The position numbers and the translations under genes were made by a program. A stretch of 64,000 bases of DNA. Source: Endomychus coccineus (taxonomy: Eukaryota > Arthropoda > Insecta > Coleoptera > Endomychidae). Position 1 is the first letter of the stretch. Each line of letters opens with the position of its first letter. The stretch is taken from assembly GCA_958510875.1 (NCBI GenBank), contig CAUEHT010000005.1:372001-436000 (forward strand). Reading direction: 5' to 3'. The notes beneath the pieces are model-generated. The model saw only the letters and a list, made by a program, of their open reading frames with translations. It ran no database searches and was not told the DNA's origin. Positions 1 to 64,000 of the stretch are shown here, one piece after another.

Positions 1-980
1 ATAATCATGTAAAACGGCTTGAATTTCTGCAGCGTTCGGAATAAAATTCGATAAAAATTAATTATGCCAAGGAATGTACGGAGTTGACGAACCGTTTCTG
101 GCAACTTATAATCCTTAATAACTTGAACTTTTTCAGGAAGTGCCTGTGATCCACTAGGAGTTATTAAATAACCTAGAAATTCTAGTTTTTCTAATCCAAA
201 CTTAGATTTAGATACATTAATTCGAAGATCATACTGTTTCAATCGTTTAAAAACCAATCTCAAATGTTCACGATGCTCATCCGTTGACGATGAAGCGATC
301 AAAATATCATCAAGATATGGAAACAAGGAATTAAATCCTTCAAACACTTCATTTATAAACCTTTGACGGTGCATTACATAACCCAAAACTCATTACATTA
401 AACTCGAAAAGTCCAAAAGGTTTAATAATTGCTGTTTTAGGTTATCTTCTTCCGCAACTGGAACTTGAAAATAAGCTTTAAATGAATCTATTTTTGAGAA
501 TATTTTCGTTCCTTTCACAATTTGCTGAAAATCTTCTATTCGAGGAATGAGGTCTCGGTCAGGAACCGTTTGAGCGTTTAAACGTCGATAATCTCCGCAG
601 GGACGTAACGTACCATCTTTTTTATTTGCTATATGTAATGGACTAGACCATTCGGAGTGTGATGGACGAATTATTCCATGGTTCAACATAAACTGAAACT
701 CAAGCTTTACCTGTTTCATTCTTTTACAATCTAATGGACGAGCTTTACAATGTACCGATGATCCATTAGTGCGAATATAATGTTTGACATTATTCAAACT
801 TTTGCTTGGTATTAAGCTTGGTGTTGTAATATCGGAATACGAAGATAATATATCAGCGAACTCACCGATATTACTCAATGTGTGTATGGTATGCTGTTCA
901 AATACTTCAGCAACGTAACCAGTTACACAAAGTTTAGTAATTCCATCAATTAACCTTCGTCCATGCAAATCAATTAACAA
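1..980 (-). pseudogene. Ty3/gypsy reverse transcriptase, frameshifted
   Basis: The open part (980-393) holds the RT N-terminal signatures: a substrate-binding stretch with SEWSSPLHIANKKDGTLRPC and YRRLN, and the first catalytic region around KIDSFKAYFQ. The frame is then lost near 428 and again near 375. The remaining domain is still readable in other frames, including the active-site box YLDD encoded around 300-323 (minus). The domain continues to base 1. It would have copied element RNA into cDNA, but at least two frameshifts show it is not functional. Family assignment is firm. Confidence 0.85.
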
Positions 981-1104
981 ATTGAATTTATTAAAAAAAT
1001 CAGCTCCAATTATACCTTTTTCTATTCCTACAACAATAAACGGTCATTGAAAACATCTGCTAAATTTATTGTTAATAGTTTTACGCCATATGTCGGAATC
1101 TCAA

Positions 1105-1371
1105 TTATTCAAATAAGTTATTATGAACTTTATCATTAGCAGTAGCCGGCAATAGAGATACATCAGCTCCACTATCAACTAGAAAACGACAACCCGTGTT
1201 TTTGTCTAAAACAAATAAACGGAAATTTGAATAATTTTCCATTTTTTCTGCAGCAGAACTTTCCGCTTCTTCTACTGCAGATTCTCGTTTCCCGAAACCT
1301 TCCGAACACAAGGTAATAATTTGCGTCGATCTGTAAAACATTTGGAATTGTATCGGAAATGTGCATAACAA
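1105..1371 (-). pseudogene. Ty3/gypsy aspartic protease fragment
   Basis: This 88-residue frame carries the retropepsin active-site motif FLVDSGADVSLLP, with the catalytic Asp in DSGA, preceded by the RLFVLDKNTG stretch typical of K02A2.6-like gypsy elements. It overlaps the end of the gag frame at 1175-1371, as gag and pro often do. The flap and C-terminal half of the protease fall in other frames downstream and are damaged. The enzyme would have cleaved the Gag-Pol polyprotein. No zinc knuckle survives between gag and protease. Confidence 0.75.
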
Positions 1372-2050
1372 TATTTTCCTTTTGGATCAAATTTCCTTCT
1401 AATATGATCTTTACTTGAAGCGCGCTACGATTTCTACTATTATCCCTAGATCTAAATCTTCTCTGACCTATTGCAGCGACCTGTGCTTCTAAACCTTCAA
1501 GTCTGATCATTAAATCTTTAATCAACGTATTCGTGTCATTCTGCATTCCAGTTGAAAAAACTTCTTCATATGGGTTAAGCTCTAACATTTTATCCCCCAT
1601 AAAAACTACTTTGTCAAGTCCCTCTTCACTAACAATGAGTACATTTTTGATTGAATCTGGAAGTTTTTCTAGCCAAAACGTTTTTAATGCTGCTTCGGAA
1701 ATATTAACTCCTGCCAAAGTTTTCATTTTAAGAAGGAGCTGACTACTAGGTTTCATATCACCTAATTCTAAACATGTAACTAACTTTTCAATCTTTCGTT
1801 CTTCACTCTCTTTGAATATATTCAACAAATTTTCTTTAGCTCTAGTATATTTGTTTATGGCAGTTCCTTGAATTATATCCCAAATATTCTCAACATATTT
1901 TAGATCTATTTGTGATACCAGATAATTGAATTTTGTTTCTTCCGATGTAATTTCATTAATATTAAATTGAGCTTCAATTTGATAAAACCGTATTTCAAAT
2001 TTCTTCTCCCTTTTTTTCCGTTTCTTAGCAACCATGTCCACTCTTGTCAT
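1175..2050 (-). pseudogene. Ty3/gypsy Gag fragment
   Basis: This frame of 291 codons starts MTRVDMVAKK and is capsid-like: a helical region about 20-165 with a pattern of 'F..IE.QF...I..E..KF..L...' then 'YTRAKENLLNIF...EERKIEKL...LGDMKPSQLL.KM', which matches the Gag of K02A2.6-type arthropod gypsy elements. The region after about residue 200 is basic and serine-rich and then drifts into the protease region in the wrong frame, so the true Gag end is uncertain. I treat it as part of a dead element because its pol is broken. Confidence 0.7.
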
Positions 2051-3287
2051 ACACCGCTACAAACTCTTGATAATTTGGATATTTAAATAGGAATTATTAA
2101 TTTTAAAAAAGAATGTAAATTTTGATGCATGTTTCAAATATAAAAAAATAGATTGTAAGTGAAAACAAATTTAGTTAGGGAACATAAACAATTGATTATG
2201 AAAATTTGGTTATTCCAACTAGAAAAATGTTACCGTCCTTTAAACTTGTATGAGCTTGGAAGAAGGGCTCTGTTAGGAATTTCCCTCTACAACACGGCAC
2301 GGGAAAATGGATGGGGACATCTCGATCGTTCAAACCCTGTAATACAGACAATAGAGCAATACCTTGGCCACAGGTTCGAGGGACAAATAACCGAATCAGC
2401 AGGATAAATTAATATAATTCCACAACTGATAATGCTATCTTCTCAAATTGTTTATACAAAATTATCAGAAGGATTGAAATCTTGAAGGAAAAGTAAAAGT
2501 AAAATTGATTAAAAATATGAGCGAGTAATTGGAAATTTGCTAGAGAACAATTAGATAATAGTTTACAGAGTACATTACACTGAAATGGTGCTCGTAGAAT
2601 CTAAATGAATAATCTGACCAATAACTGTTCCGTTATCTCAACAAGACCAGCCTAAAGACATAACCATTACAAATTTATATGAGGAAGGTCAAAGAATTGT
2701 TCTAAGGAATACCACGCACTACGTAGCCACGTGGATAATTGCTAGGTTAAACAAGCCTTAGAGAACGACATGAACCATTCTGACTACTAACTTGACAAAT
2801 TTGATTCTGAGTAAAGATAGGAGGAATAATATAGTAAATGATTATCTAATATAGATTCGAGCAAGTAAAAGTGATCTGACGTGGACACGTGGATGAGCTA
2901 ATTCTGATTTATTGACAAAATATCATGGATCGGAGAATACGTACATCTATAACTAGGTTAAACACTTTTAGACATCAAATAACAGGTTCACTGTTGACAA
3001 TAATCTTTCAATAAAGCAAATTGATATCAAAAAAGAAAGAGCTATTGAAAATCAACTTACCCAAGACTAGGCCACATACCAGATGCGAGAATTTCATTTC
3101 CGTTTCCTCGTCAACCCTCCCCTGGCGTGTCGCGCGACATTACACGAGTTTCGTGCAACATTAATTATTGAAAGATATATGTCACTCATAGTCTCATTAC
3201 AAGTCAAATCATCTGAAATTCCGAGCGGAAACTGTTATTTAGATTATTCCAGCAATCCTTAGACACATTAACATAGTATAACGTTAC
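2051..3287. other. AT-rich interval, no recognised gene
   Basis: I see no convincing gene here. A plus-strand open frame of 82 codons (2159-2407, GTG-initiated so not a normal start) encodes an internally hydrophobic, non-repetitive peptide including RPLNLYELGRRALLG. I do not recognise it, and it may be a scrap of a longer unknown gene or element. The rest is AT-rich. A short GC-richer patch at about 3100-3160 has no coding signature. Confidence 0.4.
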
Positions 3288-3928
3288 AATCCAACGGACC
3301 GTGGTAAGACGAGAGTGGAATAGTTAATTCAGACAGCTCGGACAATGAAGGCACTCGCTGGGTTGGGTTCAAGAAAGTCGGTGATACAGTTTCATATCAT
3401 GATAGTTTCGGTAATTTACGCCCACCTCACGAACTAGTAAATTATTTCAAAAAGTAGAAGATATTCAATCACGACAATATTCAACAATATAACACTTATA
3501 ATCATGGTCAGTTATGTTTGGAATTGCTCTATAACTCTTCAGTTGCAGTCGACTAGAAGAAGGAATACAAATGGGATATAAACAGATTGACAATAAAGAT
3601 TTTATCAATCATGTCTCAGAAATTCACTATCACGGTTAAGCTCCCACATGTCTGTAGATTTTCATCCACCAATTGAACTAGATCCACATTCATATTATTC
3701 TATTGCACTCGATGAGAAAAAGGTTATAACTGTACCTACGGGGTCCTATGAGTTGAGCGACATTGCAGATTTCATACAAATAGAAGTTTTTGGGCAAGCA
3801 GTGAAATAAGAAGAACGTGACCGACAATTTTCAGCGTCGATACCTTTCATTTGAAACTCATAAAGTTATTTTTCGAAGGACAAAAATTTCAAACCCTTAT
3901 CGCGGGAGATGGATCGAATCGATCGCTA
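3288..3928 (+). pseudogene. Relic Polinton copy A: protease and penton-like remnants
   Basis: 3288-3555 aligns codon by codon with the protease gene of the complete Polinton (15718-16005): the equivalents of the GTHWVGF histidine box and the YxDSFGNLRPP box are readable, but a TAG stop follows KK at about 3454 and the cysteine region is altered. 3609 to about 3840 aligns with the 5' part of the penton-like gene (16057 onward), including FHPPIELDPHSYYSIAL, with internal deletions. Similarity fades before the mariner insertion at 3931. Flanking Polinton genes are gone, so this is an old fragment. Confidence 0.85.
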
Positions 3929-3930
3929 TA

Positions 3931-4260
3931 CAGAGTGCTACAACGAAAAGTATACACCTAGCTTTTCTCCTTTGTTTAGAATTGAAAGCAAAAATGCTCG
4001 GACACGTGGAGTTTTAGACATATTTTTCAACCTGTGCCTTTAACGCCCTAGCGAGGGGGCGTCACAACCCTAAAATTTTAAATGGAAAGTGGGGTCGAGT
4101 GATATATCATTTGAACGGGCACAAAATTATCTTTCTAATGATACCCTATTTATTGAAATTTATTCGAACAGTTAATGCGAAAACGGCTTCAAGAACATTT
4201 ACCCCATAATTTAGATATTAATGAAACATACAAATAAGTTTTGGTTATTAGGAATCAGAA
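3931..4260. repeat. Left TIR of mariner element
   Basis: Reverse-complementary to about 5655-5999. The match runs from the tip CAGAG through the shared block around GCCCTAGCGAGGGGGCGTCA to the block AATAAGTTTTGGTTATTA. It lacks about 22 bp present in the right TIR. Confidence 0.9.
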
Positions 4261-4476
4261 TAACTACAATCATTTCTAAATTACTTCATTTTACCGAAAG
4301 CGACATTTCAATGTAATTTTTTGTTCATCACAAAAAAAAACATTTATCGTTTGCGTTTTTTTGTCGAAAAAAACTGCAAATAAGTGTAGGAAAAGAATTT
4401 AGGCAAACTGTTATTTTAGTCCCATCATTGATTCAGTCTGGTCGCTTTTGAAGTTATTTTAATTTCACTGTACAAA

Positions 4477-5550
4477 ATGGTTTATTCCATTCCAGAACGA
4501 GTTGAAATTGTTAAACTTTATTTTCAAAATAATAGTTGTGCTAGACTAACTGCTCGCTTGTTTAAGGACAGTCATCCCGATAAAAATGTTAATGATTCGT
4601 ATGTTGCCAAGTTAGTTAGAAAGTTTGTCGATACCGGATCTGTTTGTAATGTGAAACACCAGCCGCAGAACCCCATCAGAAATGAAGCTGTGGAAGTCGC
4701 TGTTTTGGGGCATGTTCAATTGGATCATACTCAAAGTACCCGTCAACTAGCTGAAGCCTTAGGAGTCTCCCGTTCATCCATAATACGGATTTTAAAAGCG
4801 TACAAATTTCATCCGTACAAAATTAAATTAGTACAGGAACTAAATGAGGATGATCCTGATCGAAAGCTGCAATTTTGTGAACAAATGAGCCAGCGTTTAA
4901 TTGAAGATCCGCACTTATTGTTTAACATTTGTTTTACCGATGAGTGTACATTTTATTTGAATGGAGCTGTGAATAGGCATAATTGCCGTTACTGGGATGA
5001 CAGTAACCCACATTTATTCCGTGAGGTTCATACCCAATACCCTCAAAAAATAAACGTCTGGTGTGGCATATTAGGAAGTCATATCATAGGACCACTTTTC
5101 ATTCCTGGAAATTTAACTGGTGAAGTCTACCTAAACATGCTTGACGATGCAATTGATCTTTTCATAACACAGATAATAGAAGACGACCAAAATCATGATG
5201 CCGATCGGCTTCATTTCCAGCAAGATGGAGCACCTCCGCACTATGCTGCTCCTGTAAGAGAATTTTTAGATAACCGGTTCCCCGGACAGTGGATTGGAAG
5301 GAGAGGCCCAATTGAATGGCCTGCCAGGTCACCTGATTTATCGCCTTTGGACTTTTTTCTATGGGGACACTTGAAAAATAAATGTTTTGCTACGAAGCCC
5401 GAGTCCATAGAAGATCTTCGCCAACGGATTACAGCACAATGCAGAAGCATAACACCTGATATGCTACAAAATGTTAGAAATAGATTTGAACAAAATCTGT
5501 ATTATTGTATGGAAGCAAGTGGGTCACATTTTCAACACTTGTTGAAGTAA
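4477..5550 (+). CDS. Mariner-family transposase (DD41D), 357 aa, intact
   Basis: Cut-and-paste DDE/D transposase. The N-terminus (residues about 1-60, IPERVEIVKLYF...TARLF) is the DUF4817-type helix-turn-helix, followed by a second HTH around 85-110 (STRQLAEALGVSRSSIIRI); both would bind the TIRs. Catalytic residues by motif are D155 (FTDECTFYLNG), D250 (HFQQDGAPPHY) and D292 (SPDLSPLDFFLWG). There are 41 residues between the second and third, which defines the DD41D (rosa/Visitor-like) group by the Mos1 convention. The ORF starts at the first ATG after the TIR, is uninterrupted and of normal length, and ends shortly before the right TIR. Such genes are often mis-annotated as host 'Tc3/Mos1 transposase'. 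Confidence 0.93.
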   Translation: MVYSIPERVEIVKLYFQNNSCARLTARLFKDSHPDKNVNDSYVAKLVRKFVDTGSVCNVKHQPQNPIRNEAVEVAVLGHVQLDHTQSTRQLAEALGVSRSSIIRILKAYKFHPYKIKLVQELNEDDPDRKLQFCEQMSQRLIEDPHLLFNICFTDECTFYLNGAVNRHNCRYWDDSNPHLFREVHTQYPQKINVWCGILGSHIIGPLFIPGNLTGEVYLNMLDDAIDLFITQIIEDDQNHDADRLHFQQDGAPPHYAAPVREFLDNRFPGQWIGRRGPIEWPARSPDLSPLDFFLWGHLKNKCFATKPESIEDLRQRITAQCRSITPDMLQNVRNRFEQNLYYCMEASGSHFQHLLK

Positions 5551-5654
5551 CGTTTTAATAAATCAATTTAACAGCTTGTTTACTTTTTTTACAAAGCACT
5601 GTTACAAGTAACAAACATTGAAACGTAAGTACTACTAATTGTAAATGTTTTGAT

Positions 5655-5999
5655 TCTTAATAACCAAAACTTATTTGTATTTTCCATTAATACCAAAATT
5701 ATCGGGTTAATGTTCTTAAAGCCGTTTTCGCATTAACTGTTTTGAGTAAATTTCAACAAATATAGTATCATTAGAAAGATAATTTTGTGCCCGTTCAAAT
5801 GATATATCACTCGACCCCACTTTCCATTTAAAATTTTAGGGTTGTGACGCCCCCTCGCTAGGGCGTTAAAGGCACAGGTTGAAAAATATGTCTAAAATGT
5901 GTCCCCCTCAAAAGCAAACTCCACGTGTCCGAGCATTTTTGCTTTCAATTCTAAACAAAGGAGAAAAGCTAGGTGCATACTTTTCGTTGGACCCCTCTG
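5655..5999. repeat. Right TIR of mariner element
   Basis: Inverted copy of 3931-4260, ending CTCTG next to the TA duplication. It contains a GGGGGACACAT-type insert relative to the left TIR (on the complementary strand). Confidence 0.9.
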
Positions 6000-6001
6000 T
6001 A

Positions 6002-6957
6002 TAAATAGTATATTATTGTTCGGTACATGACGTAGATTCCGAATATGTAATAAAATAACTACTTCTGGTTTAGGAAAGTGTTGAATATATAACTCACTTC
6101 CGGTTTCACCCTTATGATGATCGTAAAGTTACGAAAATCTTCCTTCAACGATTGAAACAAGGGACAAACGACTAGAGTACGTTATAGACGACTTGACTAT
6201 GTGACAGACGACTCTAATACATCACAGATGACTTGAACATGTGACAAACAACTCAAACACTTCACAAAAGCCATGACAGCTCAATGATTTGACTGTTCGA
6301 ACACATGACAGACACCAGGATACCTCGTCTAAAATTTCTACAAACAGCATGTATCTCCAACATAAATTCCCTAGTTACAAACAACCTGTACAGTCCACAC
6401 ATGTAGATGACAAATGACGGTTCACGCGATAGACACCATGACACTTCGTTGAAGATGAGAGACTATCATACAGATGCCATGATAGTTCATAGATCCGTCA
6501 CAACAGTTGATAGATCCGCCACAACAGTTCATAGGTCCACCATGACAGCTCATAGAACCTCCATGACAGTTTATCGTTTGACATACAGTCGCTATGACAG
6601 TTCACAGACGTCATGATACCTCGAAGATGATCACGTGATTGACGTCGTAACACATCCTAGAAACAACATATATATACACACCATCTATTCTATAACCTCC
6701 ACACTATATGGTTTGGTAATCGGTGACTTAAGTTAAGTCTGAGATCTATACTCTGGGTTAGCTGCATAACAACCGGATGCCAGCCAAACACTTCCGGCGT
6801 GAATATAATCCATTATCTACTAGTAGTGATCGCGACTCAATGAAGTAATACTATGTGATATACTATTGATCTCAATGTGGGCTGTTTGTTGTTATTCTTT
6901 GACTGTAATTGCAATTACTATTCCATCACTGTAACTTGATTGAAATTTCATTTCTAG
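6002..6957. other. Non-genic, with degenerate 'GACAG' short repeats
   Basis: No gene recognised. About 6160-6640 is a loose minisatellite of units near 21 bp built on GACAGTTCATAG / CATGACAGCT-like words. These words resemble the 25-bp unit of the Polinton TIR array, so this may be a decayed TIR of one of the relic Polintons. Open frames across it are repeat artefacts. The remainder is AT-rich. Confidence 0.5.
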
Positions 6958-7133
6958 AAATTGGGTAAAGATTTCATTGATGATGAAGCCGAATTATCTG
7001 AGGAAGATGGAATCGTTTTATCCGACGATGAAGAATATGATCTGGACTATTATGATATGAGTTTCGTAGATGATGCGACTCAGAATACTAAAGATGACAC
7101 ACTGATGCATATTAATTATTTGAGATCTGTCAG
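6958..7133 (+). CDS. Putative isolated exon of a cellular gene (FANCM- or Claspin-like acidic motif)
   Basis: A 176-bp segment is open throughout and bounded by a good acceptor (TTTCATTTCTAG) and donor (CAG/GTGAGA). Its 58 codons are highly acidic and contain KDFIDDEAELSEED, further Asp/Glu/Tyr clusters, and end near YLRSVR. Acidic 'FIDDEAELS' blocks occur in chromatin and replication proteins such as FANCM and Claspin; the YLRSV ending leans toward FANCM, but this is recognition from memory and unconfirmed. Codon use and splice signals differ from the surrounding TE debris. No neighbouring exon was found. It could be a real exon of a gene with huge TE-filled introns, or an orphaned duplicate. 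Confidence 0.4.
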
Positions 7134-7289
7134 GTGAGATATTAAGTTCAAATAATGTTAATCATGTGCATAACATTCATTGAGAAAAAATTATATTTCA
7201 CAAGTTAAGTTGGTATTTTCACTATAGGGAAGTAGAGTTCAATTCAAAGCAGTATAAATGAACCAAGATACCGAGAAATTAGCTTACCA

Positions 7290-8715
7290 TATACAGGGTG
7301 TTGGTATGAGAAAGAAGGTTGGGTTCACTAGTGCAATTGTAGATGGGGTAAGAAAAACTATGGAAATTACAAAATAAGATCGATGCATCAAATCTAAAGA
7401 AAACATCCCAACAGCGTTGAAAGTTGCGCGAAAACAATTCAAAATGTTCGATTACCAAAAGTAATTCCTATACCTAAGACGGGAGGAGTTCTACCATTTT
7501 TAATACCTCGGTTTCCGGATTATCAGCTGCTGGGGGTGGTACAGACATCGCTAAAACGATCGACGGTAGCAAAGCAGTTCGGAAAACCTTTGAGGAAACA
7601 GAAAGACATAATAAAAGAATGGAAGATATAGCTTTGGGAAAAGAGGGATCTGGTCTATATTTTAAGAAGTATCGCAAAGGTCTTGGTGAATATTTGAAGA
7701 AACGTCCAATGAAGCAGAGTAAACCTACCCTGAAGACCTCTAACTGATCTCGATCTACGAAAACTCACAAAAGCTCTGAAAATTCCCCATTTCAGAAGAG
7801 TATTTATGCATATCCATCTAACGGACCGTGGAAAAAAGAGTGGAATAGTTGATTTAGATACCTGGGACAGTGAAGGCACTCACTGGGTTGAGTTTAAGAA
7901 ATTCATTGATACAGTTTTATGTTATGATAGTCTAGGCAATTCACGCCCACCTCACGAACTAGTGGATTATTTCAAAAAGTGTAAGGTGATATTCAATCAC
8001 GACAATTTTCTGCAATATAACATTTATAATTGCGGTCAGTTATGTTTTGAATTCCACTATAACTCTTGTAGGCGGCTAGAAGAAGGAATGTAAGTTGGAT
8101 GTATTAGTACATACAAAGATTGTCAATAAGGTTTTTATCAATCATGTCTGAGACATTCTCTATCATGGGTAAGAACTCCCGCTTATATGTAAATTTTCAT
8201 CCACCAATAGAACTAGATCCTAATCTATATTGTTCTATTGCACTTGTCGGTTTGCATACGTATAATAGTATCCCGAACATTGAAGGAGGTGAGGAGAAGG
8301 TAATAACTACCTACAGGGTCCTATGCCGAACATGAATCCATATCGCTAGATATTTCCGGATGGTCGTATAAAGATGCAATGAGTTCAGCCTACAACAATA
8401 AAATTAATTTATGGATCCCGTTGACGGTTCTAATAGGTCTATTCACTTACTAAACCAAAGTATTGAATGGTAAACATATGCTGCGATTGATAAGATCTCG
8501 AACCGACAACGATTACTATAATAATAGCACAGGTGGCACGAAGAGGGCGAAAATAAATGTGAAGACGATAGCACTAAAAGTGCGATGTCTTTCCAAATGA
8601 TCAAGATTGGGCAGTTAAAACATCAATGAATCTGAAACATCCTAGATATATGATTCTAGCTTTCCAAACTGATCCAAAAAATTATCCTGTTAAGCAAAGT
8701 ACATATTTTGATATA
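7290..8715 (+). pseudogene. Relic Polinton copy B: PLA2-capsid, protease, penton, major capsid remnants
   Basis: The segment is collinear with 15170-17850 of the complete Polinton but decayed. About 7300-7690 matches the C-terminal half of the PLA2-domain minor capsid gene (GMRKKVGF, the hydrophobic segment, KKYRKGLG). 7745-8092 matches the protease (HWVEFKK, CYDSLGNSRPPHE, YNCGQL). 8141-8330 matches the start of the penton-like gene, which then jumps by deletion to the middle of the major capsid gene (8330-8715: SGWSYKDA, KINLWIPL, KHMLRLIRSRTDND). Frameshifts and stops occur in every gene. No integrase or ATPase remnant was seen nearby. Confidence 0.88.
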
Positions 8716-8888
8716 CGAGTTTTCGTATATCAAACTCAAATTAACGTTATACACAATACTTTCAATCAATTGTTCAGTTCCATTTTTGAAGAAGCTACTG
8801 TATTAGCGAAACTAGTGGAAATCAAACTGTTAATAGTTATTTAATTTAATTTTTGAATAGATTTCCATAACGTAATGGCTGATTCAAT

Positions 8889-9128
8889 TCAATTTTTAAA
8901 AGTAGATGCCTTAGTTAAATACGTGTCTACTTGGTAATCGGAATTAGGATTTAATATAATACAACACTGTATTATTTCTAACAAATATGATTTATATATT
9001 GTACTTTCACACATGTCTTTTAACAAGCAAAACACAAGTGGAATGTATTGTCCATCAAAATAAGCTTGAAGGGTAAATAATTGTTTAAAGATGGAATAGT
9101 AATCAGTCATTACGTGATGAAAATCCAT
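8889..9128 (-). pseudogene. MULE-type transposase domain fragment
   Basis: A 79-codon minus frame contains QLFTLQAYFDGQYIPLVFC followed by LLKDMCESTIYKSYL. This resembles the MULE DDE transposase-domain pattern 'QLyTIHg...g..vPLvycLL..K...tY...'. It is only a fragment with no catalytic triad visible. Parts of 8788-9140 recur, partly inverted, at about 28020-28305, so this is a dispersed repeat. The Polinton starts about 90 bp downstream. Confidence 0.4.
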
Positions 9129-9213
9129 TCTCCGAACATTATACGTTTCCTTCTCGTATAGTCAAAGTATAAAAAAAATTATGAATAGTCTAATAACTAT
9201 ATAAGTAACTATA

Positions 9214-9219
9214 GTTCCG
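9214..9219. repeat. Target site duplication of the Polinton (left)
   Basis: GTTCCG, identical to 21837-21842 on the far side of the element. A 6-bp duplication is the hallmark of Polinton integration. Confidence 0.95.
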
Positions 9220-9449
9220 AGTAGATGAACTCCGCGCGTTCTCGACCAGGATATCCGGTCTCCACTTCCGGTCTAGCTGTCGATGTGCATCCGGTGCATG
9301 AGCTCGTCCTTATCAGTTTGAAAGGATGTAGGTGATAAGGATTTTATTTTATTTGTAAAGAGTATACAGGGTGTGTTCAAAAAGTGTGTCACATGTACAG
9401 AGTCACGTGACTAACACATGGCAGCATGGCGGCCCTAAGGTCCAACTGT

Positions 9450-9900
9450 CATGGCGACCATAAGGTCCAGCTGTCATGGCGAGCATAAGAACCAGCTGTC
9501 ATGGCGACCATAAGGACCAGCTGTCATGGCGACCATAAGGACCAGCTGTCATGGCGGCCATAAGAACCAGCTGTCATGGCGACCATAAGAACCAGCTGTC
9601 ATGGCGACCATAAGGACCAGCTGTCATGGCGACCATAAGGACCAGCTGTCATGGCGGCCATAAGAACCAGCTGTCATGGCGACCATAAGAACCAGCTGTC
9701 ATGGCGACCATAAGAACCAGCTGTCATGGCGACCATAAGGACCAGCTGTCATGGCGACCATAAGAACCAACTGTCATGGCGACCATAAGAACCAGCTGTC
9801 ATGGCGGCCATAAGGACCAGCTGTCATGGCGGCCATAAGGACCAGCTGTCATGGCGACCATAAGGTCCAGCTGTCATGGCGACCATAAGGTACAGCTGTC
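9450..9900. repeat. 25-bp minisatellite in the Polinton TIR
   Basis: About 18 tandem copies of CCAGCTGTCATGGCGACC followed by ATAAGGA or ATAAGAA (25 bp). Each copy has the CAGCTG palindrome. Units vary mainly at GACC/GGCC and GGA/GAA/GGT. The mirror array is at about 21150-21610. Confidence 0.9.
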
Positions 9901-10009
9901 ATGGCGAACCCAAGGTACAGACTGCTTCGTGGAGGGGGCTCCGCCACCTCTAGGAAGCAATCTGTACCTTTGGTCCAAAGGTACAGGCTGCTTCATGGAG
10001 ATGTCACCA

Positions 10010-10660
10010 CCACGTGACAGCTGTCATCGAAGGTACAGAATGCTTCGTGGAGATGTCGCCACCACGTGACAGCTGTCATGGCGACCCTTGGGTACAGGCT
10101 GCTTCATGGAGATGTCGCCACCATATGACAGCTGTCATGGTGAACCAAAGGTACAGGTTGCTTCGTGTAGGTGTCACCAACACGTGACAGCTGTCATGGT
10201 GAGCTAAAGGTACAGAACGCTTCGTGGAGATGTCGCCACCACGTGACAGCTGTCATGGTGACCCTTGGGTACAGGCTGCTTCATGGAGATGTCGCCACCA
10301 TATGACAGCTGTTATGGTGAACCAAAGGTACAGGTTGCTCCGTGTAGGTGTCACCAACACGTGACAGCTGTCATGGTGAGCTAAAGGTACAGAATGCTTC
10401 GTGGAGATGTCGCCACCACGTGACAGCTGTCATGGCGACCCTTGGGTACAGGCTGCTTCATGGAGATGTCGCCACCATATGACAGCTGTCATGGTGAACC
10501 AAAGGTACAGGTTGCTTCGTGTAGGTGTCACCAACACGTGACAGCTGTCATGGTGAGCTAAAGGTACAGGCTGCTTCGTGTAGGTGTCACGTGACAGATG
10601 TCATGGCGGACCGAAGGTACAGGCTGCTTCGTGTAGGTGTCACCACCACGTGACAAAGAC
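10010..10660. repeat. ~59-bp minisatellite in the Polinton TIR
   Basis: Tandem units alternate around CACGTGACAGCTGTCATGG, then GGTACAG, TGCTTCGTG and a GATGTCGCCACC or GGTGTCACCAAC block. Higher-order alternation of the unit types is visible. The mirror copy lies at about 20560-21110. No coding potential. Confidence 0.85.
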
Positions 10661-10770
10661 TGCTTTGTCATTGTTTCAATCCGGCGACCATAGTTTACGA
10701 ACGATGATGACGTCACTGCTTCGAACCGATGACAGTTACTGATTCAATCCGGCGACCATAGTTCACGAAC

Positions 10771-10808
10771 GATGATGACGTCATCATCGTTCACGAACTA
10801 TGATGGGC
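10771..10808. promoter_or_regulatory. Near-perfect palindrome with CRE-like core at inner TIR end
   Basis: About 38 bp reading GTTCACGAACGATGATGACG then its near reverse complement, centred on TGACGTCA, the CRE/ATF consensus. It recurs on the right arm at about 20367-20404. It could be a hairpin, a replication or packaging signal, or a transcription-factor site; the sequence alone does not decide. Confidence 0.5.
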
Positions 10809-10880
10809 TAATGAGGAATAAAATGTGAATAATCATAATGATTGTATTACATTCATACACATGTTTTTTCGCATGATTCA

Positions 10881-11040
10881 ACACATGCTTTAACATTCAG
10901 ACAAGTGTTTCAACATTCAGACACGTGTTTCAACATTCAGACACGTGTTTCAACATTCAGACACGTGTTTCAACATTCAGACACGTGTTTCAACATTCAG
11001 ACACGTGTTTCAACATTCAGACACGTGTTCCAGCATTCAT
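10881..11040. repeat. 20-bp tandem repeat, eight copies
   Basis: Exact 20-bp periodicity of ACACGTGTTTCAACATTCAG, with diverged outer units at each end. Every core unit has the palindrome CACGTG. It lies between the left TIR and the ATPase gene and has no mirror on the right, so it may be promoter-associated. The 97-codon frame at 10842-11135 is only the translation of this repeat and is not called as a gene. Confidence 0.85.
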
Positions 11041-11135
11041 ACCTATTTAACATGTATTTGATACCTGATTTTGACAGAACCGTAGGAGCATCTAACCGCG
11101 CGATCAGACATACACAATATAACATCATCATCTAG

Positions 11136-11143
11136 TATATAAA
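11136..11143 (+). promoter_or_regulatory. TATA-like box upstream of ATPase gene
   Basis: TATATAAA within CTAGTATATAAAC, 17 bp before the ATPase ATG at 11161. The same AGTATATAAA word precedes the penton-like gene. With normal TATA-to-start spacing the transcript would begin at or just after the ATG region, implying a very short leader or a different start. Confidence 0.4.
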
Positions 11144-11160
11144 CAAATGCTTATTAACAT

Positions 11161-11886
11161 ATGTTCCAGTATGATTTCGATTCGCCTTCAGGCATGATGA
11201 AGATTGTGAAGCAAAAAGACTCGTTGAGTATTATGAACTTAGGGTCAAGCAATGAGAATGTTGAACAACCACAACGTCACAGCTCTTTGCTGCCTAATAC
11301 TCTACGAACAATAATCTGTGGTCCAAGTAATTGTGGGAAAACAAATGTGATGTTATCTCTATTGTTAGATGCAAACGGTCTGAAATTTGAAAACGTGTAC
11401 ATATATTCAAAGTCTTTACACCAACCAAAATACCAGTTACTAAAGGAGACATTGAAGAAAATTGAGGGGCTTGGATATTTTCCTTGTACCGAAAGTGATG
11501 AGGTCATAGACCCCACAGAAGCGAGGCCTAATTCAATCATAATATTCGATGACGTGATGTTTGAGAAACAGGAGAAAATTCGTGCTTATTTTTCAAGAGG
11601 GAGACACAACTCAATTGATAGTTTCTATCTTTGTCAGTCTTTTGCTAAATGTCCAAAACATGGATTGCGCGACAATGCCAATTGCTTGATTATTTTCAAA
11701 CAGGATGAGCTCAATTTGAAACATATATTCACCGATCATATAAGTACCGACATGTCACTCGAAAAATTCAAAGAGATATGTAGCGTATGTTGGAAAGATA
11801 AATATGGATTCCTTATGATAAACAAAGACTGTGATATGAACAAAGGACGTTATCGCAAAGGTTTTGATAGTTATATATACATCTAA
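11161..11886 (+). CDS. Polinton packaging ATPase (A32/FtsK-HerA type), 241 aa
   Basis: This P-loop ATPase is expected to pump DNA into capsids. Walker A is GPSNCGKT at residues 54-61 and Walker B is IIIFDD at about 126-131. The conserved SRGRHNSIDSFYLCQSFAK stretch follows at about 145-163, as in poxvirus A32-like ATPases of Polintons. The gene is complete, starts at the first ATG after a TATA-like box, and ends about 40 bp before the next gene. Family assignment is strong. Confidence 0.93.
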   Translation: MFQYDFDSPSGMMKIVKQKDSLSIMNLGSSNENVEQPQRHSSLLPNTLRTIICGPSNCGKTNVMLSLLLDANGLKFENVYIYSKSLHQPKYQLLKETLKKIEGLGYFPCTESDEVIDPTEARPNSIIIFDDVMFEKQEKIRAYFSRGRHNSIDSFYLCQSFAKCPKHGLRDNANCLIIFKQDELNLKHIFTDHISTDMSLEKFKEICSVCWKDKYGFLMINKDCDMNKGRYRKGFDSYIYI

Positions 11887-11928
11887 CATGTATATATACT
11901 TTCATTTGAAATAGACAACCCGCTCAGC

Positions 11929-12993
11929 ATGGACGTGGGTGTGAGTAACACGCTTAAAGAAAAACAACAATTGAAGAAAAAAATTTGGGAGTTAGCAAAC
12001 GTTGTGAGGAAAAAATATATGGCTGTGAAATTGGGTAAAGCTGAAAATGATGAGATTCTAGATAATATGTTCAGGAATGTATCTAAACCTCTGGAGGAAA
12101 TTGCGAAAAATGCTGAAATAATCAAACAAAATTCGTTGGTTAAACCTAAAAGTATTGTTTCTACAGCAACACAAATGGAGAACATACCAATCCCAAATAT
12201 TGTAACTGAAGGGGAAGAGTTCGTATATAACCCCCAAAATACTGAGGAGGATGTGTTTACCCTCGAACCTACTATCGATCAGATTCGTGAAGAATTCAGA
12301 AAACATAAGAAAGATAATGCAGAGGCTACAGAGGAGTTTCTGCAACAATACCCCACATTAGCACGTTATTACTTGGAAGGATTCCTATTGGATGATGATG
12401 TCAAGAAATACGATGATAGAATGGGATTGCAATATAATTCAACTTTAGACAAATGGTTCATGGGTAATCAACCTATAGAAATTGATAGTGAGAGTAATAT
12501 AATTATCAAGGGTACTCCGTTCAAGGGTACCACAGGACTGTATAATTTGATATTTTATAGAGATGTTCTACCTGATACTTACACTGTGGAAGATGGGAAA
12601 AATTACAGTCAAATGATGGAAATGACTAGTGCCCATAGGCGTAATAACGATCCAGCTGATCGAATAAGAAACATTGTAAAATACAAAAATGTACTGAAAC
12701 CTTTGATTAATTCCATGAAAAGACCCAGAGCCAAAACATACACTGGAAGTGCATATATCAAAAATGATATGCTTGAATATAACGAGAAACCTATCGAATA
12801 TGTTTATTGGGATGACGTTAACGAAATTGTGGATAGACTGAGACTTCTTGTTGCATCCTCGCATGCAGGTAACCATAATCATCACAATGAGATAATCTCT
12901 ATAATAGAAGAATTGATAGAGGCAGGGGTAATTGAACAAAAACCAGGTGTAAGACAAATTCATCTCAGTTATAAAGATGGTTTCAATGGATAA
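11929..12993 (+). CDS. Conserved Polinton protein of unknown function (DUF8207-like), 354 aa
   Basis: The N-terminal ~70 residues are charged and helical (KEKQQLKKKIWELANVVRKK), then a low-complexity acidic linker. A globular part from about 165 contains TPFKGTTGLYNLIF. A conserved C-terminal block reads EYVYWDDVNEIVDRLRLLVA and ends with the HNHHNEIISIIEEL stretch. That block is very common in insect Polinton-associated proteins, which I recall as DUF8207. Its role is unknown; position between ATPase and fibre-like gene suggests a virion function. The stop overlaps the next ORF start by 17 bp, which implies coupled or overlapping expression. Confidence 0.8.
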   Translation: MDVGVSNTLKEKQQLKKKIWELANVVRKKYMAVKLGKAENDEILDNMFRNVSKPLEEIAKNAEIIKQNSLVKPKSIVSTATQMENIPIPNIVTEGEEFVYNPQNTEEDVFTLEPTIDQIREEFRKHKKDNAEATEEFLQQYPTLARYYLEGFLLDDDVKKYDDRMGLQYNSTLDKWFMGNQPIEIDSESNIIIKGTPFKGTTGLYNLIFYRDVLPDTYTVEDGKNYSQMMEMTSAHRRNNDPADRIRNIVKYKNVLKPLINSMKRPRAKTYTGSAYIKNDMLEYNEKPIEYVYWDDVNEIVDRLRLLVASSHAGNHNHHNEIISIIEELIEAGVIEQKPGVRQIHLSYKDGFNG

Positions 12994-13630
12994 GTTTGGC
13001 AGAGCCTCCTCTTCCATGTGGATATATGATACAAATGTATTTAATAATAATTTCAAACAAGTTCACGGACAAGGATTATTCCTAACGAGCGATGGAAGTT
13101 ATGATATGGAAAATCGTAGATTGTGCAACGTAAAATCACCGAATGATGATGGAGATGTTGCAAATAAAGTATATGTTGATAAATTAACACACAAACTGAA
13201 TCTGAAAACGGAAACCAGTCTTAAAGATACCTTCAATGTTAGGGTTGATAATTTGATCAAAGATATCAACAAGGATCTGGATGAACATAACTTAACGAAT
13301 GACGAGGTTATTCTCAACATTGATAAACATCTGATGGACATTCAGAATAAATATAATGGAATGGGGATCTATATAAAATCAGAGTATAAAACAATCAGTG
13401 ATAGTGTGAGGGAAAACAGAAATGAATTGAAAGAGATCAATAACACATTTAACAGTGTGAACATGCGTCTAAATGACATTACTAGTAAAGTGGAGGCGTT
13501 AGAACGACGGATGACATCTGTGGAACCTTCTAAGAAGAGACCCTCATCATCCACAACAACAAAGCAGGGCTCTGTGAAACGTATATCTCCAAATCCTGTG
13601 AATATACCCAAAAAATTAATTCTACACTAG
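12977..13630 (+). CDS. Fibre/spike-like coiled-coil protein, 217 aa
   Basis: Near the N-terminus (residues about 40-67) is a phage-tail-fibre-like motif: MENRRLCNVKSPNDDGDVAN followed by KVYVDK, matching the pattern 'N.RI.NV..P.D..DAV.K.YVD'. Long heptad-rich coiled coils follow at about 70-175, and then a short basic Ser/Thr-rich tail. This architecture suits a trimeric fibre or spike anchored in a capsid. The start overlaps the upstream gene by 17 bp. Function is inferred from motif and shape; no receptor-binding head is recognisable. Confidence 0.6.
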   Translation: MVSMDKFGRASSSMWIYDTNVFNNNFKQVHGQGLFLTSDGSYDMENRRLCNVKSPNDDGDVANKVYVDKLTHKLNLKTETSLKDTFNVRVDNLIKDINKDLDEHNLTNDEVILNIDKHLMDIQNKYNGMGIYIKSEYKTISDSVRENRNELKEINNTFNSVNMRLNDITSKVEALERRMTSVEPSKKRPSSSTTTKQGSVKRISPNPVNIPKKLILH

Positions 13631-13647
13631 ATTTCCACATTGATAAG

Positions 13648-14571
13648 ATGAGTAGAGAACAAGTTGTGCATGAGCTTCATAAGCCGAGTAGGAAGAATTT
13701 CAAACGACGCAGAACGATCATAAAAGGTTTGGATGATTTGTGGCAAATGGATCTGGCAGAAATGGGTAATTACGCTCGTGAAAATAGAGGATTCAAATAC
13801 ATTTTGATTATGATCGATTGTTTCTCGAAATTTCTATGGACACGCCCGCTGAAAACAAAATCAGCCGAAGAAGTTCGGAAAGCGGTCAGTTCTATATTGC
13901 TAGAAGGACATCGTAAGCCTAGGAATCTGCAAAGCGATCAGGGAAAAGAATTCTTCAATAAACACTTTAACGATCTAATGAAGAAACATAATATCAATCA
14001 TTATAATACGTATAGTGTGAAAAAAGCAGCCATTGCTGAACGTGTCATTCGAACGTTAAAGGAATCGCTCTACAAACATTTCAGTCTCAGCGGGAAATAC
14101 AAATGGCTTGATATACTTGAAGAAACCACAGAAAAATATAATAAACGTAAACATAGTACTATAAATATGGCTCCAATAAAAGTGACGAAACAGATTGAGA
14201 GCGAGATATTGAAGCGATCCTACTCACACATCAAGTTAGCTCTGCCTCACAAATTCAACGTAGGAGATGTGGTACGAATAAGTAAGGCTAAACATATTTT
14301 TGAGAAGGGATTTACGCCCAATTGGAGTACGGAATTATTTAAAATCATCAAAGTAAAAATTACCAACCCGGTCACATATCTACTAGAAGATATGACCAAC
14401 GCACCAATCAGCGGCTGTTTCTACGAGGAAGAATTACAGAAAACAAAACAACCCGATGTGTATTTAGTCGAAAAAATATTACGAAAGAGGAGGGGTCAAC
14501 AGTATGTGAAATGGTTGGGTCTAGATAATAATCACAACAGTTGGATCAATAATTCGGATCTCGTTCAATGA
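13648..14571 (+). CDS. Polinton retrovirus-like integrase with chromodomain, 307 aa
   Basis: DDE integrase that would insert the element and create the 6-bp duplication. Catalytic residues by motif are D35 (WQMDLAEM), D97 (LQSDQGKEF) and E131 (AIAERVIRTLKE). An SH3-like C-terminal DNA-binding region follows around FNVGDVVRISK (about 205-260). A chromodomain (about 270-307: VYLVEKILRKRRG, YVKWLGLDNNHNSW) ends the protein, as in other Polinton integrases. The N-terminal HHCC zinc finger of retroviral enzymes is absent, as is common in this group. It starts 17 bp after the fibre-like gene stop and is intact. Confidence 0.94.
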   Translation: MSREQVVHELHKPSRKNFKRRRTIIKGLDDLWQMDLAEMGNYARENRGFKYILIMIDCFSKFLWTRPLKTKSAEEVRKAVSSILLEGHRKPRNLQSDQGKEFFNKHFNDLMKKHNINHYNTYSVKKAAIAERVIRTLKESLYKHFSLSGKYKWLDILEETTEKYNKRKHSTINMAPIKVTKQIESEILKRSYSHIKLALPHKFNVGDVVRISKAKHIFEKGFTPNWSTELFKIIKVKITNPVTYLLEDMTNAPISGCFYEEELQKTKQPDVYLVEKILRKRRGQQYVKWLGLDNNHNSWINNSDLVQ

Positions 14572-14851
14572 ATCCATCATTGATCATCTGGAGATTATTA
14601 GGAACAAACAAATAGCTGGAATATTATTGACTCGAGGGTATGGTTATTATAATAGAACAAAAATTCCGTGAATATGAGGGTGAATCAAGAGTGAAGATTA
14701 TAATATTTGAAACATATATTGTTAAGATTATACTTAAGTCTTTTGTATTGAGAAAATTTTGAAATTAATAAAAAATATTATTTTGAGATCTTTGATCTTT
14801 CTCCCTCCCCTCGTTAAATAACGGTGCAATCTTGAATTTTCATCAGTCTGT
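14572..14851. other. Polinton intergenic spacer
   Basis: 280 bp, AT-rich, without a gene. AATAAAAAATATT at about 14766 is a plausible polyadenylation signal for the leftward gene block. A short inverted repeat AGATCTTTGATCT lies at about 14786. A promoter for the PLA2 gene presumably lies here but no clear TATA box is visible. Confidence 0.5.
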
Positions 14852-15634
14852 ATGGAAGCGTACGTAGGAGAAGGTGTTCTCAATACGCTTATAAACAAGC
14901 TCCCGTTTGAACTTCATATTCCTGGTTATCAATTCTGTGGTCCCGGTACAAAATTAGAAGAACGGTTGAGAAGAGGAGATTCAGGTATCAATCCACTCGA
15001 TAAAGCTTGCCGCCAACACGATATTTCATATCTGCGAAACGCTAGTTTGGAAGGACGTCACGAGGCGGATAAAATATTAGAGAACGCTGCTTGGCAACGT
15101 GTCAAATCTAAAGACACAAAATTTGGAGAAAGGATTGCCGCTTTCGGTGTAAATAAAATTATGAAGGCAAAGAGGAAATTGGGAATGGGTATGAGAAAGA
15201 AGGTTGGGTTCGGAAGTGCAATTGTCGATGGAGTGAGAAAAGTTATGAAGAATAAGTTTGACTCATCCAATCTGAAGAAAACATCCCAAACAGCGTTGAA
15301 AGTTGCACGAAAACAATTCAAAAAAGCGGGTGGTCGGAAAAATGTTCGGTTACCAAGAGTAATTCCTATTCCAAAGACTGGAGGATTTCTACCATTTTTA
15401 ATACCTCTGTTTGCCGGCTTATCAGCTGCTGGAGCATTGGCGGGGGGTGGTGCAGGCATCGCTAAGGCCGTCAACGACAGCAAAGCAGCTCGGAAAACCT
15501 TGGAGGAAACGGAAAGATATAATAAAACAATGGAAGCTATAGCTTTGGGGAAACAAGGATCTGGTCTATATTTGAAAAAGTATCGCAAAGGTCTTGGTCT
15601 ATATTTAAATAAACATCCAAAAAACTGTCAGTAA
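14852..15634 (+). CDS. Minor capsid protein with parvovirus-VP1-like phospholipase A2 domain, 260 aa
   Basis: The N-terminus has the PLA2 calcium loop GYQFCGPG (25-32) and the catalytic HD..Y (QHDISY, H56-D57, Y60), the pattern of the parvovirus VP1-unique PLA2 domain used for endosomal escape. The middle is basic. A hydrophobic segment (about 178-207, FLPFLIPLFAGLSAAGALAG) and a C-terminal GLYLKKYRKGLGLYL tail resemble adenovirus pX/pVI-like minor capsid proteins of Polintons. The last codons contain a slippery A_AAA_AAC (15619-15625) that puts ribosomes into the protease frame. The gene is intact. Confidence 0.88.
   Translation: MEAYVGEGVLNTLINKLPFELHIPGYQFCGPGTKLEERLRRGDSGINPLDKACRQHDISYLRNASLEGRHEADKILENAAWQRVKSKDTKFGERIAAFGVNKIMKAKRKLGMGMRKKVGFGSAIVDGVRKVMKNKFDSSNLKKTSQTALKVARKQFKKAGGRKNVRLPRVIPIPKTGGFLPFLIPLFAGLSAAGALAGGGAGIAKAVNDSKAARKTLEETERYNKTMEAIALGKQGSGLYLKKYRKGLGLYLNKHPKNCQ
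15619..15625 (+). promoter_or_regulatory. Candidate -1 ribosomal frameshift site A_AAA_AAC
   Basis: The heptamer is phased exactly as X_XXY_YYZ in the PLA2-gene frame (codons CCA AAA AAC), two sense codons before the UAA. A -1 slip leads directly into the open frame that runs on through the protease. That frame, between 15625 and the first ATG at 15718, is fully open and encodes the family-typical protease N-terminus (PRRPLTDLDLLKLAK and IPHFRGVFMRD). No strong downstream pseudoknot is obvious; only a 4-bp stem CAGA/TCTG near 15642-15654 was seen. Confidence 0.65.
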
Positions 15635-16005
15635 ACCTACCCAGAAGACCTCTGACCGATCTCGATCTACTAAAACTAGCAAAAGCTCTGAAAATTCCCC
15701 ATTTTAGAGGAGTATTTATGCGTGATGAACTACCATCCAACGGACCATGGAAAAACGAGCGTGGAATAGTTAATTTAGATAGCTCGGACAATGGAGGCAC
15801 TCACTGGGTTGGGTTTAATAAAGTCGGTGATACAGTTTTATATTATGATAGTTTTGGCAATTTACGCCCCCCTCGCGAACTAGTGGATTATTTCAAAAAG
15901 TGTAAGATATTATTCAATCACGATAATTTTCAACAATATAACACTTATAATTGTGGTCAGTTATGTTTAGATTTCCTCTCTAACTCTTCAGTTGTGCTCG
16001 ACTAA
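15626..16005 (+). CDS. Adenain-like cysteine protease of Polinton
   Basis: Maturation protease of the capsid. Counting from the in-frame ATG at 15718, the catalytic residues by motif are H29 (GTHWVGF), D44 (YYDSFGNLRPP), Q72/Q73 and C79 (YNTYNCGQLC). The open frame has no ATG upstream of 15718, yet 15626-15717 encodes a conserved N-terminal helix seen in other Polinton proteases. The true protein therefore probably begins by -1 frameshift from the minor capsid gene rather than at 15718. The start is given just after the slippery heptamer. The alternative is initiation at 15718 giving a truncated 95-residue enzyme, or an unseen splice. Confidence 0.88.
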
Positions 16006-16020
16006 CCCTGCATTTATTAG

Positions 16021-16028
16021 TATATAAA
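16021..16028 (+). promoter_or_regulatory. TATA-like box upstream of penton-like gene
   Basis: TATATAAA within TTAGTATATAAATAG, 28 bp before the ATG at 16057. Relic copy A keeps ATATAAA at the equivalent place, while copy B has lost it. It matches the box before the ATPase gene. Confidence 0.5.
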
Positions 16029-16056
16029 TAGATTGTTGGTAAAGTTTGCATCAATC

Positions 16057-16800
16057 ATGTCTCAGACGTTCACTATCACGGGTAAGAGCTCCCGCTTATC
16101 TGTAGATTTCCACCCACCTATAGAACTAGATCCTCATTCATATTATTCTATCGCACTTGTTGGCTTGCATACGTACAATAGCATTCCGAACATTGAAGAA
16201 GGTTTTAATAAATTTTATTATAAAAATGTGAAGGGTGAGGAAGAAGTAGTAACTATACCTACGGGGTCCTACGAGTTGACAGACATCGAGAATTTCATAC
16301 AAAGTGCAGTTTGTGGGATAGGAGTGAAGCAAGAAGAACGTGACCGGAAATTATCAATAAAATCTAACAACAACACTCTACACACAGAGCTGAAGAGTGA
16401 TTTTGAAGTGAATTTTATTCCTAAAGATAGTATAAGCGAACTGTTGGGATTCAGCAAAAAGAAATTGACATCTCGCGAACTACACGTATCTGATCGACCT
16501 ATAAACATAATCAAAGTTCAAACAATACGTGTTGAGTGTAACTTAACCGCAGGAGCATATTATAACAATAAGATAGCTCATACGATATATGAGTTCTCAC
16601 CTCTTGTACCACCTGGGTTTTCCATTGATATAGAGCCGAAGAATCTTATTTATCTACCGGTCATCAGCAAGACGTCCTTCGATAACATCACGCTGAATAT
16701 TTTAGATCAGAATTGGAAACCGGTAAATTTTCGTGGAGAAGAAATTATTATACGATTGGAATTGAAAAAGATCGTTAGGGATTATACCTCACAACAATAA
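16057..16800 (+). CDS. Penton-like (single jelly-roll) minor capsid protein, 247 aa
   Basis: The protein lies between protease and major capsid gene, the standard place of the Polinton penton homologue. It starts MSQTFTITGKSSRLSVDF and is beta-rich, with conserved HPPIELDPHSYYSIALVGLH near the N-terminus and IPTGSYELTDIENFI at about residues 67-81. The open frame extends upstream to 16033, but only with TTG, so the ATG at 16057 is chosen; both relic copies conserve this ATG context (ATCAATCATGTCT). It would form the capsid vertices. It is intact, and an AATAAA follows the stop. Confidence 0.85.
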   Translation: MSQTFTITGKSSRLSVDFHPPIELDPHSYYSIALVGLHTYNSIPNIEEGFNKFYYKNVKGEEEVVTIPTGSYELTDIENFIQSAVCGIGVKQEERDRKLSIKSNNNTLHTELKSDFEVNFIPKDSISELLGFSKKKLTSRELHVSDRPINIIKVQTIRVECNLTAGAYYNNKIAHTIYEFSPLVPPGFSIDIEPKNLIYLPVISKTSFDNITLNILDQNWKPVNFRGEEIIIRLELKKIVRDYTSQQ

Positions 16801-17016
16801 ATAATAATCCAATACTCACCACCACTCATTATATGAAAGGAATTCAACTGAGAAGGTTGCAGTAGCCATCACTTGAGAACATGGGTTTGGATTTCAGCAA
16901 TAAAAGACATCTCCATAGTGGTCATCAGTCATTATCTACAACGAGCTCGAGGGAGAAGGTTGCTTCTGCATCACTATCATTGGAAAATATCAATTTTTTG
17001 AAGTCCCTTGGTTACA
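16801..17016. other. Spacer between penton and major capsid genes
   Basis: 216 bp without a gene. An imperfect internal duplication is visible: ACTGAGAAGGTTGCAGTAGC-like and GGGAGAAGGTTGCTTCTGC-like blocks about 100 bp apart, each followed by CATCACTTGAGAA / CATCACTATC. This may be a promoter repeat for the capsid gene. Confidence 0.35.
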
Positions 17017-18219
17017 ATGTCGGAAAAACTTCAAATATTCAACGAGCCAAACTTCAATGAAGACATCATCCGAGAAGAAACTCATACCTACTATCCCCAC
17101 ACAACATCTTTTGGCAACAGCGATGAAATTGAGATATTAATCAATCAACAAGATGTGTTGGTAGATTTGGCCTCGTCTGCTTTATTCATCGAGGCAGAAT
17201 TCCAGCCAGAAGCAAGTGGTGATGGTGAATGTAAACTAACGAATAATTTCGGAGCGTTTCTCTTCGAATATATCAGTTATGAATTGAATGGAAAAGAGAT
17301 AGACAAAGTACGTGATCCTGGTATTGTCAGCACCATCAGAGCTTATCTAACATATGCCAAACATGAATCTATACCTCTAGCTATTTCTGGATGGTCATTT
17401 AAGGATGTATTGAGTTCAGTCTACAATAATAAAATCAATTTATGGATACCGTTGAATTTTCTACTAGGCCTATTCATTGACTATAACAAAGTTTTGAGTG
17501 GAAAACATAAGCTGCGCTTGATAAGGTCTCGAACCGATAACGATTGCTATACTAATAGCACAGGCACGAAAACGGCTAAAATAAATGTGAAGACGATAGC
17601 ATTAAAAGTGCGACATGTGTTTCCAAGTGATCAAGTTAAATTTCAAATGTTGGGGAATTTGAGTGCTGAGAAGCCTATTTTGATTCCATTCCGTAGTTGG
17701 GATCTGCATGAAAATCCGTTGATGAAGGAGAGCACTCGCGACATTTGGGCTGTTAAAACTTCGATGAATTTGGAACGACCCAGATATGTGATTCTAGCTT
17801 TCCAAACTGATCGAAAAAATAATCCTGTTAAGCACAGTGCATATTTCGATAATATAAACTTGCTGAATGTTAAATTATACTTGAATTCAGAGTGTTATCC
17901 ATATGAAGCAATGAAATTGAATTTCACCGACCAGCAATACGTGGAAGCATACCAGATGTACTATGATTTCCAGAAATCATTTTCAAATAAAATAATAAGC
18001 GAACCCATGTTGGATTATATAGCATTCAAGAATAGAGCAATTTTTGTGATTGACTGTTCAAAACAAAACGATGCTATAAAGTCATCAACAGTTGACGTCA
18101 AACTAGAGATGGAAAGTTTCCTGAATTTCCCCAAAAACACCAGGGCTTATTGCATCATCATTAACGATCGTATAATGGAGTATTCTCCGATTACAGGATC
18201 AGTTCGGAATTTGGTGTGA
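17017..18219 (+). CDS. Polinton major capsid protein (double jelly-roll, hexon-like), 400 aa
   Basis: This matches the Polinton major capsid signatures: FEYISYELNGKEIDKVRDPG near residue 90, the INLWIPLNFLLGLF block around 145, KHKLRLIRSRTDNDCY around 165-185, and RPRYVILAFQTDRKN around 260, followed by a YLNSECYPY block. Size is slightly below the usual range for the family. ATG 17017 is chosen over the upstream TTG at 17008. It would assemble the icosahedral shell with the penton-like protein. It is intact, and its closest relatives in the window are the broken copies A and B. Confidence 0.92.
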   Translation: MSEKLQIFNEPNFNEDIIREETHTYYPHTTSFGNSDEIEILINQQDVLVDLASSALFIEAEFQPEASGDGECKLTNNFGAFLFEYISYELNGKEIDKVRDPGIVSTIRAYLTYAKHESIPLAISGWSFKDVLSSVYNNKINLWIPLNFLLGLFIDYNKVLSGKHKLRLIRSRTDNDCYTNSTGTKTAKINVKTIALKVRHVFPSDQVKFQMLGNLSAEKPILIPFRSWDLHENPLMKESTRDIWAVKTSMNLERPRYVILAFQTDRKNNPVKHSAYFDNINLLNVKLYLNSECYPYEAMKLNFTDQQYVEAYQMYYDFQKSFSNKIISEPMLDYIAFKNRAIFVIDCSKQNDAIKSSTVDVKLEMESFLNFPKNTRAYCIIINDRIMEYSPITGSVRNLV

Positions 18220-18290
18220 AGAACCAGGTGATGAATCATAATGTTATAATTTATGTTCTAAATGATGTACTATCAAAATGTATCTTTCCC

Positions 18291-18296
18291 AATAAA
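18291..18296 (+). terminator. Polyadenylation signal after major capsid gene
   Basis: AATAAA 71 bp downstream of the major capsid stop, followed by T/AT-rich sequence. It plausibly ends the late capsid transcript. Confidence 0.45.
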
Positions 18297-18557
18297 TGTT
18301 ATTTATTATTATTATATTTGATATTTTATTTCTCAAACGGTAGGTGGTGATGTAAACATCCGACGATCATAGTTTGTAAACTATGGTAGTCGGTTGCTGG
18401 AAATGAAACAAATTGAAACAACTAGTGACGTTATCAGTCAGTTATCAACGTTTGCAATGATATCGAAACGGAGAGTTACCCCCCCACCCTCACTATTCAC
18501 GTTCACGTTCTCACGTATGTAAGAGAGAATCATTTCAGAAAATGTTCAGTTATAAAA
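18297..18557. other. Polinton spacer before MSV199 gene
   Basis: About 260 bp without a gene. It contains GATCATAGTTTGTAAACTATGG at about 18364, an inverted repeat related to the words repeated in the inner TIR (CATAGTTTACGAAC), and a C-rich CCCCCCACCC patch at 18480. These could be regulatory, but nothing is proven. Confidence 0.4.
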
Positions 18558-19555
18558 ATGAACTTAGCAGCGTGCGTTCGTGATTCAAATGTGGCTACAT
18601 GGTCCACCAACAATTTTATTAAGTTAACAGTTAATGAAGTGTGTCTAAAATTTGGGATCGATATAAGAAACGATAAAAGAAACTATTTATTTTGGAATAT
18701 TCAACTAAACCAACGCGTTCTGATGAATGAAGATCTATTGGATTGGTTAGGTTATCGCGGCAAAAAATATCATGCTAAAAAGGGTGTTATAACAAGATTG
18801 TTGAGGAAAAACCCGCATATACACCATTTAGAAATTTGTGATAAGACTGATGCACGAAAGAAATATTATGTTCTAGATGCTATTGATTTCGAATCATTAT
18901 TGATGCAAATGCGAACTCCTAAAGTCATCGAGTTACGTGAACTGTTTTCGTTAATGAAATTTATTATGATGAAATATTGTGAGTACGAGAAATTCTATGA
19001 ACAACAAGAACGTGAAAGAGCTGAGGAACGTGAATGTCTTGCGAATGAACGATCTCAACGCTTATCTCAACAAATTCAAATGAATGTTATCACCTTACGG
19101 AATAACATTGCACCAAATATTGTTCCACCTCCTATAAATTTTGGAAAGAGACGAAATTTAGGTAATTACTTTGTTTTTTATAATAAAATTTATATAATAT
19201 ATATTATTTAGGATTATATCGAACATCGAATGATATGAGACCAGAATGGTACCTAATGCGTCGACAGGAGGATGGTTGGCGTGATGCCGACAGAAAATTA
19301 CAAAATCGGGGGATGCGATTAATACGTAAATGGTCTAACATATCTCATGCTATCGATATTGGTAACGAAGTGAAACAGAATTTCCGCCGCGATTTGAAAT
19401 GGTATGCAAGAGGAAATATTATTCATGCCGCAGAAGAAGAGGGGGGTGAACAATTGATTAGTGATATCAACATCGAGTCATTGATAGAATGTGTTATCAA
19501 TCACAAAAATAAAGCTTATGAACTAGCAAATGATAATGTCAATATATTATTATAA
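18558..19555 (+). CDS. MSV199/DUF3627-type protein with a probable 50-nt intron
   Basis: The first part (18558-19161) encodes the MSV199-type domain known from entomopoxviruses and iridoviruses (DWLGYRGKKYHAKKGVIT, then LDAIDFESLLMQ). A coiled, Glu/Arg-rich segment follows. The second part (19212-19555) looks like the DUF3627-type domain that often follows MSV199 (RPEWYLMRRQEDGW, MRLIRKWSN). The halves are in different frames, separated by an AT-rich GT...AG segment 19162-19211 of 50 nt. Removing it restores one frame of 315 codons. Unspliced reading ends at a TAG at 19209-19211. Such proteins probably bind nucleic acid; the role in Polintons is unknown. Confidence 0.65.
19162..19211 (+). other. 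Probable spliceosomal mini-intron
   Basis: GTAATTAC...TTATTTAG, 50 nt and nearly all A/T apart from the splice sites. Exon phase is 1, and joining gives an uninterrupted frame. The domain boundary falls exactly here. Confidence 0.55.
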
Positions 19556-19600
19556 TTATCATTCCTTTTGTTTTATTAAAACACTTATATCTTCATACAA

Positions 19601-20104
19601 TCATTTATTTACATGGTAAATAGCCTTCTTTACATATTTAACAAACATTTTCAACATTAGTACTGATAAAGAAGATAAAATTGCATACAAAATTGCGAAA
19701 ATTTTAGAAATTTCTTCGTCTAGTGAGGATGATGTACGTGTGGATGGTGTTGATATTGTCTTTTGTATGACATGTGGTAAACATGATGATTGTTGGAGCA
19801 ATTGCCATTCAGCCATATCACCCTCACTCCGATCAAAGAATAAAAGTTTAAGTTTATAATGTATGGTGGTACGATTATCTTGAGGAATGTTGAATGCGAA
19901 TACCTCTAATTGATTATCGTTGATTTTTCTAAAATTCATCGGAATCCATTCGGTACGGTTACACCCCCCACCACCATCGGTTGCAACATCCTTCAGACAA
20001 ATATAAATGCGCTCCACGTGTTGGGGAACGTTTGCGTATAGAATACCATTCAGAATTGTGGTTAGAATCACGAAATTTGTTTTTAACATCCCCACTCCCA
20101 TCAT
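19601..20104 (-). CDS. Candidate type I membrane glycoprotein of the Polinton, 167 aa
   Basis: From the first ATG (20104) the N-terminus has a signal-peptide-like hydrophobic run (KTNFVILTTILNGILYANV). An ectodomain with cysteines and two N-glycosylation sequons (CNRTEW, DNRTTI) follows, then a Ser/Thr-rich stalk. A hydrophobic segment near the C-terminus (ISKIFAILYAILSSLSVLML) comes before a short basic tail. It is the last gene before the right TIR and on the opposite strand, where Polintons often carry variable cargo. I do not recognise the family; envelope-like function is inference from topology. The 3' end lies 45 bp from the convergent MSV199 gene. Confidence 0.5.
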   Translation of the reverse strand: MMGVGMLKTNFVILTTILNGILYANVPQHVERIYICLKDVATDGGGGCNRTEWIPMNFRKINDNQLEVFAFNIPQDNRTTIHYKLKLLFFDRSEGDMAEWQLLQQSSCLPHVIQKTISTPSTRTSSSLDEEISKIFAILYAILSSLSVLMLKMFVKYVKKAIYHVNK

Positions 20105-20252
20105 TATCTTCACTTTTTGCACTTGTAAATGTATTCAACAGTCTTATAACTTTTATTTTATGTTCGTAAAAATTCAAGTCTCTTCTTAGTTCATGAACTT
20201 TCTCCACAAATTTTCTAAGTATACGTGTGTATTCTTCAAAAGATATATGCAT
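19959..20252 (-). CDS. Small helical ORF overlapping the membrane protein gene, 97 aa
   Basis: It begins with an ATG at 20252 (MHISFEEYTRILRKFVEKVHELRR...), with a charged coiled-coil-like first half of about 45 residues. The second half, after about residue 50, overlaps the membrane-protein gene in another frame and loses coding character. It may be a separate small gene, or the 5' exon of the membrane-protein gene joined by splicing or frameshift. I found no decisive splice pair. Confidence 0.35.
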   Translation of the reverse strand: MHISFEEYTRILRKFVEKVHELRRDLNFYEHKIKVIRLLNTFTSAKSEDNDGSGDVKNKFRDSNHNSEWYSIRKRSPTRGAHLYLSEGCCNRWWWGV

Positions 20253-20319
20253 AATGACACATTTACAAACTTACTGGATATCTTTATCATAACCTCCAAC
20301 TATTCACATTTACACATAG

Positions 20320-21836
20320 AGTATCATTATTATTACTCGCATTTCATTCCTCATCTGACCATCATAGTTCGTGAACGATGATGACGTCATCATCGTTCGT
20401 AAACTATGGTCGCCGGGTTGAATCAGTTACTGTCATTGGCTTGAAGCAGTGACGTCATCATCGTTCGTGAACTATGGTCGCCGGATTGAATCAGTTACTG
20501 TCATCGGTTCGAAGCAGTGACGTCATCATCGTTCGTAAACTATGGTCGCCGGATTGAAACAATGACAAAGCAGTCTTTGTCACGTGGTGGTGACACCTAC
20601 ACGAAGCAGCCTGTACCTTCGGTCCGCCATGACATCTGTCACGTGACACCTACACGAAGCAGCCTGTACCTTCAGCTCACCATGACAGCTGTCACGTGTT
20701 GGTGACACCTACACGGAGCAACCTGTACCTTTGGTTCACCATAACAGCTGTCATATGGTGGCGACATCTCCATGAAGCAGCCTGTACCCAAGGGTCACCA
20801 TGACAGCTGTCACGTGGTGGCGACATCTCCACGAAGCGTTCTGTACCTTTAGCTCACCATGACAGCTGTCACGTGTTGGTGACACCTACACGAAGCAACC
20901 TGTACCTTTGGTTCACCATGACAGCTGTCATATGGTGGCGACATCTCCATGAAGCAGCCTGTACCCAAGGGTCGCCATGACAGCTGTCACGTGGTGGCGA
21001 CATCTCCACGAAGCATTCTGTACCTTCGATGACAGCTGTCACGTGGTGGTGACATCTCCATGAAGCAGCCTGTACCTTTGGACCAAAGGTACAGATTGCT
21101 TCCTAGAGGTGGCGGAGCCCCCTCCACGAAGCAGTCTGTACCTTGGGTTCGCCATGACAGCTGTACCTTATGGTCGCCATGACAGCTGGACCTTATGGTC
21201 GCCATGACAGCTGGTCCTTATGGCCGCCATGACAGCTGGTCCTTATGGCCGCCATGACAGCTGGTTCTTATGGTCGCCATGACAGTTGGTTCTTATGGTC
21301 GCCATGACAGCTGGTCCTTATGGTCGCCATGACAGCTGGTTCTTATGGTCGCCATGACAGCTGGTTCTTATGGTCGCCATGACAGCTGGTTCTTATGGCC
21401 GCCATGACAGCTGGTCCTTATGGTCGCCATGACAGCTGGTCCTTATGGTCGCCATGACAGCTGGTTCTTATGGTCGCCATGACAGCTGGTTCTTATGGCC
21501 GCCATGACAGCTGGTCCTTATGGTCGCCATGACAGCTGGTCCTTATGGTCGCCATGACAGCTGGTTCTTATGCTCGCCATGACAGCTGGACCTTATGGTC
21601 GCCATGACAGTTGGACCTTAGGGCCGCCATGCTGCCATGTGTTAGTCACGTGACTCTGTACATGTGACACACTTTTTGAACACACCCTGTATACTCTTTA
21701 CAAATAAAATAAAATCCTTATCACCTACATCCTTTCAAACTGATAAGGACGAGCTCATGCACCGGATGCACATCGACAGCTAGACCGGAAGTGGAGACCG
21801 GATATCCTGGTCGAGAACGCGCGGAGTTCATCTACT
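20320..21836. repeat. Polinton right terminal inverted repeat
   Basis: Reverse complement of the left TIR: TGACGTCA palindromes (three copies at about 20360-20540 against two on the left), ~59-bp array, 25-bp array (about 21150-21610), then the unique outer 230 bp ending ...AGTTCATCTACT. The extra inner repeat unit shows that the two arms are not being kept perfectly identical. Confidence 0.95.
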
Positions 21837-21842
21837 GTTCCG
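21837..21842. repeat. Target site duplication of the Polinton (right)
   Basis: GTTCCG, identical to 9214-9219. Confidence 0.95.
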
Positions 21843-22600
21843 CCAGAACCGTAGCTTCTTCACACAAATATTACAAAGTTCTAACTAACTACATGAGAGC
21901 TGAGCTAACTTATTATATAACTTTAATAATAATCTTAGAAAATATGGTTATTGAAATTTTACCTAATTGGGTAACGACTTTTGAATGATAAACTGGTAGC
22001 AAACGGAACATCTAATTATACAAATTTAACAAGGAATAATTATTAATACTTGATAAATCTCAAATCTTGAGTTTTATAAAAGTCAACTAACTAATTTTAT
22101 TAAAAAGGAAAAAGGATAGACTTTTTGGTGGTTGAGGTAATTCGCCATATTAACATACACGTCCACCATATTTTGTTTAGATTGACGTCACTTATCTTAT
22201 TGTATATTATTCATAAAACCCTTTCACTTGATACCAAAGTCAAGGGAGTTGTAAAGAGCTTAAACCACTACCTCTGCTTAAACGTAAAGCTACTCACACA
22301 CAACTCATAGAGTAACATTAATATCTATTCACTTTATTAGTATAACAAAATGCAATGAAATATACGATCCATTATTACAATAAAATTTAATATGTATCTT
22401 CACCAAATTATAAAGCACAATAACAAATATGCGCATGGAGGATCTATGAAATCAATATTAATGCCGTCGTCTGAATTTGCAAGTCGCACTCCCAAAGCAA
22501 ACCGCTTGCGTAGACCTTCCGAATAATACGTTAATCAATGATAAAGGTCCTTCATTTAGTAGCCGCCGTTCTGTCACAGGGCGGGTTAATACTCCAAAGG
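21843..22600. other. AT-rich interval right of the Polinton
   Basis: No gene recognised. 21849-21875 (GTAGCTTCTTCACACAAATA and on) matches the complement of about 28265-28305, so the Polinton landed in or beside a dispersed repeat also present at 28 kb. Short open frames at 21791 and 22125 have no supporting features. Confidence 0.4.
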
Positions 22601-22855
22601 TGTTCTAAACAAAATAATACTATTTCACCTATAGATGCTAACACCACTAATAAACTATAAAAAGAGTTCACACTGTGGATACACTATAACTTTATAAATA
22701 AGAAATGATCACCCTTATCCACTAAAAATACTCGTAAAGTACCGATGACCTTTCGGTTACCAAGTAGCCATCATCAGAGTAAACTAAATCAGAAATCGAA
22801 TTGTTCCTGTTGAAATACTATCTGGAGATAATAATGCAAACAAGGGGGTAACCCT
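22601..22855 (-). mobile_element. Penelope-like element, 3' (pLTR-like) portion
   Basis: On the minus strand, about 22800-22745 reads CTGATGATGGCTACTTGGTA then ACCGAAAGGTCATCGGTAC, the motif style of the Penelope pLTR ('gATGATGGc..cttgg...CGAAAcgTc'). It continues the Penelope coding remnant at 26424-27700, from which it is separated by the inserted TIR element. The left limit is uncertain. Confidence 0.6.
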
Positions 22856-22869
22856 GTATAGTAGGCGCC

Positions 22870-23390
22870 CCCACTTGCTCCAAATCAAAAAAAAAATAAT
22901 TGAATATTTTGTACTTTTTATGTGCTAATTTGGTCCCAAACTTAAACATTTCGTGCTACAAAAATATGTAAGAAAACACGAGTTTGAAGAGTGGGGGCGC
23001 TAGGTAGACGTCTTCTTGGCACCCCCTTAACTAAAAACATAAACTAAATTTGTTAAAATAATTGAATATTTTGTACTTTTTATGTGCTAATTTGGTCCCA
23101 AACGTAAACATTTCGTGCTACAAAAATATATAAGAAAACACGGGTTTGAAGAGTGGGGGCGCTAGGTAGACGTCTTTTTGGCGCCCCCTTAACTAAAAAC
23201 ATAAACTAAATTTGTTAAAATAATAGAATATTTTGAACTTTTTATGTGCTAATTTGGTCTCAAACTTAAACATTTCGTGCTACAAAAATATATAAAAAAA
23301 ACACGGGTTTGAAGAGTGGGGGCGCTAGGTAGACGCCTTTTTGGCGCTCCCTCAACTAAAAACATAAACAAAATAATTAACAATATGCGT
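22870..23390. repeat. Outer ~162-bp tandem units, left arm (three copies)
   Basis: TAGGTAGACG recurs at 23001, 23163 and 23326. Each unit has ATTTTGTACTTTTTATGTGC and GTGGGGGCGCTAGG. The mirror is at about 25910-26400. Confidence 0.85.
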
Positions 23391-23719
23391 ATAATTTTGT
23401 GCTATTTATGTGCTCTATGGAGAGCATAATCAAAAGTGTCCTGGACCATTTAGAAATTGATTTTCGCAGTGTTTAATTGCGGACGCACTTCTTTTAAACT
23501 TAATGAACATATCCTTGATTTTTTAAACAAAAAAAGAAACATGTCATTAAATGCTCATCAAAATTTACATGTTAATCATTTTTACATGTTTAATATGTAC
23601 TCAAAATGTACCCCAGTTAAAATAGATATTGAAAATGTTAAATGCAAGTACAACAATCTCCTTTTGCATATAAGTCGAGTACATAATAAGCAAATAAATA
23701 TGATGTTATTCAAAAAGTA

Positions 23720-24215
23720 ACTTTGAACAACATCAAATTTATGTGCTAATTATGTACTCGACTTATATGCATAAGGATAATTGTATACTTGCAATTAACA
23801 TTTTCGAAATGCGTTTTAACTGGGGGGCGCGCTGGTAAGACGTCTAGTCAATGTACTTTTTAATCGATATGTATTAAAAGTACTTTTGAATAACACCAGA
23901 TTTATGTGCTAATTATGTACTCGACTTATACGCATAAGCAGAATTCCGAACTTGCAATTAACATTTTCGACATTAATTTTTACGGGGGGCGCGGTGGTAA
24001 GACGTCTAGTCAATGTACTTTTTACTTGATATGTATCAAAAGTACTTTTACATAACACCAGATTTATGTGCTAATTATGTACTTGACTTACATTCATAAG
24101 TATAATTGTATACTTGCAATTAACATTTTCAGAATTCATTGTAACTGGTGGAGGGGGGGGGGCGCTTATAAGACGTCTAGTCAATGTACTTTTCCCTCGA
24201 GATGTATCAAAAAGT
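23720..24215. repeat. Inner ~162-bp tandem units, left arm (three copies)
   Basis: TAAGACGTC recurs at 23836, 23998 and 24169, with TTTATGTGCTAATTATGTAC and TTGCAATTAACATTTTC in each unit. The mirror is at about 25040-25560. The 87-codon frame at 23457-23720 lies in a third arm block mirrored at about 25565-25830 and is not called as a gene. Confidence 0.8.
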
Positions 24216-24328
24216 ACTTTTAACCCGATATCATGCAAGCAAAACTCGGCCTTCTGCGAAAACGATTGCTCGGCGAGCGTTCAGGACAGCACTCACATCA
24301 CGATACCTTTCGAGCTGATCAAAGGTCA
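24216..24328 (+). pseudogene. Captured exon 1 of a USP-like peptidase fragment
   Basis: A GC-richer coding-like stretch between AT-rich arms includes NSAFCENDCSASVQDSTHIT and ends ...PFELIK at a plausible donor (AAAG/GTCAAA near 24328). Paired with the downstream acceptor at 24553, the frame continues smoothly into the next exon. The start is unknown and no N-terminal catalytic cysteine box of a USP is visible, so only part of a gene was captured. Confidence 0.4.
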
Positions 24329-24553
24329 AAACTTGAGTGCTCAACTTCTACAACAAAACTATAACCTTATATTAGATGTTATATTAAATAATACGTTATC
24401 GAATAATTAATTATATAATTTGTATTTGTTTATATTGCTTTGTGCTTAATAACTCAACAATCTATACGCTGTCGATAGAATTTTTCCCTTAACTATATAT
24501 ATCTGTATAAAAATATACATTCTAAGTTAATGTGGGACACTATTGTATCTTGC

Positions 24554-24875
24554 AGGTGCTTTTCTTCTACTGGATATTTGTGTTGGCCAGAATTCCACCG
24601 AAGTGGTATTGCAAACTATACCGACACACATTGAGTTACCTATTTTTACGAAAGACATCTTCGAATTGTCTTCCGTCATCCGTTACCAACATCCAAGGTC
24701 TTTGCGAGTATTCAACGAGAACGCCATAGGGCATTACAAGACGTTTGGACGCAGACCGAATCAGTCCTGGGTCGAGATGGACGATCTGCTAAGCCGAACA
24801 AAAGGCGTCATGAAGGAAAGAAAAATCCTTCCACTGTACATCGTATACCGTCGAACGAAAGTGAACGAAGAGTAG
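24554..24875 (+). CDS. Captured exon 2: C-terminal part of a USP (peptidase C19)-like protein
   Basis: After a clear acceptor (TTGTATCTTGCAG) an open frame runs to a TAG at 24873-24875. It contains DIFELSSVIRYQ, then NAIGHYKTFGRR and QSWVEMDDLLS, ending with a hydrophobic ILPLYIVYRR. This is the layout of the C-terminal half of ubiquitin-specific proteases: the catalytic His in GHY, then W.eyDDL carrying the acidic residue. Codon use is clearly richer in G/C than the arms. The catalytic Cys half is absent, so an active enzyme is unlikely from this copy. It may be a host or other-TE gene fragment picked up by the element. Confidence 0.5.
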
Positions 24876-25039
24876 CCTAATAAATACAATCTTTAACCAA
24901 AAAGACTCCCTACGTAATAAAAAATTCGATTTCCGATTGTTTGAAATTATTCAGCACAATTTACATTAGTTTATCACTGTAAAAAATGCGTCATGATTAT
25001 GACGCTTTTGTCCTTATTTTTGAGTCACTTCAAACAATT
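24876..25039. other. Short spacer between captured exon and right arm
   Basis: AATAAATACAATCTTT about 10 bp after the stop is a plausible polyadenylation signal for the captured gene. Confidence 0.4.
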
Positions 25040-26423
25040 TTCATTCATGTACATAATTAGCACATGAATCTGGTGTTACGTAAAAGTATTTTGATACATA
25101 TCAAATAAAAAGTACATTGACTAGGTGTCTTACCACCGCGCCCCCAGTAAAAATGAATTTCGAAAATGTTAATTGCAAGTACAGAATTCTCCTTATGCAT
25201 ATAAGTCGAGTACATAATTAGCACATAAATCTGGTGTTATGTAAAAGTACTTTTGATACATATCAAGTAAAAAGTACATTGACTAGACGTCTTACCACCG
25301 CGCCCCCAGTAAAAATTAATGTCGAAAATGTTAATTGCAAGTTCGGAATTCTGCTTAGGCGTATAAGTCGAGTACATAATTAGCACATAAATCTGGTGTT
25401 ATTCAAAAGTACTTTCAATACATATCGATTAAAAAGTACATTGACTAGACGTCTTACCAGCGCGCCCCCCAGTTAAAACGCATTTCGAAAATGTTAATTG
25501 CAAGTATACAATTATCCTCATACATATAAGTCGAGTACATAATTAGCACATAAATTTGATGTTGTTCAAAGTTACTTTTTGAATAACATCATATTTATGT
25601 GCTTATTATGTACTCGACTTATATGCAAAAGGAGATTTTTCTACTTGCATTTAACATTTTCAATATCTATTTTAACTGGGGTACTTTTTGAGTACATATT
25701 AAACATGTAAATTTTGATGAGCATTTAATGACATGTTTCTTTTTTTGTTTGAAAAACCAAAGATATGTTTATTAAGTTTAAAAGAAGTGCGTCCGCAATT
25801 ACACACTGCGAAAATCAATTTCTAAATGGTCCAGGACACTTTTGATTATGCTCTCCATAGAGCACATAAATAGCACAAAATTATACGCATATCGTTAATT
25901 ATTTTGTTTATGTTTTTAGTTAAGGGAGCGCCAAAAAGGCGTCTACCTAGCGCCCCCACTCTTCAAACCCGTGTTTTTTTATATATTTTTGTAGCACGAA
26001 ATGTTTAAGTTTGGGACCAAATTAGCACATAAAAAGTACAAAATATTCAATTATTTTAACAAATTTAGTTTCTGTTTTTAGTTAAGGGGACGCCAAAAAG
26101 ACGTCTACCTAACGCCCCCACTCTTCAAACCCGTGTTTTCTTATATATTTTTGTAGCACGAAATGTTTAAGTTTGGGACCAAATTAGCACATGAAAAGTA
26201 CAAAATATTCAATTATTTAAACAAATTTAGTTTATGTTTTTAGTTAAGGGGGTGCCAAAAAGACGTCTACCTAGCGCCCTCACTCTTCTAACCCGTGTTT
26301 TCTTATATGTTTTTGTAGCACGAAATGTTTAAGTTTGGGACCAAATTAGCACATAAAAAGTACAAAATATTCAATTTTTTTTTTTTGATTTGGAGCAAGT
26401 GGGGGTGGCTACTATACAGACCT

Positions 26424-27700
26424 GGGGTAACCCTCAGCTGAAGATAAATTGGAATTTAATAAATTGCCTTTTCGTTTATAAATTTCCATCCCTTCCTAGA
26501 TATTTGTCCGTACTGTGTATTAAAATTGATAAACTTGCATTGGAAACGGTGTGATCTGTATTCAAAATATGATCGGCTGACGTTGATTTTTCATCATAAT
26601 TTTTCGTTATATGGGCAAAATGTTCTTTACCAAGTTAAATGTTCCTTCTAGTTTAACGAACATAGCACGATTCACAATCGATATCGTAAATCCCGAATTT
26701 GTCGAAGTCGTGAAGCTTATCAAAGTTGTTACCTAAACTTTAGCTTGTTCTTACATCTATAAACTGGTTGTATTGCAAATTTAGAAAAACAAATTATGAA
26801 ATTTAATAATTACTGAAGGATGGTATGGGAAACTTTTTTGAACTATTTGAAGGTGATGGCTATAATTTAGTTAATTGGTTACGTTCCGATGTACTTTTTT
26901 GTTTAGAAATTAAATTATTGATCAAAGATTTGTCGTAATCATTGTCCAACGATATTTTCTGAAGTTTATCAACTTCGTTGTTATAATTTTCCTGGCTCAA
27001 TGGAACGTTCAATAATCTGTGAACAAGACTTAATTGGAGCTATTTTATAATCGAACGGTGTATCTGAATCCGCCGGAGTATAACTATTTGTTTAAGTGGG
27101 TTTTCTGCTTATGTCGATATCCAAGTGACTACCATCTTTTATAATTCTAATATCAAGGAAAGAAAACTGCTTATCTATTTCTATTTCGACAGTGAGAATT
27201 TCGGTGAATCAAATTGGCTTTTAAGCGTGTTCAAAAAGTCATGTAAATCATAAACTTTACTTATACGCGAAAACATCATGAACCAAACTTTTGGAAACTG
27301 ATTTAATTTTGATTTTAGAAGGTTCAATGTCCGCTAAAAAAAATATTGGCCAAAAAAGGAGAGAGTGGATTGCACATTGCATATCCACTTGTTTGTTCAA
27401 AGTAGTTTTTGTTGAAAGTTTGTATGGGGGAGTTTAATATTTGAAAGCCATTTCTTCATAATGTTTGTCGACTCAGGGATTGGGGTATTTGTAAATAGGG
27501 AAACAACACCAAATGAAATGAGAGCATAAGCAGGTTCAAGTTTAAAATCTATCAATTTTGCAATTAGTTCCAAGGAACTGTTCATAGACAAACTTGGTGC
27601 GACTTGGAAGCAGAACTTCCACTGCTTTGGGATGAAAATTAGAGATCTGATAAAACGTCATGCCACTATTGTTCTTAATGCAAATGCACCTGCCCTAGAC
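26424..27700 (-). mobile_element. Penelope-like retroelement remnant (RT and GIY-YIG region)
   Basis: The minus frame 27591-27397 contains AYALISFGVVSLFTNTPIPE, the Penelope RT motif 'LvSFDVVSLFTNiP' with the usual Asp replaced by Gly. Further along the minus strand (about 26720-26540) the frame GIYDIDCESCYVR, then HFAHITKN and STSADHILNTDH, matches a Penelope GIY-YIG endonuclease. Stops and frameshifts abound. The element continues across the inserted TIR element into 22855-22601. Confidence 0.75.
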
Positions 27701-28305
27701 TAGAATGGACTCAATATTTAAAATATTATCTTTATTGAATTATTTATTTTCATATTTTAAATGAAAAACATTCATTATGCTCGTCGCAAACTATAACCAC
27801 TGATGTATGCCTAATAATAACTGATTAATGATATCACCATCTTTGCCGAAATCAATTTCTGAAGTCCAGAATGCTTTGGCTGAGTGAGAACCGAAAACAT
27901 GTCGGAATGAAGACTTTTTATTGATTGAAAAATGAGATGAATTCTTCAATAATTATATATTCTTGTTGTTAATATACATTGCTGTATTATATTACATCTT
28001 ATGAGATAGGGCAGTTGCTGCAGTATTGCTTTGTCATGCTTTATTGAAATCGGTTGATGTAGATACATTGGAAAACATTTCCGATTAGATTACGTTGTAG
28101 ACACTAAGGTAGATATCTACTTTTAAAAACTCAATGTAATCAGCCATTTCACGATGAAAATCCATTCTAAACTCAAATAAAATAATTATTTGAAAAACTG
28201 ATTTTGACTAATTTAATAAATAAATCTAACTAGTTTCGTTAACACCATAGCCTCTTCAAACCAAATCAGTACTTTGTAATATTTGTTTGAAGAAGCTGTG
28301 GTAAG
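27701..28305. repeat. Dispersed repeat shared with 8788-9140 and 21849-21875
   Basis: 28070-28305 is an inverted relative of 8788-8930 (words AAATGGCTGATT, TTTTTAAAAGTAGAT, GCGAAACTAG-like). CACGATGAAAATCCATTCT at about 28157 matches 9113-9131 directly. The mixed orientation suggests a short inverted-repeat element or rearranged copies. No gene recognised. Confidence 0.4.
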
Positions 28306-29640
28306 TAAGTTGGTAAGTAAGTTTATTTGCAGAAAAGAATACATATAAAGTTAACAATATAAATTGAGATATGTTGCAAATAAGAACAGTACTCACGAAA
28401 ATATGCGAAAGCATACTTGTGTGTGAGATAAAAACATAACAAGTTATATAACAATACCAATAATAATACTACTAATAATAACAGATAGTTGTTATTATCG
28501 TATTAATGAAATTCCTAAAATAACATTAATAAGTTTAATATAATAATAAGGTTATTCATTCAGAAGTATGCTAGAATATATTATATAAAATTAAATGGAG
28601 TTTCCATGATACAATATAATTATAATATATAATACAATAATACAGTAGAATACAGTATGACATAATTTAATTTAATACTATTTAGTGCCACGGAGTTGTA
28701 ACGGTGCTTTAGAAATCTGAAATTACTCCAGATTTAATATTTCAAGCAAGTGAATAGGTTTGAAGGCCTATATCACCGCTGAACCTCGTACTTGTAACAG
28801 TCGGCTGGATATTATTTCAGGTAGCGTTAATACCTCATCGACGTGTTATGTGAATTGAGAATGGTTTGCTGGAACCTGCTCGGGTATCCAAGATCTTAGT
28901 TGATCCGTGTACCCGTGAGGTATCTTAAAGCTGCCACCATTAGGTGTATATTTCAGCCCACCTAGAAGCTGTTTTTGACTACGATGCCTTGATCCCTTCC
29001 AAGGGACCGCCTCGTACAATTACTTACAATTATATCTTTATATCTATTCAAGCGTAAATTCTGAAGGTCGTATTCGCTGAGAGGTGATTAGGAATAACCA
29101 GTTAAACTCGTTAATGAAATTAAATAATAAATATATATGGTATAAAAGTAAACAAAATTTAGTACATCAAAATCCATCAAACGATCATAAGATTCATCCA
29201 AAATTTAGAAATGGGAATGATACATAAATTTAAAGACGTCAAATTCGGGTTCACCTCAAGTGGGAACCTATGAAATCGTTATCAATGTCACTAGTTCTAC
29301 CCCTTGCGCCAGCGAGCGAGTTCCTGCTCAGGTTCTCTTGAGAGAGTTGGAATCAGTGGAAGCTAATTAGTACAATCTCCGGACAGTGATCGATTTCGCG
29401 CTCGATCACGCCGATGATTGATAGATAATATTTAGAACTAAAGAAGAATTCCTCTCTTTCTAGTAACCTGTGGCAAGCCTAACGACCTGATACTCGATCA
29501 TATTCCCTAAGTGATCTCAGATATTCCGAATTTTTATTGAACACTCAAGCTAACCTGAATGGCTAAAAAAAACATATATTAACAAACTAAACATTGGCGG
29601 ACGGAGCGTGATCTGAAGGTTAAATAACCGCATTATAACA
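28306..29640. other. Non-genic, possible decayed retroelement
   Basis: It starts with GGTAAGTAAGTT-type short tandem repeats (28308-28335), which could be the tail of a minus-strand non-LTR element. 28690-29040 and 29230-29640 are GC-richer and look like old TE or UTR sequence (for example a CGATCACGCCGATGATTG patch near 29403), but I could not assign them. No open frame of note. Confidence 0.35.
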
Positions 29641-29982
29641 TCGCCGATTCAGAGGTTTAGTCCAGTCGTCCTGCAATTGATATTTTTTCCACATCTCTAT
29701 TTTATGGTTGATATTTATGTTTTTTGGGTCGCTGATCACGAATATGGGGGTTAAAAAATCGTAGGCCCATGGTGTTCCGAGATATTGGCCATTTTTGACT
29801 CAAAAATGGCCGTTTTTTTGAGTTTTCGTCGTTTTTGGCGATTTGAAGGGAAACAACATATTTTATCGACTAGACAGTGAAGTACAAATTTGTACGGAAA
29901 CGAAAAATGCGAATGGAGGAAAATAGAAGTCTCTAAGTCATTCGGGGCCTGATATAAGGCTCATTTTGGTTTGTTTTTTTTT
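29641..29982. other. Unassigned sequence left of the PIN/CXC element
   Basis: No gene. It contains a short inverted repeat around GGCCATTTTTGACTCAAAAATGGCC (29788-29812). It may be the outermost TIR of the next element, whose right counterpart would have been lost where the R4-like element joins at 33913. Confidence 0.3.
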
Positions 29983-31149
29983 GGTAACATAAAAATTAAA
30001 TTTCGTCATACAAATTTTCCTCTAAGAACTTTATTTTCTGCGCAATGGTAGTATTCCATGTGTATTTTCTAATTAATCTTGGTTTTTCGTCACCTCTTTT
30101 TTTGACGTCAAAATCCGCCATCTTAGAAAAAATGGTTTTTTCATTATAACTCCGTTAAAAATTGGTCGCGAATTGAAGAGTTTGATGTCTTCTACAACAT
30201 CTCCAGGATCCAAGCATTTTGATTGAAATGGGACCGTTTTGAAAAATCAAGGTCCCAGAAAAAATTAATAATTTTTAGGTTAGAATACTCGTATGAGATT
30301 AAACTTTCACATGCGTATAGCGAATCGTTCTACGAGTATTTCAAGCTTCCGTAGTTTTTTTTTGGATTAGTAGAACTTGAGATATCTATTGATGTAGGTT
30401 TGGGTTCACACTGAGCCCAATTTTGACCCTAATCAAAAAAATTAAAAAAATTCTTACAGAAAAGATTTCTGGCTATGTAACCCTGAATCGTCGACCTTCC
30501 ACGTATCTGTAAAGAAATTATAGCGCGAGTTGAAAAAAGAAAACCGGAGCAAAAAAAAAACAAATGCGCTCGAAATCCGAGCTAATATAGATTTTAAACA
30601 AAAAATTCAAATTTTTGAATTTTTTTTTGTCGTTTTGGATGTATTGTTCACATAAAAATATTAAATACTGTCAATGTAATAATGAATTTGAGATTTGTTA
30701 TTGATAATTTTCATGGTAATTGAAATAATAATATTTTTCTGAATGTACTGTTTTAACTAAGAAAAAAAAACACTATCAATATAATGATGAACAGGAAAGT
30801 GATTATTGCAGATTTTAATATTAATTGAAACATTTATTCATCATAATATAATCTCGCGTGATGTCGAGTCAAGTAGAAAGAATGGCCCCAAAAAATTCCA
30901 TAGAATGCGTACGCGTACAGTTTTTTATTCTTACAAGAGCAGATGTTCATCGTTACCATGGTGATCCACAGAGATCATCACGTTGTACGCGTGTAACTTA
31001 TATTTTGTTTGAAATTCTTGAATTGTTAGTGCATCATCGTCATCATCAACAAACTCTTGAATGTTGCAGATGAAACTGTAAATTGTTATAAAGCTTTTGA
31101 AGTCGGGTTACAAAGTTATAAAAATATGCTGAAAAACCGGTAGGAAACT

Positions 31150-32823
31150 ATATTTTCGAAAAAAAAATCATGTCATCACGTTAGCGGCAGTAAAAAATGT
31201 CTTAAGAATTCGTGGAAAAAAAGTAAATCTAAGTCCTCTAGCATTGTTTCAGCGAATTAGTGTAGTTTCTAAAAGTGAAAAAGAATTGTACAATCATTTC
31301 ATGTATGAATTGGCTCCAATTGTATTAGCTTTATTTGATTTAGATGGTATGCGGAAAAAATACTAAATCATCTTTCTATGAATTTTTCGAACAACTCAAG
31401 AATCCATATTTCCAAAATCGTTTACACTTTATTGATGGTGGTTTTTTGTTACATAAAGTAAGATGGAAAAAAATATCACTTTCGAAAATATTGCAAATAG
31501 TTATGTAGATTATGTAAATATACATTATCCTGGATATATATTAGTTTTTGATGGTTACGATAGTTGTACAAAGGAACGATTGAGACGAAAGACTCACATG
31601 GTTCCTGACGTTAAAGTCAAAAGAGACAATAAATGCTTAATTGTTCAGGATACATTTTTATCAAATGTAAATAATAAAAAACAATTCATAGATTTACTGG
31701 TAACTTCTTTAACAGAAAATGGTGATCAGATTGTTAGAGCTTCGTGTGATGCAGATGCATTAATTGTAAGCACGACTACAGATTTAAGTGAAAAAAATCC
31801 AAACAAAAATATTGTTATAGTGGCCGAAGATACTGATGTTCTAGTCTTATTAACTCAATTAACAGATTCAAAAAATATAACAAAACTCATATATTTTCAA
31901 AAATCAGAGAAAACCGTTAAAGGTAAAACAAAACCAGCAGAATATTATCATCAAAATTCGTTCATTTATAGCCCTATCAAACCTTTCATTTGTTTTTTCC
32001 ATGCTTTTAGTGGATGCGACACAACATCCGCTTTTTACAGGCAAGGTAAAAAAATATCAATTTTTTACCAAACGATTTGAATGAATTTTATAAAACTGAG
32101 CCAGATGTTGAGATATTATTCAGAACTGGTAGAAGTATTTTGTATCAAATATATGCTCCTAAATTACAAAAGAAAAATATTCAAAACCTCGGCCACTTGC
32201 GCTTTATTTGTTATACCAATAGAGTTCGAAAGTCGGCATGTGAACTTGAATGCTTGCCACCAACTGATGATGCAACCAAATTACACATTTTACGTGTTTA
32301 TTATCAGGTGCAGCTTTGGATAGGCAATGATACCATTGGCCCAACCAAATGGGGTTTGAAAAGTACAGAAAATGGTTTTGATGCTATTCAAACATATAAA
32401 GAAGCTGCACCTAAAAATTTGCTAAAAATAATTGCATGTGATTGCAAAGTCAGTTGCAGTGGCAAATGTTCTCGTAAGAAAGTAGGTATACCATGTACAA
32501 TTATATGTAAACACTGCGAGGGTAAAGACTGTGCAAATAGCGTTGATCCAGAAGTTACGTTATTAGATGATAATGAATTTTCAATAAATGACGATGTCGA
32601 TGATGATGATAATGATGATCTTAATGTAATTCCTTCATCAGTAGGAAATGATGATGATCAAGAACCTGATAGTGATTTTGCAACTGATGTTAATATCAAT
32701 AATGATCATATCACATCAGCAACTTGCTACGAAAGTGATGAAGAAACTGAGGATATGACATCAACAGATTCGACTACGACTGAAAATGAGGAAAGCATTG
32801 CACCTAAAAAGCGTAGAGTATAG
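31150..32823 (+). pseudogene. PIN/XPG-like nuclease plus CXC cysteine-rich protein, frameshifted
   Basis: An N-terminal stretch is readable before the first long ORF (31180-31370, including NLSPLALFQRISVV and YELAPIVLALFDLDGMRKK). The main ORFs 31463-32080 and 32077-32823 follow. Acidic motifs in order (VFDGYDS, RASCDADALIVS, VAEDTDVLVLL, FSGCDTTSAF) follow the FEN1/XPG-type PIN nuclease pattern. The C-terminus has a CXC/tesmin-like cluster (CDCKVSCSGKCSRKK and CTIICKHCEGKDC) and an acidic tail. Frame breaks at about 31365, 31466 and 32070 show a dead copy. Its catalytic role in transposition is inference. Confidence 0.7.
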
Positions 32824-33278
32824 GAATTATATATTATGATGTTAAGGTTGTTGGTTTATTAAGGATAAGAATTGGTTGTTATTTATCTCAAATAGCAAAA
32901 TCTGCCATGTACAAATGTATTATTGATGACTCTATTTTTTTTAAGCAAGAAAGAAACAATATATAAGATATAATATATAACAATGTCATTCATAATTAAA
33001 TATATATTTTTCTTTCAAAATTTTCCTATCAAAAAAAAATACATAAATTATTATTATTATAATTATTTTTCAATTCGTCAATAATAAAATTCATGTTTAT
33101 TATTTATTGATTATTTTTAATTTTTTCGATTAAATGGTACCTTTTCAAAATACCATTATCGTAAAAAAAAAGATATTATTTTAATTATTATGAAAATTAT
33201 CAACAATAAATCTCAAATTCATTATTACATTGATTGGAAAAAAAAATTGAAAATTCTTTTTGAAATCTACCTTATTGG
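32824..33278. other. AT-rich 3' region of the PIN/CXC element
   Basis: Very AT-rich with TTATTATTATAATTATT runs. Several ATTAAA/AATAAA-like signals (for example near 33083 and 33205) could end the transcript. No gene. Confidence 0.5.
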
Positions 33279-34035
33279 TGCTCGGATTTCGAGCGCATTT
33301 GTTTTTTTTTTTGCTCCGGTTTTCTTTTTTCAACTCGCGCTATAATTTCTTTACAGATACGTGGAAGGTCGACGATTTAGGGTTAGATAGCCAGAAGTCT
33401 TTTCTGTAAGAATTTTTTTAAATTTTTTTGATTAGGGTCAAAATTGGGCTCATTGTGAACCCAAACTTACATCAATAGATATCTCAAGTTCTACTAATCC
33501 AAAAAAAAAACTACGGAAGCTTGAAATACTCGTAGAACGATTCGCTATACGCATGTGAAAGTTTAATCTCATACGAGTATTCTAACCTAAAAATTATTAA
33601 TTTTTTCTGGGACCTTGATTTTTCAAAACGGTCCCATTTCTTCACTTTTCAATCAAAATGCTTGGATCCTGGAGATGTTGTAGAAGACATGAAACTCTTC
33701 AATTCGCATTTTGATTTGGATCAAAAGACCAATTTTTAAAGGAGTTATGATGGAAAAACCATTTTTTCTAAGATGGCGGATTTTGACGCCAAAAAAAGAG
33801 GTAGACGAAAAACCAAAATTAATTCGAAAATACACATGAAATACTACCATTGCGCAGAAAATAAAGTTCTTAGAGGAAAATTTGTATGACGAAATTTAAT
33901 TTTTATGTTACCATTCAAACCTGGTCGGGGCTGCTGCGAGCTCCGACGACATCGCAGCAGTCGCGCCAGAAAAAACCTAAAAGGCGGTTAACCGAAGCTA
34001 CTCCTCCCCACCGGTCGGTAAGTAGCTTCAGGTTC

Positions 34036-34459
34036 CTAAATCGTGTGCCCTAAGTATTCTAATTGAACCCAGAATGACTCTGCCTTTTGCATCCGGTCTA
34101 TCAACATCTGCGCCGAGTTCCTACAGGCCGGAATGATCTTCAAGTTTGAACGCAGCGAAGAACGAATTCCGCTCAAAACACCGATGATCAGAACTACTAA
34201 TAAAACCTTGTGGCCTAGGTATAGCGTGCGGAGTTCGAACAGGAGATCTTGATATTTTGTCCATTTTTCCTCCTCTTTCAAGACTATGTTCTTCTCTGCC
34301 GGAGCGGAGAATTTGATGACATACATAGTCTTGATTAGTTTATCGAGGAGGACAACGTCAGGCCTATTTGCTCGTATGGACCTGACGGTCGGAAACGGAT
34401 AATTCCAGAAGATCTGGCATTTTTCGTTTCCGACAACGGACTCAATATCTCCTGGCATG
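34036..34459 (-). pseudogene. R4-like element C-terminal restriction-like endonuclease, copy 1
   Basis: This encodes the end of the R2/R4-type restriction-like (PD-(D/E)xK) endonuclease. The motif RPDVVLLD is followed 11 residues later by [12 protein letters not shown]. Copy 2 has YVIEFSAP at that place, so the putative catalytic Glu is Lys here, a loss-of-function change. The domain would nick target DNA to prime reverse transcription. The frame opens into the gypsy LTR on the right, so the ATG-containing upstream part of the 147-codon frame is not native. Confidence 0.75.
34456..34459. repeat. Target duplication of gypsy element (left)
   Basis: CATG, repeated at 42690-42693. Copy 2 of the R4-like element has a single CATG at this site (44656-44659). 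Confidence 0.9.
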
Positions 34460-36200
34460 TGTAACCAACTCCCGCCCAAATGACTAATTTTGGTGGAAGA
34501 TTAGTTGTCCCCTAAGGTTACGGTACGGTCATGTACCTTAGCAGACCTGCCTGGGTTTCTTACAAGTAAGAAGGTCAGAGTTCTTCTAGTTTAATTTTGT
34601 GGTTGGTATTTGAGAGATGCTCTTCCTACAGAAGAATAATGTCTTTGCCTTGAATAAAATGATGACAAACCTTTGTAGCTATTTATTAAAAGAAATAAAT
34701 CATTAACTATTTACAATATTATATACAATTATCAACAATCAAAATATCTATACAGAGTTTTCACTGGAAATGACAACATTTATAAGACAGTGATATTCGG
34801 TCATCCCTATATGATATACGCTATTCGATTATTAAATCCAAATGATTCCGCGAAAGTTTTTTATCAGGCTCACTAACAGCTGGTATCTCGATTAGGTCAA
34901 TATACCCTAACACGATGTAAGAAATGAGAATATCAGATTGTACACGTCTTCCTGAATTCGACTCGGAAATCTGTTTACTTGAGAGGTGACCAAGCACCCG
35001 TGTACTACTGTGTCTCTCCTTATGACAATTTATTACGCCTCGGTTTATCTTTTGGTTTAATAGAAATACGGAATTAGTGTTCGGAAGAACAAATTACTAT
35101 TAAATTGTTCACGGGGAATCCCTAACTTGAAATGGAACTCAATCTCTTTACGAAAATTCCTAATTGTTAACTAAACTGGTATTCATCATTGCATTCATAT
35201 GAAACGACTGTCAACACTGAATCGTCTCGTAGAATTTGATTGAAAATTAAAACAAAAATTGATTCTTCACGGAAAATATTATTAAATCATGAACGGAACA
35301 GCTCTTCACAATATATTCAGGAAAAACAATCGTCAACACTTGACTGTTTTCTAGAATTATTGAAATAGACTCAGATTCAAATAGTGACGGAAAATAATAA
35401 CTAATTATGAACAGTACGGCGCTTCCCTATCTATTCAGGAAAACAATCGTCAACACTTGACTGTTTTCTAGAATTATTGAAATAAACTCAGATTCAAATA
35501 GTGACGGAAAATAATAATTAATTATGAACAGTACGGCGTTTCCCAATATATTCAGGAGAAACAATCGTCAACACTGGACTGTTTTCTAGAATTATTGAAA
35601 TGTAAATTCAGATTCAAATAGTGACGGAAAATAATAATTAATTATGAACAGTACGGCGTTTCCCAATATATTCAGGAAAAACAATCGTCAACACTGGACT
35701 GTTTTCTAGAATTATTGAAATGTAAATTCAGATTCAAATAGTGACGGAAAATAATAATTAATTATGAACAGTACGGCGTTTCCCAATATATTCAGGAAAA
35801 ACAATCGTCAACACTGGACTGTTTTCTAGAATTATTGAAATGTAAATTCGGCAATTGAATCTTTACGGAAAAATTATTAGTTAGCAAAGTCGAGAATATA
35901 CTTACTCTCCATTTATCGGATTAAATGGAAAAACTCTACTTTCGGTATCTCGGGTTTACTGCTTCAGCTACGGTGGTCTCCTCGCAAGTGATCTTCAGAT
36001 GGGAGACCGGCCTCCTTTTATACTCTGAAGTTGACACGTCATGTCATTGAGAATGTCGCCGGAACGCGGACTCGCTTATCAGGAGCTACACTCTGCTGTC
36101 GGGTTTTTATACACATAGTGCACCAAAGTTTGATTCCTTTATTTCGGTAGAGGTGACTTACTTGGGCAATAATATTAATTAGTAACGACGCTTCGTTACA
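34460..36200 (-). repeat. 3' LTR of the gypsy element (left copy), 1,741 bp
   Basis: Begins TGTAACCAACTCCC and ends CTTCGTTACA on the plus strand. It contains an internal tandem array of ~120-bp units (about 35220-35880: AACAATCGTCAACACT, TTTTCTAGAATTATTGAAAT, GTGACGGAAAATAATAA). It has 16 bp (CCGGCCTCCTTTTATA, near 36010) absent from the other LTR. Confidence 0.95.
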
Positions 36201-36201
36201 C

Positions 36202-36218
36202 ACCTCCCTTTCTTCGGA
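36202..36218 (-). promoter_or_regulatory. Polypurine tract of the gypsy element
   Basis: The minus strand reads AAGAAAGGGAGGTG directly before the LTR start TGTAACGAAG, the expected primer site for plus-strand DNA synthesis. Confidence 0.8.
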
Positions 36219-36408
36219 AAAATTTAATTTTATTAAAATTTTCCATCCAAATACTCCTGGTAAGTTGGAGTCTCTGTGCTGTCCCAGGGCAGCTTAACGC
36301 GGACTACTACTTTACCAGAAGGATCCCTAACCCGATAATAGCGGAATTTCTTTCGGCGCGGACGTTTACAAATATTCTTAACGCTAGTCTTAATACTACT
36401 TATCCTAA

Positions 36409-36690
36409 TTATGCCACTAATGGTGTCTCTGTCACTCTGGGCACTGGGTTATTTACACTGGGAATAGAAGTCTCTGCCTTCGGGGAGGGGCTGATGTTGA
36501 AGAGAAGACGGCCGGGGGTTGGAGGCATCTCGCTGGGCAACGGGGAATAATACAATTGGAGAATCGGGCTCGTGTCCGGTGTATGTCCGAATAGCTCCAG
36601 ATACTTCCGACCCAGCTGAAGAGCGGCCTCGGCATCGTCTCCGGGAGTACGGGGAACTTCAGGGGTACGAATCTGCGGGCTGGACGTCAT
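36409..36690 (-). CDS. Small proline-rich ORF downstream of gypsy pol, 93 aa
   Basis: Begins with an ATG (MTSSPQIRTPEVPRTPGDDA), starting 20 bp after the pol stop, and ends about 200 bp before the 3' LTR. It is rich in Pro, Ser and Thr, with no signal peptide or membrane segment, so it is not an envelope gene. I do not recognise it. It may be an accessory ORF3 of this gypsy lineage or chance; its position in a young element favours some conservation. Confidence 0.4.
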   Translation of the reverse strand: MTSSPQIRTPEVPRTPGDDAEAALQLGRKYLELFGHTPDTSPILQLYYSPLPSEMPPTPGRLLFNISPSPKAETSIPSVNNPVPRVTETPLVA

Positions 36691-36710
36691 ACCTGAAGGA
36701 ATAAAAAAAA

Positions 36711-39221
36711 TTAGTTCTTAGTTATTGTCTGCAAATCCTTGACATGGACTCGAAGAGGTGGACGCCATCTTCCATTGTCAAAGAGAACTACTACCGGAGA
36801 CAGGATCTTCTTCACACGGTATGGGCCTGCGAACTTGGGGGCTAGTTTTGCCGCGAATCCTTGCACCCCTGACGACAGTGGATGTTCCCTCCTCATGACC
36901 TCATCTCCTACGCGCGGTATCCAATCCCTACGTCTCAAATTATAGTGATGGCTCTGGACATTATAGGCCCTATTCAACTTAAGTTTCACAAAACTCATCA
37001 CGTCTTGTAAGCCAGTCAAATACTCTGCATGTACGGCGGGTTCGAAATTTTCTTTGCAAGCGTCGGGTTGTCCTTGAGCTTCTCGAAACAGCGTGCGTGG
37101 TTGTTCCAGCTCTCTCCCATAAGTTAAGAAGGCCGGGGTGAAACCAGTGGAGTCATGACGGGCGGTATTGAGGGCAAACATCAATTCGGGTAGACTCACA
37201 TCCCATTTTCGGTGATCGACTTCGCAGATTTGAGCGACCATGGTTTTGATAACTTTATTAACCCTCTCTACGGGATTCGCTTGCGGTGTATACGGAGGGG
37301 TCAGTTTGTGGCGTATGCCAATTTCCGTTAGAAAACTTTTGAATCGGTTGGCTATAAACTGAGAGCCATTATCACTGATCAGAACTCGAGGACATCCAAA
37401 TCGCATCAATATTCTTTCCTGGAAAATTCGAAGAACCGTTGCGGTATTGGCTTTCCGAATGGCTTGACATTCTACCCATTTCGTCATTTTGTCCTGAAAC
37501 ACTAGTAAATAATTATTAGCTTTCGATGAGCGTGGTAAGGGTCCCACCAAGTCTACACTCACGACTTCCCAGGGCTGTGACACTTGACTTTGCTGCATTA
37601 GTCCTGCCGGTTGTTGTTGCGAGGGTTTATGTTTCAAACATTGGGGACAATTACGAACATATTGCGAGATTTCTCTAAACATCCCTGGCCAGAAATATTT
37701 TCGGGCCACTCGGGCAATTGTTTTCGTAATGCCCATATGTCCCGCGGTGCTTTCGTCATGACATTCATTTAAAATTCTAGGCCGCTCTTGTTTGGAAACG
37801 CATAATTTCCACGGTTCGGATTGAGCTCCTTCGGTATAATCATTTGCCTCATAAAAATATCGGTACAAACGATTATTCTCTATACGGTAATCTGACCATT
37901 GTTCGGGTTTTTCCGAAACTTCTTTCATTTTCTTGTTCAACCACGGGTCGACACTTTCCTCCTGTACAACGGCAATTTCTGCTTGCTCTTCTTCTGCTTC
38001 TAGGGGTGCTCTAGATAAGGTATCGGCCAATCGGTTGAGCACACCTTCTCGATATACTATATCGAAATCGTATTGTTGGAGTTCGATTACCCACCGAGCC
38101 AATCTCTGAGAAGGGTTTTTCAAATTGCGTAACCACTTTAACGCCCGGTGATCGGAGATAACGGTAAACCGATAACCCTCTAAATACATTCTCATCTTTC
38201 GTATTCCGAAAAGGATGGCCAGACACTCCTTCTCGGTGACAGAATAGTTTTTCTCCGATGGACTCAAAGTTCTGCTGGCGAACGCGATTATCTGCTCCTG
38301 ACCACTTATTTTCTGAGTAAGGGCCACTCCCAAACCATAATCGGAGGCATCAGTCTGAAGGATAAATGGTTGCGAGAAGTCAGGGCAGGTTAGCACTGGA
38401 GCCTGTGTAAGTTTCTCTTTAATTTTCTGGAAAGCTTCCTCCTGTTCACCTAACCAAACAAACTTCATTTTCTTCTTTAACAGGATGGTCAGTGGAGCCA
38501 CAATCTTAGAAAAAGAGGGTATAAATCTTCTATACCAAGAGGCTACCCCTAAAAACCTCCGCAGTCCTCTTATATGCTCAGGAGGTTTCATCTGCAAGAT
38601 GGCCTTTATTTTATCGGGGTCAGTCTTTATGCCTTCTTGGCCTACCAGATGCCCCAGATATTTCAATTCTGGTTTGCAGAAATGGCATTTGTCGGGGTTA
38701 ATCTGCAAATTAGCCATTCTTAATCTAGCAAAGACCTTTTTCAAATGGGTCAGATGTTCCTCGAAGGTCTTGCTCACGACGATTATGTCATCGATATAGG
38801 GGTAGGCGTTAGGCTCCATATCGGGTCCAATGACTCTATCTAAAAGTCTTTGGAATGTCGCTGGTGCTGAATGTAAGCCGAAGGGCATCACCGTGAATTG
38901 ATATAACCCTCGGCCTGGTACGGTAAAAGCTGTAACCGGTTTACTATCTGGAGTGAGCGGTACTTGCCAATAACCCTGTTTCAAGTCTAAAGTGGATACA
39001 TATCGAGCCTCTTTCAGTTTCTCCAATGTTGCCGTAATAAACGGCAAGGGATATGCATCTTTTTCAGATTGGTCATTGACTTTCCTAAAGTCTATGCAGA
39101 AACGGTATTTTCCTTCGTTCTTTTTGACAAGAACGACTGGCGAGCTCCACGGACTACTGGATGGTTCAATGATCCCTTCTTCCAACATTTTGTCCACCTC
39201 CTCATCCAGCACTTTTTGCAT
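36711..39221 (-). CDS. Gypsy Pol: reverse transcriptase, RNase H and integrase, 836 aa
   Basis: One uninterrupted frame. The RT spans about 1-240, with DLKQGYWQVPL and active site YIDD at 142-145. RNase H has TDAS at about 290-293. The integrase zinc finger has H488, H494, C525 and C528; the integrase core has D557 (VSVDLVGPL), D617 (ISDNGSQF) and E652 (PVERVNK). The C-terminal part is basic, with a GPYRVKKIL module. The first ATG (39221) is not the true start: RT homology extends upstream into the pro-RT frame break, so the protein is normally made as a Gag-Pro-Pol fusion. All catalytic residues are present. Confidence 0.95.
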   Translation of the reverse strand: MQKVLDEEVDKMLEEGIIEPSSSPWSSPVVLVKKNEGKYRFCIDFRKVNDQSEKDAYPLPFITATLEKLKEARYVSTLDLKQGYWQVPLTPDSKPVTAFTVPGRGLYQFTVMPFGLHSAPATFQRLLDRVIGPDMEPNAYPYIDDIIVVSKTFEEHLTHLKKVFARLRMANLQINPDKCHFCKPELKYLGHLVGQEGIKTDPDKIKAILQMKPPEHIRGLRRFLGVASWYRRFIPSFSKIVAPLTILLKKKMKFVWLGEQEEAFQKIKEKLTQAPVLTCPDFSQPFILQTDASDYGLGVALTQKISGQEQIIAFASRTLSPSEKNYSVTEKECLAILFGIRKMRMYLEGYRFTVISDHRALKWLRNLKNPSQRLARWVIELQQYDFDIVYREGVLNRLADTLSRAPLEAEEEQAEIAVVQEESVDPWLNKKMKEVSEKPEQWSDYRIENNRLYRYFYEANDYTEGAQSEPWKLCVSKQERPRILNECHDESTAGHMGITKTIARVARKYFWPGMFREISQYVRNCPQCLKHKPSQQQPAGLMQQSQVSQPWEVVSVDLVGPLPRSSKANNYLLVFQDKMTKWVECQAIRKANTATVLRIFQERILMRFGCPRVLISDNGSQFIANRFKSFLTEIGIRHKLTPPYTPQANPVERVNKVIKTMVAQICEVDHRKWDVSLPELMFALNTARHDSTGFTPAFLTYGRELEQPRTLFREAQGQPDACKENFEPAVHAEYLTGLQDVMSFVKLKLNRAYNVQSHHYNLRRRDWIPRVGDEVMRREHPLSSGVQGFAAKLAPKFAGPYRVKKILSPVVVLFDNGRWRPPLRVHVKDLQTITKN

Positions 39222-39249
39222 AGCCGGATTTTGAGGTCGGTATCGTTGT

Positions 39250-39927
39250 TTAATCGGAGTTATTTATGTTCTTTAATTTAATTTGATGTTTTACCAAAGG
39301 AGTACATCCTTTAATACCCTCAAATTGTTTTAATTCTTCCTTCAAAAATGCCTGCAACCGTGCTTCCTGGGTCGTCGCTAATCGAGTTATCGACTGTATG
39401 GGATCAACCTCTTTTCGCTCACTAGAGTCGAAAGTCCTAGGTTCGCTGAAGTTGATTGTCACTCTCCAGTGGCGAATCAAATCTATTCCAATAAGCATTT
39501 GCGATACCATACCGGGAAGTACTAAAAATTGACCTTCCTTATCCTGCGAGGCTGCGGTACATTTAATATAGTATCCTCTCTGTATATTAATAATAGTTCC
39601 ATCCGCTAAGCTAGCCTTTTGACAAGTGCGGGATTCCGGAATATTTAGTTCATTACAATAATCGGCGACGTCATCATTGATATAGGATTTAACCGATCCC
39701 GTATCAATTAAAGCGGAGAATTTTCTTGATCCGATTTTCACCTCTAAATGTATCCTCGGATCGGGCAACGCTTCGGCAAGCGTGGATACATTTCCGGTGA
39801 CAGGCAACGGACTTATAACGTTCCGACGAAGCCTGTCTTGGCGTCGGACGTTCGGGCGTTTCCCGAAAATGCCTTCTGGCATCCACAATCCTTGGTTAAC
39901 ACGCCTTGTTTTCCGCATTGGGAACAA
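39250..39927 (-). CDS. Gypsy aspartic protease frame
   Basis: The retropepsin-like domain has the active site ALIDTGSVKSYI, a flap region around GYYIKCTA, and the second conserved motif MLIGIDLIRHW. It overlaps gag by 115 bp in the -1 frame. A correctly phased slippery heptamer at 39858-39864 (minus) would join them. The frame ends at 39250, about 30 bp before RT opens in another frame; small indels at 39222-39260 appear to have broken the pro-RT continuity. Confidence 0.85.
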   Translation of the reverse strand: MFPMRKTRRVNQGLWMPEGIFGKRPNVRRQDRLRRNVISPLPVTGNVSTLAEALPDPRIHLEVKIGSRKFSALIDTGSVKSYINDDVADYCNELNIPESRTCQKASLADGTIINIQRGYYIKCTAASQDKEGQFLVLPGMVSQMLIGIDLIRHWRVTINFSEPRTFDSSERKEVDPIQSITRLATTQEARLQAFLKEELKQFEGIKGCTPLVKHQIKLKNINNSD

Positions 39928-40574
39928 AATTTTCTAAAGGGACCCCTGCATTGGAACCGCCTGTGTCCTTTCCCTCCACATCTCCAACATATCTCCTGGG
40001 CCCTGGATCCCGTGGGAGAAAGAATCATGTTGATATCGCGAGGCGGGTTGGTGTCTTTTGGTACCTTGGACGTCGCTTTAGTATGCACCAGTTCTTGCTC
40101 TACAATTTCATATTCCTCACATAATCGGATCAATTCGGCGAGAGAAGTAAAATCCCTGGGACGTACATATTGTCTCACATCCGGGCGGAGATTTTTATAA
40201 ATCCTTGATAATTCTTCGGTTTTCGACAATACTTGTCCACGCCTGCATAAAGTTTGCAGAGCAATCACGTAGTCCTTAGAGGACTCTTGCGGAGCCTGAA
40301 CCCTTTTTATAATGGAATCCAGGATGTCTCGGCGATAGTTTGTCGGTAGAAAATACAATTCGAAATCGGTAATGAAGTCATCCCACGTGACCCATTGTCG
40401 GTTATTATTCCGGTACCACAATAAAGCTTGCCCTCTCAGCACTTCCGGTAATACATGAAGACAGTCTGTATCCTCAATTCCGTACGATTCTTTCAATTCG
40501 GAAAATCGTTCCAGGAATTCTAAACTATCCTTCTTTCCTTCAAAATGCAAACCCCATTCTCGCACCTGGTCCAT
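39813..40574 (-). CDS. Gypsy Gag, capsid and nucleocapsid part
   Basis: The capsid-like helical domain starts MDQVREWGLHFEGKKDSLEF, with the major homology-like LPEVLRGQALLWYRNN. The nucleocapsid has a good zinc knuckle CWRCGGKGHRRFQC and a second, CSQCGKQGVLTKDC, in which the His position is Val. The true Gag N-terminus is in the frame 40837-40520. The two frames meet at a run of seven G (plus strand 40600-40606), so a one-base length change there probably split a single Gag. Confidence 0.85.
   Translation of the reverse strand: MDQVREWGLHFEGKKDSLEFLERFSELKESYGIEDTDCLHVLPEVLRGQALLWYRNNNRQWVTWDDFITDFELYFLPTNYRRDILDSIIKRVQAPQESSKDYVIALQTLCRRGQVLSKTEELSRIYKNLRPDVRQYVRPRDFTSLAELIRLCEEYEIVEQELVHTKATSKVPKDTNPPRDINMILSPTGSRAQEICWRCGGKGHRRFQCRGPFRKFCSQCGKQGVLTKDCGCQKAFSGNARTSDAKTGFVGTL
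39858..39864 (-). promoter_or_regulatory. Candidate -1 frameshift site G_GGA_AAC at gag-pro overlap
   Basis: The minus strand reads GGGAAAC, phased X_XXY_YYZ in the gag frame (codons TCG GGA AAC). A -1 slip gives exactly the protease frame (GKRPNVRR...). It lies inside the 115-bp gag-pro overlap. Confidence 0.75.
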
Positions 40575-40837
40575 GAGCTTAGATCGATCCCTGTTGTCAG
40601 GGGGGGTGGAGGTATTTGAGAAAATTCTCCTCCCGACGTGAGATCTCTTTCTTCATCTGCTGTTCTGGGATGAGTTCGGTAGTGCTCCACCAATCGCTTT
40701 CTCATGTCATCTACTGTTCCCATCACGCTGAGTCCAACTTTGAACAGTTCTACTTCCAGTTCCTCCTTCCTTTCTGTGTAGATCCAAGATACTCTACTAT
40801 CGCCTAAGGATCTAGAACCACCTTCTTCCACACTCAT
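40520..40837 (-). CDS. Gypsy Gag, N-terminal part
   Basis: The frame opens at ATG 40837 (MSVEEGGSRSLGDSRVSW) between the PBS and the capsid frame. It contains a SAP-like helical stretch (ELEVELFKVGLSVMGTVDD, then MRKRLVEHY) and a proline run encoded by the C homopolymer. After that run the reading is out of frame, as the Gag capsid frame takes over 1 nt away. A non-ATG extension to 40891 is open but unlikely to be used. Confidence 0.7.
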   Translation of the reverse strand: MSVEEGGSRSLGDSRVSWIYTERKEELEVELFKVGLSVMGTVDDMRKRLVEHYRTHPRTADEERDLTSGGEFSQIPPPPLTTGIDLSSWTRCENGVCILKERRIV

Positions 40838-40943
40838 TTTATAAGGCAAAGACACAAAAATAAAATTTCCAGATTTTTTTTTGTTTTCCAAGTTTTGTTC
40901 GGTTTTTTTTTTCTTTCAAAGTCCCCTTTTAGGGCAACTTACG

Positions 40944-40961
40944 GTCCCTGCTCGGGCGCCA
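40944..40961 (-). promoter_or_regulatory. Primer binding site (tRNA-Lys type) of the gypsy element
   Basis: The minus strand reads TGGCGCCCGAGCAGGGAC, three bases after the 5' LTR end. It differs by one base from the well-known tRNA-Lys3 primer site of retroviruses, so a tRNA-Lys primer is likely. Confidence 0.85.
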
Positions 40962-40964
40962 TTT

Positions 40965-42689
40965 TGTAACCAACTCCCGCCCAAATGACTAATTTTGGTG
41001 GAAGATTAGTTGTCCCCTAAGGTTACGGTACGGTCATGTACCTTAGCAGACCTGCCTGGGTTTCTTACAAGTAAGAAGGTCAGAGTTCTTCTAGTTTAGT
41101 TTTGTGGTTGGTATTTGAGAGATGCTCTTCCTACAGAAGAATAATGTCTTTGCCTTGAATAAAATGATGACAAACCTTTGTAGCTATTTATTAAAAGAAA
41201 TAAATCATTAACTATTTACAATATTATATACAATTATCAACAATCAAAATATCTATACAGAGTTTTCACTGGAAATGACAACATTTATAAGACAGTGATA
41301 TTCGGTCATCCCTATATGATATACGCTATTCGATTATTAAATCCAAATGATTCCGCGAAAGTTTTTTATCAGGCTCACTAACAGCTGGTATCTCGATTAG
41401 GTCAATATACCCTAACACGATGTAAGAAATGAGAATATCAGATTGTACACGTCTTCCTGAATTCGACTCGGAAATCTGTTTACTTGAGAGGTGACCAAGC
41501 ACCCGTGTACTACTGTGTCTCTCCTTATGACAATTTATTACGCCTCGGTTTATCTTTTGGTTTAATAGAAATACGGAATTAGTGTTCGGAAGAACAAATT
41601 ACTATTAAATTGTTCACGGGGAATCCCTAACTTGAAATGGAACTCAATCTCTTTACGAAAATTCCTAATTGTTAACTAAACTGGTATTCATCATTGCATT
41701 CATATGAAACGACTGTCAACACTGAATCGTCTCGTAGAATTTGATTGAAAATTAAAACAAAAATTGATTCTTCACGGAAAATATTATTAAATCATGAACG
41801 GAACAGCTCTTCACAATATATTCAGGAAAAACAATCGTCAACACTTGACTGTTTTCTAGAATTATTGAAATAGACTCAGATTCAAATAGTGACGGAAAAT
41901 AATAACTAATTATGAACAGTACGGCGCTTCCCTATCTATTCAGGAAAACAATCGTCAACACTTGACTGTTTTCTAGAATTATTGAAATAAACTCAGATTC
42001 AAATAGTGACGGAAAATAATAATTAATTATGAACAGTACGGCGTTTCCCAATATATTCAGGAGAAACAATCGTCAACACTGGACTGTTTTCTAGAATTAT
42101 TGAAATGTAAATTCAGATTCAAATAGTGACGGAAAATAATAATTAATTATGAACAGTACGGCGTTTCCCAATATATTCAGGAAAAACAATCGTCAACACT
42201 GGACTGTTTTCTAGAATTATTGAAATGTAAATTCAGATTCAAATAGTGACGGAAAATAATAATTAATTATGAACAGTACGGCGTTTCCCAATATATTCAG
42301 GAAAAACAATCGTCAACACTGGACTGTTTTCTAGAATTATTGAAATGTAAATTCGGCAATTGAATCTTTACGGAAAAATTATTAGTTAGCAAAGTCGAGA
42401 ATATACTTACTCTCCATTTATCGGATTAAATGGAAAAACTCTACTTTCGGTATCTCGGGTTTACTGCTTCAGCTACGGTGGTCTCCTCGCAAGTGATCTT
42501 CAGATGGGAGACTCTGAAGTTGACACGTCATGTCATTGAGAATGTCGCCGGAACGCGGACTCGCTTATCAGGAGCTACACTCTGCTGTCGGGTTTTTATA
42601 CACATAGTGTACCAAAGTTTGATTCCTTTATTTCGGTAGAGGTCACTTACTTGGGCAATAATATTAATTAGTAACGACGCTTCGTTACA
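40965..42689 (-). repeat. 5' LTR of the gypsy element (right copy), 1,725 bp
   Basis: Matches 34460-36200 almost perfectly: A/G near 41099, C/T near 42610, G/C near 42649, and a 16-bp deletion near 42512 with AC microhomology. It carries the same internal array of ~120-bp units. Confidence 0.95.
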
Positions 42690-42693
42690 CATG
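42690..42693. repeat. Target duplication of gypsy element (right)
   Basis: CATG, pairs with 34456-34459. Confidence 0.9.
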
Positions 42694-43004
42694 TAAGGCA
42701 GCACCGGCTCTTGGTCTATTCCGTACGAGTGCCTTAGATGGTAATACAGCACCCGTAGGGCCGCATTATGGCGATGGGTGTACGCCGAGGCCGCTTTTGC
42801 CGGACATGCCGACAGAAGGTGGAAAAGCGTCTCAGGCGCCTTTCGACAGGCCCTGCAGCTGACATCAGGGACCTGCACACCCATCACATTGCGGCGATAG
42901 ACCACGGTGTTAATTACGCCATCTTGGCAAGCTGCGGTAAATCCCTCAGTCTCGGATGTAAGCCCGGCTGACGTTAGGTAGTCGAAGGTCAGCCTAGTTG
43001 ACAA
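42694..43004 (-). pseudogene. R4-like element zinc-knuckle region, copy 1
   Basis: The frame includes STRLTFDYLTSAGLTSE and the knuckle [19 protein letters not shown] (C..C...H....C), typical of the linker before the restriction-like endonuclease in R2/R4 elements. It is cut at 42693 by the gypsy LTR, and the open frame then runs artificially into LTR sequence to 42528. Confidence 0.75.
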
Positions 43005-43050
43005 GCCGAGCGTTTCGATGTTTCGATAGAAAACACCGTGTATCGGCTTG

Positions 43051-44055
43051 TCAACATGCCGCCTGAGCGTAAGATCTTAGGAGCTCGAGGTTGCCCTCTA
43101 GTCGGCCTTCTCGACAGATCTGAAATTCGAGACCAAGTTCTTCCGCAGCTTTTTGTGCTGCCTTAACGATAAATGCCCCCACTCCGGCCAATTCGCGACT
43201 TTTAACAAGGCACAGGAGGGGGTCCGAGCTCCTAAGAACATTACAAGCTATACTCAGAACCACACTTCGATGCAGACCCTCCAGAATGAGGAGTCCCCTA
43301 CCTCCCCGATGACGTGGGAGATAAATGCGGGAAACGGACGATCTAGGATGCAAACTGTGATGGATATGAAAAATTTTCCGGGTGTCTTTATCGAGTCTAT
43401 GCAGCTCATCGACCGTCCATTTCACCACTCCAAAAGAGTGGAGCAGGACTGGAACGGCAAGCATATTTGTTGCAGACACCTTGTTCCCACTCGAAAGTTC
43501 GGAAGACCAAATCTTTCGAACAAGGTTTCTGTATTTGCCGCGGAGAGCCACCTTCACCTGGGAAGCGTCATAATTGGGACGCTGTTCAATTCCCAGGTAT
43601 CGATAGGTCTCTCCAGCATCGAGGTGTTTAAAGATGCTTCCGTCGGCAAGCTGCATATTCTCGTACACTTCCGGAGATCGTCCTCTCCTCAAATGAAACA
43701 CTGCGCATTTGTCCAATCCCAACTCCATGCCTACGGCTCGTGTATATTCCTGAACCACATTGAGAGATTGATGGAGGTTCTTCTCCCCAGAGGCATACAG
43801 TTTCAAATCATCCACTTAAAGTAAATGGGTGATCTGATGCCTCCGGTCGTTCGGTGGTCCAGAGTAATATCCACTAGTCCGTGTTAAAGCAATGGATAGC
43901 GGCAGCAGTGAGATATTGAACAAGAGGGGACTCAAGGAATCTCCTTGGAAAACTCCCCTCTTGAATGTTACCAACTCTGTCAAGACTCGTCGGGTGCCTG
44001 ATGTGATGGCAAAACGGGTCTTCCAGAGTGGCAACAGATGTTCTATGCATCTCAC
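43051..44055 (-). pseudogene. R4-like reverse transcriptase, stop codon at the active site
   Basis: 44055-43819 encodes RT motifs (RGVFQGDSLSPLLFNISLLP, then THLL), and 43815-43051 continues in the same frame with VDDLKLYASG. The codon between them (43816-43818, minus) is TAA, exactly where the Tyr/Phe of the (Y/F)xDD active site should be. The downstream part holds the thumb and the RLDKDTRKIFHIHHSLHPRS region. A frameshift near 43051-43075 separates RT from the zinc-knuckle frame. The N-terminal RT fingers are missing by 5' truncation. Confidence 0.8.
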
Positions 44056-44079
44056 TAGTGGGGTTGGTACCCCACTATA

Positions 44080-44080
<1 letters not shown>
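44055..44080. repeat. 26-bp palindromic boundary motif, copy at R4 copy 1
   Basis: CTAGTGGGGTTGGTACCCCA then CTATAT: AGTGGGG/CCCCACT inverted repeat next to TA repeats. Identical to 45071-45096. Confidence 0.75.

Positions 44081-44082
<2 letters not shown>

Positions 44083-44114
<32 letters not shown>
44083..44114 (-). other. Poly(T) run: poly-A tail of R4-like copy 2
   Basis: 32 consecutive T on the plus strand, directly before the element 3' end at 44115, consistent with a poly-A tail on the minus strand and a recent insertion. Confidence 0.8.
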
Positions 44115-44117
<3 letters not shown>

Positions 44118-45070
44118 TTCAAACCTGGTCGGGGCTGCTGCGAGCTCCGACGACATCGCAGCAGTCGCCCCAGAAAAACCTAAAAGGCGGTTAACCGAAG
44201 CTACTCCTCCCCACCGGTCGGTAAGTAGCTTCAGGTTCCTAAATCGTGTGCCCTAAGTATTCTAATTGAACCCAGAATGACTGCCTTTTGCATCCGGTCT
44301 ATCAAGATCTGCGCCGAGTTCCTACAGGCCGGAATGATCTTCAAGTTTGAACGCAGCGAAGACCGAATTCCGCCCAAAACACCGATGATCAGAACCACTA
44401 ATACGACCTTGTGGCCTGGGTATAGCGTGCGGAGCTCGAACAGGAGATCTTGATATTTTGTCCATTTTTCCTCCTCTTTCAAGACTATGTTCTTCTCTGC
44501 CGGAGCGGAGAATTCGATGACATACATAGTCTTGATTAGTTTATCGAGGAGGACAACGTCAGGCCTATTTGCTTGTATGGACCTGACGGTCGGAAACGGA
44601 TAATTCCAGAAGATCTGGCATTTTTCGTTTCCGACAACGGACTCAATATCTCCTGGCATGTAAGGCAGCACCGGCTCTTGGTCTATTCCGTACGAGTGCC
44701 TTAGATGGTAATACAGCACCCGTAGGGCCGCATTATGGCGATGGGTGTACGCCGAGGCCGCTTTTGCCGGACATGCCGACAGAAGGTGGAAAAGCGTCTC
44801 AGGCACCTTTCGACAGGCCCTGCAGCTGACATCAGGGACCTGCACACCCATCACATTGCGGCGATAGACCAAGGTGTTAATTACGCCATCTTGGCAAGCT
44901 GCGGTAAATCCCTCAGTCTCGGATGTAAGCCCGGCTGACCTTAGGTAGCCGAAGGTCAGCCTAGTTGACAAGCCGAGCGTTTCGATGTTTCGATAGAAAA
45001 CACCGTGTATCGGCTTGTCAACATGCCGCCTGAGCGTAAGATCTTGCTCCGCGGCATTTATCTGGGCTTT
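44115..45070 (-). mobile_element. R4/Dong-like non-LTR element, copy 2 (5'-truncated)
   Basis: Inserted between (TA)-rich sequence on both sides. It matches copy 1 until about 45042, then carries 28 bp (GCTCCGCGGCATTTATCTGG and on) not found in copy 1 before the shared palindromic motif. It encodes only the C-terminal half of the protein. Insertion at TA microsatellites recalls the Dong preference for simple repeats. Confidence 0.8.
44231..44971 (-). CDS. R4-like C-terminal protein: zinc knuckle plus restriction-like endonuclease, 246 aa
   Basis: A single open frame: [17 protein letters not shown], knuckle [19 protein letters not shown] (residues about 50-68), [17 protein letters not shown], then the PD-(D/E)xK endonuclease with RPDVVLLD and [12 protein letters not shown], and a basic C-terminal helix region. 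The catalytic Asp and Glu are both present, unlike copy 1. RT is lacking, so it is a 5'-truncated element product and not a gene likely to be translated usefully. Confidence 0.75.
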
Positions 45071-46129
<1,059 letters not shown>

Positions 46130-46460
46130 AAAAAACAAGATGGCGTCTCCAAGATGACGGGCGGGTCTTTTGATTATAGTACGATTCTATTTAAAATTGG
46201 TATAAGGGGGTTTTGTAGTCAGCAGCAGCATGCATTTTCAATCAAAGTTTGAAAATTCTAGATGGCGGACGAGCTGCGTGATCATGGTCCGATTCTTCTT
46301 TAAATTGATATGTGTGGTTTTTGGGGCCGTAAGTTATACTATGTAAGTCAAAATTCAAAATTTTAATATGGTGGCTAAGTTGGCGGACGTTTTGTGAAAA
46401 CAGTCCGATTCTATTCAGAACTTGTATATGGGTTTTTTAGGGTCGGAAATCATGATTTAT
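46130..46460. repeat. Three imperfect ~110-bp tandem repeats
   Basis: Units share AGATGGCG/GATGGCGGACG, TCCGATTCT.TTT.AAA.T and GGGTTTTTTGGGGTC-like blocks. Roughly 70 percent similar by eye. No coding potential. Confidence 0.5.
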
Positions 46461-47958
46461 TATTTCCTTCTGTTACACTTTAATATGAAAGCTTGTCCTG
46501 ATAAGATTTATCACTTCTGATTCCATCTTCCGATATATTTTCTGTTCCTACAATCATATACATTTGATCCGCAGAAATGTCCGACAGCTAATTTTCCAAC
46601 AAAATAAAGGAAAGTCATGTGATCAATTGTTCATAGTTCATTAAACTGTATATATATATTTATGATTACACGATGAACCTTCCTATCTATACTAAAATTG
46701 GACGATTTCATAGTGATTAGTAAATTTACCTTTCATTTTAAGATTTATTCGCTTGGAGAATTTCTGTTAATAGGTTACTATAAGAAAATTGTAGATGTTA
46801 GGAACACATCTAAGTCTTCTTCTAAAATCTTCAGAGTTAACTCCTATAATTCATCAAACAAGATCAACCATAGAAAGTTAGAAAAAGATCCACCGCAAAA
46901 AAAATATATGTAAAACCTGTATTTTTAATACAGGAGGATTGTGAGTGATAGATAGCCTTTTTTCTGAGGTAGTAATGTATTGAAAGACTTGCGACCTATG
47001 ACTGACCAATCCTACAAGGCAAATTAATTAATGGTTAATATATACATGTACAATGAAATGCTTCATTGATAAGATCTTTCAAATGTTGAGTTGAATAGAT
47101 GGAACACGGTTATCCTGTTTTCAGATATCAACAAACCAAACATCGAATTTTGTAGAATTGAGCATTCTGTCAAGTTTTATTTATTTTACGAAAATCAGAT
47201 CACAAGAGATACTTGTTCCTGATGACATATTTTGACATATGTCGAACGTGCGATCTGCAAATGTCTAATTTTGGGGTTATTCAACCTTAAATAATCAAAT
47301 GATGTAGATGGAATATTTTCTGTGATGTTAATAAATACTAAAATGTGAGATTGACCTTAAAATGATCATGAAGAAAATGAATCATGTGTATGTTTCAATT
47401 CATAATAGGGTTTTGTGATTGTCCAGTCTATCAACGTTAACTCGACTTATTAGATAACCCCACAAATAAAATCGAGTGGCGCCAAGTCCAGTTACTTTGT
47501 CATTCTATAATTCCTGGTCGACTCCTTCATCTGATTGGAGAAGGAGTGTCCAGAAAATTTGTAGTTAACACCATTCTGCTGGTTTTGATTCAATAAATTT
47601 GGGAACAGAAGCCTAAGTTGAGGAATGTCATCTGTCTAGTTGCTATTTATGAAAAAAACCAAAACTAGTTGACTCAAATTGAGAACTTTGGTGTCCATCA
47701 TTAACTTCCTGACAGTAATGCTACGCATGATTGCTGCCTTGAGTTGAGTTTTTCTACCACATAAGAGGTATGTGCCGATATGCGGCAATTTTTTGTCGAA
47801 TCTGTAATTGAGATTTTGTGTGATCTATTAACGTACACCCGACTTTTTTGATACCTCCAAAAACGAGTGGTGCCAAGTTTGGTTACCTCGCCGGCTATCC
47901 TATACTTCCTCGTCGACTGGTTCTGAAGTTAAAGGCATAGTGTGCTGGTGCATCATTT
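46461..47958. other. AT-rich interval with a diverged direct duplication
   Basis: About 47405-47540 and 47815-47910 are related (TTTTGTGATTGTCCAGTCTA / TTTTGTGTGATCTATTAACG; GAGTGGCGCCAAGTCCAGTT / GAGTGGTGCCAAGTTTGGTT), perhaps ends of the mariner relic that follows. No intact gene; the 71-codon frame at 46698 has no support. Confidence 0.4.
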
Positions 47959-48450
47959 TCATGTAACTATATTTCCTGGTTTCGATTTAATGAATTTGGA
48001 TACAGACGCCTGTGTTGAGAGATGATATTTTCCCTCAATAGATCTAAATAAATCTCTATCAATAAAAAAAGGTCCCACAATATTGTTGGCGCTAAATTGC
48101 AGCCAAATATTTATTTCTAGGGAATACTGTATATGAACCTGATCCATTTAGTTCAGACTATTATCAGCCTAATATCTACAATTGAATCTCTAAACATAAC
48201 CGTTTAAACAAAATACTGCTTCATCCGTGTAAAAAACGTTTGAAACAGAATATGGATTAATATTTTTTTCAACATAACTTCGTAAATTCATATTCTACGA
48301 TCTCTCAATTCTTACAGTAATTATATTTTGTGAAGATAACAGTCTTTTTGATTATTTTTCATACTGATCGTCGTCGACACATGTTATGACTTAGAGCTAA
48401 TTGTTGCACGGACCATTGTCTACTACATTAATTGAAACATTCAACAAATT
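47959..48450 (-). pseudogene. Decayed mariner DD41D transposase fragment
   Basis: On the minus strand the readable pieces run TDEAVFCLNG, NCRY, then VHIQYSLEINIWLQF and NNIVGPFFIDRDLF. These correspond to TDECTFYLNG through INVWCGIL..IIGPLFIPGNL of the intact transposase at 4477-5550. Several stops are present. Only the region around the first catalytic Asp survives. Confidence 0.7.
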
Positions 48451-48938
48451 TTCGTCATTGGTTCTTGTCTTCCTAATTTTGAACGATTCTTAACACTGCC
48501 TGTCTCTCTGAATATTTTCACCGTTTTTGAAACAATTGCCCAGTGATGTTTTTATTCAGATGTATTTTATTGAATACTCAACATACCTGAGCAATGCACA
48601 GTCACAGTTTCCAACAATTGTTGTTAGTATAGTAGTTATTTCTGTTTCAGTTAAATATATCTTAATTTCATAAGAAAAATAAGCAAACTTGGAATTCACA
48701 AATTTCCATCAACAGTTATCAAATGTAATCAAATACTTCATCCGTTGTTTCATAGCCTACAAAATGAAAAATGCATCTACCCCAAGTGGAAGACTTTTTA
48801 GCCATCTGTTTTGATCTATTTTGGAATTTAAAAAAAAAATCATTTCTGACGATGATGAATTAAAGCACTGTTGCGTGTTTTCAATACGCGAAAAAAACCC
48901 AATTAGGATTTACTAAAGAAATGTCAATGTCAATTTTA
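48451..48938. other. No gene seen
   Basis: AT-rich, no repeats of note. It probably includes the unreadable 5' part of the mariner relic. Confidence 0.4.
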
Positions 48939-49193
48939 TCAACATATCTCGAAACTATTATTATAGAAAGAATTATAGTTTTGAATATTAAAACTTTCAG
49001 GAATTATTTGCCATGTTCCAGTTAGTATCATAATTCCAAAATTATAATTCTGAAAAGAGTTCAGAAGAATGTTTAATTCATCGAAATGACATGAAAGGCT
49101 GCATATATTCAAGTGGAAAATTGATAATTTGCTATTTGTAAAGTATGTTGATCTTATAATAAAAGTTCCTAGATTAACTGTATCAATGTACAA
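48939..49193 (-). pseudogene. Non-LTR (jockey/CR1-type) APE endonuclease fragment
   Basis: The frame contains LSIFHLNICSLSCHFDELNI, then FGIMILTGTWQIIPESFNI, matching the start of an apurinic-type endonuclease ('LNIrSL..hfdeL...l.....dIi.LTETWl'). The catalytic Glu of ETW is Gly (GTW), so it is inactive. The upstream frame 49414-49169 shows only weak coding character. Confidence 0.65.
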
Positions 49194-49944
49194 ATCATTT
49201 TCAATAATACTGGAGACATTTTTAAATAATATTTGGAAGTATTATTATGAATCAGGTCAGTGGAAGTGTTCCATAAAACTCGGCTACATTTAAGGGTAGG
49301 TACCTGACCTTGTTTGTTGATTTCAAGTTGTTTATTGCCGGGAACTATAAAACAGATGTTTTGACTTGAATTATTAATACCTTGATCGTCTTTGTTGTTA
49401 CCGAAAAGGAGCAATATTCATCATGCATTTTTAATTGTGTTTGAATGTAATCAAAATTGTTCCAAATGATTTCAATATTATCCAATCAGGATTATAGTTT
49501 TAATATAGCTTTAGATTCCTGGAATGAATTGACAAACTTATTGTATCTTGAGCCATCAATTGACTGCATTTTACTCTGATACTCATATATTTCATTGTAA
49601 TTTCCATATTAGACTTTTTCATTTTGAAAAAAAATATAATAAATAACCAGAAACCAATAATAAATTCATGTAACATCTTTTCTTTGTATCACCTTATAAT
49701 GTTTAGATAACCGACGTTCCTATGAAAATATAAAATAATACATAATTATCATAATGTATTATGGAATAATGATTTATATAAAGGAAAAAAAATTTAAAAC
49801 TACCGTCAGAAATATTCTGTTGAACTTCCGCTAGTGTATCTAGTTTCATGGTCAGATTTTTTAATATCTGTATACTAAGAGAATATCTATGCACATATTC
49901 TTTCTGATCAATGAAATTACGCTAGTTGTCACATATGAACAAGC
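49194..49944. other. No gene seen
   Basis: AT-rich; minus-strand scraps of the non-LTR element may continue to about 49600. No assignable motif. Confidence 0.35.
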
Positions 49945-50575
49945 TGGCTAAATTCCGATGTTTTAATAGGAAATCTCCATGAGTATACGAAAGAGATATA
50001 AAAAATTAACCTCTCATACTCGATCTCTTTTTTTGCAAAAATGTCCATGGTGAAATGAAACTTGGCTATCGTCTTTTGTTTCATTTGAGAAATCTCAATT
50101 TTTTGAGTTTTTGTTGTTCTGGTATATCTCAGTTACTTATGGAATTGGGGAGGAGTATTTCTTCAATAAAGCATTTTCTAAATAACGTAAACCTACTATT
50201 TGGAGTGAAGTTTTGAGAATTATTATATGAATACTTGTAAAAATGATGACATCGACTCAACATTATACATGTATTTGAAATGGGAAAAAATTATTATGAT
50301 TTTTTTTTGGAAAAAGTGACTACTCCACTGCATTCCATTTGTGAGAAAGGCTCGACAATATAGCAACTATTTCAATCCAAATTCATAAATAACTGGAAAA
50401 CAAAAACTCGAAAAATGAAGTTTTCTCAAGTAACGCGGAAACAAAAGACGAGAGTCATTTTTCGATTTCACCTTTGCCAATTTTTCAAAGGGAGAGATAG
50501 AGGATGATGGATTCGTTTCTTTCTACCTCGTATACTTATCGAGAATCCCTATTAAAACATCGACATTTAGCTACA
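49945..50575. mobile_element. MITE-like element with ~190-bp TIRs
   Basis: About 49945-50140 and 50390-50575 are inverted copies: GGCTAAATTCCGATGTTTTA pairs with TAAAACATCGACATTTAGC, and CGTCTTTTGTTTC pairs with GAAACAAAAGACG. The arms are about 75-80 percent similar by eye. There is no ORF. Ends are approximate and no target duplication was identified. Confidence 0.6.
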
Positions 50576-51969
50576 TGTACCTACATGAATACGGAATATG
50601 TATAAATGCTGATTGACGAAGTTTGTACCTGAACAGTGTTCAATCTGGCATTGTTGGAAACAAATTCACTCTTAGGTAACACAATGGAGTGTTTCCGAAT
50701 GAGAACTCCACATGAATGTTCTGATTTTCATTCCAAAATAGTTTCAACCAGACTAATATGCTGTGATTCTACCTACTTTTTGTTGTTACCAATTATTATG
50801 TTGAGAAGTGAAGAGTCATTGGAAATTGGAAAATTCCAGCTACCTAGATTCCAGGTACCTAGATATGTAGGCATTATCGTGTAATAAACCTTTTGTGAAA
50901 TTTATGAATGAATATTATATCTATGGCAAGTCCAGTGACATTATGTTTGAAAGTTTTTAATCTCATTGTTAAAGGCTTAATCTTCTGCTAACATGGATAG
51001 TCTCCTGGATATTCCAAAAAACTTTGCATAAAGATGTGTTTGATTATGACAAAACAAATAGTGAAGTGCATCTTTCTATTAATGAGTTGTAGATTATACC
51101 GGGTGCGTAACCGATTCTACGTACCGAAGGTAACCTTGTTTTTTCTTTGGTTTTTTTTTAATACTTGAACATAACTTCATTCTGTAAATTTATAAGTAAT
51201 AATTTTCCAAACAATTTGTCATCGTTTTGAAGGAATTGAACTCGTTGTCAACTTTGAATTTTTACTTTTTTCAAATTATACCTATTGAGACTGCGTTCAA
51301 ATTTTTTTTTCCGCTCTCGTTTTTTAATCCTCTATTACATTGTTAATCGCACGTTGAGGTTGAAATACAATTCTGAATTGTTCCTAACATAATATTCAAT
51401 TGAAAATTCTTGTTTGATGTATTCATTACAGCTACAATTGATATAATTACGTGAGGTGTTAAAGTGGTTGTGTGTGTGGAGTTTTATGTTTTATTAATGT
51501 GTATTCACAGAGATTGTTTTTATCTATAGTCATTTAATGGATTATTTATTTATTTTTCTGATATTGTCCGTGATTGTTCTATATACACAATAGTTAGCCC
51601 TGTGAAATTGTTAGAATTACAAAAGATTTATTTTCAATAACTGATAATATCCATCTTTCAATCAACTATATAATTTTATACTTCATCCTAATTCCAATAA
51701 ATGTAATTCTTATATTGGATCATTTAATTTATTTAACGGAGAATTAACATCCAATATGTATTCCCTTAGTTGCAGAAACAAATGAATTTATATGTTTGTT
51801 ATTTGTTATTTGTAAATTATGATGCATCCCAATTCTTATGACTTGGAAAGTGCACTGCAAAAGCTAGATAGGCTGTTCATCAAATTAGAATTCCAAAACG
51901 AAACCTAATAATCATAATAATACAGATTCTAGACCTAGGTATGAATTATATATAAATTCTCGAGAAATA
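50576..51969. other. AT-rich, no gene seen
   Basis: No coding or repeat signal that I can defend. The 82-codon frame at 50636-50884 starts GTG and shows no family motif. Confidence 0.4.
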
Positions 51970-52390
51970 GGTTACATTAACAGTTATGCTTTATATTTTC
52001 TTGTCTTTTCGTACGTTTCGATCACACGACCATCATCAGAAGACCTATTATGTGTAAAACTGGATTACTTAAAACTAATTGTATTAAACAAAGCGTCCTT
52101 ATCGCACCAATTTCAATTAAAATGCACACGTCGCCGAAATGAATAATCGAAACGATTCTTGATATTTTATAATTATAACATTGAGGTAATATGGTTTCGA
52201 TTATTCGTGTTTCTGTTCGTTTCGGCGACGTGGGCATTTTAATTGAAATTGGTGCGATAAGGACGCTTTGTTTGATACAATTAGTTTTGAGTAATCCAGT
52301 TTTAGACATAATAAGTCTTCTGATGAAGGTCGTGAGACCGAAACGTACGTAAAGACAAGAAAATATAAAGCATAAGTGTTAATGTGACCT
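51970..52390. repeat. ~400-bp inverted repeat (palindromic hairpin), Penelope-pLTR-like ends
   Basis: The left arm (about 51985-52155) and right arm (about 52205-52378) are over 85 percent complementary (for example GTGCGATAAGGACGCTTTGT against ACAAAGCGTCCTTATCGCAC) around a ~50-bp loop. Both ends carry CTTCTGATGAaGGTCGTG and CGAAACGTACG words (or their complement), like Penelope pLTRs. It may be two abutting inverted solo ends. Transcripts would fold into a long double-stranded RNA. Confidence 0.75.
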
Positions 52391-52879
52391 ACTTCCTGAG
52401 AATTTATATATAATAATCATAATAGAAGAATTCAAAATTTAAATTAATTTAATTTAAAAGATTCAGTTTCATCTTCTTCCTAGTTTTTGATTTTACCAAA
52501 TTCATTATAGAAAACAAACGCCCAACGCAAAATTTTTCAATTGTGATTTTGGACAAAAATTAAGCACAAATTATCTTCAAAGAAACCTGCGTCATTTGCG
52601 GAACTGTGAGTTGATCCGGATATCACTGTTATTACATGATTGTTATGGTTATTTGGAATTCCCTTATGGCGAACTTAGCTGAGTAGTTCCATAACAGCTG
52701 GGTGTATAACCCTAACTTATCATCAATTTCGTTTCAGAACTAAGTTTCCGATCTTCATAGATTCTCGTATACCTAATTATATGCACTTAATATGCTTTCG
52801 TTCGAACCTTTGTAAACTTCGGGAATTTGTAAGTAATTGCTTGTGCTTCACTTCGGTACCTATTTATTCCAAGATGTGA
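52391..52879. other. No gene seen
   Basis: AT-rich sequence without recognisable features. Confidence 0.4.
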
Positions 52880-53720
52880 GGAAAATGTGAAGGACATTTT
52901 TTTGAAATCTCACGTAGACTGTAACTTCTTTCAGATTTGAAGCTCAAGTATGCAAAATTTCATCAAGATCGGTGGTGACTTCAAGGGGTGAGCAATGGAG
53001 ATGAGAAAGTTTTTTCGAAATATAATTTGAACAGCGACTTTCCTTTTGCTTTGGAGGTCCAGTCCGCAAAATTTCATAACGATCGATACTTATCTATCCC
53101 AACTGATGAGAGAGGGTGATGGGGAAGTTTCTTCGTGATCTTATGCAGAAAATTAATTTCTTTCTGATTTGGAGGTCAATTATTCAAAATTTCATCAAGG
53201 TCGGAAATGGTTTGCTCTGAGGGGTGGAAAAGGGAGTTGGGGCTGTTTTTTCTAAATCTCATCTAGAAAGTGTTTCGAAGGAGAAGTAAGCAAAATTTCA
53301 TCAGGATTGGTACTCATCTGCTTTAAGAAGGGAGAAATGGGAATACGCTAGTTTTTTTCGGAATCTCATGTACTTAGTAACTTTCCTTTTGTTAAGGTCA
53401 AGTTTGCAAAATTTTATAACGATACGATACTTGTCTGCTTCAAGAGGTGGCAAAGGATATTGGGTTATTTTTTTCGAAATCTCATGCAGACTGTGACTCG
53501 TCGTGTTTTGAAGGTCAAGTGTGCAAAATATCATCATACGTAGTAATCCAACAGCTAGCGACGACGGCCTCATATTTCTCTTGGTTTTGCTGCGCTTCAT
53601 TTTAATTCGTTTCGCCGTAGTTTTTCCGTTATCTCATAAGACAATAACTTTCCTCTTGTTTTAAAGGTAAATTGAGCATAATTTGATCAAGTTCAGTACC
53701 TACTTATCTGATTTGGGGTT
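52880..53720. repeat. Degenerate ~115-120-bp tandem repeat
   Basis: About seven diverged units share CAAAATTTCATCAAGATCGG, ATCTGCTTcAAG, TTTTTTCGAAATCTCATG and GACTTTCCTTTTG blocks. An old minisatellite, non-coding; a 99-codon minus frame across it is an artefact. Confidence 0.65.
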
Positions 53721-54479
<759 letters not shown>

Positions 54480-54949
54480 TTGATCATTATTTTTCATATT
54501 AAAATTTAATTATTGAAGTATTATAACATTGTATTTGCAAATGAGTTACTTTTGTGCGCTTTTGAATAATTTTCGTGCATTGTCGGTTTTAGATGCATTT
54601 TCACCGGAAACCATTGCTTCTAGCGACCTAGACAAGGTATACCTTTCTTGAGCATAAAAGATGGGAAAACTAATTTTTCTGTTGACATACAGTGTGAGGC
54701 AAAAAAGTTAGGACCGGTTCAAAGGAGATGGAACCCTGAATGTGGCGCCTCCTATCAGTAATCAAAAAACTAAGATCATATTTGAATTCAGCGTGATAAA
54801 AACCTCTGTATACTAAATTTCGCCCGATTATCACATGTTTATCCAGAAATATTAAAAAAAAACCAAACAAAAAACTAAAATTAAACACCCTGTATCTTTT
54901 GAACGAAGGTGTTGAGGACCTATGTTCATAGGAACTTTTTTTCTTATCT
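54480..54949. other. No gene; possible mariner 3' end
   Basis: AT-rich 3' flank of the transposase fragment. CACCCTGTATCTTTTGAACG at about 54888 is a frequent insect DNA-transposon end style. Otherwise nothing recognised. Confidence 0.35.
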
Positions 54950-55544
54950 TAGTGTCATCTATCGCCTGACACTATGCACTGTACTTTTTTCTATGTGGGC
55001 CCTAATACACTTCCTTGTGGTATGCCAACGGTTGATGTTTGGTCATTGCTCCTTATGTCACCAATTTTTGTTTTTTGCCTGCGGTGAGTCAGATAACTTT
55101 CAAGTAGGTTAAGAGCTTTTCCCCGAATGCCAATATTCTCTAGTTTAGTAATAGTCCGTGATCAACAGTATCAAAGGTTTTTGCCAAGTCGATGAAGACG
55201 CATATAACCTTTTTGTTTTGATCTACATTTGACGTAATATTGTTTACTTATACTGAGATTGCATCCTGAGTAGAAGTCTTCTCACGGAAGCCCTATTGAC
55301 TTTTACTTATTATTTTGAATTTTTCTAGAAATTTATTCAGCCTTTTTGATACAACTTTTTCAAAAAAAATTCCGAGTATTGGGAGGACGGAAATTGGTCG
55401 GTAATTGGTTAAGTGTTTCTTATCCCCTCCTTTATAGATAGGTGTAATGATAGCGCGTTTGAAGTTTTTCGGTACTTTCCCTATTTCCATATATTTGTTT
55501 ATTAAGTTCGATAGTGGTTCTACGGTGTTAGCTAAACTATTCAC
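54950..55544 (-). pseudogene. Non-LTR (CR1/jockey-type) reverse transcriptase fragment
   Basis: The minus frame 55544-55293 reads IGKVPKNFKRAIITPIYKGG then NYRPISVLPILG, the classic RT motif 'iPIyKkGd...l.NYRPISlLp'. It continues in damaged frames with VICVFIDLAKTFDTVDH (catalytic Asp region) and GIPQGSVLGPT near 55010, and is interrupted by several stops. 3' and 5' ends are undefined. It may belong to the same family as the endonuclease scrap at 48939-49193. Confidence 0.8.
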
Positions 55545-56769
55545 ATTTATTTAATAATAAGTGAAAATCAAAGTTTTAGTAGTTAGTTTATTTGAGGATC
55601 TACTTTCCTAACTCAGATACGGAAAGAAGATTGAGCAGCTCTTAAAAAGACAACGACTGCCTACGAGTCTTTTCACGTGCTTTTCAATCAGTTATTTTAT
55701 CATACAGTTCAGATCCACTATTGAGTCATGTAGATTATATTTTAAGTTTTCAGACTGAAACTTTTCATTTGCAATAACATGAATTTGAATAATAAATTCA
55801 GAAACATTGCTTTACAAAAGCGCTATGATTTTGTAGCAAAAACAGTACAATATCAACAAAATATTTTATCCAAACTTGCTTCATTCATGTTTGTTATTAT
55901 TGTAATATGACATAATTTGTATTATGTATAGTTGGTATACTTTGCATGATGTATAGTTTAATTTGTTTAATAGTGTAATTAAAGGGTCTTATATAAAATA
56001 ATTCAACAGCTTTTACGTTTAGATACAAATTGGTTTCTCAAAATAGTTTTTACATAAATTTAATGAGAATTATATGTAGGGTACATCCCATGCATTGTAT
56101 TTACACTGTTCAAGAGCTGCAAGCTACAACATATTGTAGATTATATGGTTATTCTTTATTCAGTTATAAAGATCAAGATAGTTACTTATGCCCGAAACAA
56201 ATGACCAAACCCTCAATATCAGAATATGATATTCCATACACACATGAATAAGTCTAAACAGTGAGCTCATGTTTTACAAAGCAGAAGCCGACAAAGGAGA
56301 GTGTAGTGAATAGTTTATTTCTTAACGCTTGACGTAGACGAGACTGCGTCATTTCAATAAAACTAATTATCGTCACCTAGAACAAGCAGATTCGTATGCT
56401 CCGTTCGAAGGAGATATTCGAACCATTTACAGAAACCGGTTTCATATTATGTAAATCTATCGTTCTGGTTGGAGCTTGTGGGAGAGGGGAAAAGGACTTG
56501 TTGAGATTGTTACAGTCGGCGAACCCGTATAATGTTGACCATCTTCCCAATACTTTAATCAATGCTCCAATCAAGTAACATGGAACATAGACTAGATGTC
56601 AGCGTTGCCAGGTGGAAAAATTTTCAGTACTACAATTTCGATGCCACATTTTATCCTTGCGAATCACTTTTGAGTTCGATATAAAAGTCATTAGCTAGAA
56701 CACACTATTTCTAAGTTAGATAAGTTGCATAGATAATTATGGCGTTACAAAGATATTTCGATGCTATAT
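55545..56769. other. AT-rich, no gene seen
   Basis: The frames at 56030-56251 and 56377-56578 have no recognised motif and no splice or promoter context. Nothing else is assignable. Confidence 0.4.
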
Positions 56770-58890
56770 CCATATCCATCTAAAATGCAAACCATATAGA
56801 TAATATGTATATAGTCCGGTCAAATTAGCCAATTCTCCCAGGAAATTTTCCGGAGTCAACCAAATGAGATGCGGTTTTTTGCAAACTGTTCGGGAGATCA
56901 AATAGATCATTTGAAAAATATAACATATTGCCGCTAGGACGTTTTCTAGCTTTGGGAGCATAAATTGGCCAATTTTCATGTCCAATTTTTGTTAAAATTC
57001 GGGAAATCCTTAAATAGTTCGCAAAGTGGCCAAAAAATCCCACTTGAGGGTTTCGAGGTCGCTGATCAGGATTCCGATGTCAGATTTTATATTTGACCAC
57101 TTCCTGGGGAGTAATTGGCCAATTATTGTCCCAAAAATGGGGCAAATCGATAAATAGTTTGCAAAGTGGCCAAAAAATCCCACTCGGGGGGTTTTCGAGG
57201 GCGCTGATCAAGATTCCGACGTCAGATTTTACATGTGACTTTTTTCTGGGGAGTAATTGGCCAATTACTGCCAAGAAAATGGGGCAAATCGACAAATAGT
57301 TCGCAAAGTGGCCAAAAAATCCCACTCGGGGGGTTTTCGAGGTCGCTGATCAAGATTCCGACTTCAGATTTTACATTTGACTACTTCCTGGGGAGTAATT
57401 GACCAATTATTGCCCCAAAAATGGTGCAAATCGACAAATAGTTCGCAAAGTGGTCAAAAAATCCCACTCGGGGGTTTTCGAGATCGCTGATCAAGATTCC
57501 GACTTCAGATTTTACATTTGACTATTTCCTGGGGAGTAATTGGCCAATTATTTCCCCAAAAATTTGGCAAATTGACAAATAGTTCGGCAAAGTGGCCAAA
57601 AAATCCCACTCGGGGGTTTTCGAGGTCGCTGATCAAGATTCCGACTTCAGATTTTACATTTGACTACTTCCTGGGGAGTAATTGCCCAATTATTGCCCCA
57701 AAAATGGGGCAAATTTTAAATTTTTAAAATTTCAAAGTCGCTGATCAAGATTCCGATTTCAGATTCTACATCTACCACTTTCTCAAGGATGAATGATCAA
57801 TTATTGCTTGAAAAATGGCAAATTTTCAATTGCAAATAATTAGTTAATAATTTTGTTACACAGGTTCAATTCTCATTAACACCAAAAAAACACAAGATAT
57901 ATATTATTATAAAATACTTGAATAAAATCTTTTCATATTCAAAGTATATTTGTTATATTTAAAGGAACAAATTATTTGGACACGTCATATTAACACTTCA
58001 AAGTCCTATAACAACACACGTGCATCCATGTGCATCAACGTTTTTTTATGCGTCAGCAGACGACACACATAATGTAAAATAATACATATTGTATATGATA
58101 ATTTTTCATCTTTATTTGCGTTTTAAATATTATTATATACTATTAAGATGCTGATGTGAATGATTGTGAAACATTTTACAAATACTATTTTGAGTTATTC
58201 TAATAAAAGAAAAAAATAATTGATGTTTATTATTATTTTCAATCAGAAATTGGTCATTTTTCAGTCAATAATTGGCCAGTTACTCCCCAGGAAATAGTTA
58301 AATGTAAAATCTGACTTCGAAATCTTGATCAGCGCCCTCGAAAACCCCCGAGTGGGATTTTTTGGCCACTTTGCGAACTATTTGTCAATTTGCTCCATTT
58401 TTGGGGCAATAATTCGCCAATTACTCTCCAGGAAGTGGTCGAATATAAAAAATGACGTCGGAATCTTAATCAGCGACCTCAAAAACCCCCCGAGTGGGAT
58501 TTTTTGGCCACTTTGCGAACTGTTTGTCGATTTTCCCCATTTTTGGGGCAATAATTGGCCAATTACTTCCCAAGAAGTGTTCAAATGTAAAATCTGACGT
58601 CAGGATCTTGATCAGCGACCTCGAAAACCCCCGAAAGGGATTTTTTGGTTTGGTCACTTTGCGAACTATTTAAGGATTTCCCGAATTTTACCAAAAATTG
58701 GACATGAAAAATGGCCAATTTATGTTCTCAAAGCTAGAGAATGTCCTAGCGGCAATATGCTATATTGTTCAAACGATCTATTTGGCCTCCCGAACAGTTT
58801 GCAAAAAAAAAACGCATCTCATTTGGTCGAGTTCGGAAAATTTTCTGGGTTGGCAAGAAAAATCGTCTAATTTAACCGGACTAATATTAC
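56770..58890. mobile_element. Hairpin TIR element with 142-bp tandem repeats in its arms
   Basis: About 56775-57780 and 58260-58890 are inverted relatives. The outermost ~260 bp is unique sequence (CCAAATGAGATGCG, GCCGCTAGGACGTTTTCTAG and complements). Inside are tandem units of ~142 bp (GCAAAGTGGCCAAAAAATCC, TCGCTGATCAAGATTCCGAC, GGGGAGTAATTGGCCAATTA): about four to five on the left, two to three on the right. The centre (57780-58260) is AT-rich without a gene. It is non-autonomous, with no transposase. Confidence 0.75.
57090..57720. repeat. 142-bp tandem array, left arm
   Basis: The GAYAAATAGT marker recurs at 57149, 57291, 57433 and 57574, so the period is 141-142 bp. Confidence 0.85.
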
Positions 58891-59847
58891 CTCTATGAAC
58901 CAAATACACAAGGAAACTGTTGTAGACACAATGATTGCAGCAATTGCTTGACCTTGAATAACTATGAAATTTGAACTTTCATTGCCAATGTCAAAGGTCA
59001 GGTTTTTACCAACGGCTAGACGGACTGTTCCGTGTATTATATTGCACTTTTCGTTGGAAGCGCTTCTACCTTCTCATAGCCATGTATGTAATGGAAGGTT
59101 TGGTGTTTTCTTTGAAAAAATCAGTCAGTGGTACTCCACTGAGTCGGTATGCGTATAATGCCCATGCGCGTAAAACTTTGAATGTTTTAATATTACACTT
59201 TTGGAAATTGCAACCTACATTCAACAATGAAGGTTTCGAAAACTAGTAACCTGGACAAGTCATATAAAGTTTCAAATAATGTATAACTGATTTTATTCTG
59301 CTCATACCATATTTAAATCATACCATAGGTACATTGGTTGTGAACATGGTATGAAGACTTTGTATACGATTTTTGCCGTCTGATTTACTACATGGTTCAG
59401 ACTACCCGAAACCGAGTTTTGTGTGTGGTACCTACTCGTGATCTCAAATAGGTGATCCGTTTCCTGAAAACTCAGGACTACTTCATGGTATAAACATTGC
59501 AGTTCACAACGGAGTATACATTGCAATATTCTAAATTAAATCGATAATGTTCTGTACCTCAATGTAATTCACGGTGTACTAAAGAAGCAATATGCCTATG
59601 ATATAAAATAGAAAAAATTTGGTAATCACATAGTAGTTCCCTATGAAACAAAACCTCAATATAACTGGTATCAACTGTTTTCTTACTGTGATAAATGTCA
59701 ATCTTATGTCAAAGGTTTATTGATTTGTAATTGAGAATAAAAAAAAAGTCAAGAATCTGTCATAATTTTTGAGCTGAATTGAATTGGTGTTAATATTTTA
59801 CGAGAAGAAACATTTTAAACGGTTAGTTTGATTTGATTTCCATTATT
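58891..59847. other. No recognised gene; BEL LTR probably ends here
   Basis: A 91-codon plus frame at 58971-59246 (non-ATG context uncertain) is hydrophobic in the middle (RFYLLIAMYVMEGLVFSL) but unrecognised. The BEL/Pao 5' LTR should occupy some of the last few hundred bases, ending about 59842 (TTTCCA), but without a second LTR in the window its start cannot be fixed. Confidence 0.35.
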
Positions 59848-59865
59848 TGGTGACCCCGACGTGAT
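59848..59865 (+). promoter_or_regulatory. BEL/Pao primer binding site (tRNA-Trp type)
   Basis: TGGTGACCCCGACGTGAT, complementary to the 3' end of tRNA-Trp, the site also used by avian retroviruses. It is the usual start of insect BEL/Pao internal sequence. Confidence 0.85.
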
Positions 59866-60969
59866 GGATGTGTGGAAACGAGAACGTAGGCCTATTCGAA
59901 ATGGTGCCAAAAAGTATGTAGCTGAACTAGAAGGTCTGTGTAGTAGAATACCCGTAGATAAAGATAGGATGATCTTGATCATGGGGTGTTGATGAAGACA
60001 CAGGATAAAGTTAATGAGCTAGATAATAAAATTTTGGAACAAATGACCCACGATGACACTCCAGAGGCACAGCAAGATGAAGAATATGAACAGATTCAGA
60101 ATTTACAGTTGAAAATTGATGAAATCCGAATGAAGACGGATAAAATTTTAAATGCTTTGGAGTCACAGGAACCCTCAATTCCTCCACCGGCACATAGTAT
60201 TGGTGTTGGATCGGATAGTGGACGTGGTATGAGAGGATATCGACTACCAAAGCTAGAGATAAAGAAATTCAGCGAAGAACTTAAGGATTGGCTTGGGTAT
60301 TGGGCTCAGTTCGAAAAAATTGATAAAGACCCAACCTTATACGAAAGTGATAAGTTTGACTACCTACTTCTTTCGCTCAAGGAAGGAACTGATGCGTATG
60401 ATATAGTATCAAGCTACCCATCGAGTGCAGAGAATTACAATGTCGCAGTTGAGGCTTTGAAGAATCGTTATGGGAATGAGGACCTATTACTGCAAGTCTA
60501 TATAAGGCAGATTTTGGATTTAGTGATCGCTAACTCCAACTCAACCAACAAAATTCCCTTCAATAAGTTGCAGTCTTATTTGAGAGCTCTAAAGAATTTG
60601 AAATTGGGGAATGCTGATCCAGCGACATGGCTATATCCATTATTTGAGTCAAGTCTTCCAAAAGAGATGCAGTTATTGTGGCAGAGGAACCCTTTGAACA
60701 AGCATGATGGTGCAAATGATGGGCCACCCAGAAATCGATTGGATTTGTTGATGGAGTTTTTAGGACAGGAAGCAATCATTCACCAGAGGTTGGATCTGGC
60801 TGATAGTGGGTTTGGTTTGAAGAAAAAAGTGAATAAAGATAATTCTTTTAAGAAGTCGAAATCTCAACCTACTCCAACGTTAGCTACATGTCACAGTGGA
60901 AATGTTCCTGGCTGTCTGTTTTGCGGTAAGAATCATGAAGCGATGGAGTGTAATACTGCACGAAGTTGA
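59864..60969 (+). pseudogene. BEL/Pao Gag (DUF1759-type), one frameshift and a terminal stop
   Basis: ATG 59864 overlaps the PBS end and opens an IRNGAKKYVAELEG start. One extra G near 59985 shifts the frame, and the long frame 59986-60969 continues. It contains a coiled coil, then the Pao-type capsid region (RLPKLEIKKFSEELKDWLGY, FDYLLLSLKEGTDAYD, EALKNRYGNEDLLLQVY), and the first knuckle CLFCGKNHEAMEC. A TGA at 60967 interrupts before the second and third knuckles, which lie in the same frame. Confidence 0.85.
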
Positions 60970-61341
60970 ACTTTACTACCAATAAAGGGTTATCTGAGAG
61001 AGAAAAAGGTTTGTATTATTTGTTTTCGTCCAAATCACAACTCGTGGAAATGTAAAGCCAGTATCCAGTGTTCTGTGTGTGGAGGTAAACATTACCCAGT
61101 CATGTGTCCAAACCTTGAATGCAGTAACGGTTCCACAGAGAGAGTTTCTGCAAAGAAATCAAAGGATTCATCGGCAGTGAAAGACACATTTACGGGATGT
61201 TCAAATCATACATGCTCGAGTACCGTGAAATTGCAGACATTGCTTGTCACTGTTTGTAATGGGGATAAGAAGAAATTAGTTCGAGCATTTATAGACAACG
61301 GATCACAAGGATCGTACATTCTAAAGTCGCTGATGAATTAG
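60970..61341 (+). pseudogene. BEL/Pao zinc knuckles and protease start
   Basis: In frame with gag past the TGA: CIICFRPNHNSWKC and CSVCGGKHYPVMC knuckles, then VRAFIDNGSQGSYI, the aspartic protease site with DNGS in place of the usual D(T/S)GS. The stop at 61341 truncates the protease. Nucleic-acid binding and polyprotein cleavage would be the roles. Confidence 0.75.
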
Positions 61342-62690
61342 TATTACAATCAAGAGGCCAAGAAACAGTAACTCACTCACTTTTTGTGGAGAAGTAGTTG
61401 TTGGTGGTTATTCATGCTAGATTGCAGTGCGGGACAAAATGAAGATCTGAAATCCGATTCCACGAGTTTCTCAATCATCAAATCAATTGATGGCTGAATT
61501 AAATAAGGAAGGAATTCAGCTTGCAGATGTGGGGGTTGGGTGCCCGCCTATTTTAGTGTTGATAGGAGCTGACATATATGGTAGATTACTCACTGGGGAA
61601 CAGTCTCAGCTTCCATGTGGACTGACAGTACAAAAAACAAAGTTAGGGTGGACTATATCCGGTGTTACGAATGAATTGTACTATCGATGACGCTACAAGA
61701 TTTCTTCATTAATCAATTATGAGACCTTGATGTTATTGGTATTCGTGATTAGACTCATGTTAAGACTGCCAAAGAGCTCGAAGATGAAGATAAACAGAAG
61801 TTCTTCCAAGGACTCAGTCGAAACGATGATTGTAAGTTTGTAGTGTCTCTTCCATGGAAGGAAGATCACCCTCTTTTACCCAGGAATTGGACTGCTGAGG
61901 GATTTATCGAGGAAGTACCCCCAACAAGTGAATTAAATGGAAATAAAATCCATTATGTCCATCATCGAGCTGTCGTCAAGCTGAGCAGCGCCACAGCGCC
62001 TGTACGACCTGTTTTTGATGATGCAAAATTGGGAAGAATCCTTCATTGAATCACTGTTTGAAGAAAGGAAGTTGTTATATACAGATGATTCCTGATCCAT
62101 TACTTCAATTTCGAGAAAAGAGGATTGGTTTTATCTCGGATATTAAAAAATCTTTTCAGATGATTGAAGTAAGAAAAGAGGATCGGGATTGTATGAGATT
62201 CCTTTGGTGGAAGGATATTCTAAAGAAATAAATGTTTGGAGCAACTTGTAGGCCTTTTATTTTAGGAGCTGTGTTGCAACATCATCTGACAAGGAAATTC
62301 CTAACAAACTGTTAGAGATTTATATGTAGATAATTGCGTTTGCTCAGTAGATACCATGGAAGATTATCAGCATTTTCTTGAAAAGTCAACTGATCTATTA
62401 TTGGAAGCAAAAATGGACCTTCGACTATGAATGTCAAACGTGGACGAGAGGAATGATCCAAATACACACACAGTATCAGTCCTAGGAATGATATGGGACA
62501 GAGGGAGTGATGAATTGTATGTAAACACAGAAGGGATATCAATTCCAGCAGTCGTGACCAAGAGAGTTCTTTTGTCTGCAGCTCAAAAAGTGTACGGTCC
62601 ACTGGGAATATTGTGTCCAGTCGTTATTCCAGTGAAAATTATGCTTCTAAAAGCTCACATCAATGAATTGAAATGGATCAGCCATTGACA
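61342..62690 (+). pseudogene. BEL/Pao protease remainder and reverse transcriptase fragments
   Basis: Scattered frames: 61487-61690 (GVGCPPILVLIGADIYGRLL, TKLGWTISG), the Pao protease C-terminal region; 61843-62231 (SLPWKEDHPLLPRNW, HHRAVVKLSSATAPVRPVFD, FISDIKKSFQMIEV), RT palm; about 62325 YVDNCV, the active-site box with Asn in place of the second Asp; 62431-62688 (TVSVLGMIWDRGSDEL, KVYGPLGILCPVVIP), RT end. Frameshifts and stops separate each piece. Confidence 0.8.
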
Positions 62691-63033
62691 GATGAAGATA
62701 AGAAGATCTTTTTGAAATGGGTGTCTCAAATTACCCTCTCCAATCAAATTCGAATTCCTCGTGTATTCGTTGGTGGAAATAGTGACCGTAAATGTTGAAC
62801 TTTGCATGTTTTACCGATGCTAGTGAGCATGCTTATGCTGTGACAGTATTTCTGAGAGTGAAATTATCTGGGTACACATCACTACAACCCGAGTTGCTCC
62901 AATAAAGAAAATGACGATTCCAAGATTGGAACTGACTGGTTGCCTAATTGGTGCTAGGTTGTTAGACTCAATCAGGAAAGCATTGAAATTAGAAAATGTT
63001 CCTTTCATTTTTTGATCCGATTCTACTACAGCG
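62691..63033 (+). pseudogene. BEL/Pao RNase H fragment
   Basis: About 62805-62860 reads CFTDASEHAYAV (RNase H catalytic Asp) and 62895-62985 a TTRVAPIKK then IPRLELTGCLIGARL stretch, typical of Pao RNase H, with a stop and a frameshift inside. This is the connection between RT and integrase. Confidence 0.7.
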
Positions 63034-63708
63034 TTGGCCTGGATTCAAAGGAATAAAATTTGGGGAGACTATGTGGGCAACCGGGTAAAGGAAATCAGGA
63101 AGTTGACTAATCCCGATAACTGGAGATATATTCCTGGCACAATAAATCCTGCAGATTTACCTTCTCGTGGTTGTTCATTTAAACAACTAGTTGATGAAAG
63201 GTGGTATGAGGGTCCAGATTGGTTAAAGCAACCTTGTGAGTGTTGTATTCTTGAAGAAGATGAGGTAAAAGGAGAATTGATTTCTGCTGAACAGAAAACC
63301 GATAAAGAAGTTGTCTCGATGTTTCTTATAAACAAGACGAGATTGAGACTGACTTTTTATCAATATATTCGTGTTATGGCATGCTGTCACCGTTATATAT
63401 ACAATTTGAAGAATTTAAATCATCGAAGTGGATTCAGTTTTGAGGAGCTCCAATTTGCCGAGGAAAGTTTAATTAAGAACAGTCAGAAGGAAGCTTTTGA
63501 AGATAAAGGAGTTCTAAAAGGATTGGATACGTTTGAGGATGAAAAAGGAAATATTCGAATTAAGAGGAAAATCTTACATCGAGATGATCATCACTATTTC
63601 AGATGTCCAGTTGTACTTCCACATAAATATGACTTGGTGAAACAGTTAATTGTGGATAAACATGAACCATATTGTCATGCTGGAGTGGGATTCATGATGA
63701 CCAAATAA
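63034..63708 (+). pseudogene. BEL/Pao RNase H-integrase linker and zinc-binding region
   Basis: A 224-codon open frame: ALAWIQRN-type start, WRYIPGTINPADLPSRGC (the strongly conserved Pao 'NPADlpSRG' motif), WYEGPDWL, and near the end LIVDKHEPYCHAGVGFMMTK, the start of the integrase H2C2 finger. A TAA at 63706-63708 interrupts the finger; CVRCRRYAAK with the two cysteines is readable in frame just after it. Confidence 0.8.
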
Positions 63709-64000
63709 CGTGAAAAGTATTGGAACCTCAAGTCGAGGAAAACTATCAAATCTATAATAGCGAACTGTGTTCGATGTCGGAGATATGCGGCCAAACATGT
63801 TGTGAGTAGTCCACCTCCATTGCCAGTCGATCGTGTTCGAGATGCGGAACCATTCCGTTGGAAATGTATTAGTACATTGAAGAAAGAACTCCATCAACGC
63901 TTCCGAACTAACTATTTGGCCCCACTAGTTAATCGAATTCAAGATAAGCCGAGTCGCCCATTAAGAGTAGGAGAGTTAGTTATTGTTGGATTGGATAACA
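63709..64000 (+). pseudogene. BEL/Pao integrase with catalytic core deleted
   Basis: In the same frame after the TAA: the KYWNLKSRKTIKSIIANCVR and CRRYAAK finger, then PPPLPVDRVRDAEPFRWK. This should lead into the DDE core, but within about 20 codons the sequence is already ELHQRFRTNYLAPLV, then RPLRVGELVIVGLDN, the C-terminal domain. The D, D and E residues are therefore gone. Truncated by the window end. Confidence 0.75.

What the first reader, a model, noticed from the sequence alone, without database searches (positions are those of the whole stretch)
9220..21836. Complete, recently inserted Polinton with no DNA polymerase B
Seen: AG/CT ends, identical 6-bp flanks GTTCCG, long TIRs, and intact integrase, ATPase, protease and both capsid genes. 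Known: Polintons normally carry a protein-primed PolB of about 1,000 residues. Here the genes fill the internal ~9.5 kb and leave no space for it. Inference: this is a streamlined lineage that replicates using a helper Polinton or host polymerase, with a full virion and integration toolkit retained, a virus-satellite-like strategy. Intact ORFs argue against simple decay.
Basis: partly seen in the sequence, partly recalled or inferred. Interest (0 to 1): 0.88.

Follow-up and report, generated by a model that had tools for sequence, protein, structure and literature searches.

The report
Polymerase-less Polinton satellite with barcoded ends
In this insect-like genome a 12.6-kb virus-like Polinton that has capsid and integrase genes but no DNA polymerase is present in many near-identical copies, and it shares its end repeats with a separate 19-kb Polinton whose predicted DNA polymerase likely copies both.

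Summary
9220-21836 is a complete insertion with 6-bp target duplications, AG...CT ends, terminal repeats whose outer 1192 nt match perfectly, and no PolB. It is not a lone deletion copy. The own genome (906 Mb) holds at least 104 full-length, ~100% identical capsid genes of this type; none lies within 20 kb of any listed PolB locus, and ten copies read in pieces have the same layout. The genome also holds a 19-kb element with a predicted polymerase (at least 37 copies) and the same tips. Of 46 tip-paired elements in the listed part of one contig, 38 are PolB-less and 8 are the 19-kb type. The two are not parent and deletion product: capsids are 41% identical and a sister grouping is rejected, yet integrases are sisters (84%) and outer repeats 97-99% identical. 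Best reading: a Polinton satellite with its own capsid that likely uses the relative's polymerase in trans. New and unexplained: terminal positions 9-27 are a hypervariable 19-nt barcode, shuffled between copies and shared by both types, yet the same at both ends of 42 of 46 elements. I read it as a footprint of protein-primed replication. Helper use and virions are inferred.

The parts
9214..9219 (.). target-site duplication, left (GTTCCG)
9220..10783 (+). left terminal inverted repeat with 25-, 59- and 68-bp tandem units
   Evidence: outer 1192 nt identical to the right arm
9228..9246 (+). hypervariable 19-nt tip 'barcode' (positions 9-27), left
11158..11886 (+). packaging ATPase (Pox_A32-like)
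   Evidence: PF04665 26.2 bits, cut-off 22.8
11887..12993 (+). ORF2, function unknown; 40% identical homologue in the 19-kb element
12953..13630 (+). ORF3, coiled-coil-type weak hits only; 42% identical homologue in the 19-kb element
13534..14571 (+). rve integrase; 84% identical to that of the 19-kb element
14822..15634 (+). phospholipase-A2-domain protein
   Evidence: PF08398 1.9e-10
15619..15625 (+). A_AAA_AAC heptamer, predicted -1 frameshift site joining the PLA2 and protease frames
   Evidence: seen in 9 of 10 copies and in the 19-kb element
15613..16005 (+). adenain-like cysteine protease
   Evidence: C5, E 0.023, below cut-off; 57% identical homologue in the 19-kb element
16021..16800 (+). 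minor capsid (penton) candidate, named by gene position and homologue only
   Evidence: no Pfam hit; 44% identical homologue in the 19-kb element
17002..18219 (+). major capsid protein, double jelly roll
   Evidence: PF21738 2e-89
18429..19211 (+). MSV199-domain protein
   Evidence: PF10553 26.1 bits, cut-off 22.4
19187..19555 (+). ORF of unknown function
19601..20134 (-). ORF of unknown function; 42% identical homologue next to the repeat of the 19-kb element
20450..21836 (-). right terminal inverted repeat
21810..21828 (-). hypervariable 19-nt tip, right, identical to the left one
21837..21842 (.). target-site duplication, right (GTTCCG)

Best explanation
It is a 12.6-kb PolB-less Polinton, recently amplified in its own genome, that shares end repeats and a sister integrase with a 19-kb Polinton carrying a predicted DNA polymerase, and it likely uses that polymerase in trans as a satellite with its own capsid. 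Shown: no PolB, a complete insertion, many near-identical copies, shared outer repeats and integrase with an element that holds an open polymerase-like ORF, and different capsid lineages. Inferred: in a cell where both are active, the relative's PolB primes from the shared tips and copies both genomes; the satellite's own ATPase, protease and capsid proteins package it; and its own integrase inserts it with a 6-bp duplication. The 19-nt variable tip, the same at both ends, is predicted to arise when short nascent strands change template during protein-primed initiation, after which one end is copied onto the other.
For: 104 scored full-length capsid copies (of 4500 first-look candidates), all listed at 100% identity with open frames. 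0 of 104 lie within 20 kb of 76 PF03175 loci typed from a cut list (nearest 26 kb) or of the 37 scored copies of the 19-kb element's polymerase (nearest 44.5 kb). 10 of 10 copies read in pieces are collinear with the window, with small losses or inserts in some. 9 of 9 copies with both tips in hand have perfect and different 6-bp duplications. pN/pS 0.23 over 98 of 110 ORF-copies. Tip pattern: 654 + 641 matches, 0 + 0 in the control. The first 100 tips give 46 pairs: 38 short, all typed PolB-less, and 8 long, all typed as the 19-kb family. The 19-kb element has a 1258-aa ORF with six PolB motifs in order. Its outer repeat is 99.4% identical over 159 nt, 96.7% over 450. Integrases are sisters (SH-aLRT 99), a capsid sister grouping is rejected (AU p 1e-119). 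The same barcode occurs in both types.
Against: No replication, transcript or particle was seen; all is genomic. The polymerase ORF is not hit by Pfam PF03175, NCBIfam, PHROGs or the PDB; its single-sequence fold failed (pLDDT 32); against a PF03175-type ORF a two-sequence BLASTP over motifs B-C gave E 0.004 but hhalign only 0.75% probability. Its identity rests on motifs whose patterns I set after reading the sequence. Other PolB families are abundant, so another helper is possible. 8 of the 100 listed tips had no partner and 4 of 46 pairs differ between ends; one of nine copies differs at one tip site. Several copies carry indels or a stop.
Confidence: 0.72

Rival explanations
1. It is an internal-deletion derivative of a PolB-bearing Polinton, an ordinary non-autonomous transposon amplified passively.
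For: PolB-bearing elements with the same outer repeats exist. A closer PolB-bearing parent outside the scored lists cannot be excluded.
Against: Capsid 41%, ATPase 55%, PLA2 55% and protease 57% identical to the 19-kb element, with integrase 84%. Capsid sister grouping rejected. The gene block ATPase-ORF2-ORF3-integrase points the opposite way relative to the capsid genes in the 19-kb element. Genes stay under purifying selection.
Confidence: 0.12
2. It replicates with host polymerases (integrase cut-and-paste plus host repair or replication) and needs no helper.
For: The integrase ORF is intact in the window; host polymerase use is always possible.
Against: Tips differ between copies but match within a copy (42 of 46; 8 of 8) and are shared with the PolB-bearing type. 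This fits copying of one end onto the other in a shared linear-DNA replication pool better than cut-and-paste.
Confidence: 0.1
3. The helper is another PolB-bearing Polinton of this genome, such as the PF03175-positive families with frames of about 1270 or 1764 codons.
For: 76 loci of such families typed from the listing.
Against: Only one of these loci lies in the C1 stretch (0.4-116 Mb) covered by the listed tips (10.67 Mb), and no listed tip is near it; their own ends were not read, so this is weak.
Confidence: 0.06

Closest known systems
Polintons / Mavericks (family name Eupolintoviridae as in a passage of PMC12567637; adintoviruses)
   Same: 6-bp duplications, AG...CT ends, long terminal repeats, rve integrase, A32-like ATPase, double-jelly-roll capsid
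   Different: No PolB, which is a defining gene; 12.6 kb; ends shared with a different Polinton
Meldviruses with adenovirus-class virion genes but no recognizable PolB and integrase (passages of PMC11071296)
   Same: Virion genes without PolB
   Different: Here the integrase is kept, no other replicase was found, and a PolB-bearing relative with the same ends sits in the same genome
Polinton-like viruses and virophages (passages of PMC11071308)
   Same: Capsid-bearing; virophages are helper-dependent
   Different: They carry other replication proteins; none was found here. Virophages depend on giant viruses, not on a sister element with the same ends
Dependoparvoviruses with adenoviruses (recalled)
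   Same: Works alike: own capsid, helper's functions
   Different: Unrelated genes; ends not shared with the helper (recalled)

Membership tests
Polinton / Maverick | 6-bp target-site duplication | tested here: met
   9 of 9 copies with both tips in hand
Polinton / Maverick | AG...CT ends with long terminal inverted repeats | tested here: met
Polinton / Maverick | rve integrase with chromodomain | tested here: met
   PF00665 56.2 bits over cut-off; chromodomain 20.3 bits, below cut-off 25.1, so the second half is weak
Polinton / Maverick | packaging ATPase | tested here: met
   PF04665 over cut-off
[quoted passage not shown]
   PF21738 300 bits
Polinton / Maverick | adenain-like protease | tested here: inconclusive
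   C5 hit below cut-off; homologue in the 19-kb element
[quoted passage not shown]
   no Pfam hit; not folded
Polinton / Maverick | protein-primed DNA polymerase B | tested here: not met
   no room and no hit in the window; ten copies collinear with it
Polinton-like virus (PLV) | other replication protein in place of PolB | tested here: not met
   no helicase, primase or polymerase family over its cut-off in the ORFs given; one SNF2-type hit below cut-off (E 0.11, MSV199 ORF)
Non-autonomous deletion derivative | remaining sequence nearly identical to the autonomous parent | tested here: not met
   against the 19-kb element: capsid 41%, ATPase 55% identical; AU test
Satellite virus | needs a helper's replication enzyme | not testable with these tools
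   inferred from shared ends and missing polymerase
Satellite virus | forms its own particles | not testable with these tools
   capsid genes open and constrained; no particle data

The most novel reading that the evidence does not exclude
The 19-nt tip is a combinatorial barcode rewritten at replication: in the first ~27 nt of protein-primed synthesis the nascent strand switches between the ends of co-replicating helper and satellite genomes, and the new tip is then copied onto the other end before integration. Each inserted copy would be a record of one shared replication event, and helper and satellite would form one recombining pool of ends with two separate capsid lineages.
Probability: 0.35. 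Interest if true: 0.9.

Novelty: new variant of a known kind. Interest (0 to 1): 0.8.

Why it matters
Viruses with their own capsid that lean on a helper are known beside adenoviruses and giant viruses (recalled; virophage abstracts), but my searches showed none among animal Polintons. Here a helper candidate and a satellite sit in one genome in many young copies with the same ends, so dependence, copy-number competition and gene exchange become directly testable. The variable, end-matched tips could be a readable trace of how Polintons replicate.

Tried and rejected
Viral contig scans with the capsid protein and with a 26-row alignment found no relatives. PHROGs gave transposase-type and unnamed hits for the integrase and otherwise only hits of E 0.049 or weaker for the 10 ORFs given. 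A stem downstream of the slippery heptamer is not better than shuffles (z -0.16). The single-sequence fold of the polymerase's C-terminal 819 residues was useless. The 28-nt match at 18366 to an inner repeat unit was noted but not explained. I considered decay (rejected: open ORFs and pN/pS 0.23), simple deletion (rejected by capsid and orientation) and chance tips (control 0 and 0).

Limits. Copies were picked by hand from the listed capsid hits (10 of 104), so they lean to young, intact copies. The tip pattern demands exact flanks, so it leans the same way. The 100 tips parsed are the first listed of 1295, all on one contig. In one search, 12 of 110 ORF-copies with indels or partial cover were dropped and one stop was kept; differences private to the window count once per copy. 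In one search two of ten copies were left out: one with masked bases, one whose right tip lay outside the stretch; one copy (C11) lacks about 280 bp of the core, one (C1:122.88) about 110 bp, and one (C105) has an unidentified insert of about 1.3 kb near its right end. The trees are quick searches on 34 of 120 listed integrase relatives and 37 of 120 listed capsid relatives; the window capsid's own place in its tree is unresolved. Motif patterns were set after seeing the protein; motifs A-B-C in order came up in 0 of 20000 shuffles. About 2 kb of the 19-kb element was not read.
Full report
OBSERVATION. The element at 9220-21836 is real and complete. It is flanked by GTTCCG on both sides and its outer 1192 nt are perfectly complementary. 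Inside the repeats lie, in order, an A32-like ATPase, ORF2, ORF3, an rve integrase, a PLA2-domain protein, an adenain-like protease, a minor-capsid candidate, a double-jelly-roll capsid protein, an MSV199-domain protein and a short ORF on the plus strand, and one ORF on the minus strand. There is no PolB and no room for one: no gap between the ORFs exceeds about 375 bp, the longest antisense ORF is 189 aa, and no polymerase family was hit by the 20 ORFs given.

COPIES. The window lies in a 906-Mb, 129-contig genome. With the capsid protein as query, 104 matches were scored of 4500 first-look candidates; all are full length, listed at 100% identity and open. Ten copies fetched in pieces are collinear with the window; the main core alignments are about 98.9-99.7% identical and one stretch of the C11 copy is 96%; three copies have a loss of about 110 or 280 bp or an insert of about 1.3 kb, and one is partly masked. 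In nine cases with both tips in hand (window plus eight, 12.3-13.0 kb) the 6-bp duplications are perfect and all different, so each is a separate insertion. Over 98 of 110 ORF-copies, 113 non-synonymous and 127 synonymous differences give pN/pS 0.23, with the capsid gene at 4 to 28 (the copies were picked by capsid, so that gene is favoured). The type has therefore spread recently while its genes stayed under constraint.

THE POLYMERASE-BEARING RELATIVE. A pattern for the extreme tip (AGTAGATG, 19 free bases, CAGGATAT) gave 654 forward and 641 reverse matches and none for the control. The first 100 listed, all on contig 1, form 46 left-right pairs and 8 singles. Sizes fall in two groups: 38 of 46 at 9.5-14.8 kb and 8 of 46 at 19.1-22.7 kb. 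All 38 short ones are the PolB-less type: 11 hold a listed capsid copy, and 27 of 27 mid-element samples match it at 92.9-100%. One long element read in pieces carries a 1258-aa ORF with exonuclease and polymerase motifs of a family-B polymerase in order (motif knowledge recalled), plus homologues of nine of our eleven ORFs, not of the MSV199 and 19187-19555 ORFs (about 2 kb unread). In the seven other long elements, 14 of 14 samples match the same family and the polymerase was seen in 6 of 7. Genome-wide, 37 full-length copies of this polymerase were scored of 2978 first-look candidates, 32 without a stop. None of the 104 capsid copies is within 20 kb of any of these 37, or of 76 loci of other PolB families typed from a cut list.

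IS THE ORF A POLYMERASE? Pfam, NCBIfam, PHROGs and the PDB did not name it beyond an endonuclease-VII stretch. A two-sequence BLASTP to a PF03175-type ORF aligns motifs B and C (E 0.004), but hhalign gives 0.75% probability, and the fold failed. I call it a PolB on six motifs in order with usual spacing; patterns were set after reading it, and motifs A-B-C came up in 0 of 20000 shuffles.

NOT A DELETION FORM. Identities between the two types are: capsid 41%, minor-capsid candidate 44%, ORF2 40%, ORF3 42%, ATPase 55%, PLA2 55%, protease 57%, but integrase 84%. Behind the tip the outer repeat is 99.4% identical over 159 nt and 96.7% over 450; similarity ends about 0.7 kb in. In the integrase tree the two are sisters with support 99, while the best outside relative is 68% identical. 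In the capsid tree the 19-kb element groups with two other sequences at support 100, and a tree with the two capsids as sisters is rejected (log-likelihood 197 worse, AU p 1e-119). Ends and integrase are thus shared, the virion module is not. ATPase-ORF2-ORF3-integrase points the other way relative to the capsid genes in the 19-kb element.

BARCODED TIPS. Across nine left tips, 15 of 19 columns at positions 9-27 vary, against 3 of 187 other columns in the first 205. Of 46 elements, 43 have different 19-mers, yet 42 of 46 have the same 19-mer at both ends. In a complete genome-wide list for one rarer variant (19 tips), 8 of 8 pairs match and 3 tips have no partner; that list fixes three of the 19 positions on both ends, so it tests the other sites only. 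Among 105 site pairs 91 show all four combinations, and mean r2 falls from 0.31 at 1 nt to 0.10 or less beyond; neighbouring blocks still show some association. One 19-mer is found both in a PolB-less element and in two elements holding a polymerase copy. So the last 27 nt recombine very often, across both types, and the two ends are made equal.

MECHANISM. Shown: missing PolB, amplification, shared ends and integrase, an open polymerase-like ORF elsewhere. Inferred: the relative's polymerase, primed at the shared tips, copies both; the PolB-less element packages itself with its own capsid genes and inserts with its own integrase. The matched ends fit a linear replication form in which one end is copied onto the other, as in protein-primed genomes such as adenovirus (recalled). 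Template change by short nascent strands would limit shuffling to the tip.

FRAMESHIFT. The first ATG of the protease frame lies inside its conserved part, and the frame lies -1 to the PLA2 frame; A_AAA_AAC sits at the overlap (15619-15625), in 9 of 10 copies (the tenth lacked the search anchor) and in the 19-kb element. A -1 frameshift making a PLA2-protease fusion is predicted; no significant downstream stem was found.

LITERATURE. Passages read: PMC11071296 and PMC11071308, PMC6431247 and PMC12567637. The listings of searches (titles and abstract starts) showed no animal Polinton satellite of this kind and no variable tips; the library lacks most subscription journals, and the adintovirus paper PMC8502044 is not held.

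VERDICT. A PolB-less Polinton type with its own virion genes, likely a satellite of a co-resident PolB-bearing Polinton. The variable, end-matched tips are the least expected part and the mechanism for them is tentative.

Noticed in passing
window 3284-3833 and 7297-8713: Two decayed relics of the same lineage (PLA2, protease, minor-capsid candidate and capsid pieces, 79-87% nt identity), same strand, just upstream: the lineage is old in this genome.
   Followed up: partly
window 15619-15625; L042 about 1571: Conserved A_AAA_AAC at the PLA2/protease frame overlap, predicted -1 frameshift.
   Followed up: partly
window 18366-18393: Palindromic 28-nt stretch between the capsid and MSV199 genes resembling an inner repeat unit (D8).
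   Followed up: no
window 18429-19211: MSV199-domain protein whose 12 database relatives include a protein of Microctonus hyperodae filamentous virus (60% identity); no homologue was found in the pieces read of the 19-kb element, so a gain from an insect DNA virus is possible.
   Followed up: partly
G000, e.g. L001-L008: Other PolB families with PF03175 and long open frames are abundant in this genome.
   Followed up: no
window 4432-5550; 36711-40652; 42528-43815; 44231-45070: Mariner-like and gypsy-like ORFs and a repeated reverse-transcriptase-like ORF pair; names recalled from sequence, not searched.
   Followed up: no
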